Position numbers and translations under genes: made by a program
Assembly (NCBI RefSeq): GCF_037975245.1
Contig: NC_092574.1
Location: forward strand, 5,326,713 to 5,390,712
Origin: Apostichopus japonicus
Taxonomy: Eukaryota > Echinodermata > Holothuroidea > Aspidochirotida > Stichopodidae
Length of the DNA: 64,000 bases
Direction of reading: 5' to 3'
Part shown: positions 1 through 64,000 of the stretch, piece after piece
Layout of the letters: every line of letters begins with the position of its first letter
Position numbering within the stretch: the stretch's first letter is position 1
Notes under the pieces: model-generated
Databases searched by the model: none
What the model was told of the DNA's origin: nothing
The model's input: only the letters and a program-made list of their open reading frames with translations

Positions 1-159
1 AACAGTCACGTATTTCTATCTTGTACTTTGGGACCACGTATCTCCCGAACGGAAGCAGATATGGACCTGGGAGTTGCAGATTTGGGCTCCTGAGCATCGA
101 TTACTCCCCGTTACGTCTTTTGGGCGAAATCGATTTTGGGTCAATTTTTGGCAATTTTT

Positions 160-589
160 ATTTGCGCGAAAAATAGGTGTTTTGTCTGAAAAGTGAAAAA
201 AGTACCTCTTTTTGGTACCCAATTCCAAAATAAAGTTCAGATTCGTAATCAGCGTGTCGCGAACTACCAGAAAAGATCCACATTTATCGACTTTGCGACA
301 ACAAGTTTTTTTCACCTCAAAAAAAGTAAGAGCGAAAAACTTTTACGACGAACAAAGGATTAAAATCTTTTGTTGTCCCTAAAAGTTTTTCGCTTTTCTA
401 TTGTTCATCTGAAGTTGCAAACTGAGCGAAAAAAGTGTCATAAGAGGGCGCAAAGGCGATAAATGTGTATCTTTTCTGGTAGTTCGCGACACTCTGATTA
501 CGAATCTGAACTTTATTTTGGAATTGGGTACCAAATTGAGGTACTTTTTTTAACTTTGCATGACAAAACACCTATTTTTTGGCGCAAAT
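160..589. repeat. Foldback (long inverted repeat) inside each satellite unit, first copy shown
   Basis: The left arm is about 160-345 and the right arm about 380-589, with a short central loop. Inner arms AGCGAAAAACTTTTA (331-345) and TAAAAGTTTTTCGCT (380-394) are perfect complements. The best stretch, 214-289 against its partner ending at 532, matches at about 74 of 76 positions (C/A differences near 253 and 278). The outer parts around 160-185 and 562-589 also pair, with small indels. A transcript through a unit could therefore form a hairpin of more than 150 bp. The same structure recurs in every unit of the array. It resembles a foldback or MITE-like element that was later amplified as a satellite, which is inference. 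Confidence 0.9.
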
Positions 590-2945
590 AGATATGATAT
601 AAACAAAAAGCCTTTCCCGGTCAGATAATTACACGAAATTGGTGTATAACAAAGACAAGAGTGTCTTCTACTTCACGTCTAATTTTAATGTCGATGGGTG
701 TTTCAGAGAGGACAAGAGAGGGGGCTGAAAAGAGGGGGTTTTCCAAATTTTGCACTTATAAAGAACAGTCACGTATTTCTATCTTGTACTTTGGGACCAC
801 GTATCTCCCGAACGGAAGCAGATATGGACCTGGGAGTTGCAGATTTGGGCTCCTGAGCATCGATTACTCCCCGTTACGTCTTTTGGGCGAAATCGATTTT
901 GGGTCAATTTTTGGCAATTTTTATTTGCGCGAAAAATAGGTGTTTTGTCTGAAAAGTGAAAAAAGTACCTCTTTTTGGTACCCAATTCCAAAATAAAGTT
1001 CAGATTCGTAATCAGCGTGTCGCGAACTACCAGAAAAGATCCACATTTATCGACTTTGCGACAACAAGTTTTTTTCACCTCAAAAAAAGTAAGAGCGAAA
1101 AACTTTTACGACGAACAAAGGATTAAAATCTTTTGTTGTCCCTAAAAGTTTTTCGCTTTTCTATTGTTCATCTGAAGTTGCAAACTGAGCGAAAAAAGTG
1201 TCATAAGAGGGCGCAAAGGCGATAAATGTGTATCTTTTCTGGTAGTTCGCGACACTCTGATTACGAATCTGAACTATATTTTGGAATTGGGTACCAAATT
1301 GAGGTACTTTTTTTAACTTTGCATGACAAAACACCTATTTTTGGCGCAAATAGATATGATATAAACAAAAAGCCTTTCCCGGTCAGATAATTACACGAAA
1401 TTGGTGTATAACAAAGACAAGAGTGTCTTCTACTTCACGTCTAATTTTAATGTCGATGGGTGTTCAGAGAGGACAAGAGAGGGGGCTGAAAAGAGGGGGT
1501 TTTCCAAATTTTGCACTTATAAAGAACAGTCACGTATTTCTATCTTGTACTTTGGGACCACGTATCTCCCGAACGGAAGCAGATATGGACCTGGGAGTTG
1601 CAGATTTGGGCTCCTGAGCATCGATTACTCCCCGTTACGTCTTTTGGGCGAAATCGATTTTGGGTCAATTTTTGGCAATTTTTATTTGCGCGAAAAATAG
1701 GTGTTTTGTCTGAAAAGTGAAAAAAGTACCTCTTTTTGGTACCCAATTCCAAAATAAAGTTCAGATTCGTAATCAGCGTGTCGCGAACTACCAGAAAAGA
1801 TCCACATTTATCGACTTTGCGACAACAAGTTTTTTTCACCTCAAAAAAAGTAAGAGCGAAAAACTTTTACGACGAACAAAGGATTAAAATCTTTTGTTGT
1901 CCCTAAAAGTTTTTCGCTTTTCTATTGTTCATCTGAAGTTGCAAACTGAGCGAAAAAAGTGTCATAAGAGGGCGCAAAGGCGATAAATGTGTATCTTTTC
2001 TGGTAGTTCGCGACACTCTGATTACGAATCTGAACTTTATTTTGGAATTGGGTACCAAATTGAGGTACTTTTTTTAACTTTGCATGACAAAACACCTATT
2101 TTTGGCGCAAATAGATATGATATAAACAAAAAGCCTTTCCCGGTCAGATAATTACACGAAATTGGTGTATAACAAAGACAAGAGTGTCTTCTACTTCACG
2201 TCTAATTTTAATGTCGATGGGTGTTTCAGAGAGGACAAGAGAGGGGGCTGAAAAGAGGGGGTTTTCCAAATTTTGCACTTATAAAGAACAGTCACGTATT
2301 TCTATCTTTGTACTTTGGGACCACGTATCTCCCGAACGGAAGCAGATATGGACCTGGGAGTTGCAGATTTGGGCTCCTGAGCATCGATTACTCCCAGTTA
2401 CGTCTTTTGGGCGAAATCGATTTTGGGTCAATTTTTGGCAATTTTTATTTGCGCGAAAAATAGGTGTTTTGTCTGAAAAGTGAAAAAAGTACCTCTTTTT
2501 GGTACCCAATTCCAAAATAAAGTTCAGATTCGTAATCAGCGTGTCGCGAACTACCAGAAAAGATCCACATTTATCGACTTTGCGACAACAAGTTTTTTTC
2601 ACCTCAAAAAAAGTAAGAGCGAAAAACTTTACGACGAACAAAGGATTAAAATCTTTTGTTGTCCCTAAAAGTTTTTCGCTTTTCTATTGTTCATCTGAAG
2701 TTGCAAACTGAGCGAAAAAAGTGTCATAAGAGGGCGCAAAGGCGATAAATGTGTATCTTTTCTGGTAGTTCGCGACACTCTGATTACGAATCTGAACTTT
2801 ATTTTGGAATTGGGTACCAAATTGAGGTACTTTTTTTAACTTTGCATGACAAAACACCTATTTTTGGCGCAAATAGATATGATATAAACAAAAAGCCTTT
2901 CCCGGTCAGATAATTACACGAAATTGGTGTATAACAAAGACAAGA

Positions 2946-5900
2946 GTGTCTTCTACTTCACGTCTAATTTTAATGTCGATGGGTGTTTCAGAGAGGACAA
3001 GAGAGGGGGCTGAAAAGAGGGGGTTTTCCAAATTTTGCACTTATAAAGAACAGTCACGTATTTCTATCTTGTACTTTGGGACCACGTATCTCCCGAACGG
3101 AAGCAGATATGGACCTGGGAGTTGCAGATTTGGGCTCCTGAGCATCGATTACTCCCCGTTACGTCTTTTGGGCGAAATCGATTTTGGGTCAATTTTTGGC
3201 AATTTTTATTTGCGCGAAAAATAGGTGTTTTGTCTGAAAAGTGAAAAAAGTACCTCTTTTTGGTACCCAATTCCAAAATAAAGTTCAGATTCGTAATCAG
3301 CGTGTCGCGAACTACCAGAAAAGATCCACATTTATCGACTTTGCGACAACAAGTTTTTTTCACCTCAAAAAAAGTAAGAGCGAAAAACTTTTACGACGAA
3401 CAAAGGATTAAAATCTTTTGTTGTCCCTAAAAGTTTTTCGCTTTTCTATTGTTCATCTGAAGTTGCAAACTGAGCGAAAAAAGTGTCATAAGAGGGCGCA
3501 AAGGCGATAAATGTGTATCTTTTCTGGTAGTTCGCGACACTCTGATTACGAATCTGAACTTTATTTTGGAATTGGGTACCAAATTGAGGTACTTTTTTTA
3601 ACTTTGCATGACAAAACACCTATTTTTGGCGCAAATAGATATGATATAAACAAAAAGCCTTTCCCGGTCAGATAATTACACGAAATTGGTGTATAACAAA
3701 GACAAGAGTGTCTTCTACTTCACGTCTAATTTTAATGTCGATGGGTGTTTCAGAGAGGACAAGAGAGGGGGCTGAAAAGAGGGGGTTTTCCAAATTTTGC
3801 ACTTATAAAGAACAGTCACGTATTTCTATCTTGTACTTTGGGACCACGTATCTCCCGAACGGAAGCAGATATGGACCTGGGAGTTGCAGATTTGGGCTCC
3901 TGAGCATCGATTACTCCCCGTTACGTCTTTTGGGCGAAATCGATTTTGGGTCAATTTTTGGCAATTTTTATTTGCGCGAAAAATAGGTGTTTTGTCTGAA
4001 AAGTGAAAAAAGTACCTCTTTTTGGTACCCAATTCCAAAATAAAGTTCAGATTCGTAATCAGCGTGTCGCGAACTACCAGAAAAGATCCACATTTATCGA
4101 CTTTGCGACAACAAGTTTTTTTCACCTCAAAAAAAGTAAGAGCGAAAAACTTTTACGACGAACAAAGGATTAAAATCTTTTGTTGTCCCTAAAAGTTTTT
4201 CGCTTTTCTATTGTTCATCTGAAGTTGCAAACTGAGCGAAAAAAGTGTCATAAGAGGGCGCAAAGGCGATAAATGTGTATCTTTTCTGGTAGTTCGCGAC
4301 ACTCTGATTACGAATCTGAACTATATTTTGGAATTGGGTACCAAATTGAGGTACTTTTTTTAACTTTGCATGACAAAACACCTATTTTTGGCGCAAATAG
4401 ATATGATATAAACAAAAAGCCTTTCCCGGTCAGATAATTACACGAAATTGGTGTATAACAAAGACAAGAGTGTCTTCTACTTCACGTCTAATTTTAATGT
4501 CGATGGGTGTTCAGAGAGGACAAGAGAGGGGGCTGAAAAGAGGGGGTTTTCCAAATTTTGCACTTATAAAGAACAGTCACGTATTTCTATCTTGTACTTT
4601 GGGACCACGTATCTCCCGAACGGAAGCAGATATGGACCTGGGAGTTGCAGATTTGGGCTCCTGAGCATCGATTACTCCCCGTTACGTCTTTTGGGCGAAA
4701 TCGATTTTGGGTCAATTTTTGGCAATTTTTATTTGCGCGAAAAATAGGTGTTTTGTCTGAAAAGTGAAAAAAGTACCTCTTTTTGGTACCCAATTCCAAA
4801 ATAAAGTTCAGATTCGTAATCAGCGTGTCGCGAACTACCAGAAAAGATCCACATTTATCGACTTTGCGACAACAAGTTTTTTTCACCTCAAAAAAAGTAA
4901 GAGCGAAAAACTTTTACGACGAACAAAGGATTAAAATCTTTTGTTGTCCCTAAAAGTTTTTCGCTTTTCTATTGTTCATCTGAAGTTGCAAACTGAGCGA
5001 AAAAAGTGTCATAAGAGGGCGCAAAGGCGATAAATGTGTATCTTTTCTGGTAGTTCGCGACACTCTGATTACGAATCTGAACTTTATTTTGGAATTGGGT
5101 ACCAAATTGAGGTACTTTTTTTAACTTTGCATGACAAAACACCTATTTTTGGCGCAAATAGATATGATATAAACAAAAAGCCTTTCCCGGTCAGATAATT
5201 ACACGAAATTGGTGTATAACAAAGACAAGAGTGTCTTCTACTTCACGTCTAATTTTAATGTCGATGGGTGTTTCAGAGAGGACAAGAGAGGGGGCTGAAA
5301 AGAGGGGGTTTTCCAAATTTTGCACTTATAAAGAACAGTCACGTATTTCTATCTTGTACTTTGGGACCACGTATCTCCCGAACGGAAGCAGATATGGACC
5401 TGGGAGTTGCAGATTTGGGCTCCTGAGCATCGATTACTCCCCGTTACGTCTTTTGGGCGAAATCGATTTTGGGTCAATTTTTGGCAATTTTTATTTGCGC
5501 GAAAAATAGGTGTTTTGTCTGAAAAGTGAAAAAAGTACCTCTTTTTGGTACCCAATTCCAAAATAAAGTTCAGATTCGTAATCAGCGTGTCGCGAACTAC
5601 CAGAAAAGATCCACATTTATCGACTTTGCGACAACAAGTTTTTTTCACCTCAAAAAAAGTAAGAGCGAAAAACTTTTACGACGAACAAAGGATTAAAATC
5701 TTTTGTTGTCCCTAAAAGTTTTTCGCTTTTCTATTGTTCATCTGAAGTTGCAAACTGAGCGAAAAAAGTGTCATAAGAGGGCGCAAAGGCGATAAATGTG
5801 TATCTTTTCTGGTAGTTCGCGACACTCTGATTACGAATCTGAACTTTATTTTGGAATTGGGTACCAAATTGAGGTACTTTTTTTAACTTTGCATGACAAA

Positions 5901-8900
5901 ACACCTATTTTTGGCGCAAATAGATATGATATAAACAAAAAGCCTTTCCCGGTCAGATAATTACACGAAATTGGTGTATAACAAAGACAAGAGTGTCTTC
6001 TACTTCACGTCTAATTTTAATGTCGATGGGTGTTTCAGAGAGGACAAGAGAGGGGGCTGAAAAGAGGGGGTTTTCCAAATTTTGCACTTATAAAGAACAG
6101 TCACGTATTTCTATCTTGTACTTTGGGACCACGTATCTCCCGAACGGAAGCAGATATGGACCTGGGAGTTGCAGATTTGGGCTCCTGAGCATCGATTACT
6201 CCCCGTTACGTCTTTTGGGCGAAATCGATTTTGGGTCAATTTTTGGCAATTTTTATTTGCGCGAAAAATAGGTGTTTTGTCTGAAAAGTGAAAAAAGTAC
6301 CTCTTTTTGGTACCCAATTCCAAAATAAAGTTCAGATTCGTAATCAGCGTGTCGCGAACTACCAGAAAAGATCCACATTTATCGACTTTGCGACAACAAG
6401 TTTTTTTCACCTCAAAAAAAGTAAGAGCGAAAAACTTTTACGACGAACAAAGGATTAAAATCTTTTGTTGTCCCTAAAAGTTTTTCGCTTTTCTATTGTT
6501 CATCTGAAGTTGCAAACTGAGCGAAAAAAGTGTCATAAGAGGGCGCAAAGGCGATAAATGTGTATCTTTTCTGGTAGTTCGCGACACTCTGATTACGAAT
6601 CTGAACTATATTTTGGAATTGGGTACCAAATTGAGGTACTTTTTTTAACTTTGCATGACAAAACACCTATTTTTGGCGCAAATAGATATGATATAAACAA
6701 AAAGCCTTTCCCGGTCAGATAATTACACGAAATTGGTGTATAACAAAGACAAGAGTGTCTTCTACTTCACGTCTAATTTTAATGTCGATGGGTGTTCAGA
6801 GAGGACAAGAGAGGGGGCTGAAAAGAGGGGGTTTTCCAAATTTTGCACTTATAAAGAACAGTCACGTATTTCTATCTTGTACTTTGGGACCACGTATCTC
6901 CCGAACGGAAGCAGATATGGACCTGGGAGTTGCAGATTTGGGCTCCTGAGCATCGATTACTCCCCGTTACGTCTTTTGGGCGAAATCGATTTTGGGTCAA
7001 TTTTTGGCAATTTTTATTTGCGCGAAAAATAGGTGTTTTGTCTGAAAAGTGAAAAAAGTACCTCTTTTTGGTACCCAATTCCAAAATAAAGTTCAGATTC
7101 GTAATCAGCGTGTCGCGAACTACCAGAAAAGATCCACATTTATCGACTTTGCGACAACAAGTTTTTTTCACCTCAAAAAAAGTAAGAGCGAAAAACTTTT
7201 ACGACGAACAAAGGATTAAAATCTTTTGTTGTCCCTAAAAGTTTTTCGCTTTTCTATTGTTCATCTGAAGTTGCAAACTGAGCGAAAAAAGTGTCATAAG
7301 AGGGCGCAAAGGCGATAAATGTGTATCTTTTCTGGTAGTTCGCGACACTCTGATTACGAATCTGAACTTTATTTTGGAATTGGGTACCAAATTGAGGTAC
7401 TTTTTTTAACTTTGCATGACAAAACACCTATTTTTGGCGCAAATAGATATGATATAAACAAAAAGCCTTTCCCGGTCAGATAATTACACGAAATTGGTGT
7501 ATAACAAAGACAAGAGTGTCTTCTACTTCACGTCTAATTTTAATGTCGATGGGTGTTTCAGAGAGGACAAGAGAGGGGGCTGAAAAGAGGGGGTTTTCCA
7601 AATTTTGCACTTATAAAGAACAGTCACGTATTTCTATCTTGTACTTTGGGACCACGTATCTCCCGAACGGAAGCAGATATGGACCTGGGAGTTGCAGATT
7701 TGGGCTCCTGAGCATCGATTACTCCCCGTTACGTCTTTTGGGCGAAATCGATTTTGGGTCAATTTTTGGCAATTTTTATTTGCGCGAAAAATAGGTGTTT
7801 TGTCTGAAAAGTGAAAAAAGTACCTCTTTTTGGTACCCAATTCCAAAATAAAGTTCAGATTCGTAATCAGCGTGTCGCGAACTACCAGAAAAGATCCACA
7901 TTTATCGACTTTGCGACAACAAGTTTTTTTCACCTCAAAAAAAGTAAGAGCGAAAAACTTTTACGACGAACAAAGGATTAAAATCTTTTGTTGTCCCTAA
8001 AAGTTTTTCGCTTTTCTATTGTTCATCTGAAGTTGCAAACTGAGCGAAAAAAGTGTCATAAGAGGGCGCAAAGGCGATAAATGTGTATCTTTTCTGGTAG
8101 TTCGCGACACTCTGATTACGAATCTGAACTTTATTTTGGAATTGGGTACCAAATTGAGGTACTTTTTTTAACTTTGCATGACAAAACACCTATTTTTGGC
8201 GCAAATAGATATGATATAAACAAAAAGCCTTTCCCGGTCAGATAATTACACGAAATTGGTGTATAACAAAGACAAGAGTGTCTTCTACTTCACGTCTAAT
8301 TTTAATGTCGATGGGTGTTTCAGAGAGGACAAGAGAGGGGGCTGAAAAGAGGGGGTTTTCCAAATTTTGCACTTATAAAGAACAGTCACGTATTTCTATC
8401 TTGTACTTTGGGACCACGTATCTCCCGAACGGAAGCAGATATGGACCTGGGAGTTGCAGATTTGGGCTCCTGAGCATCGATTACTCCCCGTTACGTCTTT
8501 TGGGCGAAATCGATTTTGGGTCAATTTTTGGCAATTTTTATTTGCGCGAAAAATAGGTGTTTTGTCTGAAAAGTGAAAAAAGTACCTCTTTTTGGTACCC
8601 AATTCCAAAATAAAGTTCAGATTCGTAATCAGCGTGTCGCGAACTACCAGAAAAGATCCACATTTATCGACTTTGCGACAACAAGTTTTTTTCACCTCAA
8701 AAAAAGTAAGAGCGAAAAACTTTTACGACGAACAAAGGATTAAAATCTTTTGTTGTCCCTAAAAGTTTTTCGCTTTTCTATTGTTCATCTGAAGTTGCAA
8801 ACTGAGCGAAAAAAGTGTCATAAGAGGGCGCAAAGGCGATAAATGTGTATCTTTTCTGGTAGTTCGCGACACTCTGATTACGAATCTGAACTATATTTTG

Positions 8901-11900
8901 GAATTGGGTACCAAATTGAGGTACTTTTTTTAACTTTGCATGACAAAACACCTATTTTTGGCGCAAATAGATATGATATAAACAAAAAGCCTTTCCCGGT
9001 CAGATAATTACACGAAATTGGTGTATAACAAAGACAAGAGTGTCTTCTACTTCACGTCTAATTTTAATGTCGATGGGTGTTCAGAGAGGACAAGAGAGGG
9101 GGCTGAAAAGAGGGGGTTTTCCAAATTTTGCACTTATAAAGAACAGTCACGTATTTCTATCTTGTACTTTGGGACCACGTATCTCCCGAACGGAAGCAGA
9201 TATGGACCTGGGAGTTGCAGATTTGGGCTCCTGAGCATCGATTACTCCCCGTTACGTCTTTTGGGCGAAATCGATTTTGGGTCAATTTTTGGCAATTTTT
9301 ATTTGCGCGAAAAATAGGTGTTTTGTCTGAAAAGTGAAAAAAGTACCTCTTTTTGGTACCCAATTCCAAAATAAAGTTCAGATTCGTAATCAGCGTGTCG
9401 CGAACTACCAGAAAAGATCCACATTTATCGACTTTGCGACAACAAGTTTTTTTCACCTCAAAAAAAGTAAGAGCGAAAAACTTTTACGACGAACAAAGGA
9501 TTAAAATCTTTTGTTGTCCCTAAAAGTTTTTCGCTTTTCTATTGTTCATCTGAAGTTGCAAACTGAGCGAAAAAAGTGTCATAAGAGGGCGCAAAGGCGA
9601 TAAATGTGTATCTTTTCTGGTAGTTCGCGACACTCTGATTACGAATCTGAACTTTATTTTGGAATTGGGTACCAAATTGAGGTACTTTTTTTAACTTTGC
9701 ATGACAAAACACCTATTTTTGGCGCAAATAGATATGATATAAACAAAAAGCCTTTCCCGGTCAGATAATTACACGAAATTGGTGTATAACAAAGACAAGA
9801 GTGTCTTCTACTTCACGTCTAATTTTAATGTCGATGGGTGTTTCAGAGAGGACAAGAGAGGGGGCTGAAAAGAGGGGGTTTTCCAAATTTTGCACTTATA
9901 AAGAACAGTCACGTATTTCTATCTTGTACTTTGGGACCACGTATCTCCCGAACGGAAGCAGATATGGACCTGGGAGTTGCAGATTTGGGCTCCTGAGCAT
10001 CGATTACTCCCCGTTACGTCTTTTGGGCGAAATCGATTTTGGGTCAATTTTTGGCAATTTTTATTTGCGCGAAAAATAGGTGTTTTGTCTGAAAAGTGAA
10101 AAAAGTACCTCTTTTTGGTACCCAATTCCAAAATAAAGTTCAGATTCGTAATCAGCGTGTCGCGAACTACCAGAAAAGATCCACATTTATCGACTTTGCG
10201 ACAACAAGTTTTTTTCACCTCAAAAAAAGTAAGAGCGAAAAACTTTTACGACGAACAAAGGATTAAAATCTTTTGTTGTCCCTAAAAGTTTTTCGCTTTT
10301 CTATTGTTCATCTGAAGTTGCAAACTGAGCGAAAAAAGTGTCATAAGAGGGCGCAAAGGCGATAAATGTGTATCTTTTCTGGTAGTTCGCGACACTCTGA
10401 TTACGAATCTGAACTATATTTTGGAATTGGGTACCAAATTGAGGTACTTTTTTTAACTTTGCATGACAAAACACCTATTTTTGGCGCAAATAGATATGAT
10501 ATAAACAAAAAGCCTTTCCCGGTCAGATAATTACACGAAATTGGTGTATAACAAAGACAAGAGTGTCTTCTACTTCACGTCTAATTTTAATGTCGATGGG
10601 TGTTCAGAGAGGACAAGAGAGGGGGCTGAAAAGAGGGGGTTTTCCAAATTTTGCACTTATAAAGAACAGTCACGTATTTCTATCTTGTACTTTGGGACCA
10701 CGTATCTCCCGAACGGAAGCAGATATGGACCTGGGAGTTGCAGATTTGGGCTCCTGAGCATCGATTACTCCCCGTTACGTCTTTTGGGCGAAATCGATTT
10801 TGGGTCAATTTTTGGCAATTTTTATTTGCGCGAAAAATAGGTGTTTTGTCTGAAAAGTGAAAAAAGTACCTCTTTTTGGTACCCAATTCCAAAATAAAGT
10901 TCAGATTCGTAATCAGCGTGTCGCGAACTACCAGAAAAGATCCACATTTATCGACTTTGCGACAACAAGTTTTTTTCACCTCAAAAAAAGTAAGAGCGAA
11001 AAACTTTTACGACGAACAAAGGATTAAAATCTTTTGTTGTCCCTAAAAGTTTTTCGCTTTTCTATTGTTCATCTGAAGTTGCAAACTGAGCGAAAAAAGT
11101 GTCATAAGAGGGCGCAAAGGCGATAAATGTGTATCTTTTCTGGTAGTTCGCGACACTCTGATTACGAATCTGAACTTTATTTTGGAATTGGGTACCAAAT
11201 TGAGGTACTTTTTTTAACTTTGCATGACAAAACACCTATTTTTGGCGCAAATAGATATGATATAAACAAAAAGCCTTTCCCGGTCAGATAATTACACGAA
11301 ATTGGTGTATAACAAAGACAAGAGTGTCTTCTACTTCACGTCTAATTTTAATGTCGATGGGTGTTTCAGAGAGGACAAGAGAGGGGGCTGAAAAGAGGGG
11401 GTTTTCCAAATTTTGCACTTATAAAGAACAGTCACGTATTTCTATCTTGTACTTTGGGACCACGTATCTCCCGAACGGAAGCAGATATGGACCTGGGAGT
11501 TGCAGATTTGGGCTCCTGAGCATCGATTACTCCCCGTTACGTCTTTTGGGCGAAATCGATTTTGGGTCAATTTTTGGCAATTTTTATTTGCGCGAAAAAT
11601 AGGTGTTTTGTCTGAAAAGTGAAAAAAGTACCTCTTTTTGGTACCCAATTCCAAAATAAAGTTCAGATTCGTAATCAGCGTGTCGCGAACTACCAGAAAA
11701 GATCCACATTTATCGACTTTGCGACAACAAGTTTTTTTCACCTCAAAAAAAGTAAGAGCGAAAAACTTTTACGACGAACAAAGGATTAAAATCTTTTGTT
11801 GTCCCTAAAAGTTTTTCGCTTTTCTATTGTTCATCTGAAGTTGCAAACTGAGCGAAGAAAGTGTCATAAGAGGGCGCAAAGGCAATAAATGTGTATCTTT

Positions 11901-13608
11901 TCTGGTAGTTCGCGACACTCTGATTACGAATCTGAACTTTATTTTGGAATTGGGTACCAAATTGAGGTACTTTTTTTAACTTTGCATGACAAAACACCTA
12001 TTTTTGGCGCAAATAGATATGATATAAACAAAAAGCCTTTCCCGGTCAGATAATTACACGAAATTGGTGTATAACAAAGACAAGAGTGTCTTCTACTTCA
12101 CGTCTAATTTTAATGTCGATGGGTGTTTCAGAGAGGACAAGAGAGGGGGCTGAAAAGAGGGGGTTTTCCAAATTTTGCACTTATAAAGAACAGTCACGTA
12201 TTTCTATCTTGTACTTTGGGACCACGTATCTCCCGAACGGAAGCAGATATGGACCTGGGAGTTGCAGATTTGGGCTCCTGAGCATCGATTACTCCCCGTT
12301 ACGTCTTTTGGGCGAAATCGATTTTGGGTCAATTTTTGGCAATTTTTATTTGCGCGAAAAATAGGTGTTTTGTCTGAAAAGTGAAAAAAGTACCTCTTTT
12401 TGGTACCCAATTCCAAAATAAAGTTCAGATTCGTAATCAGCGTGTCGCGAACTACCAGAAAAGATCCACATTTATCGACTTTGCGACAACAAGTTTTTTT
12501 CACCTCAAAAAAAGTAAGAGCGAAAAACTTTTACGACGAACAAAGGATTAAAATCTTTTGTTGTCCCTAAAAGTTTTTCGCTTTTCTATTGTTCATCTGA
12601 AGTTGCAAACTGAGCGAAAAAAGTGTCATAAGAGGGCGCAAAGGCGATAAATGTGTATCTTTTCTGGTAGTTCGCGACACTCTGATTACGAATCTGAACT
12701 ATATTTTGGAATTGGGTACCAAATTGAGGTACTTTTTTTAACTTTGCATGACAAAACACCTATTTTTGGCGCAAATAGATATGATATAAACAAAAAGCCT
12801 TTCCCGGTCAGATAATTACACGAAATTGGTGTATAACAAAGACAAGAGTGTCTTCTACTTCACGTCTAATTTTAATGTCGATGGGTGTTCAGAGAGGACA
12901 AGAGAGGGGGCTGAAAAGAGGGGGTTTTCCAAATTTTGCACTTATAAAGAACAGTCACGTATTTCTATCTTGTACTTTGGGACCACGTATCTCCCGAACG
13001 GAAGCAGATATGGACCTGGGAGTTGCAGATTTGGGCTCCTGAGCATCGATTACTCCCCGTTACGTCTTTTGGGCGAAATCGATTTTGGGTCAATTTTTGG
13101 CAATTTTTATTTGCGCGAAAAATAGGTGTTTTGTCTGAAAAGTGAAAAAAGTACCTCTTTTTGGTACCCAATTCCAAAATAAAGTTCAGATTCGTAATCA
13201 GCGTGTCGCGAACTACCAGAAAAGATCCACATTTATCGACTTTGCGACAACAAGTTTTTTTCACCTCAAAAAAAGTAAGAGCGAAAAACTTTTACGACGA
13301 ACAAAGGATTAAAATCTTTTGTTGTCCCTAAAAGTTTTTCGCTTTTCTATTGTTCATCTGAAGTTGCAAACTGAGCGAAAAAAGTGTCATAAGAGGGCGC
13401 AAAGGCGATAAATGTGTATCTTTTCTGGTAGTTCGCGACACTCTGATTACGAATCTGAACTTTATTTTGGAATTGGGTACCAAATTGAGGTACTTTTTTT
13501 AACTTTGCATGACAAAACACCTATTTTTGGCGCAAATAGATATGATATAAACAAAAAGCCTTTCCCGGTCAGATAATTACACGAAATTGGTGTATAACAA
13601 AGACAAGA
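2946..13608. repeat. Higher-order AAB block of the satellite
   Basis: Unit type B differs from A by loss of one T in the GGGTGTTTCAGAG word (GGGTGTTCAGAG) and carries a linked T-to-A change (GAACTATATT) about 150 bp upstream. B units lie at 1423, 4470, 6755, 9040, 10563 and 12848. Their spacing is 2285 bp (three units) except 1523 bp (two units) between 9040 and 10563 and four units between the first two. This gives an A-A-B trimer repeat with one trimer short of an A. The linked markers show that blocks of three units were copied together. Confidence 0.85.
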
Positions 13609-16600
13609 GTGTCTTCTACTTCACGTCTAATTTTAATGTCGATGGGTGTTTCAGAGAGGACAAGAGAGGGGGCTGAAAAGAGGGGGTTTTCCAAATTTTG
13701 CACTTATAAAGAACAGTCACGTATTTCTATCTTTGTACTTTGGGACCACGTATCTCCCGAACGGAAGCAGATATGGACCTGGGAGTTGCAGATTTGGGCT
13801 CCTGAGCATCGATTACTCCCCGTTACGTCTTTTGGGCGAAATCGATTTTGGGTCAATTTTTGGCAATTTTTATTTGCGCGAAAAATAGGTGTTTTGTCTG
13901 AAAAGTGAAAAAAGTACCTCTTTTTGGTACCCAATTCCAAAATAAAGTTCAGATTCGTAATCAGCGTGTCGCGAACTACCAGAAAAGATCCACATTTATC
14001 GACTTTGCGACAACAAGTTTTTTTCACCTCAAAAAAAGTAAGAGCGAAAAACTTTACGACGAACAAAGGATTAAAATCTTTTGTTGTCCCTAAAAGTTTT
14101 TCGCTTTTCTATTGTTCATCTGAAGTTGCAAACTGAGCGAAAAAAGTGTCATAAGAGGGCGCAAAGGCGATAAATGTGTATCTTTTCTGGTAGTTCGCGA
14201 CACTCTGATTACGAATCTGAACTTTATTTTGGAATTGGGTACCAAATTGAGGTACTTTTTTTAACTTTGCATGACAAAACACCTATTTTTGGCGCAAATA
14301 GATATGATATAAACAAAAAGCCTTTCCCGGTCAGATAATTACACGAAATTGGTGTATAACAAAGACAAGAGTGTCTTCTACTTCACGTCTAATTTTAATG
14401 TCGATGGGTGTTTCAGAGAGGACAAGAGAGGGGGCTGAAAAGAGGGGGTTTTCCAAATTTTGCACTTATAAAGAACAGTCACGTATTTCTATCTTGTACT
14501 TTGGGACCACGTATCTCCCGAACGGAAGCAGATATGGACCTGGGAGTTGCAGATTTGGGCTCCTGAGCATCGATTACTCCCCGTTACGTCTTTTGGGCGA
14601 AATCGATTTTGGGTCAATTTTTGGCAATTTTTATTTGCGCGAAAAATAGGTGTTTTGTCTGAAAAGTGAAAAAAGTACCTCTTTTTGGTACCCAATTCCA
14701 AAATAAAGTTCAGATTCGTAATCAGCGTGTCGCGAACTACCAGAAAAGATCCACATTTATCGACTTTGCGACAACAAGTTTTTTTCACCTCAAAAAAAGT
14801 AAGAGCGAAAAACTTTACGACGAACAAAGGATTAAAATCTTTTGTTGTCCCTAAAAGTTTTTCGCTTTTCTATTGTTCATCTGAAGTTGCAAACTGAGCG
14901 AAAAAAGTGTCATAAGAGGGCGCAAAGGCGATAAATGTGTATCTTTTCTGGTAGTTCGCGACACTCTGATTACGAATCTGAACTTTATTTTGGAATTGGG
15001 TACCAAATTGAGGTACTTTTTTTAACTTTGCATGACAAAACACCTATTTTTGGCGCAAATAGATATGATATAAACAAAAAGCCTTTCCCGGTCAGATAAT
15101 TACACGAAATTGGTGTATAACAAAGACAAGAGTGTCTTCTACTTCACGTCTAATTTTAATGTCGATGGGTGTTTCAGAGAGGACAAGAGAGGGGGCTGAA
15201 AAGAGGGGGTTTTCCAAATTTTGCACTTATAAAGAACAGTCACGTATTTCTATCTTGTACTTTGGGACCACGTATCTCCCGAACGGAAGCAGATATGGAC
15301 CTGGGAGTTGCAGATTTGGGCTCCTGAGCATCGATTACTCCCCGTTACGTCTTTTGGGCGAAATCGATTTTGGGTCAATTTTTGGCAATTTTTATTTGCG
15401 CGAAAAATAGGTGTTTTGTCTGAAAAGTGAAAAAAGTACCTCTTTTTGGTACCCAATTCCAAAATAAAGTTCAGATTCGTAATCAGCGTGTCGCGAACTA
15501 CCAGAAAAGATCCACATTTATCGACTTTGCGACAACAAGTTTTTTTCACCTCAAAAAAAGTAAGAGCGAAAAACTTTTACGACGAACAAAGGATTAAAAT
15601 CTTTTGTTGTCCCTAAAAGTTTTTCGCTTTTCTATTGTTCATCTGAAGTTGCAAACTGAGCGAAAAAAGTGTCATAAGAGGGCGCAAAGGCGATAAATGT
15701 GTATCTTTTCTGGTAGTTCGCGACACTCTGATTACGAATCTGAACTTTATTTTGGAATTGGGTACCAAATTGAGGTACTTTTTTTAACTTTGCATGACAA
15801 AACACCTATTTTTGGCGCAAATAGATATGATATAAACAAAAAGCCTTTCCCGGTCAGATAATTACACGAAATTGGTGTATAACAAAGACAAGAGTGTCTT
15901 CTACTTCACGTCTAATTTTAATGTCGATGGGTGTTTCAGAGAGGACAAGAGAGGGGGCTGAAAAGAGGGGGTTTTCCAAATTTTGCACTTATAAAGAACA
16001 GTCACGTATTTCTATCTTTGTACTTTGGGACCACGTATCTCCCGAACGGAAGCAGATATGGACCTGGGAGTTGCAGATTTGGGCTCCTGAGCATCGATTA
16101 CTCCCCGTTACGTCTTTTGGGCGAAATCGATTTTGGGTCAATTTTTGGCAATTTTTATTTGCGCGAAAAATAGGTGTTTTGTCTGAAAAGTGAAAAAAGT
16201 ACCTCTTTTTGGTACCCAATTCCAAAATAAAGTTCAGATTCGTAATCAGCGTGTCGCGAACTACCAGAAAAGATCCACATTTATCGACTTTGCGACAACA
16301 AGTTTTTTTCACCTCAAAAAAAGTAAGAGCGAAAAACTTTACGACGAACAAAGGATTAAAATCTTTTGTTGTCCCTAAAAGTTTTTCGCTTTTCTATTGT
16401 TCATCTGAAGTTGCAAACTGAGCGAAAAAAGTGTCATAAGAGGGCGCAAAGGCGATAAATGTGTATCTTTTCTGGTAGTTCGCGACACTCTGATTACGAA
16501 TCTGAACTTTATTTTGGAATTGGGTACCAAATTGAGGTACTTTTTTTAACTTTGCATGACAAAACACCTATTTTTGGCGCAAATAGATATGATATAAACA

Positions 16601-18790
16601 AAAAGCCTTTCCCGGTCAGATAATTACACGAAATTGGTGTATAACAAAGACAAGAGTGTCTTCTACTTCACGTCTAATTTTAATGTCGATGGGTGTTTCA
16701 GAGAGGACAAGAGAGGGGGCTGAAAAGAGGGGGTTTTCCAAATTTTGCACTTATAAAGAACAGTCACGTATTTCTATCTTGTACTTTGGGACCACGTATC
16801 TCCCGAACGGAAGCAGATATGGACCTGGGAGTTGCAGATTTGGGCTCCTGAGCATCGATTACTCCCCGTTACGTCTTTTGGGCGAAATCGATTTTGGGTC
16901 AATTTTTGGCAATTTTTATTTGCGCGAAAAATAGGTGTTTTGTCTGAAAAGTGAAAAAAGTACCTCTTTTTGGTACCCAATTCCAAAATAAAGTTCAGAT
17001 TCGTAATCAGCGTGTCGCGAACTACCAGAAAAGATCCACATTTATCGACTTTGCGACAACAAGTTTTTTTCACCTCAAAAAAAGTAAGAGCGAAAAACTT
17101 TTACGACGAACAAAGGATTAAAATCTTTTGTTGTCCCTAAAAGTTTTTCGCTTTTCTATTGTTCATCTGAAGTTGCAAACTGAGCGAAAAAAGTGTCATA
17201 AGAGGGCGCAAAGGCGATAAATGTGTATCTTTTCTGGTAGTTCGCGACACTCTGATTACGAATCTGAACTTTATTTTGGAATTGGGTACCAAATTGAGGT
17301 ACTTTTTTTAACTTTGCATGACAAAACACCTATTTTTGGCGCAAATAGATATGATATAAACAAAAAGCCTTTCCCGGTCAGATAATTACACGAAATTGGT
17401 GTATAACAAAGACAAGAGTGTCTTCTACTTCACGTCTAATTTTAATGTCGATGGGTGTTTCAGAGAGGACAAGAGAGGGGGCTGAAAAGAGGGGGTTTTC
17501 CAAATTTTGCACTTATAAAGAACAGTCACGTATTTCTATCTTTGTACTTTGGGACCACGTATCTCCCGAACGGAAGCAGATATGGACCTGGGAGTTGCAG
17601 ATTTGGGCTCCTGAGCATCGATTACTCCCCGTTACGTCTTTTGGGCGAAATCGATTTTGGGTCAATTTTTGGCAATTTTTATTTGCGCGAAAAATAGGTG
17701 TTTTGTCTGAAAAGTGAAAAAAGTACCTCTTTTTGGTACCCAATTCCAAAATAAAGTTCAGATTCGTAATCAGCGTGTCGCGAACTACCAGAAAAGATCC
17801 ACATTTATCGACTTTGCGACAACAAGTTTTTTTCACCTCAAAAAAAGTAAGAGCGAAAAACTTTACGACGAACAAAGGATTAAAATCTTTTGTTGTCCCT
17901 AAAAGTTTTTCGCTTTTCTATTGTTCATCTGAAGTTGCAAACTGAGCGAAAAAAGTGTCATAAGAGGGCGCAAAGGCGATAAATGTGTATCTTTTCTGGT
18001 AGTTCGCGACACTCTGATTACGAATCTGAACTTTATTTTGGAATTGGGTACCAAATTGAGGTACTTTTTTTAACTTTGCATGACAAAACACCTATTTTTG
18101 GCGCAAATAGATATGATATAAACAAAAAGCCTTTCCCGGTCAGATAATTACACGAAATTGGTGTATAACAAAGACAAGAGTGTCTTCTACTTCACGTCTA
18201 ATTTTAATGTCGATGGGTGTTTCAGAGAGGACAAGAGAGGGGGCTGAAAAGAGGGGGTTTTCCAAATTTTGCACTTATAAAGAACAGTCACGTATTTCTA
18301 TCTTGTACTTTGGGACCACGTATCTCCCGAACGGAAGCAGATATGGACCTGGGAGTTGCAGATTTGGGCTCCTGAGCATCGATTACTCCCCGTTACGTCT
18401 TTTGGGCGAAATCGATTTTGGGTCAATTTTTGGCAATTTTTATTTGCGCGAAAAATAGGTGTTTTGTCTGAAAAGTGAAAAAAGTACCTCTTTTTGGTAC
18501 CCAATTCCAAAATAAAGTTCAGATTCGTAATCAGCGTGTCGCGAACTACCAGAAAAGATCCACATTTATCGACTTTGCGACAACAAGTTTTTTTCACCTC
18601 AAAAAAAGTAAGAGCGAAAAACTTTACGACGAACAAAGGATTAAAATCTTTTGTTGTCCCTAAAAGTTTTTCGCTTTTCTATTGTTCATCTGAAGTTGCA
18701 AACTGAGCGAAAAAAGTGTCATAAGAGGGCGCAAAGGCGATAAATGTGTATCTTTTCTGGTAGTTCGCGACACTCTGATTACGAATCTGA
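13609..18790. repeat. Satellite block with C-type and A'-type units
   Basis: Type C units (2184, 13609, 15894, 17418) have an extra T in ATCTTTGTAC and lack one T in AAAAACTTTACGAC. A' units (14371, 18180) share only the second change. The order here is C, A', A, C, A, C, A'. No B unit occurs in this block. The C unit at 2184 next to the left edge shows that the same variant also sits at the other end of the visible array. Confidence 0.8.
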
Positions 18791-19100
18791 AGCCGGCCTC
18801 AACTAGCTGTGTTGTCGAAACACCTTGACACTAACCTCAGTGAAACCCTCAACATGCAATACCAAGTTTTGTTGTCGAAACACCTTGAAACTTGGCTAAA
18901 CAAGCTGTGTTTTCGAAACACCTTGAAACTAGCCTCAACTTGCTGCGTTGACGAACACCTTGATACTTATCTCAGTGAAACCCTCAGAATGCAATACCAA
19001 GTTTTGTTGTCGAAACACCTTGAAACTAGCCTCAACAAGCTGTGTTGTCGAAACACCTTGACACTAACCTCAGTGAAACTCTCAGAATGTAATACCAAGT
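18791..19100. repeat. Minisatellite of alternating 38- and 60-bp units
   Basis: The word CGAAACACCTTGA recurs at about 18816, 18876, 18914, 18952 (one base shorter), 19011 and 19049, so spacings are 60, 38, 38, 59 and 38 bp. The long spacer holds CTCAGTGAAACCCTCA and the short one GCCTCAACAAGCTGTG. It abuts the satellite directly with no unique DNA between. A 123-codon open frame runs through it but only reflects the repeat. Confidence 0.85.
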
Positions 19101-19317
19101 CATCTTTCATTCACTTCCCATGCTCCATTCATCTCACATTCTTTATTCCGCAACATGCCCCATTAATCTGCCATACCTAATTTATCTAACACACCATCCA
19201 CATACCTCCATTCATTCACCTTCTAACCCCACCCACCTTTTGCCATCCACTGATCAACCAAATATACTTCCTAACCATTTAGTCAGTCCAACCATAAATA
19301 CAACCTTTACTCACTCT

Positions 19318-19702
19318 CAAGGGCGTAGGAACCGGGGGGGCTGGGGGCGCCAGCCCCCCCCCCCCCAGTGAAAAATGTGGAGGGGCGGAAGTATCATTCC
19401 GCCCCCCCCCCCCCCCCGCTTCGCAAGTCAGAAAACCCCTTTTTCATTTCCAAAAGAGAAAAAAATCTCATTTGGAGCACCAAATTGCATCTAAGGCCTG
19501 GTGAAAATACAAAATTAAGTTTACAAAATGGAGTGGGTGTTGAAGTGTGCTATATTGCACCAAACTGCATCTGAGGCTACCTGGAAATGCAAAAAAATTC
19601 CAATGGGGAGGGGGACACCCCCTCCCCTTAGACCCCTCCCCCGGGCCAGCCATCAGTCTTCAGCCCCCCCCCCCCACTCAAAAGTACCTTCCTACGCCAC
19701 TG
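19318..19702. mobile_element. hAT-like MITE with 8-bp target duplication
   Basis: The left end CAAGGGCGTAGGAACC and the reverse complement of the right end, CAGTGGCGTAGGAAGG, form imperfect terminal inverted repeats. Both sides are flanked by the direct repeat CTCACTCT (19310-19317 and 19703-19710), which is the 8-bp target duplication typical of hAT transposons. The 385-bp element is rich in poly-G and poly-C tracts and has no transposase, so it is non-autonomous. The internal C tracts may be hard to sequence accurately. Confidence 0.85.
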
Positions 19703-19902
19703 CTCACTCTATTGCACTTCAACACACCCAGCCTTTACTTTAGTTTGACATAAGCTTCTAAAAGAAACATGCTTAACTTTTTCCCCATTGACACCAAATA
19801 AGGCTTACCTATTTACCAAATCAGAATAAAATATGATTAAAGTCTATTATATTTCTACTCTTATTCTATTGACACTATTGTTTTTCTTTGCTTCTTTTCC
19901 AG

Positions 19903-20275
19903 ACGCTTTGTGGAGTTTGATCTGACAGATTTACATACAGAGGGATGGCTAACGTGTGAACATGCAGAGAGACAAATGGACCAACAGAAAAATAAACAGA
20001 TGAACAGTAACGATGTAATGTCCCCTCTTCACCAACTTTGTCGGCAAAGAGATAATAAGTGCTTTGCAAAAGGACATAACACAGGTGCATTGACCAAGAA
20101 ACAAACTAGGAACCTCTTGCTGTGTGGATTTGCTCAACATTTTGGCTTGTCTGTGCACTTGCGAAGAAAAAAACAATCTCGGTTGTCTTCACTTTGCCAT
20201 GCCTTCACTTTTTCTTCTAGATTGAGCTGGTCAAATTGTGAAAACCTGCCTTTACATAGTGCCAGCTGTATGTAG
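19903..20275 (+). CDS. Possible terminal coding exon, unknown protein
   Basis: A pyrimidine-rich stretch ending TTCTTTTCCAG precedes 19903. From there a frame (one leading base, then RFVEFDLTDLHTEGW...) stays open for about 120 codons to a TAG at 20273-20275. The protein is polar, with several Cys and His but no domain I recognise. No partner exon can lie far to the left because the satellite begins within about 1.1 kb. It could be a decayed gene or chance; I do not assign a function. Confidence 0.22.
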
Positions 20276-23200
20276 TTTCTTATTGTTCTGTTTGTGGGGA
20301 AATAGCACCTGTCATGTTTCAGAGGATTGGAGTCAGGACAAAGCTCATTATAGACAAATTGCTCAAGTGTCTTTCTTATCAATGGCAGGGTAGTGATATA
20401 ATTCCTTGTGCCACATATTCATCAATCTTGTTCCTAACTTCAGGATGAATATAGCATAAAGTACAATTTTTTTTTATGTCACAATGTTATTTGATCCTAT
20501 ACAACACTTTTACCAGCCTAGATCAGTTTCTTGAATATGTGGCATGATGCTTGTTCATCTGGGCTATACAGGGCCTCTTCTACCTTCACAATTAGATATT
20601 ATGCAGCTCTACAAGTGAAAGCATGATGTTTGCTCTGAATTGGGTACCAGTGAGAATAAAATAAGGAAGGTGCCTCTGTCCATTAGAGAAAATTGTGGTC
20701 TTATTAAGCCCCTATGGTGGTCATCAGCAATAACAAGACAGTGTTGCCAGATGCAAATCTGTGCTAGATGCAAATTTGGTACAAATTTGGTTTCTTTAAA
20801 AAATCACTGCGATAAATGTTTGCAATTGAATGCAATGAATGTTTACTCAAATGGAAGATAACAAAAAGGGCAACATTTTCATATTAAATATGCTGTGCAT
20901 AGTCTGTTTAACCAGAAGACAACAGAGACTTTGACAATGATGATGTTAATTATGAATCACAAATTCTTCATTCAGTTTAACTGGGAAATTTTTCATCTTT
21001 TAAGACTATGTGCATTGTACTAAGACCTAAACAGAATATGCAAATTTGATCTTATGTTACCACCATGTTTGCACTGTCTGTGATATGAGTTAAAAAATCA
21101 TTGTTCCTGAAAGGAAATATTAACAAAAATTCCTGTCTGTCAACACAGTGTGTGAAATTTGTTAGGATCGAACGTCAGGCCCACATCCCTTTTACACAAT
21201 GAATATATTTCTGCCTCAGATTTGGAAGATTAATTTTAATAAATTTTCTTAAAAAACAAATTTCTGCTTATGGTATCGTTCTTAGGTTCGAGACAACTGT
21301 GAATTGTGAAAGGTGTCCTCGCCAGGCTAATATGCGTGGTGAAGGTACCTATTGTTTTCATCTGCTAATTCTTGGTATTTTGTAAATTATGGTGATGAAT
21401 TAGTAATTTTTACTCATCACCCAATTAATTTCTCCTCATTAATTTTCCATGTAACGGTTGAAACGCAGTCCTACTATGTACTTTACACAAACATAGTACC
21501 TACAACAAGAAAGGTCCAGAGGTCTAGAAAGAATAAAGGGATTATATTTACTTTCTTTCCATTGGACAAAAAAATATATATCATAGTTGATAAAGTATCC
21601 AAAAGTGCATCAAATAATTGTAGTATTGTACCTCACTGTATAAGGTACATAAACTCTACCCAATCTCTCTCCCCTCCCCCCTCCTCCCACCCCTCCCCCC
21701 CCCCTTCAACGAATGACCATTGATAAATCAAGGGAAATATGAATTCAAAGACAGTTTTATTTACAATTAAAACTGCATCCTAAGAAATACATCTCAAAAA
21801 CAGAGTACAAATAGTAAAACATTTTCTGTGTTTCATCACAGATTTTTCTCATAAGTTTTGAAAAAATAATAATAGTATGTATCCATTTTCTTTTTAAAAT
21901 AAAAGACTTAATGAATCTGCAGGTTTCTACAGAATAACTTATAATAAGAAATCTCAAGGTAACTGAAAACTAAACAAAGACTTTAACATGAATCACTGCT
22001 TCTTGGTTAGTATTGCGCTTATAGAAGTCCAAAGGTGCCTCATGTTAACTTGATATTTAACTGGATGCATATTCTGATCCTATTTTCGTCATTCTTATCA
22101 AATCAACGTAGTCCATATTTGAGCTGTTTTAGTCAATTTACATTTTGCTTCTTCAATAAACGGTTACATTTGAGTCAATATACTCCCTGGAAGATATTAC
22201 TTCTACCTTTGTTTATTACTTACTTTGCATACCAATTATTGTAGAATAAGAATGAATATGGGCATAATGAAATAACCCTTGACAGTGTTAAATTATTTGT
22301 ATTGTAACATTACAAAAGTCTTCGTACCAAAAGCTGTTGCCTTATGCAACAATCTGTTGTTAAGTTTCCAAGTGTAAACTAGAATAATGCGGTAGAATTC
22401 TTCAACGGTTCATCAAAAAGCAAAATAATATAATTTCAATACAATTTGTGTCTCATTTTTATTACATCCTTACCATGCTACAGAATTTTAACTTTCATTT
22501 CAACACAGTATTTGAGATTTGTGCATTGCTTTGGCATTGTACTAAGTTAGTACCAAAACCTCTCAATATCAATTTTTTATGGACCATATTATAAACAAGC
22601 TGGAGTACAGTCTACTTGATACTACACACACATTGATTCATGTAGATCAATTGTGCTTGAATCCATATAGATACATAACCTGGAGTATAGCCTACTTGAT
22701 CCTACACACACCATTGATTGATGTAGATCAATTGTGTTTGAATCCGTATAGATACATAACTTGGAGTATAGTTTAATACTGCATCTGATCCTGCACATTG
22801 GTTAGCGATGTATATATTTGTCTCCCATAAACACACACTCTAGTCTTTGACTCTTCGAATTATATTATTCAATATGTGAACTCACTTCATATTCTAAATT
22901 GCACGTTTAACCACACTTAAATACCTGCAAAGTTTGTACGTTAGTTCCTGCATATACCAGAAGTAAATAACTTTTACTAGTACAAATAAATATCAAGTCA
23001 ACTTAATATGGTTATTAAGCAGGAAGACATTTTTTTCTTCTGTTTAAGATACACAGATTAGTCTGAAACTTCAGCAAACACATTGAGAATTCTTCAGACT
23101 AAGATAACGATTCCGACTGATCGAATCAGATGTTTTTAACTGACTGAACATTCTGTTCAACTTCAACGGCTGTTTCTCAAAAGTTTCTCATTCAGCGATT

Positions 23201-23371
23201 GTTTCTCAAAGCTTCCCCCAGTCACTATTTGATACTTTTACAAATCTGATGAAAACAAGCAAACTCCTGGCTGGTATTGCATACTTTTCTTTGTCCAGCT
23301 TAATTAACACTGCATTATGAGACTTTCATCAAGTTGAATCAAACATTAACCAAAGTCAACTCAAACGTTGC
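20276..23371. other. Gene-poor stretch downstream of SUPT20H
   Basis: I see no convincing gene here. It holds a C-rich tract at about 21661-21710, an AT-rich stretch, a roughly 80-bp tandem duplication at 22600-22775, and several AATAAA hexamers on the minus strand (plus-strand TTTATT near 22212 and 22458) that could serve a longer SUPT20H 3' UTR. A very short Cys-containing frame at 21286-21344, bounded by AG and GT, is noted separately as weak. Confidence 0.5.
22600..22775. repeat. About 80-bp tandem duplication (2.2 copies)
   Basis: The word CTGGAGTA(C/T)AG recurs near 22600, 22680 and 22759. The intervening segments share GATCAATTGTG(C/T)TTGAATCC and ATAGATACATAAC with a few differences. 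It is non-coding. Confidence 0.8.
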
Positions 23372-23377
23372 TTTAAT
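23372..23377 (-). promoter_or_regulatory. SUPT20H: Possible poly(A) signal of SUPT20H (ATTAAA)
   Basis: ATTAAA, the common variant of the poly(A) hexamer, lies on the minus strand about 56 bases after the stop codon. Canonical AATAAA copies lie further downstream near 22463 and 22217, so the real 3' end cannot be chosen from sequence alone. Confidence 0.3.
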
Positions 23378-23432
23378 ATCATTCTTGGTTTTAAGTCACC
23401 AGAGGCCCGTGAAACTTCTTTTCAAGCGCTGA

Positions 23433-23627
23433 TTATTTCAGGAGCGGCACTTTTGATTTCTTGGCCTTGCTTTTTGCCGCTGCTTGTTGGCTTGCTTGCT
23501 GTCGTTGTTGAGCATGTAACAGCTGCTGCTGCTGTTGTTTACGGTATGCCAGCTGTGCTTGTAACTGTTGGTGACTCAGAGTTTGCTGAGGTACAATGGA
23601 AATAGGTTGGATTCCAGACTGCAGTCC
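23433..23627 (-). CDS. SUPT20H: SUPT20H coding exon 24 with stop
   Basis: 195 nt encoding residues 889-952 and [23 protein letters not shown], a Gln-rich helix [20 protein letters not shown] and a Lys-rich end [16 protein letters not shown]. Acceptor ATTTACCTTGCAG. The basic C-terminus is another possible nuclear signal (inference). Confidence 0.86.
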   Translation of the reverse strand, partial: GLQSGIQPISIVPQQTLSHQQLQAQLAYRKQQQQQLLHAQQRQQASQQAAAKSKAKKSKVPLLK

Positions 23628-26600
23628 CTGCAAGGTAAATTAATAACATCATTATAAAGCATTCACAATGTGTAAAATCACTACAGAGTTTAACAAGATG
23701 TACAAGTGACATAGCTACTCAAGGAATGGAAGTGGTTTCACTATGTAAAGAATAGAAGTGGTTTCACTCTGTAAGGAATAGAAGTGGTTTCACTATGCCT
23801 AGATGGTTTCACTTTGTAAGTTATGAAAGTGGTTTCACTTTGTAAGGAATAGAAGTGGTTTCACACAATGAAAAAGGTTTCACTATGCCTAGAATGAAAG
23901 TGGTTTCACTATGTTAGGAATGAAAGTGGTTTCACTTTGCACAGAATGAATGTGGTTTCACTATGTAAAGAATAGAAGAAGTTACATTGTTTGCAGTTTT
24001 CTCATCTTACTCCCATACAATACCCTTCCCTACATCTCTCTTACAAAGGACAACTGGTTTACATATCAGGTTTTGACTTTTATTGCTTTCAGTAACAACA
24101 ACTCATTCACTCAATTTACAGCATATCCAGTGGTGCTAGGTTCAGTGTCAATCATAACACTTGATTAGAACTCTTAATAATCTCTTATGGTTTATCTGTC
24201 TTTGTGTCTATTGAAGCGGTTTTCTCTCAGTAAAGTTGAATCCCTGAAATGAAAACTTAACCTGTAGTTGAATGGACTGAGGCAAAACTAATGATTCCTG
24301 AAATTAATGTTTTATTTGTAACTGACTGAGCTGACGTGGAATGTCCAGAGAGGTTGGAGATACCTTGAACGATCATACAGAAATTTGAAAACAGTTTGAT
24401 TCCTATAAAGAATTTAAATTACCTGTAGTTGGGTGAACTGAGACAGCATGTTGGTTGATGTCACAGCAGTTTCTGAAGACTGGGTGGAATCAGTGGGACT
24501 ATTCTTCTCTGCCAACATTTCTCTGACCCTCAATGGTGACCCCGAAGTAGCCTAGAATGATATAAAGAAAACTAATCATAAGATAACCATTGAAGACAAC
24601 ACAATCAACAGTAACATCAAAAATAGCATGCAGTGGCAGATCCAGGATTTATTGAAAGGGTAAGGGGGGGGGGGGGGGTGGAGGGTTAAGGGAATGAGAC
24701 AAGTACCGACAAAGCGGTGCCTAAGGCCAAACTGATGAAAGGCAAGGAATGCACGTGTGTAAAGCATGCTACAAAGTTTTTGAAAGTTTACCTTCTTATG
24801 ATGAAAATTATGTTTGTAGCTAAGTGCCAAACAATTTCACAAGAGGGGCCCAGACTCCCTCCTTTGTTCCATCCTTTACATGTAAAACAGGGCATTGATA
24901 GATCCAAGAGAAGTATGGAATTTAGTGACCCAACATTCAAACATGATAAACTACAAGATGACCAAAGGTGGTTTCTAACAATAAAGAATCTAGCAAAAGA
25001 AAATAAGTAATAACCAGTTAATAACATGACATTCCAAATACCAATAACTTAATACAGAGCTACCTATCATGTAACAATAAACCTACAAGGTGTCTTACCC
25101 TGAAACCACCTGACTTTACTGCCACAACTCATGACAATGACAGGAACAGAATAAAACAAATTTGTCAGAATCGTCTTAAAATGTCGAGAGTCTCAACCCA
25201 TTTTTTTTTAAGTGTTCAAAGGGTTGTTGTAAATTGACTTTAATATGGGGTAAGCTAGTATAGAGTGCAAGTATAGTCATTGACAATGGTATCATTTCTA
25301 ACAGAAACTAAGTTCCAAGTTACTGAAGACTGAACAAGACAAATTGATGGAATTCTTATTGCTTCCAAGGATGGTGTCTGGGTCACATTCAAGGACCACC
25401 TCTCACATATAATGTTTTAACTGACTTTTACAGCAAGTTGGATTACCTGAGCTAGTTGGTCTTGTGTAATGGTGATGTTTGGTGCTGGCTGCTGCTGTTG
25501 TTGTGTCTGCTGTTGTTGTTGTTGCTGTTGTTGATGTTGCTGTTGTTGCTGCTGTTGTAACTGAAGTAACTGTTGTAGGGTGGCTGCTGATACTTGCTGC
25601 GGTCGTTGTTGGACAGTCGTATTGTAGAGCACTGCTTGATGTTGTCCCTACAAGAAATAATTACGGTATTATTTTCTGAAACTTTAATCAAATTGGCAAC
25701 TTTGTGTGGTTACTTTCAAGTGAGTGCTCTTCAATAAAGTGGGTTCTAAAAGTAGTGTGAGTCACTCAAATGCATCCAACTACTACCAAGTCCTAGCTGA
25801 GCAACTGTCACCATATCCCTGAATTTTCAGTCCTACCACCCCCCCTCAAAACCCCCTCCCCCCAAAGCCAACCTGTTCTTGTTTATCTTTCACCTACCGG
25901 TAATAGAGAAACCTGAGCTTGGTTGCCTTGTTTGGTGGACACTCCTTTGAGGCTAGCCATTATCTGAGCCAGTTTAGCTTGTGTCATGGTTACCTGACCA
26001 GTTAATTGTGCTGCTTGGCTGGTAGTCAGGTTCACAGGGGTGTTGGTTATCACTGCCTGGGAACATTGGGGGTTACTGGTCATAATATTAGACCCACCTA
26101 TGGTAGAAAAAAAAACATCCACTAAATGGTGCTGAATCTTCATGAATATATCTGAGGCTTGTTTTCTTAGCATGCTCGTAATGTACTTGATTTCAAAGTC
26201 GGGTTGTCAGGCAATAGAGTAGGGCAGGGGATGGGAAGGGGTATGGGGGCTATCTTGACAAAGGATTCAAAGTGAAGTCAACCATATTCCCTTTTATCTT
26301 AGTGGTGATTTAGTCTTTTTCAGAACCCACTCCCTTCCGATAAAGACCATGTACCATGACAACATTGTCAATACAACTTGTCGGATACTGATTCCCCAAC
26401 AACCACGTAAAACTCAGAGAACATTTCAGTAAAGTATATCAAACATACATCCAGTATGGATCCATAGTCTCTAAGCTACTACAGTTAGTGTTCTTTTATT
26501 AAAGGTCTACAGACACCTATGAACAACACTGTCCTAATCACTCTGATAGGCATTGGAAATCATGAAAATAGCTGCAACTCCTATCAAATCCATCAAAGTT

Positions 26601-29600
26601 TGACCAGTCTTTTCTTAATTCTAATTATCTTTATGAATAAACATTAGCCGATTATGCCCATGGATTTTGTAAAAAAGGAGTGACTGCCTAATTTTCTGTT
26701 ACGTGATCCCTCTGTTTTCACCACCTTTGATTTCAAGGACACTGAACAAAGGTCCGTGGCCTAAGGCGATTTGTTGAAATATTTCATTGTGTTCTTACTT
26801 TGAAAAGAGGAACATCAAATGATATATTTGTGATTTTATTAGGGGTTAATTTTATATCAAGGACCAAAATAAGACATTTTGATGAGAGCAACACTCTACG
26901 TCATAGTTTGCACATATTTAATGAGTTTCCCATAGTTATCAAAACTTCAAATATGGAAATGAAAAGAGTTTACAAAAAATTTCAACAGATTTTGAATGAC
27001 ATTATAAAACACAACAAATGAACTGAATAGGGGGCAAATTGTCTTGACGTCCATAGTGCTTTAACATACTGTATTTACCTATTATGTTAATGGCTCCTGT
27101 GAATATGGGGCAAATTGTCTTGACGTCCGTAGTGCTTTAACATACTGTATTTACCTATTATGTTAATGGCTCCTGTCAGCATCCCAGTCTGGTTGGGTAG
27201 GATGTGAGTCGTGGTCCTGCCTCGGGAGCTACTGGTGGTGACAGCTGCTGTGTTGGAGGAGCTACTGACAGACCTTTGAATAGATACCAGGCCACCTGAA
27301 AGAGGAGGAGGGAGGAGGAGGAGGGGGGTTGGGGAGGGGTGGGGAAATCACAACAAAATTAGTCCTGTTAGTTCTGTGCAAGCTACAGCAAGGTTCCTGC
27401 TTATGAGTACCACATACCAATCATCAGCTCATGAAAAACTATGGTAGGGACCAATTTGAGATAATTATTACATTATAACTTCGCTTTAAAGTATAAACAA
27501 ACACTTAAGCCTCTAATGCCTAGAATTCATTACATCTATGAACCGAAGATGATATTTGTAATCAATTGTCATTCACTTAAACCTGCTTTTTGTATTGGAT
27601 TTGCTCCAATCCTGTGTCACAATGTTTCACCGTTCAGGGCAAAAACAAGAACCCGAACAAAATCAATTTAATGCTGGCATTATGACATTGGGCATAAATT
27701 TTGCGTACGTAACAATATGACACATTAAAAGTTTGAGCGACACAAAATTGTGTGTCTTGTGAGTTCACAATAATTCCCCAATTTAAAGCAACCAACTCAA
27801 TTTAACTACATACATCTCTTTAGTTAAAATGAACCTTATCCAATTAAAGTGTAAGTAGTACTTAGTATTTTTAGTAATTTTCTCAGGAAGTTAAAAATGG
27901 TATGGAAACACAGACAGGAATGATAGCAGCATCTTTCAACAGTCTAACAAAATATCAAAATGAAATTGTGTTCCTTTGACACAGAGAATCTATCCCAGAT
28001 ATTCTGATGCCATAAACAAGTTGCACTGACCCAAATAAAACACATAGCAGCAGTCCATGAAAAGGATAAATAATTCAGGTACAGTAGATAGGATGTAGTT
28101 TTACCTGTTTGAGCAGCGGAGACCAAACCAAGACTAATCGGTACAGTCAAACCACCTGGGACTGTCAAATTCAAAGAGACGGTCTGCCTACCATCGGAAT
28201 TATCACCGGTAGCCTCTTGTAAGATCTGGAGGCCGCTAAACTGTGAGAGGTCTGTAGCTTGTATGGCAGTAGCACCGCTAGCATTGACAGTAAGGGTGGA
28301 CGAAGATAAAGGGGTGGTGGGAGGACCCATCGAACCTACAAAAACAAAACAAAAACAGACAATTGAGCTGCTGAAAATGTCAATCAAAAGCATCTTTTGA
28401 AAAACTGCAAATTTTAAGAAAGGAAGAAAGAGAATGTAGAAAGGAAGTGAAGAACACATCTTCAAAATGAAAACACTTTAACATATAATTATTCTACGAA
28501 TAAATCTTTCACCATAGAAACCATTTCACTATTTCGATCTAATGTGCATAAACAACGTAACAACAAAGAACTAAAACCCCTTCCCCTCTTTGATTCACCT
28601 CACCTTGCTATGAATAATCTACAGCATATACTTTGAACATGCAGGGATGTGCCCAGGATTTCCTGAGTGCCGGGTGTACTGATCGCCGTACTAGGGGAGG
28701 GGTCTAAGGGGGAGGGGTTTCCCTCTTATTTTTGGATTTTTGAAGTGCTCAGATGCCAAATGCACTTGTGTAGCTTTTTAAGCACATACACAAGTACTAT
28801 TTTTGCTAACAATTTACATTTTTAAATTTTTTTTAGTGAAATATATTACGTACCAGGTAAAAGTTATTAGTTTGTTTCAAAGAAATTTTACAAGGGACCG
28901 ATTGAGAGCCGTAAGTAATGTTTCTCGCATGTGTAACTGATGCATTGTTAGTCTGTATGATTTTGGCATAGGCTAGGCCCAATTTATGTTGATATATTGT
29001 TAGGAATGTCGGGATTTTAGATGAAAATAGTGCTGGGCGGGATTCACGATTTGTAAGACAGTGCTGGGCGGTAATTTTTAGAGCTGGGCGGGGCTGCCCA
29101 GCGTGGGCACATCCCTGAACATGCAACACTGAAGAAATGATGCTCATAGTCTGAACAGAGAAATCCATTGTCCTAGTTTAAATTCTCAAATTAAAATGAA
29201 GTGGCAGTTTTCTACATTCTGTAATTGGCATCACACACACACACACACATGGAACACAATGGCAACATTTGGGTTTCATTACACCCAAAGTTCTTATTTC
29301 GTGAGAAACAGAGGACTGAAACGAACGTCCAGTCATTGTGCATCTTACACAAATAGACAACATGGTAAGAGACCACACAGTCTGTTTTTTTTTTATTGTC
29401 ACTTCTCTTTAAAAGATGCTACCAGCAGATATAAGTTCATATTTTAAGCATGACATTTCGTTGCTAGCTGAAAATAATGAAAAATATCAAAAGAGGTTTT
29501 ACAGCAGTACAACTACAACAATATAAAGACCAAACCACATAAAACCATTGAACATGGAATGAAAAGGAAAACGATGGAAAGAAATAAAACCATGGACGTC

Positions 29601-32600
29601 ACCTTGGAAGGACGTCTTTGCTTTAGGGATGGTGATCCTCCTGTGTGGGTAGGGAGGTACCGGTTGAGTCGGTAAACTAGGCGAGGAGACCGCTGACGTA
29701 TGATGAACTACAGAAGAGGGTTGTGTAGCAAGTCTTACTACTGTCAGGACAAAAGATAACATTGCATGCATGAGTACAATAGCCACTGATAACACTAAAA
29801 CATCGCATACAAGAATAGACTAACATCACCATCAAGTCTCTCTTATCCTCTTCTGACATCTACGGTCCAAACCAGCTTGGGAAGTCATAGATTTCTCTTG
29901 GAAGAACTTTTGTTTTGGGGTAAGGCAGCAGTGGGCAAGAGGCACCCTAAAAAAAGGAAGCTGTTTACATTGAGTAAATCTGTTTGGGTCATCTTCATTT
30001 CCTCTCAGTTTTATCTTTTATAGAGGGACTGTCAGCCTGCCTCTTCTCTCTCTCTCATTCCACTACCCCCCCCACCCTCCCCCCTCCCCACCCCCCCTAC
30101 CCACCTACAACCTGTAGATGTAGTTCAAAATAGCTGTGTATATGTGTGACTGAAAAATACCTTGAAGGAGAAAGAAACTTGAACTACAGTATGCCAGTCA
30201 CTCACTGATAATAAAAAAACCAAAACACAAAATAAACAACAGATATCACCAAACCTAGACATGCTAATAATAGATAAATATATATAATAAACATTAACAC
30301 AAGGAACATCTAATCACAAACAAACCACAAGTTTTGAAACATCAATTAAATTCTTAAATTTAATCACAAACTGCACACTTGTAGACATTTATAGGCGAGG
30401 TGCTGGTCTCAAAAGTAGTCAAGAGAGACAGAGGAACGGGAGAACAAAGCAAGTTTTTCTTTAAATATTTGTTGTTTTCTTTAAATATTTGTTGACTTAC
30501 AATATGAGCTTCTCTGTTGATAATTCTATGAGTTGCTAGTAAACTGTTTGTGCTTTGTGTAACTGAAGGGTGGTTAGCTTGTTCCACAAGACACTTTGGT
30601 CTCAGACTACCTGGCATGCCAGAGAACCACTTCAGACCAGTCTGTGAACTATAATCCAACTCGATTAGATCAGATTAGATTAGATCGACATTATTAACTT
30701 GACTACTATAGTGAAAATTAAAGCCAGATTTTTAGTTGACAACACAGTGCCTGTCATTCTGATAGAAGGCAATGATGGAGCACATTAACTGAACAGAGAT
30801 CGCTCTCTTAAATCATGAGAGACGATAGCATTGTATAGTAATAATTCTCACCTGTTGGTGTCGTTGGTACTGATGAACTGCCGGTAGATGAAGGCGATGC
30901 TGCCATAGTATTCTCTGGTTGGTAACTGTAACATTCAGAGATCAAGTGTGAACATCACTGACAATACAGACAGGTGTTACACATACAGTAGATTACACAC
31001 ATTCCATGTAGTCCTAACACTACAACCCAATAGATCTAAGCCATTGTATTCTCTGGTTGGTAACTAACATTTAGAGATCAAGTGTGAACATCACTGGCAA
31101 TACAGACAGGTGTTACACATACAGTAGATAAAACACACAATCCATGTAGTCCTAACACTGCAACCCAATAGATCTAAGCCATTGTATTCTCTGGTTGGTA
31201 ACTATAACATTTAGAGATCAAGTGTGAACATCACTGACAATACAGACAGGTGTTACACATACAGTAGATTACACACACTCCATGTAGTCCTAACACTGCA
31301 ACCCAATAGATCTAAGCCATTGTATTCTCTAGTTGGTAACTAACATTTAGAGATCAAGTGTGAACATCACTGGCAATACAGACAGGTGTTACACAAACAG
31401 TAGATAAAACACACACTCCATGTAGTCCTAACACTGCAACCCAATAGATCTAAGCCATTGTATTCTCTAGTTGGTAACTAACATTCAGAGATCAAGTGTG
31501 AACATCACTGACAATACAGACAGGTGTTACACATACAGTAGATAAAACACACACTCCATGTAGTCCTAACACTGCAACCCAATAGATCTAAGCCATTGTA
31601 TTCTCTGGTTGGTAACTGTAACATTTAGAGATCAAGTGTGAACATCACTGACAATACAGACAGGTGTTACACATACAGTAGATTACACACACTCCATGTA
31701 GTCCTAACACTGCAACCCAATAGATCTAAGCCATTGTATTCTCTAGTTGGTAACTAACATTTAGAGATCAAGTGTGAACATCACTGGCAATACAGACAGG
31801 TGTTACACAAACAGTAGATAAAACACACACTCCATGTAGTCCTAACACTGCAACCCAATAGATCTAAGCCATTGTATTCTCTGGTTGGTAACTGTAACAT
31901 TTAGAGATCAAGTGTGAACATCACTGACAATACAGACAGGTGTTACACATACAGTAGATTACACACACTTCATGTAGTCCTAACACTACAACCCAATAGA
32001 TCTAAGCAATGAAATACTTCTATATTCACAGCTTTGTAACTTCTGATTTCCAAGTTTAAAATACACCTATTAAAGAACAATACCTGATAACAGTGTCAGC
32101 TGTGTTACAAGGGACAGTTACGGGCCCTACGGGATAGCATATTCTCTTCTAGAGGTTATTCCTCTTCTGTTTAATACTGCATTGTCATGGTAACCAAGGT
32201 ATTTGTTCAACTTTCTTCATTCAAGAGAGATTTTTCAATTTTCCATGTTTACACTACATCATATTCGTTTTGAATACAAGAGTTACGTACACAAACACAA
32301 TTTACTACTTTATCATCTCTCTGTGAAATTTGAAATGAACCAAGTAGTCAAAATAACAGACCTCCCAGAAGCAAAATAAAGGTTTTTTATAAAGGTTGTA
32401 AACGAAGAAATAAAGGTTTTTAAAGGCTTCAAAACATGAAAATAAAGATTTAAAGGTCCAAAATGAAGTTAATTTGAAACATACTCACAATCTATTCCCA
32501 TTTTACATCATCTGTGGCCCTTATTTAAAATACCTGACTTACACTAACTGTTGCTTGTAAGTCTGTTTTGTATCACTGCATGAATAAATGCCTGGCTGTC

Positions 32601-35600
32601 CACAAAAACTTAATGGCCAATGGTTAGCATGACTGAAAAAATTATTTCTACTCTAAACTAATCTTTAAAATATTTTTTTTTTAACTTAAAATGAAAATAA
32701 AGATTTTTAAACAGTATTTTTGAAAAATACAGAGCTGTTTTTACAATATAGGTTTTTTAAAGATTATATGGTTTTAAAGGTTTCACTGGGAGGTCTGTAA
32801 TTAGGAGTTCACCCTATCTAGCTGTTACTTGGCCAAGCATAATCAGAGAACTAACCTCGGTGGATAAGCCGGTGGCTGGCGTACAATCTGGTGATTACTG
32901 GTCTGTAGGGTGACCATTGGTGACGAATTGGCCACTTGTTCCCGAGACGTCTGTGGATTGCTAGCTTGGTGTAAAGTTTTGTTCAATGGTACAGTCAACT
33001 GGAGTGAGCGTCTATCATGAAGACTTGCATTGTCACCACCCTAAATGAGAAATAGCTATGTTAGGAGACTTTTCTTCTAAACAGATATATTTCGGCATTT
33101 AGTAATACACAATGCCCATCACTGAACAACAGACAAACTGGCATTAATTAACTAATGGTATGATAAGAACACGAACCATCCTAAAATCTTTTCATCAGCT
33201 AACTTAAAAAAAAAAAAAACTCTTCTGAATTGTCTTTAACTAAAATACTACATGCAAATAAGAAAAGTTGAAATTATGCACACATAAGAGCATGAAATGA
33301 AAACTTGTGAAATTCTTACCCCTGTTAGATGAATGATTTTGTTGCTGGTGGTACTCCTTTGAATGTTGTTACCTGCAGCTCCACCGCCTCCCCTCTCTGA
33401 AGGGTCCTTGACCTCTGTCTTGACCTTCACTGCACCCTGCTGCTGCTGTTGCACTGCAGAGTTTTGGATCACCTGCGGGGGCTGACCGGGCATTATACGA
33501 GATATCTTGACCGGTCTCTTGGTCTCAGTACTTAAAGTATCTGTCAACTGCTTCAAGTACCTGACAACAATAACCAACGACATAGTTACACTCTCATTGC
33601 TTCTAACAACAGTTATCTGAGTTGCCTTTTTTAATTGCTTTGACATTATCCTGTCATAAAATCACATAATAATATAGTTCAAGAGCTTGACACACAAACT
33701 TTCATTCAAATATTGAAGTCAAAGTCAAACCTTTTGAAATTTTGCAATTTGTGTTCAGTTTTAATCTTTGCAAGTGATTAAAACGATCCTGAAAAGCATC
33801 TCGTCAATGAAATGTTGAGAAGCAAATCAAATTCAATAATCACTCTTCATTAACCTTAACGTGGGAGAAAAAGCTTGCATGAGGGAGGTGATTGGAGGGG
33901 TCAAGGTGTCTTCATTGGACCAGTTGTTATCTCAGCATTGTAAAACTGATGACCAAACAAAGCAAGCAGCTGCTCAATCGATGGCAGTAGATGCATATTA
34001 AAGCACTAAGTAAGATTAACATATTTACCATATATATCTGTTATAAGGGCCAGGATATTATGCACTATTTGAACAAACAACAATTTGCAACCCAATTGTA
34101 GGCGAGAAAATATACATGATTAGTAATTACAGATTGTAGTGTGGATATGAGTCAAGACACTGCAGTAGGGGCAATGTGGGTGATTTGTGAAGTTACATAA
34201 TAGTTTACCTTTGTGCATTCTGCAAGCATCCTAAGTAAAACCTGTTGCAAAGAATGAACAAAAAGTTAGAATATTTACACCTGAAGTACTTGTTCATAAG
34301 TATAATAAGAATTATTCTTCCAGCATGATCAACATAAATATGATATAAAAAAAAAACATATTAAAACACAGAAATGATGTTGAGATGTTCCTATGTTTAA
34401 TAGAAGGAGCAGAAGTAATCAAAAGAATCTAGTAAGGTTGCTGTAATCAAAGCATTAATTATCATACAAAGGGACATGGATCATACTTCTCTCATTCCAC
34501 AAACCTTGTCTCCACAATCCAGCTCTAAATACTGTAAGATGACATCACAGGTTACAGTTGGCAAATTAGTTTTGTATCAATTGTATGAATAGCCAACAAA
34601 TCAGCATTTTGTGAATATGTATGAACAGAATTTGTATAGTTCTAGTCTCACTTGGAAAAAGACAGTAATCACTTGCGCAGAGCAGAAGAACATAATCTAC
34701 TACACAAATTTTTAAAAAGGTGAAAACAGATATAGTAATCTGTACATTGAGAAGTTTATACATCAACCTAATAGCCGACAGTTGCAATTCTATGTTTTTT
34801 CAGATTTACATTAAAAAAAAAAAAACATTTATGCATCGATGACAGTGCTTTAATTTACTCTGACAAAGATCCTAACAATATTAAAAAAAATCTTTCTTCT
34901 AACCTGGAGAGTGGCAATAAATGGCTCATTGAAAACAAATTGTCGTTACACATGGGTAAGACCGAGTTGATTTTGTTTGGGACCAAACGTAAACTTGGTC
35001 AGTATACTGACTTCTCAATTATTTGTGATGGTCAACTGATTAAGGCCAAACATTCTGTTGTTTACCTCGGTCTGGAATTAAACCAATACCTTGATGGCGA
35101 ACAAATTGTTCTTGGCATTATTAGTAAAACAAATTCTCGACTCAAATTCCTCTACAGGCAAGCTAATTATTTTAATCAAAATATGAAAAAGACCATCTGT
35201 ACAGCCCTTGTTCTTTGTCTGTTTGATTATTCCATCTCATCTTGGTATGGAGGTATTTCTAAGTACCACGCTCGTAGATTACAATGTGCCCAGAACAAAG
35301 TTGTCAGATTCATTCTGGGTAAAGATTTTTATTACCACATTAACCATGCTGACTTTAAAACTCTTGGTATTTTGAACATCAACACTAGGGCTGAACAGCT
35401 TCGTCTTAATCATGTTTTTAATGTTTTCCATGGTACCTCTCCAGTCTATATGAGGGAGAGTTTTATTAGAGTAAATAGTGTTCATAACCATAACACAAGA
35501 GGTAGTAGTTTTAATTTTCAACTTCCCAAAATTAAAACGCACTGTGCTGGGTCTTTTTATTACAATGCAATTAAAAACTGGAACAGGCTACCTGAAAACA

Positions 35601-38600
35601 TAAAATCCATCCTGCTGAAATACAATTTTAAAAAAGATGCCAAAGCCTACCTTTTAAATCATATGAATGTCTAGCTTGTAAATATCTTTCTTTTTTACAG
35701 TGTTTGTATGCATGTTTTAGTTGTTTTAATAGTTTATTTCTTATCTTTTGTATTTTATTGGTTTTAAGGACCCCTTTGGAAATAAGCTTTTAGCTTAAAG
35801 GGTTATCCTTGGCATGTTATCTTCTTTTCGATGCATTTAAGTTTATTCCCTTCATGTATTTTAAATGTTTATCTTTATGTGCAATTTTTTGTTTGTATGC
35901 AGATGAAGATTGATATCTTGCCGAATAAAATCAAATCAAATCAAATCAAATCAAACAAGTTCAGGCTCTTAGAAAGCTGACCATTCATCAGCTGTTAAAT
36001 AATCTGAACACTTTTCCCAAAAACTAATATCAGAAGTATCGTTAAAGGAGAAAAATTGGCGTAAAATCTGCCCCAGAACTGTTTCAGAGGTCCGTAGGGA
36101 AGTTGGAATCCAAACTGAAGGTTAAAATGTGTCCACCTGGATAGCAATCTTCACTTTCCCACTTCATACTCTCACTGAGCTTACCTTCTTCCATGACAAA
36201 CTTTTCAAACAATGGCTACTCCTCAGATAATTTCAAAATGGAAAGAGGAGTGTGACAGGTTTGCCCACTCAGTTTATATATTTTGCTGATTTTTGCAAAT
36301 GCCTCTTGCAATGAAGTGTTCACATAATGACATTGCAAGGGGCAGCAGGATTCCCATTTGTGAGGTTAAGCTCTTGCAACATGCTGACGACACCACTCTT
36401 TCTCTGGAAAGTCATTTAGATTCCTTTAAGAAAGTGATATCTTTACTTGAGAACTTTTACAGTATTTTTGGTCTGAAGGTCAATTAGATAAATCGACTCT
36501 TTTCTCAGTAGACCACTTTGTTTGAAGCAAACCTGCCTTTCTGAACAGGTTTACCGTCCCCTGGGTCCTTAGCTCCGGTCATTACTTCAGGGGTGCAATT
36601 TGCCTCTCATCATGAGGACCTTTTTTCTCTTAGTTATTTACTTTTGGAAGAAGGATGGATAAAATTCATTGTCCTACCATTATTTAGACCCTATTTAGTT
36701 GCGGGGGATGAAACGTTCATCACGTGGATAGCTTTATCACATGATTAAAGTGTGTACTTGGATTTGCTGTTATACAATAATGATATGCCAAGCTATTGGA
36801 ATATGTTCTGTAATATATTCAGCTTGCCCTTTTTGGTTAAAGTGTCTTGATAAAATGAAATTGTAAATCTACTGATATTCATAATACCTTAAATCAAAGA
36901 TATTGTGCTTTCCAGGCAAAAAGTCTCCTAAAGGCACTGGACAGTCAGTTTGGAAACCAAACTATTAATTGATACTAATAATTCTTATATTAAAGTAAAC
37001 AATGATATTATCTTCTGTCACTTTATGTTTGACAAAATGGTTATTTATGTACACGATATTTCAAATTGGGAGGGACAGTCGTTCCTTATCATACTGTACC
37101 TCTTTAGTATATAATACATTGTCAGTTAACTTAGTACTGCGTTATGTTAAGGGTCGTCCCGGTGTTGCTCTTACAGAGAATAAATCTTATGAATTTCAAA
37201 TGATGTAAGGGTCTCTAGGTCTACTTACAATATAGTTCCATGTTGTTATCTGTGATGAATGTACATGAACTAGAAACACATCATTGAAAGAGGTGAAAAA
37301 AGACATTTTTGGAGGGATTTAAAGTATCAAAAGTACTAAGTTACCAGCAAACCACTTATCTGTTCCATACAGTGGTCTCATAGGCCACGTATGTCCTCCT
37401 TATAGTCCACGTTTAGACCACACATGGCACTAGGATGGTTTACCTATCAGCAAGAAGACAAATGAATGGTGAATGATATCTTACTTGGTTGTTCCTGTTG
37501 CCTTCCTGCCTTCTTCAGGGTTATAGTCTCTGTCAAAGTAGAGTTCACCCTGGTACATCTGGTCCAGCTGTCTCTGTTGGATTTTAACTCTCACATGGAG
37601 TTTCTTGCCACTAGACTGCTCAGTCTCTAAGATCACTTCTTCAACTGGTATCTAGGTGATATATGGAACATTATATGAGGAGTATTATAATTATACTCAA
37701 AAGCATAACATGTCTTTGACATTTGAAGAACTTTTTTCTCCCTTTCATGCCTCAAAATAACACCTTTTCAGACTGTATTGCTTATCATCAAGATCAGTAA
37801 CACATAGGGCCATATTATGAAACAATGGTTTAAGTGGCATGATTAGCTTTTCACTACACAATTCAAAGTACCCTGGAGAACAAACATATCATGTTCTTCT
37901 GTTCAATCCACGTCCAAGTGATGACAAAATGGCTGTTACCTTTCAAAACAACATATATGCCAACAAACAAAACTACAGCAATTTCATGCAGATGTATCAA
38001 GCCTAGCCTACTTTACATATAAGGATTGGGACAGATAATGTTATTACCATCAACTGGCATAAATGACTTATTACCAGCTACTTAAAGCTGTTTGAGAGAG
38101 AAATCAAATTTCATGGCTTTTGCAGGACACCTTTCACTTGTAAATTAAGTGAATCTTTCATGAGTGGTAAAACAATCATGTATTTACAGCAATGCATTAT
38201 TAGAATCAACTAGTAACTTTTATCAGAAGAATGACTTATGTTAACATTACACCCCAGAACCAATCCAGACAGCAAGATAAATCATATCTTTGTATTAGAA
38301 TACGATAACTGTGCACATCTCTGCTGTTAATCTTGTTGTCAATGTGTACAAACTTGGTATTTTCATACTCTAGACTTGAGGTAGCACTGCATGCTACATT
38401 AAAGACACTAGGCTACTATTATACCAGATTGATACTCACCACTGAGCTATCAACCAATCTAGGACGATCAAGTGCTGTCGAATACTGCTCCACCTATGGC
38501 AAATAAAGACAACCAGTGCAGTTTAGTAGAAGACTTTCAGTTTTTAAAGCAAACAGTAAAAAAGAAAAACTGGAGAAATTTCTGCTCCTCTCATCATACT

Positions 38601-41600
38601 TTGCCGCACACAAAGTTGAAAGCAGGAATACATGAAAAACATCTCAATTTCCATAAGAATCTGTGTAAGTTTCGCTCTGCAAAGAACAAACTTCCAGATG
38701 TCTTGGGAAGTTTCCTCAGTATTAATTTTAACGACAGAATCATTGTAGAAATGAGAAATTGGGGAATGAATATCATTATTTTTTTGAATATAGTATGTTT
38801 CACAGTGGAAAGGAAAACGATTCTTTTTAGGATAAATCCTACTAAAATCAAAACGAGACAATTCTTTCAGACTAGGAAGAAGGAAAACATTCTCATGAAA
38901 CTTGCAAAGTTTGGTAGTTATACAATGAATTCTTTCAGTTGAAATGTGTCACTTTGTTTTATTGGTTTTGTTTATATTTTTTGATAGGCTGGTGACATAA
39001 TTATTTTTTTTCTTCAAGTTCAGGTTACAATTTGTTTTTGCTTCTTTTCACTTTTCTCTTATTTTTTTTTTAAGTGCCATCTTTGTAAATTTGACATTAA
39101 TAAAACTTGACCATTATAAGAATGAGTCATAGAGATACTTACATTAATGGATTCTGGTGCCTGCAGATTTAAGTCTCTTTGTCGCCACATGTCTACACAC
39201 TGGAATGACAAATACAATTAAAATCATGTTCTGCAGGATGTGCTTTTTAACTCATGTTCAATTTTATAACAAAAATCAATAACATAAAGTGACTGGGGAT
39301 ATTGTGAACACTTTTATGAAGAAGAAAAACACTTTTTGCTAAGAAGAGAATTTGAAACAGTTAATTACCTCAAGATTACAAGTCCTGTGTTCTAATTAAT
39401 TGATTGCAATCCTTAAATAACCATAATTCTGATGGGGCTGCCCTCAAGAAACATGGTGCACAAGTCAGTTTCATTCAATACAACCCAGAAAATTGTAAGG
39501 AAGAGATTTTTTTTTTTAATTTAAATTTAGTCTTCTAAGCTCATGTGATGTTTCTAACATGATACTTGGAACAAGAACGGTAACAGTAAAAATCTGTAAA
39601 AGTAAAACATCAACACTTTAGAACCGTACAAAATACCCTTCGGGCTACCATGAAACATGCAAGGTCACAAGAGATTTTAACTGAACGAAATCTAAGTTAA
39701 GAAATGGCTAAATAATATAAACGAGGACAATCGATGGAGTTGCAGGTCTCATCTCAGTCATAACTTTACTCTTGGCATCCTCATTTTGATGGCTAAATAA
39801 TATAAATAAAGAATTAAGTAGACACTATATTCTTACGTCTAACATATGTAGAATATGAAAGCGGAACTGACTCTGTAGCTTAGAATTAACCCAAAAAAAT
39901 GCATTGGTGCTTTATACCGAAACTATTCCAAAGATTATCACCCACAACAGCAGGAAGTTTTTCATCTTAGAATTGCATCCAACATGAGCTTTTTGCCTCA
40001 TGCTTTAAAATATACTTTTATTTCCAAACTTACAATTTTATGCAGCAGTAACTTCTGGGTGAGAAAGACCAAAACATAGAATCAATTTCACTTAATAAAT
40101 CCTCACCGGCTTGCCAACTTTCAAATTGACAGGTGGAGGTGCATTCCTCTCTTGTCTTTTGGCTAGAAAGTCGATCAGTTGTAAACCAGGAGGAGCAGGA
40201 AATGTCTTAGCCATTGCTCTACGGTTCCTCAGTAACTGTGAGTGTCTCCTGAGGGACCTATGTATGACAAACAGACGTGTCATCATTGACATCATTAATA
40301 TGGAAGCAAGATAAAGAGGGGTGGAGAGGCATCAAGACTCAGGGATGAGCTAGGGTAAAAAAAAAAAAATCACTGAACTTTGCAAAAATTGTGGTATAGG
40401 CTCCAGTTTGCATATGCTACAGTGTGTTAGGATAATAGTTTTTGTCCCCGAGGTAGAAAAGAAATCACGGATATTCCGCGAATTCGCGGAAAAAGCTCAT
40501 GCCTGAAGACTACACTCGACTCAAAATGATCACCAAGTCCACATAATCAAACTTATTCAAATGAAAATCACACCATTTTCATACTTCTTCTGAGGAATAT
40601 CTTTCGTACTACTGCTTCTTTTTGATACAGCAGTGTTCTTTAAGCTTCGCTGCTGAAATTAATGCTAAATCTTTAACCTGCTTCACCAAAGTAACTTGTG
40701 CAATCTTTGATACAAAACGTAACAAGGTAGTATTCCTTGTTCTGTAATGCTGCAGGTTGCTGGTTATATTAATAACAATAAACTAAGTAACAAACAAAGA
40801 ATGCCCCAATTTTGATATGAAAGAAGTCAAAACACCGCATTCATCTGTTATGTAGTCAAGGTAGGTGAAACATTGTGTTAAAGAATATATTGAACATAAA
40901 CTAAAACGTGAAAGATAAAGAAACAACTATAAAATACCAAGGATGTGATCTGTCCATGTTGCCATTCTTCAAATAATTACATCATTGAATCTTATTGGAG
41001 ATCTGTCTAACTTACCATAGTGCAGATATCACATCATCCAATCTTACTAAAACTTGCAACATGGATGTGATCTGTCCATGTTGCCGTTCTTCAAATAATT
41101 ACATCATTGAATATTATTGGAGATCTGTCTAACTTACCATAGTGCAGATATCACATCATCCAATCTTACTAAAACTTGCAACATGGATGTGATCTGTCCA
41201 TGTTGCCATTCTTCAAATAATTACATCATTGAATCTTATTGGAGATCTGTCTAACTTACCATAGTGCAGATATCACACAATCCAATCTTACTAAAACTTG
41301 CAACATGGATGTGATCTGTCCATGTTGCCGTTCTTCAAATAATTACATCATTGAATCTTATTGGAGATCTGTCTAACTTACCATAGTGCAGATATCACAT
41401 CATCCAATCTTACTAAAACTTGCAACATGGATGTGATCTGTCCATGTTGCCATTCTTCAAATAATTACATCATTGAATCTTATTGGAGATCTGTCTAACT
41501 TACCATAGTGCAGATATCACACAATCCAATCTTACTAAAACTTGCAACATGGATGTGATCTGTCCATGTTGCCATTCTTTAAATTATTATATCATCGAAT

Positions 41601-44600
41601 CTTATTGGAGATCTGCCTAACTTACCATAGTGCAGATATCACATAATCCAATCTTACTAAAAGATGCAACATGGATGTGATCTGTCCATGTTGTCATATA
41701 TCCTGTTGTCACACTAACCATATCAGAACACACATGGCATTATGATTGCCTAGTTAATGACTTTCACCTATGGCAAATAAATGTTTAATTCTCTATCTGT
41801 GAGCATATACACATATTTTGACTAAACTTAATGCAGCAAATGTCATGTCATAGTATTCACATCTTAACTACATCAATAGAATATGGAATTTCAAGTTGTC
41901 ACTTTTGCTTGAGACTACTATACTCCTTGAAGTTTGTAAAATATACATGGCCGCATTAATGATACCATTACATGTTACTTTAATTTAAAAGATGTGTAAT
42001 TACCTCTTGACTGGTCTGGTAAACAATCTGTTCCTCTGCTGGTGCATTCCGTTGGAGAGACAAGCTACGGAGATTGACGGTTCCAAGCAGAGAGGATCTT
42101 GAGTGGCAAGAAGAAGGCGGCTCTCCAACTGTAACTTATCGTCCTGATCAATTAAAACATAAACACACTTTTGAAATGATTAGAATCTAATAATCCGACA
42201 GATGCAGGCCATTTATACCATCTTTATGTTAAGAAAAGACAGAGTAACTTTGGGGAGACTTATTGATCTTATGACCTTAAAATAATAACAATAATTGAAC
42301 ACAAACTACTTCTCCAAGCATGTCTGAAAGCTAAATGTCAGCTTCTTTTCATACTGTATTTTTGTCAAGATAAACAAATAAGGCATCAGCTTTAAATGGT
42401 TTGTTGATGAAAAACAACAGAAAAACAACATGTAATTTGTGGGACAGACTATAAACAGTTAAAATCTTTTCTGATAAGAAAACAACTGATACATCTCATA
42501 GTTATATGTGTAACTACAACAAGGCTTAAACAGAATATTGTAATGTTACAACGCGATACAAACACAGCCTTTAAGGGTGACATCACACACGACCCCAGGA
42601 GATATGTCATCATTCTAAACCTGAAGAATTTATTGAATTATATGAATCATGTTTCAGGATCAAAATCATCAAATTAAGACAGCCAATGTGTTATATAAAC
42701 CTTCCTACACATTTACAGTAATGATGCAGTTGTTTGGAGATATCTAATATGTTAGCTCATGGCTGTGTCTGCTTGAATTAGCCAGTAAGTCTACTCTACA
42801 AGGTAGAGCCCTGTCCTTGGTTCCCTTCTAAGCACATCTATGAACTGTCACAGACTGAGAACCATGTAGCTAAAAATCTACAGGGTGATGGCATGCTGCA
42901 TCTTAGTAAATATTATATTATCTATGATATTTGTTAATTACCATGGTCCATCTGTTTCCATCACTGCTCAAGTATCCTACATCACTCAGTAAACTCTGTC
43001 ATGAAAGATGTAAAACAATCAATTAAAACTCTTGCTTCATTCAATCAATGAATCATTAAGTTTCTTTTCTAAATTTAATTAACAATTTACAACATTTACA
43101 AGGTAAGTACTACCCAGAAGTGACACAAGAAATCAGAAAGCCAGTTGGCTCTGTGATTCCTTGCCATAGAAGTGTGCTCACAATTCAAAAAATAACTATC
43201 TGACTAATGTAGAGCAAGTGAGTCCAACTTGTCCAAGAATTAAGTTAGAACCAGAAAAGATCAGATCTTTCCAACTCTTATTTGTATCACACCCTTGTGG
43301 GCATCAACCATGTCATTCACTGGTAAGGATTTTACAGTATACAATTTTTATTCTAAAATGTTTCAACATCCAGAAAGAACAGTCTTAAAATAGACACATA
43401 GATGTATGAATAAAAGGTCATTTTCTTTTACCAATTTTGAGCTAGCAAGTCCCTTTAATAATTGTTGTTTATGAACGAAAGTTACATGACATTGTTTATA
43501 CACTGTGAAATATTTTCACAACCTTCTGCCAAAGCAAAATCAGCTAGTATAAGTCACAGAGAAAATGGCCAATTTTGAGACCATTTGAGATAACCTGCTG
43601 ACCACTTGAAGCTCAGAGGGTGAAAACTGATAAGAGCATTTAAGTGCACATTTAAAGTAAGACAATGAACACTCTGAAGTAGATTTCATTTCCTGGATGA
43701 CTAAATGTATTGTTGAAGACCTAAAGAGCCCCTTCACAAAAACTAAACTGAACTGTTTTAGTACTTTACCTGAGCAGTTGGTTTCAAAAGAGTGTGTCTA
43801 ACTGCAAATGTCTGGTGACTGGTTGATTGCCTGAAGTCCCGGATTTCACATATAACATTTCCTTGATAAAATAAATTTTTCTGAGACTTCTCTAAAAGAT
43901 CAAGTAAAATTGGTGGAAGCTGAAAAGAGAAGATGGGTGGACTTGTTGTGGCGTATAGATTACAAAACTGTTGTTCTGCTCTTATGTTTAACACAGACTC
44001 AACTTGTATAACTTGGTCTGTTAGGCTCTACCAACAATAATCAATGTTAGGTGAGTAGGAATTACACCACGAACTTAAGAACAAGCAGTGGATTATAGCA
44101 ATGGATTATAGCAGTGGATTATAGCAGTGGATTCTCAGAAGATCTGTAAATGCTAGACCACATCCACGTAGCAATTGTGGATACTGAATTCCTCACAAGA
44201 TTATATGACACACTTATTACCCTAGATTCTGAACATACGAAATTCCCTTGCTATACAACGGTGCTACGATAGTCCATTGCAAAAATATCTCTACTGTACT
44301 CATGTTATGATGCATTGATCAATCTAGATCAAAGTTGTATTTTCACTAGGAAGTAGATTTTTAGCTCAAATTTGTCTCAGAGCTCTATGTGGCAGTGTAT
44401 AATGATCTAGTTGTTTACCTCACGTGGGAACAAATAAAATGTATGCGATTGGATTTGCTTAGGCAGCTCATCTGGAACATTTTTTTTCTTTAACAGAATA
44501 AGCAGAATGTTGGTTAGCAAATTATGATCAGCTTTGGGCTGTCATAGACATCTCTACAAACTAAGGTAAAGAAAATGGTATTCACTTATTCAGTTAAGAA

Positions 44601-47600
44601 TCAATACATGCATACATTTTGTAATTCTGAAACATTATAACCCTTTTTTCTTTCTTGTCTTTTCTCAAAAATACATACCTCTTCATTATCAACATAATTT
44701 AAAAATTCAGTCTCCTGGAAAGAAAGATGAAGATAAAATTAGAATTTTCCCATAGTGTACTGTAGATGAATTTGATCATCCAACAAGATGTATTTAGGTT
44801 ACATAAATTCAATAATCTCACATTTACTCGACTAGAAATACATTCCCCTTTTGTGCAGGCTACCTGAATAATCATTCACTTCTCAACACTCTAAACATGG
44901 AAGTTGTTTCCAGAAAGATCTAAATAAACCCTGAGGAAATATGCTCCAATGGATAAAATATAAATTTCAATCTTTGAATGGTTCCCATTATTGGTTTCTT
45001 ATTTAAATAAACTGTAATTTTAACGACTCTTTATACATAATTCTAAAATGTATAGCAGCATCATGAAGTCATTAGTTATGTTCAACTAAACTTAAAAAGA
45101 TTTATCTATTATATTTCATTATTAATTTATATGATAAGACAAACATCACTTCTGTCTGAAAATCTGATAAATGCTGATATTTTGATTAAAGAAATAACCT
45201 GGCACAGTGAATAATATACATTATCACCACTGAATCTCTAGTGAAATACTGTAATTGTTTTTTTTCCCACGTTATGACTTTGTTAATTGTATTTTATTAC
45301 TCCAAATCCCGATGTGTCAGGAAGAGATGTTTAATATTTCTAAATACGCACACAATGAAGCAATATATTGCATAAAATGTTCACCTCTCCAGTGAATAAT
45401 TTATACCTGGTATTGCATCACAAACTGGGCAGATTGCTATACCAGTGCAAAGATGCATAGCGGTTTTTGTACACAGAACAATAGCATTTCATAAGAGGTT
45501 AAAGCTCATAGCCTTTAAAAGTGCTATGCAAACATTTTTCACTAACCCTCGACTCACTCGCCAAACCAAAGATAGTCTTACCTCATAGGGCAATTTCATA
45601 GTTTCTGTAACTGTGTAGGAGAATCAAAAGTTAAAATAAACCTTTTATTCATCATCCAGATACAAGAACTCTTTGGTCATGCATGAAATTTATAAGGAGT
45701 GAAAACTATTACAGGGTGGAGCAGAAACAAGCAAAACCAAGCATGTTTCTCAAATGCTTGGAAAGTTTCATGGTTCTTGAACATAGTGTGCACACTATTC
45801 AAAATAAAATATTTCTGAAAAACTGTCTCAATATTATCAGAACCTGTATTGCATTTTAGTACCTCAGTCAGTCTGTTCATGTTCAAATTGTACATCTCTT
45901 GTATGTAGCTAAGACATTGATACATCTGGTTTACAGACAACTGAACAGTCCGATAGAACAGACTGACCGTCGTAAATATTAACTGACCAGTTCCATCTGA
46001 CCCTCGCACTGACAGTGAGTAACCTTCCTCTGGATACAGGTTAAGAACCAAGCAGCTTAGACCTTCTCTCGAGATTAACTTGTCAAGGAGGTGAACGCCT
46101 GGGAGAAGTTTCTAGAGAAAAGCAAATTATTAAACAAATGGTAACATTTCATCAGTGATCATCATTATCTTTAAACTTCAGTCATTAAGTTACGATACAT
46201 TTTGAAAAGTTACTTACTCCATTGCCTTGCTGCTTTTTGTTCTCTTCTTGGAAAACTGCCTCAAGTCTCTGCTGTAAAGTTTTCCTGAGAAGATAAATGT
46301 TCAAACAGTTGTTTACAACTTTAAACCGGTTCAGAGTAAATATTTCCAAATGCTATCTATTTTTTTAACCATCTTTGCTCAGTCCAATCCTTTCCTTATC
46401 CGACCCATTATCAGAGCCTGATCAGAATGCACAGTCTCATTGTACTTTCAAAAATGCTTTGGTCAAAGGATATGCTGACTCATAGAAACCTATTTCGACT
46501 ACTCTCTGAGAAAATCTGGTTAAAATATTTCTTTACTTTAAAAGTAAGAATATTTTGACGAAAATTAATTTTGAGTTTACTCTTGACTGTCATTATGCTA
46601 GGAGTGTCTCAACTTTCACAATCAATACAAGAATTTGGGAACATGGTTATATGGAATAGCTTCTTTTGTATTTAGTTTTTTAGATCAGGAACAGAATTAT
46701 TAGATATCTGAATTGGTTCAACTGCAATGTTAGGTATGTTTGTGATCATTAAGAAGCAAATGGTCCTTCTTTACAATTTCAAACTTTCATGATAACCATT
46801 TTACGTACAATGATATCTAATACCGTTTCACAGAACTCCCAAAAAGCTGCTTTACTGTATGTAGGAAAGTGGTTTCAAAGACCTCCCTTTGACTAATTAA
46901 AAAGAAAACTTTCTTTCATGTAGAAAAGTTGAATATCTACATCTAGAAAATTGCATACTTTCCTTTATAAGATTAATTCCATTTCAACTTTGTACGAAAG
47001 TAGCTTTGGATGGTATTTTGATGAATCTATACTCTTCAGTTAAGATCAGAATTACATTCAAAAAGGCCTGCTTAGGTTATATGAAAACTATGCAAATGGA
47101 TACGATTTCACGATGTTCGATATAAAGTTTTGTGGATTAGAGAAGACACTACCTGAATATGAAGTATTTCAGTGTAAATTTAACTTCTCTTCAAAAGTGT
47201 GGGAATTATATTTATTATTATTAAAGATGAACTAATATGACTGAAAAAAATGAAGAGAAACATAATGACAGTAAGGTTAAACAAAAATTGCATCTTATGA
47301 AGTATCATTGTTTAAGACAGAGAATTTTTATTACATAAAGATAATTTATTATATAAAGATTTATTATATAAAGATAAACAAAGATAATCTACTTTGCACC
47401 ATTTGAAAACAGACAAAGACAAGAACAAGGAAGAGATCAATCAAACTTTAAATACAAGAAAAATCCTCTTAAAATATAACATTAAGCCTAAATTGTGCTT
47501 ACAGCACTACGTCCACTTACAATGTTGTCGTTGGTTCTGTTTCAATGGTTTGTGGGTTTGAGGTTAAATTCTGCAGCAAATCCTGTCAAAGAAAAAAATG

Positions 47601-48990
47601 AATGTTTAAGGCAAAACTGGCCAGTTTTCCATGACAGAATGCTATAAAAGTAATTTACTGAGACAAGAACAGGTAATAGGACTCAGACTAGGAATATTGG
47701 GCGTACAAAAGATAAATGAAGACAACACTCTTCTAAATGGCTCTAGTATCTTGCGGAAGAAAAAACCTTATCATCTTGATATCAATCTCTCAGGTAAAAA
47801 CTAATGATTCAGCTCAGTAAACTATAGATTTTCAATGAAAAATATCAGTTTGTTTCTCTTCGGTCATCTGCCGTCTCCATTGTCATTTGTCCACCTTTTT
47901 TTGATACGTACACTTAATAACTCTTATCACCAAAGTAAAACTTGTTATTTAGCTTTTATTAATGAATTAACAGTTATTAATAGAATAAAGAGGAGAAGAA
48001 AACTTTGACGGACCTCTGCTTGTCTCAGAGCTGCCTCCAGATGAATAGCCTAGATGATGAAAATATGCAGGAAAATTGAACGAAAGTCATTATTTATTAA
48101 TACTGAAGAAACAACATGTAGTTTCTTATGAGGCAGAGAATTGATTGTTTTTGTTATCAAATCTACAGTAAACTTTTTAATGGTTATCATGGATTCTTTA
48201 GTCTCCAGAAGTGTCCCTCCCCCTCCCCTCCCCAGCCTCCATCATTAGTAAGTGATATTAAACTAATTACATCACTTCTAATATATATTATGTCAGCTTT
48301 GCTATTCTATTTTTTCTACTTTTGAATAAACCAGCCAAGCAGTTTTTTGCAACACTCTAAGCTTGGGACCAGTTTAAATTTGATAGCATTACCTTATAAG
48401 CTTCATAAGTAGTGCACCTTTTCTTTCTCTTCCAACATCATAAATACAATAGTGATGGGAAGTTATGAACAATTTTTTTTAGAGTAAAGAAAATATTGGC
48501 TACAATACAATACAATTCAACTCAGTCTCCACTTTTCACTGTTTCCTTGCTGGAGAGCCAGACAAAACATAAGTATCTTGCATACCATGTAACCGCAACT
48601 CACACCGTTACCATGCTACTCAACGCCCAAAAGGGCAACGAAAGAAATTTATCTATGTACAAGACAATCTCTTCTTACAATCGCTTCTATGTCACTCTCA
48701 GAAATTATATTTAATGTTCCAGTATACCACTAACATATTCTGGGAGTTAAAGCTATGACTTCAGAATAATGAATTCTGTGCTCTACTACCTGAAAATCAA
48801 ATTAAGTTAATCCATAACTTAATTTGCCTTATAATGGATGATGCTTGTGAATTTTTGTAATCTTGATTCACTTTCTACTTTACAGAAGAGATACAAATGA
48901 AAGATTACATTGGATTTTGAAAATATTTAATACATCCATGTACAATGTTCCATACGTTTTATATTTAGTAAGTTAAAAGAGACATACCAT
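23433..48990 (-). CDS. SUPT20H: SUPT20H (SPT20/p38IP) SAGA-complex subunit, 24 coding exons
   Basis: SUPT20H is the metazoan Spt20 subunit of the SAGA histone-acetyltransferase coactivator. The vertebrate protein is also known as p38-interacting protein and acts in the nucleus. I joined 24 exons with GT-AG borders and agreeing phases: total 2859 nt, 952 residues plus TAA. Recognisable Spt20-family blocks come in order: [17 protein letters not shown] (about residues 78-94), [13 protein letters not shown] (118-130), CEIRDFRQS (140s), [14 protein letters not shown] (186-199), [14 protein letters not shown] (about 257-270) and CVDMW (283-287). Residues beyond about 375 are low-complexity Ser/Thr/Gln-rich with a poly-Q run near 790-820. 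Human SUPT20H is about 780 residues, so the tail is longer here. The start ATG has in-frame TGA and TAG upstream. Small extra or alternative exons could be missed. Confidence 0.93.
23718..23985. repeat. Intronic minisatellite, unit about 26 bp
   Basis: About ten imperfect copies built around AAGTGGTTTCACTATGTAA with GAATAGAAG or GAATGAAAG linkers, in the last SUPT20H intron. Some copies lack the linker. Confidence 0.85.
24423..24551 (-). CDS. SUPT20H: SUPT20H coding exon 23
   Basis: 129 nt encoding residues 846-888 ([20 protein letters not shown], ending SQFTQLQ). Acceptor ATCATTCTAG, donor CAG|GTAATT, phase 0 to 0. Confidence 0.82.
25447..25647 (-). CDS. SUPT20H: SUPT20H coding exon 22 (poly-Q)
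   Basis: 201 nt encoding residues 779-845: [20 protein letters not shown], then an almost pure Gln run, then [22 protein letters not shown] echoes MTQAKLAQ of exon 21, suggesting a short internal repeat unit. Acceptor ATTTCTTGTAG, donor CAG|GTAATC. Confidence 0.85.
25489..25577 (-). repeat. SUPT20H: Poly-glutamine-encoding CAG/CAA tract in exon 22
   Basis: A mixed CAA/CAG run encodes about 24 Gln broken by one His and one Thr. The mixture of codons makes it less prone to slippage than pure CAG. Gln tracts are common in transcriptional coactivator tails. Confidence 0.9.
25898..26097 (-). CDS. SUPT20H: SUPT20H coding exon 21
   Basis: 200 nt encoding residues 712-778: [20 protein letters not shown], then [20 protein letters not shown] and VSLLP. 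Acceptor TTTTTTTCTACCATAG, donor CCG|GTAGGT. The alternative donor four bases on would break the frame with exon 22. Confidence 0.83.
27025..27176. repeat. 76-bp tandem duplication spanning the exon 20 donor
   Basis: Copy one (27025-27100) and copy two (27101-27176) are nearly identical; they differ at a few positions such as CCATAG versus CCGTAG. Copy two contains the last 22 bases of exon 20 and its donor; copy one is an intronic replica with the same TAG|GTAAAT site at 27079/27078. Confidence 0.9.
27155..27295 (-). CDS. SUPT20H: SUPT20H coding exon 20
   Basis: 141 nt encoding residues 665-711, Ser/Thr-rich, ending [13 protein letters not shown]. Acceptor CCTCCTCTTTCAG, donor TAG|GTAAAT. 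The donor and the last 22 exon bases are tandemly duplicated 76 bp further into the intron. Confidence 0.82.
28105..28335 (-). CDS. SUPT20H: SUPT20H coding exon 19
   Basis: 231 nt encoding residues 588-664: [57 protein letters not shown]. Hydrophobic patches in a Ser/Thr/Gln background resemble activation-domain-like tails. Acceptor TTTGTTTTTGTAG, donor CAG|GTAAAA. Confidence 0.82.
28643..29116. mobile_element. hAT-like MITE in intron 18
   Basis: Perfect 13-bp terminal inverted repeats AGGGATGTGCCCA (28643-28655 and complement at 29104-29116) are flanked by the direct 8-bp repeat GAACATGC (28635-28642 and 29117-29124). The 474-bp element carries GCTGGGCGG repeats near its right end and no transposase. 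The 8-bp duplication points to hAT mobilisation. Confidence 0.88.
29603..29740 (-). CDS. SUPT20H: SUPT20H coding exon 18
   Basis: 138 nt encoding residues 542-587 ([33 protein letters not shown]). Acceptor TTTTGTCCTGACAG, donor AAG|GTGACG, weaker than the rest. Phase agrees on both sides. Confidence 0.8.
30852..30925 (-). CDS. SUPT20H: SUPT20H coding exon 17
   Basis: 74 nt encoding (S)[19 protein letters not shown] and PTTPT (517-541). Acceptor AATGTTACAG, donor CAG|GTGAGA. Its first 24 bases and its acceptor are repeated, with one change, seven more times in the preceding intron. Confidence 0.82.
30903..32006. repeat. 138-bp tandem repeat, 8 copies, includes exon 17 acceptor
   Basis: Copies start at 30903, 31041, 31179, 31317, 31455, 31593, 31731 and 31869, exactly 138 bp apart. 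The first copy overlaps the true 3' splice site of exon 17. Every intronic copy keeps an AG followed by a replica of the first 24 exon bases (TTACCAACC(A)GAGAATACA or one change). Acceptor variants are TTACAG, TTATAG and GTTAG. Confidence 0.95.
32357..32797. mobile_element. Harbinger-like MITE in intron 16
   Basis: Perfect 12-bp inverted repeats CAGACCTCCCAG mark both ends, with TAA on each side (32354-32356 and 32798-32800), as expected for a 3-bp TWA target duplication of PIF/Harbinger elements. The 441-bp interior is AT-rich with many AAAGGTTTT and AATAAAG words. It lies about 60 bp inside the intron from the exon 16 donor. Family assignment is tentative because a 3-bp duplication is weak evidence. 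Confidence 0.6.
32856..33040 (-). CDS. SUPT20H: SUPT20H coding exon 16
   Basis: 185 nt encoding residues 456-516, Gln/Ser/Pro-rich (start [20 protein letters not shown], end [10 protein letters not shown]). Acceptor TCTCATTTAG, donor GAG|GTTAGT. It leaves two bases (AG) that form Ser with exon 17. Confidence 0.82.
33320..33560 (-). CDS. SUPT20H: SUPT20H coding exon 15
   Basis: 241 nt encoding residues 375-455: [20 protein letters not shown], a short QQQQQ run, [12 protein letters not shown] and a Gly/Ser-rich end. VKVKTEVKD resembles a sumoylation consensus (inference). Acceptor TTGTTGTCAG, donor GGG|GTAAGA. Confidence 0.85.
34812..35955 (+). mobile_element. 5'-truncated CR1-like non-LTR retrotransposon
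   Basis: From 34832 an open frame reads [14 protein letters not shown], the end of a reverse transcriptase YADD-type motif, and continues without a stop to 35674, about 280 codons. It includes [26 protein letters not shown], the region corresponding to SSWYG, and [10 protein letters not shown], typical of the C-terminal part of jockey/CR1-clade RTs. A 3' region of about 255 bp with AATAAA ends in (TCAAA)5 at 35931-35955, the kind of microsatellite tail used by CR1/L2-like elements. The 5' break follows a poly-A run at about 34813-34825. It lies antisense within SUPT20H intron 14. The intact frame suggests a fairly young copy. Confidence 0.88.
36010..36500 (+). mobile_element. Degenerate L1/Tx1-like reverse transcriptase fragment
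   Basis: Around 36213-36280 the translation reads [14 protein letters not shown], a stop, then QVCPLS, like the L1-clade RERGVRQGCPLSP motif. From 36293 to 36487 it continues with [20 protein letters not shown] and [13 protein letters not shown], matching the ADD catalytic motif and the SGLKVN-type motif. Several stops and probable indels show it is dead. Its borders are not clear and decayed sequence may reach about 37.2 kb. Confidence 0.75.
37485..37651 (-). CDS. SUPT20H: SUPT20H coding exon 14 (end of conserved region)
   Basis: 167 nt encoding residues 320-374: [51 protein letters not shown]. Acceptor CACCTAG, donor CCAA|GTAAGA. It leaves two bases that combine with exon 15 to give Lys. 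The following intron of 3.9 kb contains two retroelement fragments. Confidence 0.88.
38440..38493 (-). CDS. SUPT20H: SUPT20H coding exon 13
   Basis: 54 nt encoding [18 protein letters not shown] (302-319). Vertebrates have VEKYAKVE at this point. Acceptor TTTGCCATAG, donor GTG|GTGAGT. Confidence 0.88.
39143..39199 (-). CDS. SUPT20H: SUPT20H coding exon 12
   Basis: 57 nt encoding [19 protein letters not shown] (283-301); CVDMW is shared with vertebrate SUPT20H. Acceptor TTGTCATTCCAG, donor AAT|GTAAGT. Confidence 0.92.
40107..40257 (-). CDS. SUPT20H: SUPT20H coding exon 11
   Basis: 151 nt encoding residues 232-282: basic [17 protein letters not shown], then [17 protein letters not shown] and NLKVGKP. 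Vertebrate counterpart: PPPQLRLLDFLQKRKERK. Acceptor ACATAG, donor CCG|GTGAGG. The basic run could act as a nuclear localisation signal (inference). Confidence 0.95.
40941..41700. repeat. 122-bp tandem repeat, about 6 copies, in intron 10
   Basis: The word GGATGTGATCTGTCCATG starts at 40941, 41063, 41185, 41307, 41429, 41551 and 41673, exactly 122 bp apart. Within most units GCAACATGGA and TCCATGTTGC form a 10-bp stem around a 9-base loop. On the transcribed strand each unit carries CACTATG|GTAAGTT, a good donor-like site (six copies, near 41011, 41133, 41255, 41377, 41499 and 41621). Confidence 0.95.
42004..42143 (-). CDS. SUPT20H: SUPT20H coding exon 10
   Basis: 140 nt encoding residues 186-231: [31 protein letters not shown] and the basic TRPVK. 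Vertebrate counterpart: [20 protein letters not shown], RPMKR. Acceptor TTTTAATTGATCAG, donor GAG|GTAATT. Confidence 0.95.
42942..42995 (-). CDS. SUPT20H: SUPT20H coding exon 9
   Basis: 54 nt encoding [18 protein letters not shown] (168-185), matching the family's LICDVHSITSDNHKWT. Acceptor TTTCATGACAG, donor ATG|GTAATT. Confidence 0.9.
43770..43919 (-). CDS. SUPT20H: SUPT20H coding exon 8 (Spt20 core)
   Basis: 150 nt encoding residues 118-167: [17 protein letters not shown], then [11 protein letters not shown], ending [10 protein letters not shown]. This is the strongest family match (vertebrates: LPPILVDLLEKSQ, IAEIRDYRQS, RHILLRPT). Acceptor TCTTCTCTTTTCAG, donor CAG|GTAAAG. Confidence 0.96.
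44085..44136. repeat. 13-bp repeat, 4 copies, in intron 7
   Basis: GCAGTGGATTATA occurs four times in tandem with small changes. Confidence 0.8.
44679..44714 (-). CDS. SUPT20H: SUPT20H coding exon 7
   Basis: 36 nt encoding [12 protein letters not shown] (106-117), matching the family's GELLEYLDAEE. Acceptor CTTTCTTTCCAG, donor GAG|GTATGT, phase 0 to 0. Confidence 0.92.
45582..45604 (-). CDS. SUPT20H: SUPT20H coding exon 6 (23-nt microexon)
   Basis: 23 nt encoding, with the borrowed base, ETMKLPYE (residues 98-105). It fits exactly the vertebrate SETIRLPYEE block. Acceptor ACACAGTTACAG, donor GAG|GTAAGA. Its length and phase connect exon 5 to exon 7 without a break. Confidence 0.9.
45988..46111 (-). 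CDS. SUPT20H: SUPT20H coding exon 5
   Basis: 124 nt encoding residues 57-97, from [12 protein letters not shown] through [20 protein letters not shown] to SDGT, leaving one base. This is among the most conserved Spt20 segments (vertebrates: LSCLVVNLYP..GYSLMLRG). Acceptor TTTTCTCTAG; donor ACTG|GTCAGT. Reading on past the donor would add unrelated residues, so the splice is well supported. Confidence 0.92.
46218..46284 (-). CDS. SUPT20H: SUPT20H coding exon 4
   Basis: 67 nt encoding residues 34-56 ([20 protein letters not shown] and NG). Acceptor ATCTTCTCAG, donor GGA|GTAAGT. A charged helix corresponding to the family segment before the conserved Leu-rich block. Confidence 0.8.
47521..47582 (-). 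CDS. SUPT20H: SUPT20H coding exon 3
   Basis: 62 nt, starts in phase 0 and leaves two bases. Encodes [20 protein letters not shown] and the first two bases of a Leu codon. Acceptor TTTCTTTGACAG, donor GTAAGT. The TEPTTT stretch is poorly conserved and rests mainly on phase and good splice sites. Confidence 0.75.
48014..48049 (-). CDS. SUPT20H: SUPT20H coding exon 2
   Basis: 36 nt, phase 0 to 0, encoding [12 protein letters not shown] (residues 2-13). Acceptor CATCATCTAG, donor GAG|GTCCGT. It matches the amphipathic N-terminal helix of the family. Confidence 0.8.
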
Positions 48991-49050
48991 TATCCCTTGG
49001 ATAATTCTTGTGGTAGCAATAGTTCTCTATCAACTGAATTCATAAGGTAT
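48988..49050 (-). other. SUPT20H: SUPT20H 5' exon: 5' UTR plus start codon
   Basis: An acceptor (TTTTTGCCATAG) precedes 49050 and a donor ATG|GTATGT follows 48988. The last three bases, 48990-48988, are the ATG; spliced to the next exon it gives [16 protein letters not shown], which resembles the start of vertebrate SUPT20H (LELALDRAE). Stops TGA and TAG precede the ATG in frame, so translation cannot start further upstream in this exon. A second ATG in another frame (near 49043) opens only a 17-codon upstream frame and could dampen translation. An earlier non-coding exon must exist because this one begins with an acceptor. Confidence 0.75.
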
Positions 49051-51360
49051 CTATGGCAAAAAGAATTGTAAATATATTAGTTCACTGTTTGAATAGTTTT
49101 CATTGGTAGTATTGTAACTGCATACAAATGATCCCTGCAATTATCACATTATGGCCAAGAAAATCTCAAGACATGAATTGCAAAGGCTAATAACTGAAAG
49201 TCAAACATCTAAACCAATTAACCAAATACATTCAATTTCATATGTAAACCAAGAAACTGACACACTTTTTCATATGACTGAAATGGTGAATGGAACTTCA
49301 TATTTAAACACCATTAACCATTATTTGACAAAAAGACTGAAAACAATTGGTAGAACATGATTCATTCAGGCAATAATCTATCCACTAACGCAAGCTCTTT
49401 ATGGCTATTAGAATACCGAGATATAGCATACCATGCAATTGCACATTCTGCCAAATGCACTGGCCACACATCTAGAAATATTACACAAGCTTCTGTGATT
49501 TAATTGTGAACAATTAATGCTTAAAATTTCAGTTACAGGGATTCAAAAGACACAATTTGCCATTCCTAGGCAATTTCAAGTCTGAAGACGAAATATTTCT
49601 CAATTAATTGCGGCATTGAACTTGTCACATATTTTTCGGTTATTCAGACCCTGTCATTCTTACTCTTAGTCTTTCTTCGTGCTTCACCTATCGTCAGAAC
49701 TCACATTCAGAAGTTTGTTAGATTACAACTTTCAGTCGAAAATCATAAACCGCATTGAATTTCGGGCAACCACAAGAAAAATGTCAATTGGTATTGAGCA
49801 TCAGTAATTTTCATTTTGCGATGTAAAACTTTGGTTCACTATAGTCCTAGGTCGATCTCATTCGGCTGATGTAGCCAGTAGGCACAGTACATCACAGTAT
49901 GGTAACATGTAGTTGTACTAGGCCTAATAAAATTAAAGTAAATTGTAGGCCTAGCCTGTGCTAAGCTTAGCTGGTAGTAACACAGTGATGGGTTGGTTGT
50001 GAGAGGCCCATCTGAATACTTGAAACGCGCTCACGAATTCAAATATGGAGAGTGTATATTCATTAAAAAAGATGTAAAAACCTGTAAATTAGATGAAAAC
50101 TGTGACGGGACGTAGTCGGTTTGTGTCATTTTCAAAACTCATCAGCACTGACCATTTCGTAAATCTTCATTATGCTCGTCATAGAATATGGAACGCCGAT
50201 TGTGCCAATTCTGCAAAATTCCGTATTATTTCATTCATTCATTTATATATTATTTTTTAGTACAAATTAGGATTCAAATAGCACGCAAGCAGTCGCCAAC
50301 GCTGGACAAGGAAACTGAATAGCAATAAATAGTTATTTGAACTCAAATTAACTTATATTGTTTCAGCTGAAGTCATACAGGAGAAACACATCAAAAAAAA
50401 TTTAAAAAATGAGACAGAGGTAATTATTGTTCGCATCAACCCAATATATCATATCATATCCATCATTGCAAAGGTACGCAGTGTTAACTATGTGTGCCTC
50501 TCTCTCTCGCTCTCTCAAAAGTGTTGATGTAGCATACGCCTATTAAATTCCCCATTGACTTGCACTGTATATAATAAAAGTAATGTGGTCACTAATACTC
50601 TCGATAGAAGTTCTCACCAGCTAACGTTATCCACATCATTGAATACCTGACAAGTTTTAGTCAATCATGGCACCATCACGTTTCTGTATAATGACCGTGA
50701 AGATTTTTTGCTATGAGAGTCTGGAGTTTTCGCCACTTGTAAACAAACATCTTAACTCAGTGGTAACCATTTATCGTACGCTGATCCTGCATGGGAGGCC
50801 TAAAATGGTCTATAATTACCTCAATTGACCCAAGTTTTGCACCACATGTACTTCCCGACATTCATTCTCAACATTCGAGCCACACACAAGAAACAGATCC
50901 TGATTGAAAAAATATTAAAAAAAGTTGTTCTCTTGCTGCTTTTTGTTTTGTTTCTTTGTTTTTCACTTTTCCTGAGGAGAACGCTTGGGACGGATTGGTA
51001 TATATTAGAATAGGAGTATGCCACTTTCAGTGGATGCAATGATTTGGCTTAGTTGGTTGAGTTGTAGAACACTGTGAAAGAGTGTAAAACTTAGCTATAG
51101 TAATATGTGAGGAAAGTATGTGAGACATTATTTATAGTGCAGAATTTTATGAAATTTCTGTGGTGTAGGCTTAATTGTTATATAATTGACCCCCTCACCT
51201 GCTCACTAAAGGTCAGAACATCTATCCACTTTGAAGAAAATATCGTATTTTGAAATATAACATATAAGGTTATGAATACGAGAATACATCTACAGTAGTC
51301 GCACTGTACTGAAAATGCATGTTAACGACCGTCGAATTATATAATTCCTGCTCTAATATA
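49051..51360. promoter_or_regulatory. Presumed SUPT20H upstream region
   Basis: The SUPT20H promoter and first non-coding exon should lie here, because the ATG exon begins with an acceptor. Possible donors on the minus strand are GCTG|GTGAGA near 50610 and GAG|GTAATT near 50820; neither can be confirmed. No TATA box placement is convincing. Echinoderm-like words such as AGGCCTAGCC occur near 49920-49960. No other gene is seen; short open frames are isolated. Confidence 0.3.
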
Positions 51361-52337
51361 CAGGCGCGTAGCCAGGGGGGCGAAGGGGGACTGAGACCGC
51401 TTCCCCCCCCCCCCTTGAGCATATTTTTTGTACGTTTTTATGATATCGCTAGTAAATTCAAAATAGAAAATGCTTAGATGCAACTTGCAATGCCTGGGAA
51501 GTGCCATTTCCAGCGATCTGGGAGACATTTTCGGCCAAAATTTTCTGGTGCGCTTCGCGCCAAATTATGGTGGCGCCACGCTTAGATAGTTTCCAATACC
51601 GAATCTGCGGCTCTGATAATTTGCCTACAGGTTCGCCCCTCCCTTCGAAAATCCCTCTCTATACTCGCCTGAATAAATACTAATACAAACAGCCAACCAG
51701 GATCATGTAACCAGTGCACATTAACTGATCAAACAAGCCAGTGAGCTATACCCTTATAGAAAGGTGGTTTCCATGTACTGGAATGCCAAAGAAGATGTTA
51801 AAAGGTTAAAAAAATGCTGACATCATACAGGTTTCTCACATCATTGCTCGCGTCATTGCCTCGATATTTTTTTTTTTTAATTTTCAATAGGGTTTTCACT
51901 TCTGGGACATGCCCTGATGCTCTTAAACCGCTAAAAAAAAAAAAAATTTGCAAGACAATACTATCGCTGAGAACTACCGGCCAATCAGTCTATCACCCTA
52001 ATAATATTTCAGACGCAATCTTTGATGTCAGTTTTACATATAGTTCGGTCATTTCAGTATGTTACTTGCCTGAAAGCCCAGTCAATCTTTACTTATTTTC
52101 CACGCGCAATTTGCAGATTTGTCGAAAAATGTCAATGCCGGTGTCAAACTCACAAAAAAAATAGACCTGGGAAGTGTCATTTCCAACGATCTAGGGGGCC
52201 TTTTTAGCTAAATTTTGGGGTACGTTTCGCGCCAACTCATGGTGGCGCTCCGCTTATAGTAACAAGACTCCCTCCCAGGAAATGGTCAAGCCCCCCCCAG
52301 CGCCCCCCCACTGAAAAAAATCCTGGCTACGCTACTG
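51361..52337. mobile_element. hAT-like element or composite of two related copies
   Basis: The left end CAGGCGCGTAGCCAGG and the complement of the right end CAGTAGCGTAGCCAGG pair. Two diverged copies of the same internal block, with TTTCGCGCCAA and ATGGTGGCGC, occur at about 51495-51590 and 52155-52260. A third copy lies reversed inside the element at 61592-61958. The flanks show no matching 8-bp duplication, so this is more likely two insertions or a rearranged element than one intact copy. Confidence 0.6.
51880..52010 (+). mobile_element. Short reverse transcriptase remnant
   Basis: The translation TSGTCPDALK and, after a poly-A indel, AENYRPISLSP corresponds to the conserved non-LTR RT stretch with PDxLK and NYRPISL. 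Nothing else of the element is preserved. It sits inside the hAT-like composite. Confidence 0.65.
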
Positions 52338-52350
52338 GGGGTGTGACACC

Positions 52351-52610
52351 CCAGCAAACACAAAACGTTATCATAACATTTTAAAAGAGCCTCTAAAATG
52401 TTTTTATAACGTTAAATGTGGTGTTATAAAAACGTCGGCATAACGTTTTTATGAGATATTAATGTTATATTAATGTTTTAACGAAAACATGTTTTGAAAT
52501 AATAGCCTGAAAACGTTTTCGTGACATATTAATTACACCACAAATAACGTTATCAAAACAAAAGACGAAACGTTTTAATAACGTTTTAAAAACGTTTTTG
52601 TGTTTGCTGG
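52351..52610. mobile_element. MITE with CCAGCAAACACAAAA termini
   Basis: The left end CCAGCAAACACAAAACGTT and the complement of the right end differ by one inserted A. GACACC flanks both sides (52345-52350 and 52611-52616), a probable target duplication of 6 bp. The 260-bp interior is studded with AACGTT words. It is non-coding. The superfamily is not clear to me. Confidence 0.75.
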
Positions 52611-52997
52611 GACACCAGTGAAAAGCAAAATCGGTTTTAAATCGATGCCAAGTAGGTCTCAAAGTTTCGGTCCTATCTATAGCAAGCATGAAAAGTAATA
52701 AAGCAACAATTAAGAAAAAAAGGGGGAATATTCTCCCCGTTTCTTCCTAACGGCTACTACATTTCCAATATCATGGAGAATATGGGAACAATAGTTATCT
52801 GCAACAGCTGCAGCTGAAGTCCAGCTAAAAGGACACTCACCAGGGCTTGGAGTTCATTGCGGAAAAGTATAAACCAACTTGAAATGGCTCAATAAATTAC
52901 ATTGGCAGTATAAACACCGCAGTGCTATATCTAACAGTACACAAGAAATGTAAAAACACCAAAATATGACCTATTGTATGTCTAGATGCAGCATCAT

Positions 52998-53053
52998 GTT
53001 TGATCTCCAAAGTAAGGCAAAATATATATTTTGCCTTACTCTAGAGATCAAAC
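52998..53053. repeat. Perfect short palindrome with extended arms
   Basis: A 30-bp perfect palindrome (53011-53040, half-site AGTAAGGCAAAATAT) is extended after a 3-4 base mismatch by GTTTGATCTC and its complement GAGATCAAAC. No flanking duplication is seen. Confidence 0.85.
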
Positions 53054-53290
53054 ATTGTGGCTTTCAAAGTTTCTGTGACCATATATGTTACTTGTTAGTG
53101 TCCACATATTATTAGCTATCTAGCTTTTTTTATCTTAGAGTCAGACCTGTTGTCAAAGAATAACGTTAGACCCTGGCTAACGGTCAGCAACTTGTAACAA
53201 CCCCGATTTTAAGGTCTGCTGTATAGGTCTACTGTAACTATAGCACGCTATCATGGAAAAGTTTCCTGAGATGACGTAATCGACCTGCCT

Positions 53291-54190
53291 CTTCGTCTTC
53301 GTCTTCGTCTTCGATACGGTGACACATCCGCAAAAAGGGACAATATCTCACCACACACACGTCAAGAGAGTAACTATAGTTAAATCTGACCGAGTACTGA
53401 TATAAGTGACAGGATTCACAGAACCACTGGAACTACTAATGAGGTCTGAAGGCAGACTATTCCAATCCCTAATTGTATTTGGAAGAAAACTATACTTATA
53501 GCAATTGGTACTGGCATACAGTTGGCAGAAATGCATATCGTGCATGTTCCGACTCCTACGCAGAGGCTTTCTTAGGCAGTCAATAGGGATCTGAGCCTGA
53601 CCATAGATGCCCTTAGCAAATAAGATGATTCTACTTTGTCTGCGCCTCTCTGCCAAGGGCACCAGGTTTAGGTCCCGTAACAGAGATGAGACAGAGCCAG
53701 GCTCTCTTGAGTAATCTGAAGCGATGAAACGGGCTGCACGCCTCTGAATGTTTTCGAGGTTGTGCTGCAAGAAAGCTTGGTGGGGATCCCAGACAGAACT
53801 AGCATATTCCAAAACTGACAGGAGGAGACCTTTATATGCAGCCAAGTTTGCATCCTTCGAACAAGGGGATAAGTTTCTACGAAGAACTCCCAATATCCTA
53901 TTTCCTTTGTTACACACATTTTGAATATGCTTTCCCCAGTTGGAGATCTGAAGTGATATGAATACCCAGATATTTAACACAATCAACCTTAACCAATTGA
54001 ACCCCATTGAGCATGTAATTGAAATTCACAGGTTTCCTCTTTCTAGTAATGGTCATAATGTTACATTTCACGGCTGGAAACTCATGCCCCAATCTTTAGC
54101 CCATTGCCCTAGTATATTAATATCTTCCTGAAGTTGATGACCATCACTGACATCATCGATAACCCGATAACAGGCCTCGGTCGTATAATG
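53291..54190 (-). mobile_element. CR1-like non-LTR retrotransposon 3' fragment
   Basis: On the minus strand, from about 54190, the frames read DDVSDGHQLQEDINILGQWA, then KCNIMTITRKRKPVNFNYML with KYLGIHI, then CNKGNRILGVLRRNL, ASSVWDPH and NIQRRAARFI, ending in a stop at 53348. These are the C-terminal RT blocks of CR1/jockey elements. At least two frameshifts, near 54070 and 53950, break it. A tail of GACGAA repeats at 53313-53291 fits a 3' microsatellite end. Everything 5' of the catalytic region is missing. Confidence 0.85.
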
Positions 54191-57100
54191 ACCTCTTTTT
54201 ACCAATTAGTCTTCAACGCCTGCCACATGAGGGTGTATGAGGGTCTTCGTTTGACATGAACATATTTCCACACAGTGTTTACACAAAGAGCCTAATATTG
54301 ATAAGCAGCTACGTAGGCTAACCTTAGAGCCTGAGGTGGATTTACGACCGTGACAGGTCGATTTTGTAAATCACAAAACTTTCCTAGCTATAGGGTGCTA
54401 TAATTCTCTGACAGATGTTCGGCGTGTTATTTTGAACGGAAAAGTATCATTCCAGGTCCACCTACTGTCAGAGCAATCATTTGGTTTGTCAACAGCAAGC
54501 TATCTGTTCTCGGCAATATCTTCAGATATTAAGCCTAACAGCATCACTTTTCAGCAAAACTTGGGCCTAGTCAAGGCCTTGGCCACGTTGGATGTAACGT
54601 TTATACGGTCAACATCGTACAGCATACAGGCGTACGCTGACGTAGAGCTAGCCTAGCCTGCAGGCGGCCACATTATAGCCGTACGTAATGCGAGAACGAA
54701 ATTAACATCGCGAAGAAAATTGTCGGGACTAGGTGTGTTGGCAGGAAGTTGAACGTTTTTCTTTCGTCTTTATCATGAAATTTGTATCTTGCCATTGAAC
54801 TATTTAGTCTGAATGTATACCCCAAGGCTAGGATTGGACTCGATAACTATGCCTTGCTTACGTACTTAGCTAGCCTAGGCCTATTTAGGCTAATCCAAGC
54901 CATAGACGCATACAGTGCTAGCTAGGGCCTGGTAATTTTTCAGACACGAAGGCTGTTTTGGACCAAGTATGTGTTTTCACTACTTTGCTACAATCAACAG
55001 CTCTGTTTTATCTTTGCATTAAATGTAACAGGTAACTTTCTAATACAACTTGCAACTAAGCCATAGTGCTAGTGCCTAGTAGTTTCTCAGAAATAGGCTG
55101 TTTTGGACTAAGAAGTAATTATGTGTTTTCATGGTTAGGCTATTTTGGTACAGTCAATGGCACTGTTTTAACTTTACATCAAATGTAACAAAGTTTCTTA
55201 TGGACTTATTTCTTACTAAGTTTATTGCAACAGCAATCAATGAACGTTATAGATGACAATGTGTTTTTCTCATCCATAACGTACATAGCTAGAGTTGAAT
55301 GAGTTGGAATAGTTCTGTAAATCTGTGTTTAAAGGGTGTGAAGACTCGCGCAAAAAGAAGCATCTAATGCCGGTAATCTGACCACGTTTCGAATGAGGTG
55401 TAACAGAATGTTAGACACCACCATCGATCCCAGAAAATACACACACAGCTTGTTACCGTCGGTAATTAGACAATATAGTGTACAGTCAGTACAAACAGCA
55501 GTTTCATACGCTTTCTTTTACACTTACAGTATAGTTACATTCTTTTTCAGGTCACTGAGGGCTAAATTTGAAATGCTTTTGGCTACACGTATTTTGTCTA
55601 TGTTGTGGTCACAACAAAGCTAAGCAGTTCCTTGGTATATGACATTCCAAACTTTGCCAAATGTGTTTGTTGTGTGCGTTTGCAGCTCATAATTAGTTTG
55701 CATAACCTACGCACAGGTAAGTTCTAACTTCACTTGATATGTATGTTTGGTTTAGCATGATGTTTCTTCATTTTTTTATAATTGTTACAAGGTTATTTAA
55801 AACTTTACATTTCTCTGATATTTTGACGGCAAAAAACAACATTGGCAAATTAAATCAGTAGTCTGTGGAACCATATGGCTACTGTAAACCTTTTTTCTAT
55901 TTTTATTTTAAATATAAGACATCTTCATGAAGTTATATATTTAATATGTATGTATGTATGTATATGTGATCTTCCCGCAAGCAGGAACTCGCGAAAGAAG
56001 CCATACACAATACACAAAGGAATAAGCAGGCCAAAGTCAAAGATTGAATGCCATGAATAAAGTTCTTGAATATGAAAATGCAAGTGCCTGAACGTGTGAT
56101 AATTGCTAGAAGCAATCATTTCTCCTTGCAACTTCCTGTAAATTATGCACATAATTATTATAACAAGGAAGATATTCTGCAGATGTGTAGACAAGTTTTT
56201 TATTGCTCATATATGTACAGTTCAAAAAGTTTTGCATATTGTTTCTCAGATTTTACGGTCGATCTGTACAACCAGTGAGTGTTGCATATGTGATGCATGT
56301 ATGATGTTTGGTTCTAAATGGAGATGAAAGTGACTGAAATTAGATCGATTGAGTGGTTACAACTCCACATTGAACACATCATATATAATGTGTATCAATA
56401 CAGCTGTACATTACAAATGTAACGCCACTCGACGCTGAAAACTATAGCTCACTCTTGGAAGAGAATATAATGCGTTTATTAAGGAAGGAAAGTTCACCCA
56501 ATCTCAAATTGAAGACCAATAGAAACGTCAATTAATCCAAATATAATTTTATCAAATTTTAAAATTAACAAAACGAGACAATGCTCATAACCTAACAGGC
56601 TGGCAGCTATACATAATCTCTAATATTGTTATCCCACCCACAAAATACATCTTCCCCAATGCAAATTCTAAGTACTTTCAAGTAATTTCAGATACAAGCT
56701 AAAGAATAATACCCAATGAACCCCCAGAACAGTTGCGTGCCCCTAAGCTAACAACTACCCAATCACCTTGTTATACAATGACCAGCAGCTCAAAATAGTA
56801 GTATAATATTAACTAACGAACGTTCATCTGCGCAAACAAGCACAATAAATACTCCCATAACTTAGCCGAGGCCCAACATTGATCATATAGGCTACTATTA
56901 CTATGCCAAAGCCTAGTAAGTAGTAATTTATAATGTAGCTTGGGCCTCCTGTTACACAAACACAATGTGTGAGGTTTGCTTAGTGTTGTAGACGAGTCCA
57001 GCCTATGCGAGCCCAACTCTAAGTCCCTGGCAAATTGCAAAGAAAGAATTTTTTTCCTTAATTATAAATTGTTCTGATGCCTTGATGATGCATGAGAATG

Positions 57101-60100
57101 CAAATTTATATGCTATTCATCTCCAACCATAATGTCTATCATGTCTTACTTCAAATAAAGCAATTATTTCATGATAATTGATAGTTAACATTTCACAAAC
57201 ACATAGTGCAAAATGAAGCATGGTAACTTTTTACAGTATAGGTACTGCATGCATGTAAAATTACAGGCTTACAAGATAGTATGCAATGGATGACGTATGT
57301 TCCCACTCAAACTAAATACTGGTACTGTATACATATAAAAGTGTATGACAAAGAACATAAATATTCAATTGCCTATCAAATTGTCAACAAAATAAAGGTA
57401 CAGTCTTAAACATGTTCGCTGTGTACACACCGGTAGGCAGTATTTGACCTGATTTGTTGGAACTAAACTAGCTTTTCCTCAAGATATGGGTCATGAAGAC
57501 TTTCTTAACGGTTCAATGGTACAAACAAAGTGAATCCCGTAACACCTGCATAAAGACAACCGTTGATGACCTAATTATTGCTGCGAACATAAGATAGGTG
57601 TGGCTTCTTCAGCCTTTATCAATTACTGCATTAGTTCTGAGACTAGTATACGTTATTAGTACTGTGTTATGCTGTACCAAGATTGTACCACAGTAATCCG
57701 CTCCTAACAAGATCAGTACGAGTTGAATGCTGGAGACTGTATTGTGTGCTGTGTTGCTGCAGCGGGAATCCAGTGGCTTCTCACGGTTACATCATCTGCA
57801 GTTCAAGATGATGTACCACACACTTTACCAGGTTACTGGGTGGGAATTGTCATAGAATTGAAATGCTACAGAATAGGAATTGGTCTCTAGGTCAAAATGA
57901 CAATTTTAAGCATGTTCCTTGTGCAGAAGCAATATCGGTTGTGAACAGCCGGTAAATGAAGCTTATAACTCCAGGAGAAAACATTGACTTACAACCTTCA
58001 TGGGTATGTCTAGTACTATCTAAATATGTGGTTACCATGTTAACTGAGGTTAAAGGTCAAATCTGTAACTTTATTGCATATATTTGATATCTCTTTAACT
58101 ACTTGACCAATAAACTTCAAATTTGGTAGGAAGATTAATGGTCATAGGCCAAGGATCGAATCAAGCAAAGATGACATATTTCCATTAAAGAACAATATGT
58201 GCATGGAAAAGGCATTCATGAAGTAACTACTAAAAGTCAATACCTTCCAAGTCCTTGTTAGAAAACTTAAATTTATCACCGAATTTCCAAACAATGAAAA
58301 CAATATATTTGGTATCCCCTACCAACACTGCTCATTTTGGTTTTCTTTACTCGACCTGTTCAAAACACCAGTTACCAGCACAAAATTTTAATACTTCGCT
58401 CACTCTTCTTGATAATCAAATAAGAAGAAGAAGAAGAAAAACAGAACTGCTCAGAGCCCCCAATCTTTTTCTATTTTTTATCATTTTCATTACCGGCCTG
58501 AACAGATCTTGCAATTAGTTTATGAACGACATTTCTTTGATGGATTTTTTATTAAAGTTCTTTGTAAAGAGTGGATGGAATACAGAGATGTTCAACAACA
58601 CGTCAGTTTAGAGATAAAGAATAATTGATGCAAGCGATGACAACATGATCACACCATCTCAGCTGTCAAGATAAAACACCACATGTGGAATGTACTAGTT
58701 ATCCAGTGTTTTAGTCTCAACTTGTATCATGTCAGTCAATAAATATCTATGTTGCATGTCAAGATTTTTTATTGGTATTTTGCAGAATTTATTTAAGCCA
58801 GATTGTAGCTGTAAATTTATAAACTTTGCTGATTAGAAAATGACAGTGGGATGAAAGGCCTGCTGTCACTGATGTAGTTGAAGGAATGGTCTATCTACAG
58901 AATTATTCTACCGGTTTGAATTAGCTTGCTAGACGAGACAATATGGAACAATGGAACAGATATCATATGTAGCACTTCATATTGAAAATGAATGTGGATA
59001 CCTGTCACTGTTAAGGAGTTATCGTATCAATTCATTTTTCTCATTCCTGTGTGCAGCAATGAGTTTTAGCGAGAAAAACAAATTCAGCTTCTTGTGGCTG
59101 GCTTCATCATAGAGACCCAATTTCAATGTGCTGTTGCACTACTATGGGCTCTCTTTGTTATCTTAACTTGAAAAAGTGAAATATAGGTTAAAGAGTTATC
59201 TTTCCAATAATCAAACTTTCTCACAAAGACTGTTTACCACCAGACTTGGGTGGGTGGTGGGGGAGGGGGAGGGGGGGGGGCAGGAGATAGAGAGAAAGAC
59301 CCATCCTATATATTAAGTAGACTTACCTATTCAATTTGCAAAATGAACCCTGCTTGTTGTAACCCATTTTAGAGTGTGGGTTTCAGCAGCAGTGTTCATT
59401 CTCTGGAGAAATATAGAAATTATCTCTCAGAATATGTTTCAATGATTCTAATTGGTTGAAATTTGCCACTGGACAAGACATTGGCAAATCAGGAGTTCTT
59501 TTATATATATGCTTGAACTTAATTACTTAGCAGTAGCATATGTATAACACTGTAAAACTGCAATTTGTGTATGACTCCACAGGTCTTACCCACAGCAGCT
59601 ATGAGTCATACATCTAAAGTCTGATGAACCTAATAATTAGGGTGATTAATGTATACAAATTTGTGCCACAAGGACTTAATATGAAACTTGGTATGCTCAA
59701 TGACGATAAAAGCATAAAACGTTTCACAAGTAACTTCTATAAGAAAGGAAGAAAATACGATAAAATAAGGATTGAAGAGAGTAAATGTTCGAATATACTA
59801 ATAGAAGAAAGAAAAAAATTTAAGGAATAAGTGAGTGTGATTTTTGGTTTTTTAATTCCTGTTAAATTTCTAGTTAATTTGCTAGTCATTTAATACCAAC
59901 ATACTCTCCAGTAGATGATCAGAATATTCTGCAGCTTTTCTGTGTATTATTCCTCAGCCTTGCATTTCTTGACTTGTCCTTTTTTAGGTATTTCTGTGAG
60001 TAAATTTCATGTATTTTTGTACTCCCATCTGTGGCCTCCTAGCAGTCATTGACCTCCAGATATAAAGTGTGCAGGAGCCAGACATTGCCGTTATCGTACT

Positions 60101-61016
60101 CTATCCCTAGCTGTTGTTATACTGTAACACATACAGCTCATGTCTCTGTCAAAAACTTAACTCTCTTAGATGCTGGCAGTTTTCGGTTTACACAGATTGG
60201 TAGCGAGATGAAATTACTGGCGGTGAAATGAAGACAAGATCAATCAATGTTTATCATCTTTGGCTAGAAACTGCTGAGGGGGTTTAGGTATGTTTTTTCC
60301 CCTTTTGAATAATAAATATTTATGATATTGGGAGTCTGGGACAGAAGGGTTGCCAACATTGTTTCCTTGTCCTTCAATCTTATAAAATGCTATGATATTT
60401 ATAAATCTATTGTAGGGGATTGTATCTCCTATAGTTGGCATATCTTTCATGTAATGTGGTCGTGAGGAGAATGGTAACAAGTAATCTATTCTTAGCATTT
60501 TGAACTGGCTTTTTGGCATATTGCTTGTGGTGTTTGTTCAGTACAATGCAACAAAATATGTTTACATTCAAATTGAGGAAGAAAGTCTTAAGGTTGGACA
60601 AGAAAGCTGAAAATTGAAGCTTACCAATTAGTGATTGCACATGTAGTTAATACTAGTATCAGTGAAACTATCTGGGCAAGTTTTTTGTACAATCAAGTAG
60701 CATCATTAATTACTGGGCAATATTCTTCATGTGGGAAAAATGGGGGCGGGGGGGGGGGGATTGGCAGAGGATGTTTTGCCGATCATCAATTACAATCCTA
60801 TTATGAGTAAATATGCTTGAATTGATGACCAATGTTAAGCACTAACAGCTGCTTGAATGTAGGACACCTGGCAATAATGACAAACAATTGTCAATGCTCA
60901 CCTGTCTGTTTATTCTGGATAGTTCTACTGTAGATTTTTTTTTTTTCAACTGTATCAACATTAAACCTGATGGCTGAAAACCAATTTGATCAAATTTGTG
61001 TTGTGTTGTGTTGATT

Positions 61017-61019
<3 letters not shown>
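54191..61019. other. Long stretch without a recognised gene
   Basis: I see no supported gene here. It contains GGCCTAG-rich words at about 54840-54910, a short (TATG)n at 55945-55962, a G-rich tract at about 59245-59281, a G run at 60744-60759, and isolated open frames below 90 codons with no recognisable motifs. Upstream exons of the candidate gene ending at 62310 may lie in this stretch, but I could not identify them. Confidence 0.45.
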
Positions 61020-61090
<71 letters not shown>

Positions 61091-61121
61091 TATATAAATA
61101 TGTATAAATATATATATATAA

Positions 61122-61193
<72 letters not shown>

Positions 61194-61195
61194 TT
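61018..61195. repeat. (TA)n tract with TAAATA interruptions
   Basis: About 175 bp of alternating TA broken by TAAATA. It is followed at 61205-61330 by a moderately GC-rich segment containing TCAGAGCTTCACGCTTTGAG, which looks like a piece of a dispersed element that I cannot classify. Confidence 0.92.
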
Positions 61196-61471
61196 GTAAA
61201 TATAAAGTTGGTTGGTTTGCGTCTATCTTTGGCGCAGAGTGTTCTATGTCCGGTGGACAGAGCGAAATGTATGTTGAGACTAGTGGAACACTAGTAGTTG
61301 TTACTCAGAGCTTCACGCTTTGAGCGATCATCAGACAACTCCATCAATGTGTATCATCAATTCAAGCAATATATAATTAAAGCCTGTGATTAATTAATCA
61401 GTTCTAAGCTGATTACTCAGTCATTACTCACAGGTGTATTTATGATCATATATTTTCAATATCTCTTCCAG

Positions 61472-61568
61472 TTCGGTTTGTCCTGCATTTGCATCATCTC
61501 ATCCTGTACAGCAGGGACTGAGGATACTAGAACTATGGCTCATCAGAGGCACACTTCGTCCAGAGATG
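61472..61568 (+). CDS. Candidate internal exon, unknown gene
   Basis: The sequence after acceptor ATCTCTTCCAG reads, with one leading base, SVCPAFASSHPVQQ then GLRILELWLIRGTLRPEM, and stops at donor ATG|GTAAGG. Length 97 nt: one base plus 32 codons, ending in phase 0. The amphipathic Leu-rich helix looks like protein rather than noise. I do not recognise the family. It is compatible in phase with the exon at 62218. Confidence 0.45.
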
Positions 61569-61591
61569 GTAAGGATTTCATCCATGCTAGA

Positions 61592-61958
61592 CAGTGGCGG
61601 AGCTAGGGGTATTGGTCAGGGGGGGCCAAGAATGGTCTGTAGGGGCGCTTTCGATACTATCTAAGCGGAGCGCCACCACAGGTTGGCACGGAGCTGGAGA
61701 AATTTTTTGAGTAAAGATACTCCCTAGATCGCCGGAAATGACTCTTCCAGGCCTTGCTGATTTGCAGATAAACGAAGAATAAATAGGTGTCATGGCCATT
61801 TTGTCAGAAAATTACACCAACAAAATGTGACAAATGTCAATAGGTATTTGAGGGAGCAATAAAAAAGTCAATCGCGAATAAGTAAAAAGTGATAAAAAGC
61901 TGAAAAGGGCGCCAGCAGTCCATCCGCCCCCTCTGACTGTATGGACGCTCTGCCACTG
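61592..61958. mobile_element. hAT-like MITE with 8-bp target duplication
   Basis: The left end CAGTGGCGGAGC and the complement of the right end CAGTGGCAGAGC pair. The direct repeat ATGCTAGA flanks both sides (61584-61591 and 61959-61966), an exact 8-bp duplication. The interior shares the GCGGAGCGCCACCA block, in reverse, with the copies at 51.5-52.3 kb. It begins only 23 bp after the candidate exon at 61568. Confidence 0.88.
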
Positions 61959-62217
61959 ATGCTAGAGAAAGGTAAAATGTAGCATTGAGACTTTTACACT
62001 AGTTGTTTAGGATATAAATATTTATTGCAGCATTGAAAAGAAAGAGTTTCTTCTGTTCTGAGATTAATGACATATGGCTTCCCACAACATATAATAGAGA
62101 ACATGATATGTATCTCCAGTGTACAATAACAGCCATATATATTTGCATCAGTGTAGTAATTTAAATGCTTTTGCATTTTGCTGTGCAATTCCAGATGAAT
62201 TGTTCCCTGTCTTTCAG

Positions 62218-62310
62218 AAAGATGTAAAGTTGGTTGTGGCATCGATGCAACAGAAATGTACTGCTTTTAGTTTGGTCTGTAATTTCATTAAACCTCCTGA
62301 GTATTGTTAA
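62218..62310 (+). CDS. Candidate terminal exon, unknown gene
   Basis: After acceptor CCCTGTCTTTCAG the phase-0 frame reads KDVKLVVASMQQKCTAFSLV, then CNFIKPPEYC and TAA. It is the only one of three frames open through this stretch and fits the phase left by the exon at 61472. No domain is recognised. It could be chance. Confidence 0.38.
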   Translation, partial: KDVKLVVASMQQKCTAFSLVCNFIKPPEYC

Positions 62311-63355
62311 AGTAAGATTTCCTTGGTGAAATAAGATACTTTTCTCGATACTTTTCACCAAATGAAGATACTGAAAGTGAGCAAGTAATTGTTTTGTTCC
62401 ATTTTGTTGTACATATCCCATTGTCTAAACACTTTAATTAATCAAATCAAGTTGAAATATATAAAAAATTCAACCTATTACTTACTACTAGTAAACAACC
62501 TTCTTATGAATTTTATTATCAAATAGCAATGAATATACTACTTAATCGACTCAAAAAGACTACTTTAGTATCCAAAATCTTGTGTCTCCAAATATCACTT
62601 GTAAATGTTATGTTTGTCTGTATAGGTATTGGTCAGCTATTTGCAGTCATTTTACTTCTTTTGTAGCTAATTTCACGTTCAAATTTATCTCCTCTATGTA
62701 CCTTTTCCTCTCTTTTTGTCAATTATGTCTTCTTCAGTCATACTAAATTATAACAGAACATACCAAACCCCTTTAATCTGTACAGTATAGATTTACATAC
62801 ATTGTGCAAATGTCAATTTTATGCCTTTCTCCTGAATTATGTACGCACATGCGATTGCAGAAGGAAGGGAAAATGACACATTTTCTCGCTTATTTTTTTT
62901 TTCGCCCTTGTCTAATGGCGGCCATGCTATGCCGGAATTACAATTGCATCGGAATAATTTACATAAACTTCATTTACATTCCTGAGTGCAAAGAGCCGTA
63001 TCAAGTGTCTGCAAACGAATCGCTTCAATAGATCCCCAAACCTTTACAAGTTTTATATTGCAGCAAGAAAATCCAAAAATAATGAAAGAGCTGTTTTGAA
63101 ATTCATGAGACTCTCAGGGGGGGTAGAATGGAGTGTCAAATCGAGTGATATCTCAGGACACTGCGTCTCCAACCACTTTCCTACCCATTTTAATTTTGGA
63201 GGCATTAAAATTTCAGTTTTAGAGAAAATATGACGCTGCAGGCCTCTTTGAGTGATCAGTCGCGTTTGGGATGCGTCGTGAATGTCGTGCAAACAGGGAT
63301 AAGGTTTCATAGAGACTTTTGTTAGCGGCAGTTAGAGTTTTAGGCTTACATCCTA

Positions 63356-63439
63356 ATGGGAAAAAGATGGAGAACTACTTGTAAATGTATTGGACTGGTG
63401 TTTTTAGCTCTATCTGTTGGAAGTATTCCGGTCTTCGAG
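63356..63439 (+). CDS. Candidate first coding exon with signal or anchor sequence
   Basis: ATG at 63356 opens 28 codons: a basic start MGKRWRTTCK, a hydrophobic core CIGLVFLALSVGSIPVF and Glu, ending at donor GAG|GTAGGA. A short basic N-terminus followed by about 15 hydrophobic residues is the pattern of a signal peptide or type II membrane anchor. The rest of the gene would lie beyond the right edge. I do not recognise the family. Confidence 0.4.
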
Positions 63440-64000
63440 GTAGGATTTTCATTCATGCAGTACATTTGTACTGATAGTGAATATTAAGTTTAAAAATGGA
63501 GTTTTAATGAAATGAGTTGAGATATCAAAAGTTGCTATTATTTTTCTTGAGGGTGAAGCCATCAATACCAGGAATGCTTAAGCCAGTAGTAGTAATTTGA
63601 ATTCATTTCTACACTGTGTCTTTGTATAATGGAGCCCTTGACTATTTGTGTATTTATTTGCAAAATCTGTGAAATTGTTTCATATACTATATATATAGAA
63701 CGTTTGTGAAAGTAGTTTTAAATTCCTGTTACCAGTATTCTTGAGAAATTGTTGTGTCATCCTCATACACAAATTTAGAAAGAAGAATGTTTGTTTCATA
63801 TTTGTACTGAATATTTCGTTATTGTTTTTACAGTAAAATAAATGTAAAAAGTTTACCATCAAAGCAGGGAAAATCATATAGGTTGATACAATCATAAATT
63901 TTAGGAGCTAGTCTTTTGCCTTATATCTTGTGAAAAGCGTTTATTACTAATATTAAGAAGTTTCTTCATTTCTTGTATCATGAAGTAAGTCCAAGGTTCT

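Follow-up and report, generated by a model that had tools for sequence, protein, structure and literature searches.

SUPT20H and its exon model

The stretch of DNA analyzed here, 64,000 nucleotides in length and referred to below as the window, contains a minus-strand gene that we identify as SUPT20H, within which eight tandem units of 138 bp extend across the start of a coding exon. Tblastn matches to human SUPT20H form a chain from 46111 to 39140 in the 64-kb window with a combined E value of 5e-33, and the protein predicted from our gene model matches the Pfam family Spt20_SEP (PF12090) at 96.7 bits (cut-off 27.1). When model residues 1-634 were compared with PDB chains, residues 2-285 matched 8h7g_D (E 3.7e-80) and 7ktr_C (E 4e-80), both named SPT20 homolog and both of which we take to be human. 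The assignment to SUPT20H made in a preliminary description of this DNA is thus well founded. The G+C content of the window is between 0.32 and 0.40 in 4-kb blocks, against about 0.41 for Branchiostoma, a difference that gives no preference to a lancelet host and is still compatible with one.

The gene model comprises 19 exons picked by hand from an automatically generated chain of 50, leaving out 31; exons were retained according to their coding score, their phase, and their resemblance to human SUPT20H, and the start of one retained exon was shifted from 33650 to 33560. Together the exons amount to 2431 bases and read through as 810 stop-free codons. Among those omitted, 29740..29603, which is 138 nt long and phase-neutral and has a coding score of 9.5, may be a real exon, and inclusion of two short exons with low scores, located in the intron preceding the array (32595..32549 and 32126..32084), leaves the entry phase at 30925 unchanged.

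The array-bearing exon, 30925..30852, is 74 nt long and is the fourteenth in our partial model, corresponding to what had earlier been numbered exon 17. It is entered in phase 2 and left in phase 1, taking two nucleotides and leaving one, in agreement with both the upstream exon 33040..32856 (donor GAG/GTTAGTT, leaving two nucleotides) and the next downstream model exon, 28335..28105, which takes one. Its acceptor has a position-weight matrix (PWM) score of 5.3, and its donor at 30851, CAG/GTGAGAA, scores 11.8, the best among the 19 model exons. Because the exon sits 3' of the region with significant similarity to SUPT20H, calling it depends on these phases and on this strongest donor; it also has a coding score of 13.6, which is partly circular in that the exon belonged to the training set. 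Omitting the exon from the model produces a frameshift and a stop after 503 residues. An additional exon between 33040..32856 and 30925 was considered and is not required, as the phases join directly.

Organization of the tandem array

The array occupies positions 30902..32009 on the minus strand, close to the 30903 to 32006 given in the preliminary description. Tandem Repeats Finder (TRF) reports it at 30902-32007 with a period of 138, 8.0 copies, 94% matches, and a score of 1936, and direct parsing places the unit starts at 30902, 31040, 31178, 31316, 31454, 31592, 31730, and 31868, with all seven spacings exactly 138. The outermost two units align over 143 bp at 96.5% identity (E 4.5e-62), which excludes chance similarity. 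Read in the orientation of the gene, a unit consists of 114 bases from the end of the intron followed by the first 24 bases of the predicted exon, and, as had been noted previously, it therefore begins within the exon and carries the exon's acceptor. Only the last, exon-proximal copy continues into the remainder of exon 30925..30852, which makes the other seven intronic replicas.

The exon-proximal unit (unit 0, 30902..31039) has its acceptor at 30925 (TTACAG/TTACC). Each replica retains an AG in front of 24 exon-like bases followed by an in-frame TAG, and replicas 1 to 7 follow outward on the minus strand: replica 1 (31040..31177, acceptor 31063), replica 2 (31178..31315, acceptor 31201), replica 3 (31316..31453, acceptor 31339), replica 4 (31454..31591, acceptor 31477), replica 5 (31592..31729, acceptor 31615), replica 6 (31730..31867, acceptor 31753), and, at the outer edge, replica 7 (31868..32009, acceptor 31891). 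The eight acceptors had been thought near-identical, and this holds for the two replicas (31891 and 31615) that share TTACAG with the true site, but the site at 31201 has TTATAG and the remaining four have GTTAG, a two-base loss. In these four replicas the two bases missing just before the AG are offset by two extra bases elsewhere in the unit, and the period thus remains 138.

A T-to-A change in the exonic segment is present in all seven replicas, and three of them (31339, 31477, and 31753) have a second exonic change. The description of the 24 bases as carrying one change, and as reading YQPENTMA before the TAG, is thus accurate for four replicas, whereas the other three have two changes and read YQLENTMA; the TAG itself is common to all seven.

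Tandem arrays are easily miscounted and there are other tandem arrays nearby, such that the repeat might be a product of assembly, or else an internally repetitive transposable element. The units, however, differ from one another at 13 of 140 columns and are not the product of a simple one-unit miscount, and the unit holds the start of SUPT20H's own exon. Searches of the window with the units find just 12-15 bp matches with E values up to 1, and with no further copies inside the window we rejected a dispersed-element origin. Either of these explanations is very improbable.

Splice sites and the choice of acceptor

We scored splice sites using generic matrices. Compared with 5.3 at the true acceptor, the replicas score 4.9, 1.5, 4.9, 1.9, 1.5, 3.0, and 1.5 in 5' to 3' order (from 31891 to 31063), so that all seven fall below the true site, five of them clearly and two (31615 and 31891) slightly. 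Other AG dinucleotides within the units, located at or close to 32 nt upstream, score 5.0-5.6, and donors within the array do not exceed 5.6. AGs elsewhere in the intron score as high as 6.7 and one within the exon reaches 7.1, and therefore score alone does not set apart the true site, nor does it set apart the replicas.

The AG with the score of 7.1 is at 30877, and it raises the question of whether this is the true acceptor, in which case the array and 48 exon bases would be intronic and the replicas would copy nothing that is used. The site (CTACCGGCAG/TTC) outscores 30925, and its use keeps the frame, giving a stop-free product with 16 fewer residues. However, the exon that would result is only 26 nt long, the matrix is weak evidence given intronic AGs of up to 6.7, and the version beginning at 30925 has the coding score noted above, albeit from training partly on that exon; we thus consider use of 30877 in place of 30925 unlikely. 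Its presence does modify the view that the spliceosome must use the last of the eight acceptors: an acceptor downstream of the replicas is indeed needed if full-length protein is made, but the in-frame AG at 30877 would also serve.

Selection of the acceptor at 30925 can be explained most simply by exon definition, as understood from splicing generally, because the true acceptor is 74 nt from the strongest donor in the model. Pairing the donor at 30851 with the two nearest replicas, both weaker, would produce exons of 212 and 350 nt, and pairing it with the two best-scoring replicas would require exons of 764 and 1040 nt. The 212-nt exon formed with the acceptor at 31063 would still be permitted by exon definition alone; the replicas are presumably used at a low level. 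The true site and two of the replicas are closely alike in acceptor and exon start and differ mainly in their distance from the donor, and nature thus provides here a clean test of how an acceptor is chosen.

The preliminary description raised the possibility that the array regulates expression through unproductive splicing. In such a scheme, transcripts spliced into a replica would be degraded as early-stop mRNAs and the copy number would set the output of SUPT20H. In favour of it, when exon 33040..32856 is joined in the model to each of the seven replicas in turn, the same in-frame stop results, after 493 of the 810 model residues and upstream of several later junctions. The acceptors, though, are as variable between units as the remainder of the sequence: in a comparison between the units of one haplotype, excluding the first four alignment columns (which hold the extra bases of unit 7), 3 of 23 acceptor columns vary compared with 10 of 117 elsewhere (Fisher p 0.45), giving no excess conservation. 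The probability that two given columns are invariant in all units by chance is 0.82 under random placement, and persistence of the AGs therefore needs no selection. The lower scores of all seven replicas, five of them clearly so, also argue against such a role, and no feature of the sequence points specifically to a regulatory function.

Comparison with other boundary duplications

The organization of the array has clear precedents. In lancelets, a report on globin genes (PMC3087553) describes minisatellite-like duplications of intron-exon boundaries, termed mirages, that had been seen earlier in Adh3. The mirage in BflGb6 has units of 150-160 bp in which an intron's 3' end is combined with the 5' part of an exon, with six and three copies in two haplotypes; splice signals are present in many but not all units, and the cluster boundaries escape homogenization (PMC3087553). 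The SUPT20H array is alike in being a multi-copy minisatellite whose units join an intron 3' end to an exon 5' part, and differs in having eight units rather than six or three and in residing in a gene other than a globin gene (PMC3087553). Lancelet mirages in PGBD5, Adh, and TnC (troponin C) similarly consist of tandem repeats that either duplicate splice sites or lie next to them (PMC3902484). The units in PGBD5 (60 and 108 bp; PMC3902484) and in Adh3 (10-72 bp; PMC3087553) are shorter than the 138 bp of SUPT20H.

At SUPT20H we find a minisatellite-like repeat, eight units of 138 bp with 94% matches, whose unit spans a predicted exon-intron boundary. The array thus closely fits the layout of a mirage and is most likely an example of a kind already described in lancelets. 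If the host is not a lancelet, the array would also show that minisatellites laid out across a boundary in this way occur outside that group. A search of the open-licence literature for SUPT20H together with a tandem repeat and a splice site found no paper, although the locus may still have been reported.

Repeats at exon edges have also been described in human and plant genes. The VNTR in intron 18 of ABCA7 has a 25-bp unit that begins with a splice donor and is present in roughly 12 to 427 copies, and greater length goes together with reduced expression and with more frequent skipping of exon 19, the next exon (PMC5954066). It resembles the SUPT20H array in being an exon-edge repeat, but it copies a donor whereas the SUPT20H units copy an acceptor. 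Human duplicated genes can have internal tandem repeats lying across exon-intron boundaries; such repeats differ from one paralog to another and are able to form novel introns (PMC2812944). They share the boundary placement of the SUPT20H array, the copies of which carry a stop and give rise to no apparent new exon. In a potato RdRp gene, an intron was gained by tandem duplication crossing an intron-exon boundary (PMC4974935). The crossing of the boundary is like that in SUPT20H, but in potato a formerly exonic segment supplied the donor of the new intron.

These precedents bear on a regulatory role from both directions. The relationship between ABCA7 VNTR length, reduced expression, and exon 19 skipping speaks for such a role, as does the possible retention of one ABCA7 VNTR unit by way of a cryptic donor; however, the cryptic-donor event itself is unchanged with VNTR length (PMC5954066). 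Human boundary repeats can likewise give alternative splicing (PMC2812944). In lancelets, on the other hand, the Adh3 data and RT-PCR of globin transcripts suggest that regular splicing proceeds despite the mirages (PMC3087553); Adh and TnC are reported to produce no aberrant mRNAs, and for PGBD5 normal splicing is only suggested (PMC3902484). With acceptors that vary like the rest of the unit, five clearly weaker replicas, and lancelet analogues that are reported or suggested to be spliced normally, the proposed decoy role is not supported. It is improbable that each added unit acts as a competing acceptor diverting transcripts to decay, such that supply of this SAGA subunit differs among individuals; were it true, the copy number of the array would tune SUPT20H expression between individuals.

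Origin of the array

We conclude that the array is very probably a passive, mirage-type minisatellite lying across an intron-exon boundary, with the last acceptor reached by exon definition. Its history would have begun when a 138-bp segment, 114 bp from the end of the intron and 24 bp from the start of the exon, underwent tandem duplication by way of a 2-bp GC microhomology. Read on the plus strand, the breakpoints are ctGC/CATAG at the exon side, aaGC/CATTG at the unit junction, and aaGC/AATG at the outer side, and the GC common to all three would be expected from microhomology-mediated tandem duplication. Amplification and partial homogenization by unequal exchange presumably followed, including a recent duplication of a three-unit block, with the last acceptor most likely continuing to be chosen by exon definition from the strong donor nearby.

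The relationships among the units point to the block duplication. Replicas 3 and 6 are identical, replicas 2 and 5 differ at one column, and replicas 1 and 4 differ at four, and on this basis replicas 1-3 and 4-6 are probably related by a recent duplication of three units, suggesting that the array turns over. At alignment column 22, the two edge units, 0 and 7, share a state that is absent from the six inner units, but only two columns separate unit 7 from inner unit 5.

Other repeats in the gene and window

SUPT20H contains a second boundary-spanning duplication, of 76 bp in two copies (97%), at 27024..27176 on the minus strand, identified by TRF and alignment. It copies the last 22 bases of exon 27295..27155 along with the donor, and if the second donor were used, the frame would end after 655 residues. 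The copied exon end has an AG before it and a GT after it and resembles a tiny pseudo-exon. Two of the three long-period duplications (at least 70 bp) in the modelled span thus cross an exon edge, for which a random-placement simulation, using one unit of each of the three arrays within that span, gives P 0.07; a bias of duplications toward exon edges is possible, and the result is suggestive only. The simulation is restricted to these arrays, and short-period TRF rows, such as 33531-33568 and the exonic CAG-type run at 25493-25558, lie outside it. The former is a 20-bp repeat in 1.9 copies and overlaps model exon 33560..33320 at its start.

A further minisatellite is located in a SUPT20H intron at 40941-41697, with 6.2 copies of a 122-bp unit; it overlaps no model exon, and exon content, for which the unit was also read in six frames, was rejected. 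Two more tandem repeats are present near 22.6 and 23.7 kb, outside the modelled span.

The first 18791 bp of the window (1-18791) are tandemly repeated at a period of 761-762 bp, and TRF, which handles periods of up to 500, overlooks the array. It contains 24 occurrences of a 30-base probe, neighbouring copies are approximately 99.7% identical, and inverted repeats of 25 and of 18 bp lie inside it. The observed/expected CpG ratio is 1.16 in this array and 0.40 in 18800-64000. No Rfam family matches it at gathering scores, and it is probably a young satellite.

Long open frames at 34775-35674 (plus strand) and 53348-54025 (minus strand) have no Pfam match at 1e-3, and by eye are like fragments of non-LTR retrotransposon reverse transcriptase. 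A run of TA repeats of about 188 bp is present at 61017-61204.
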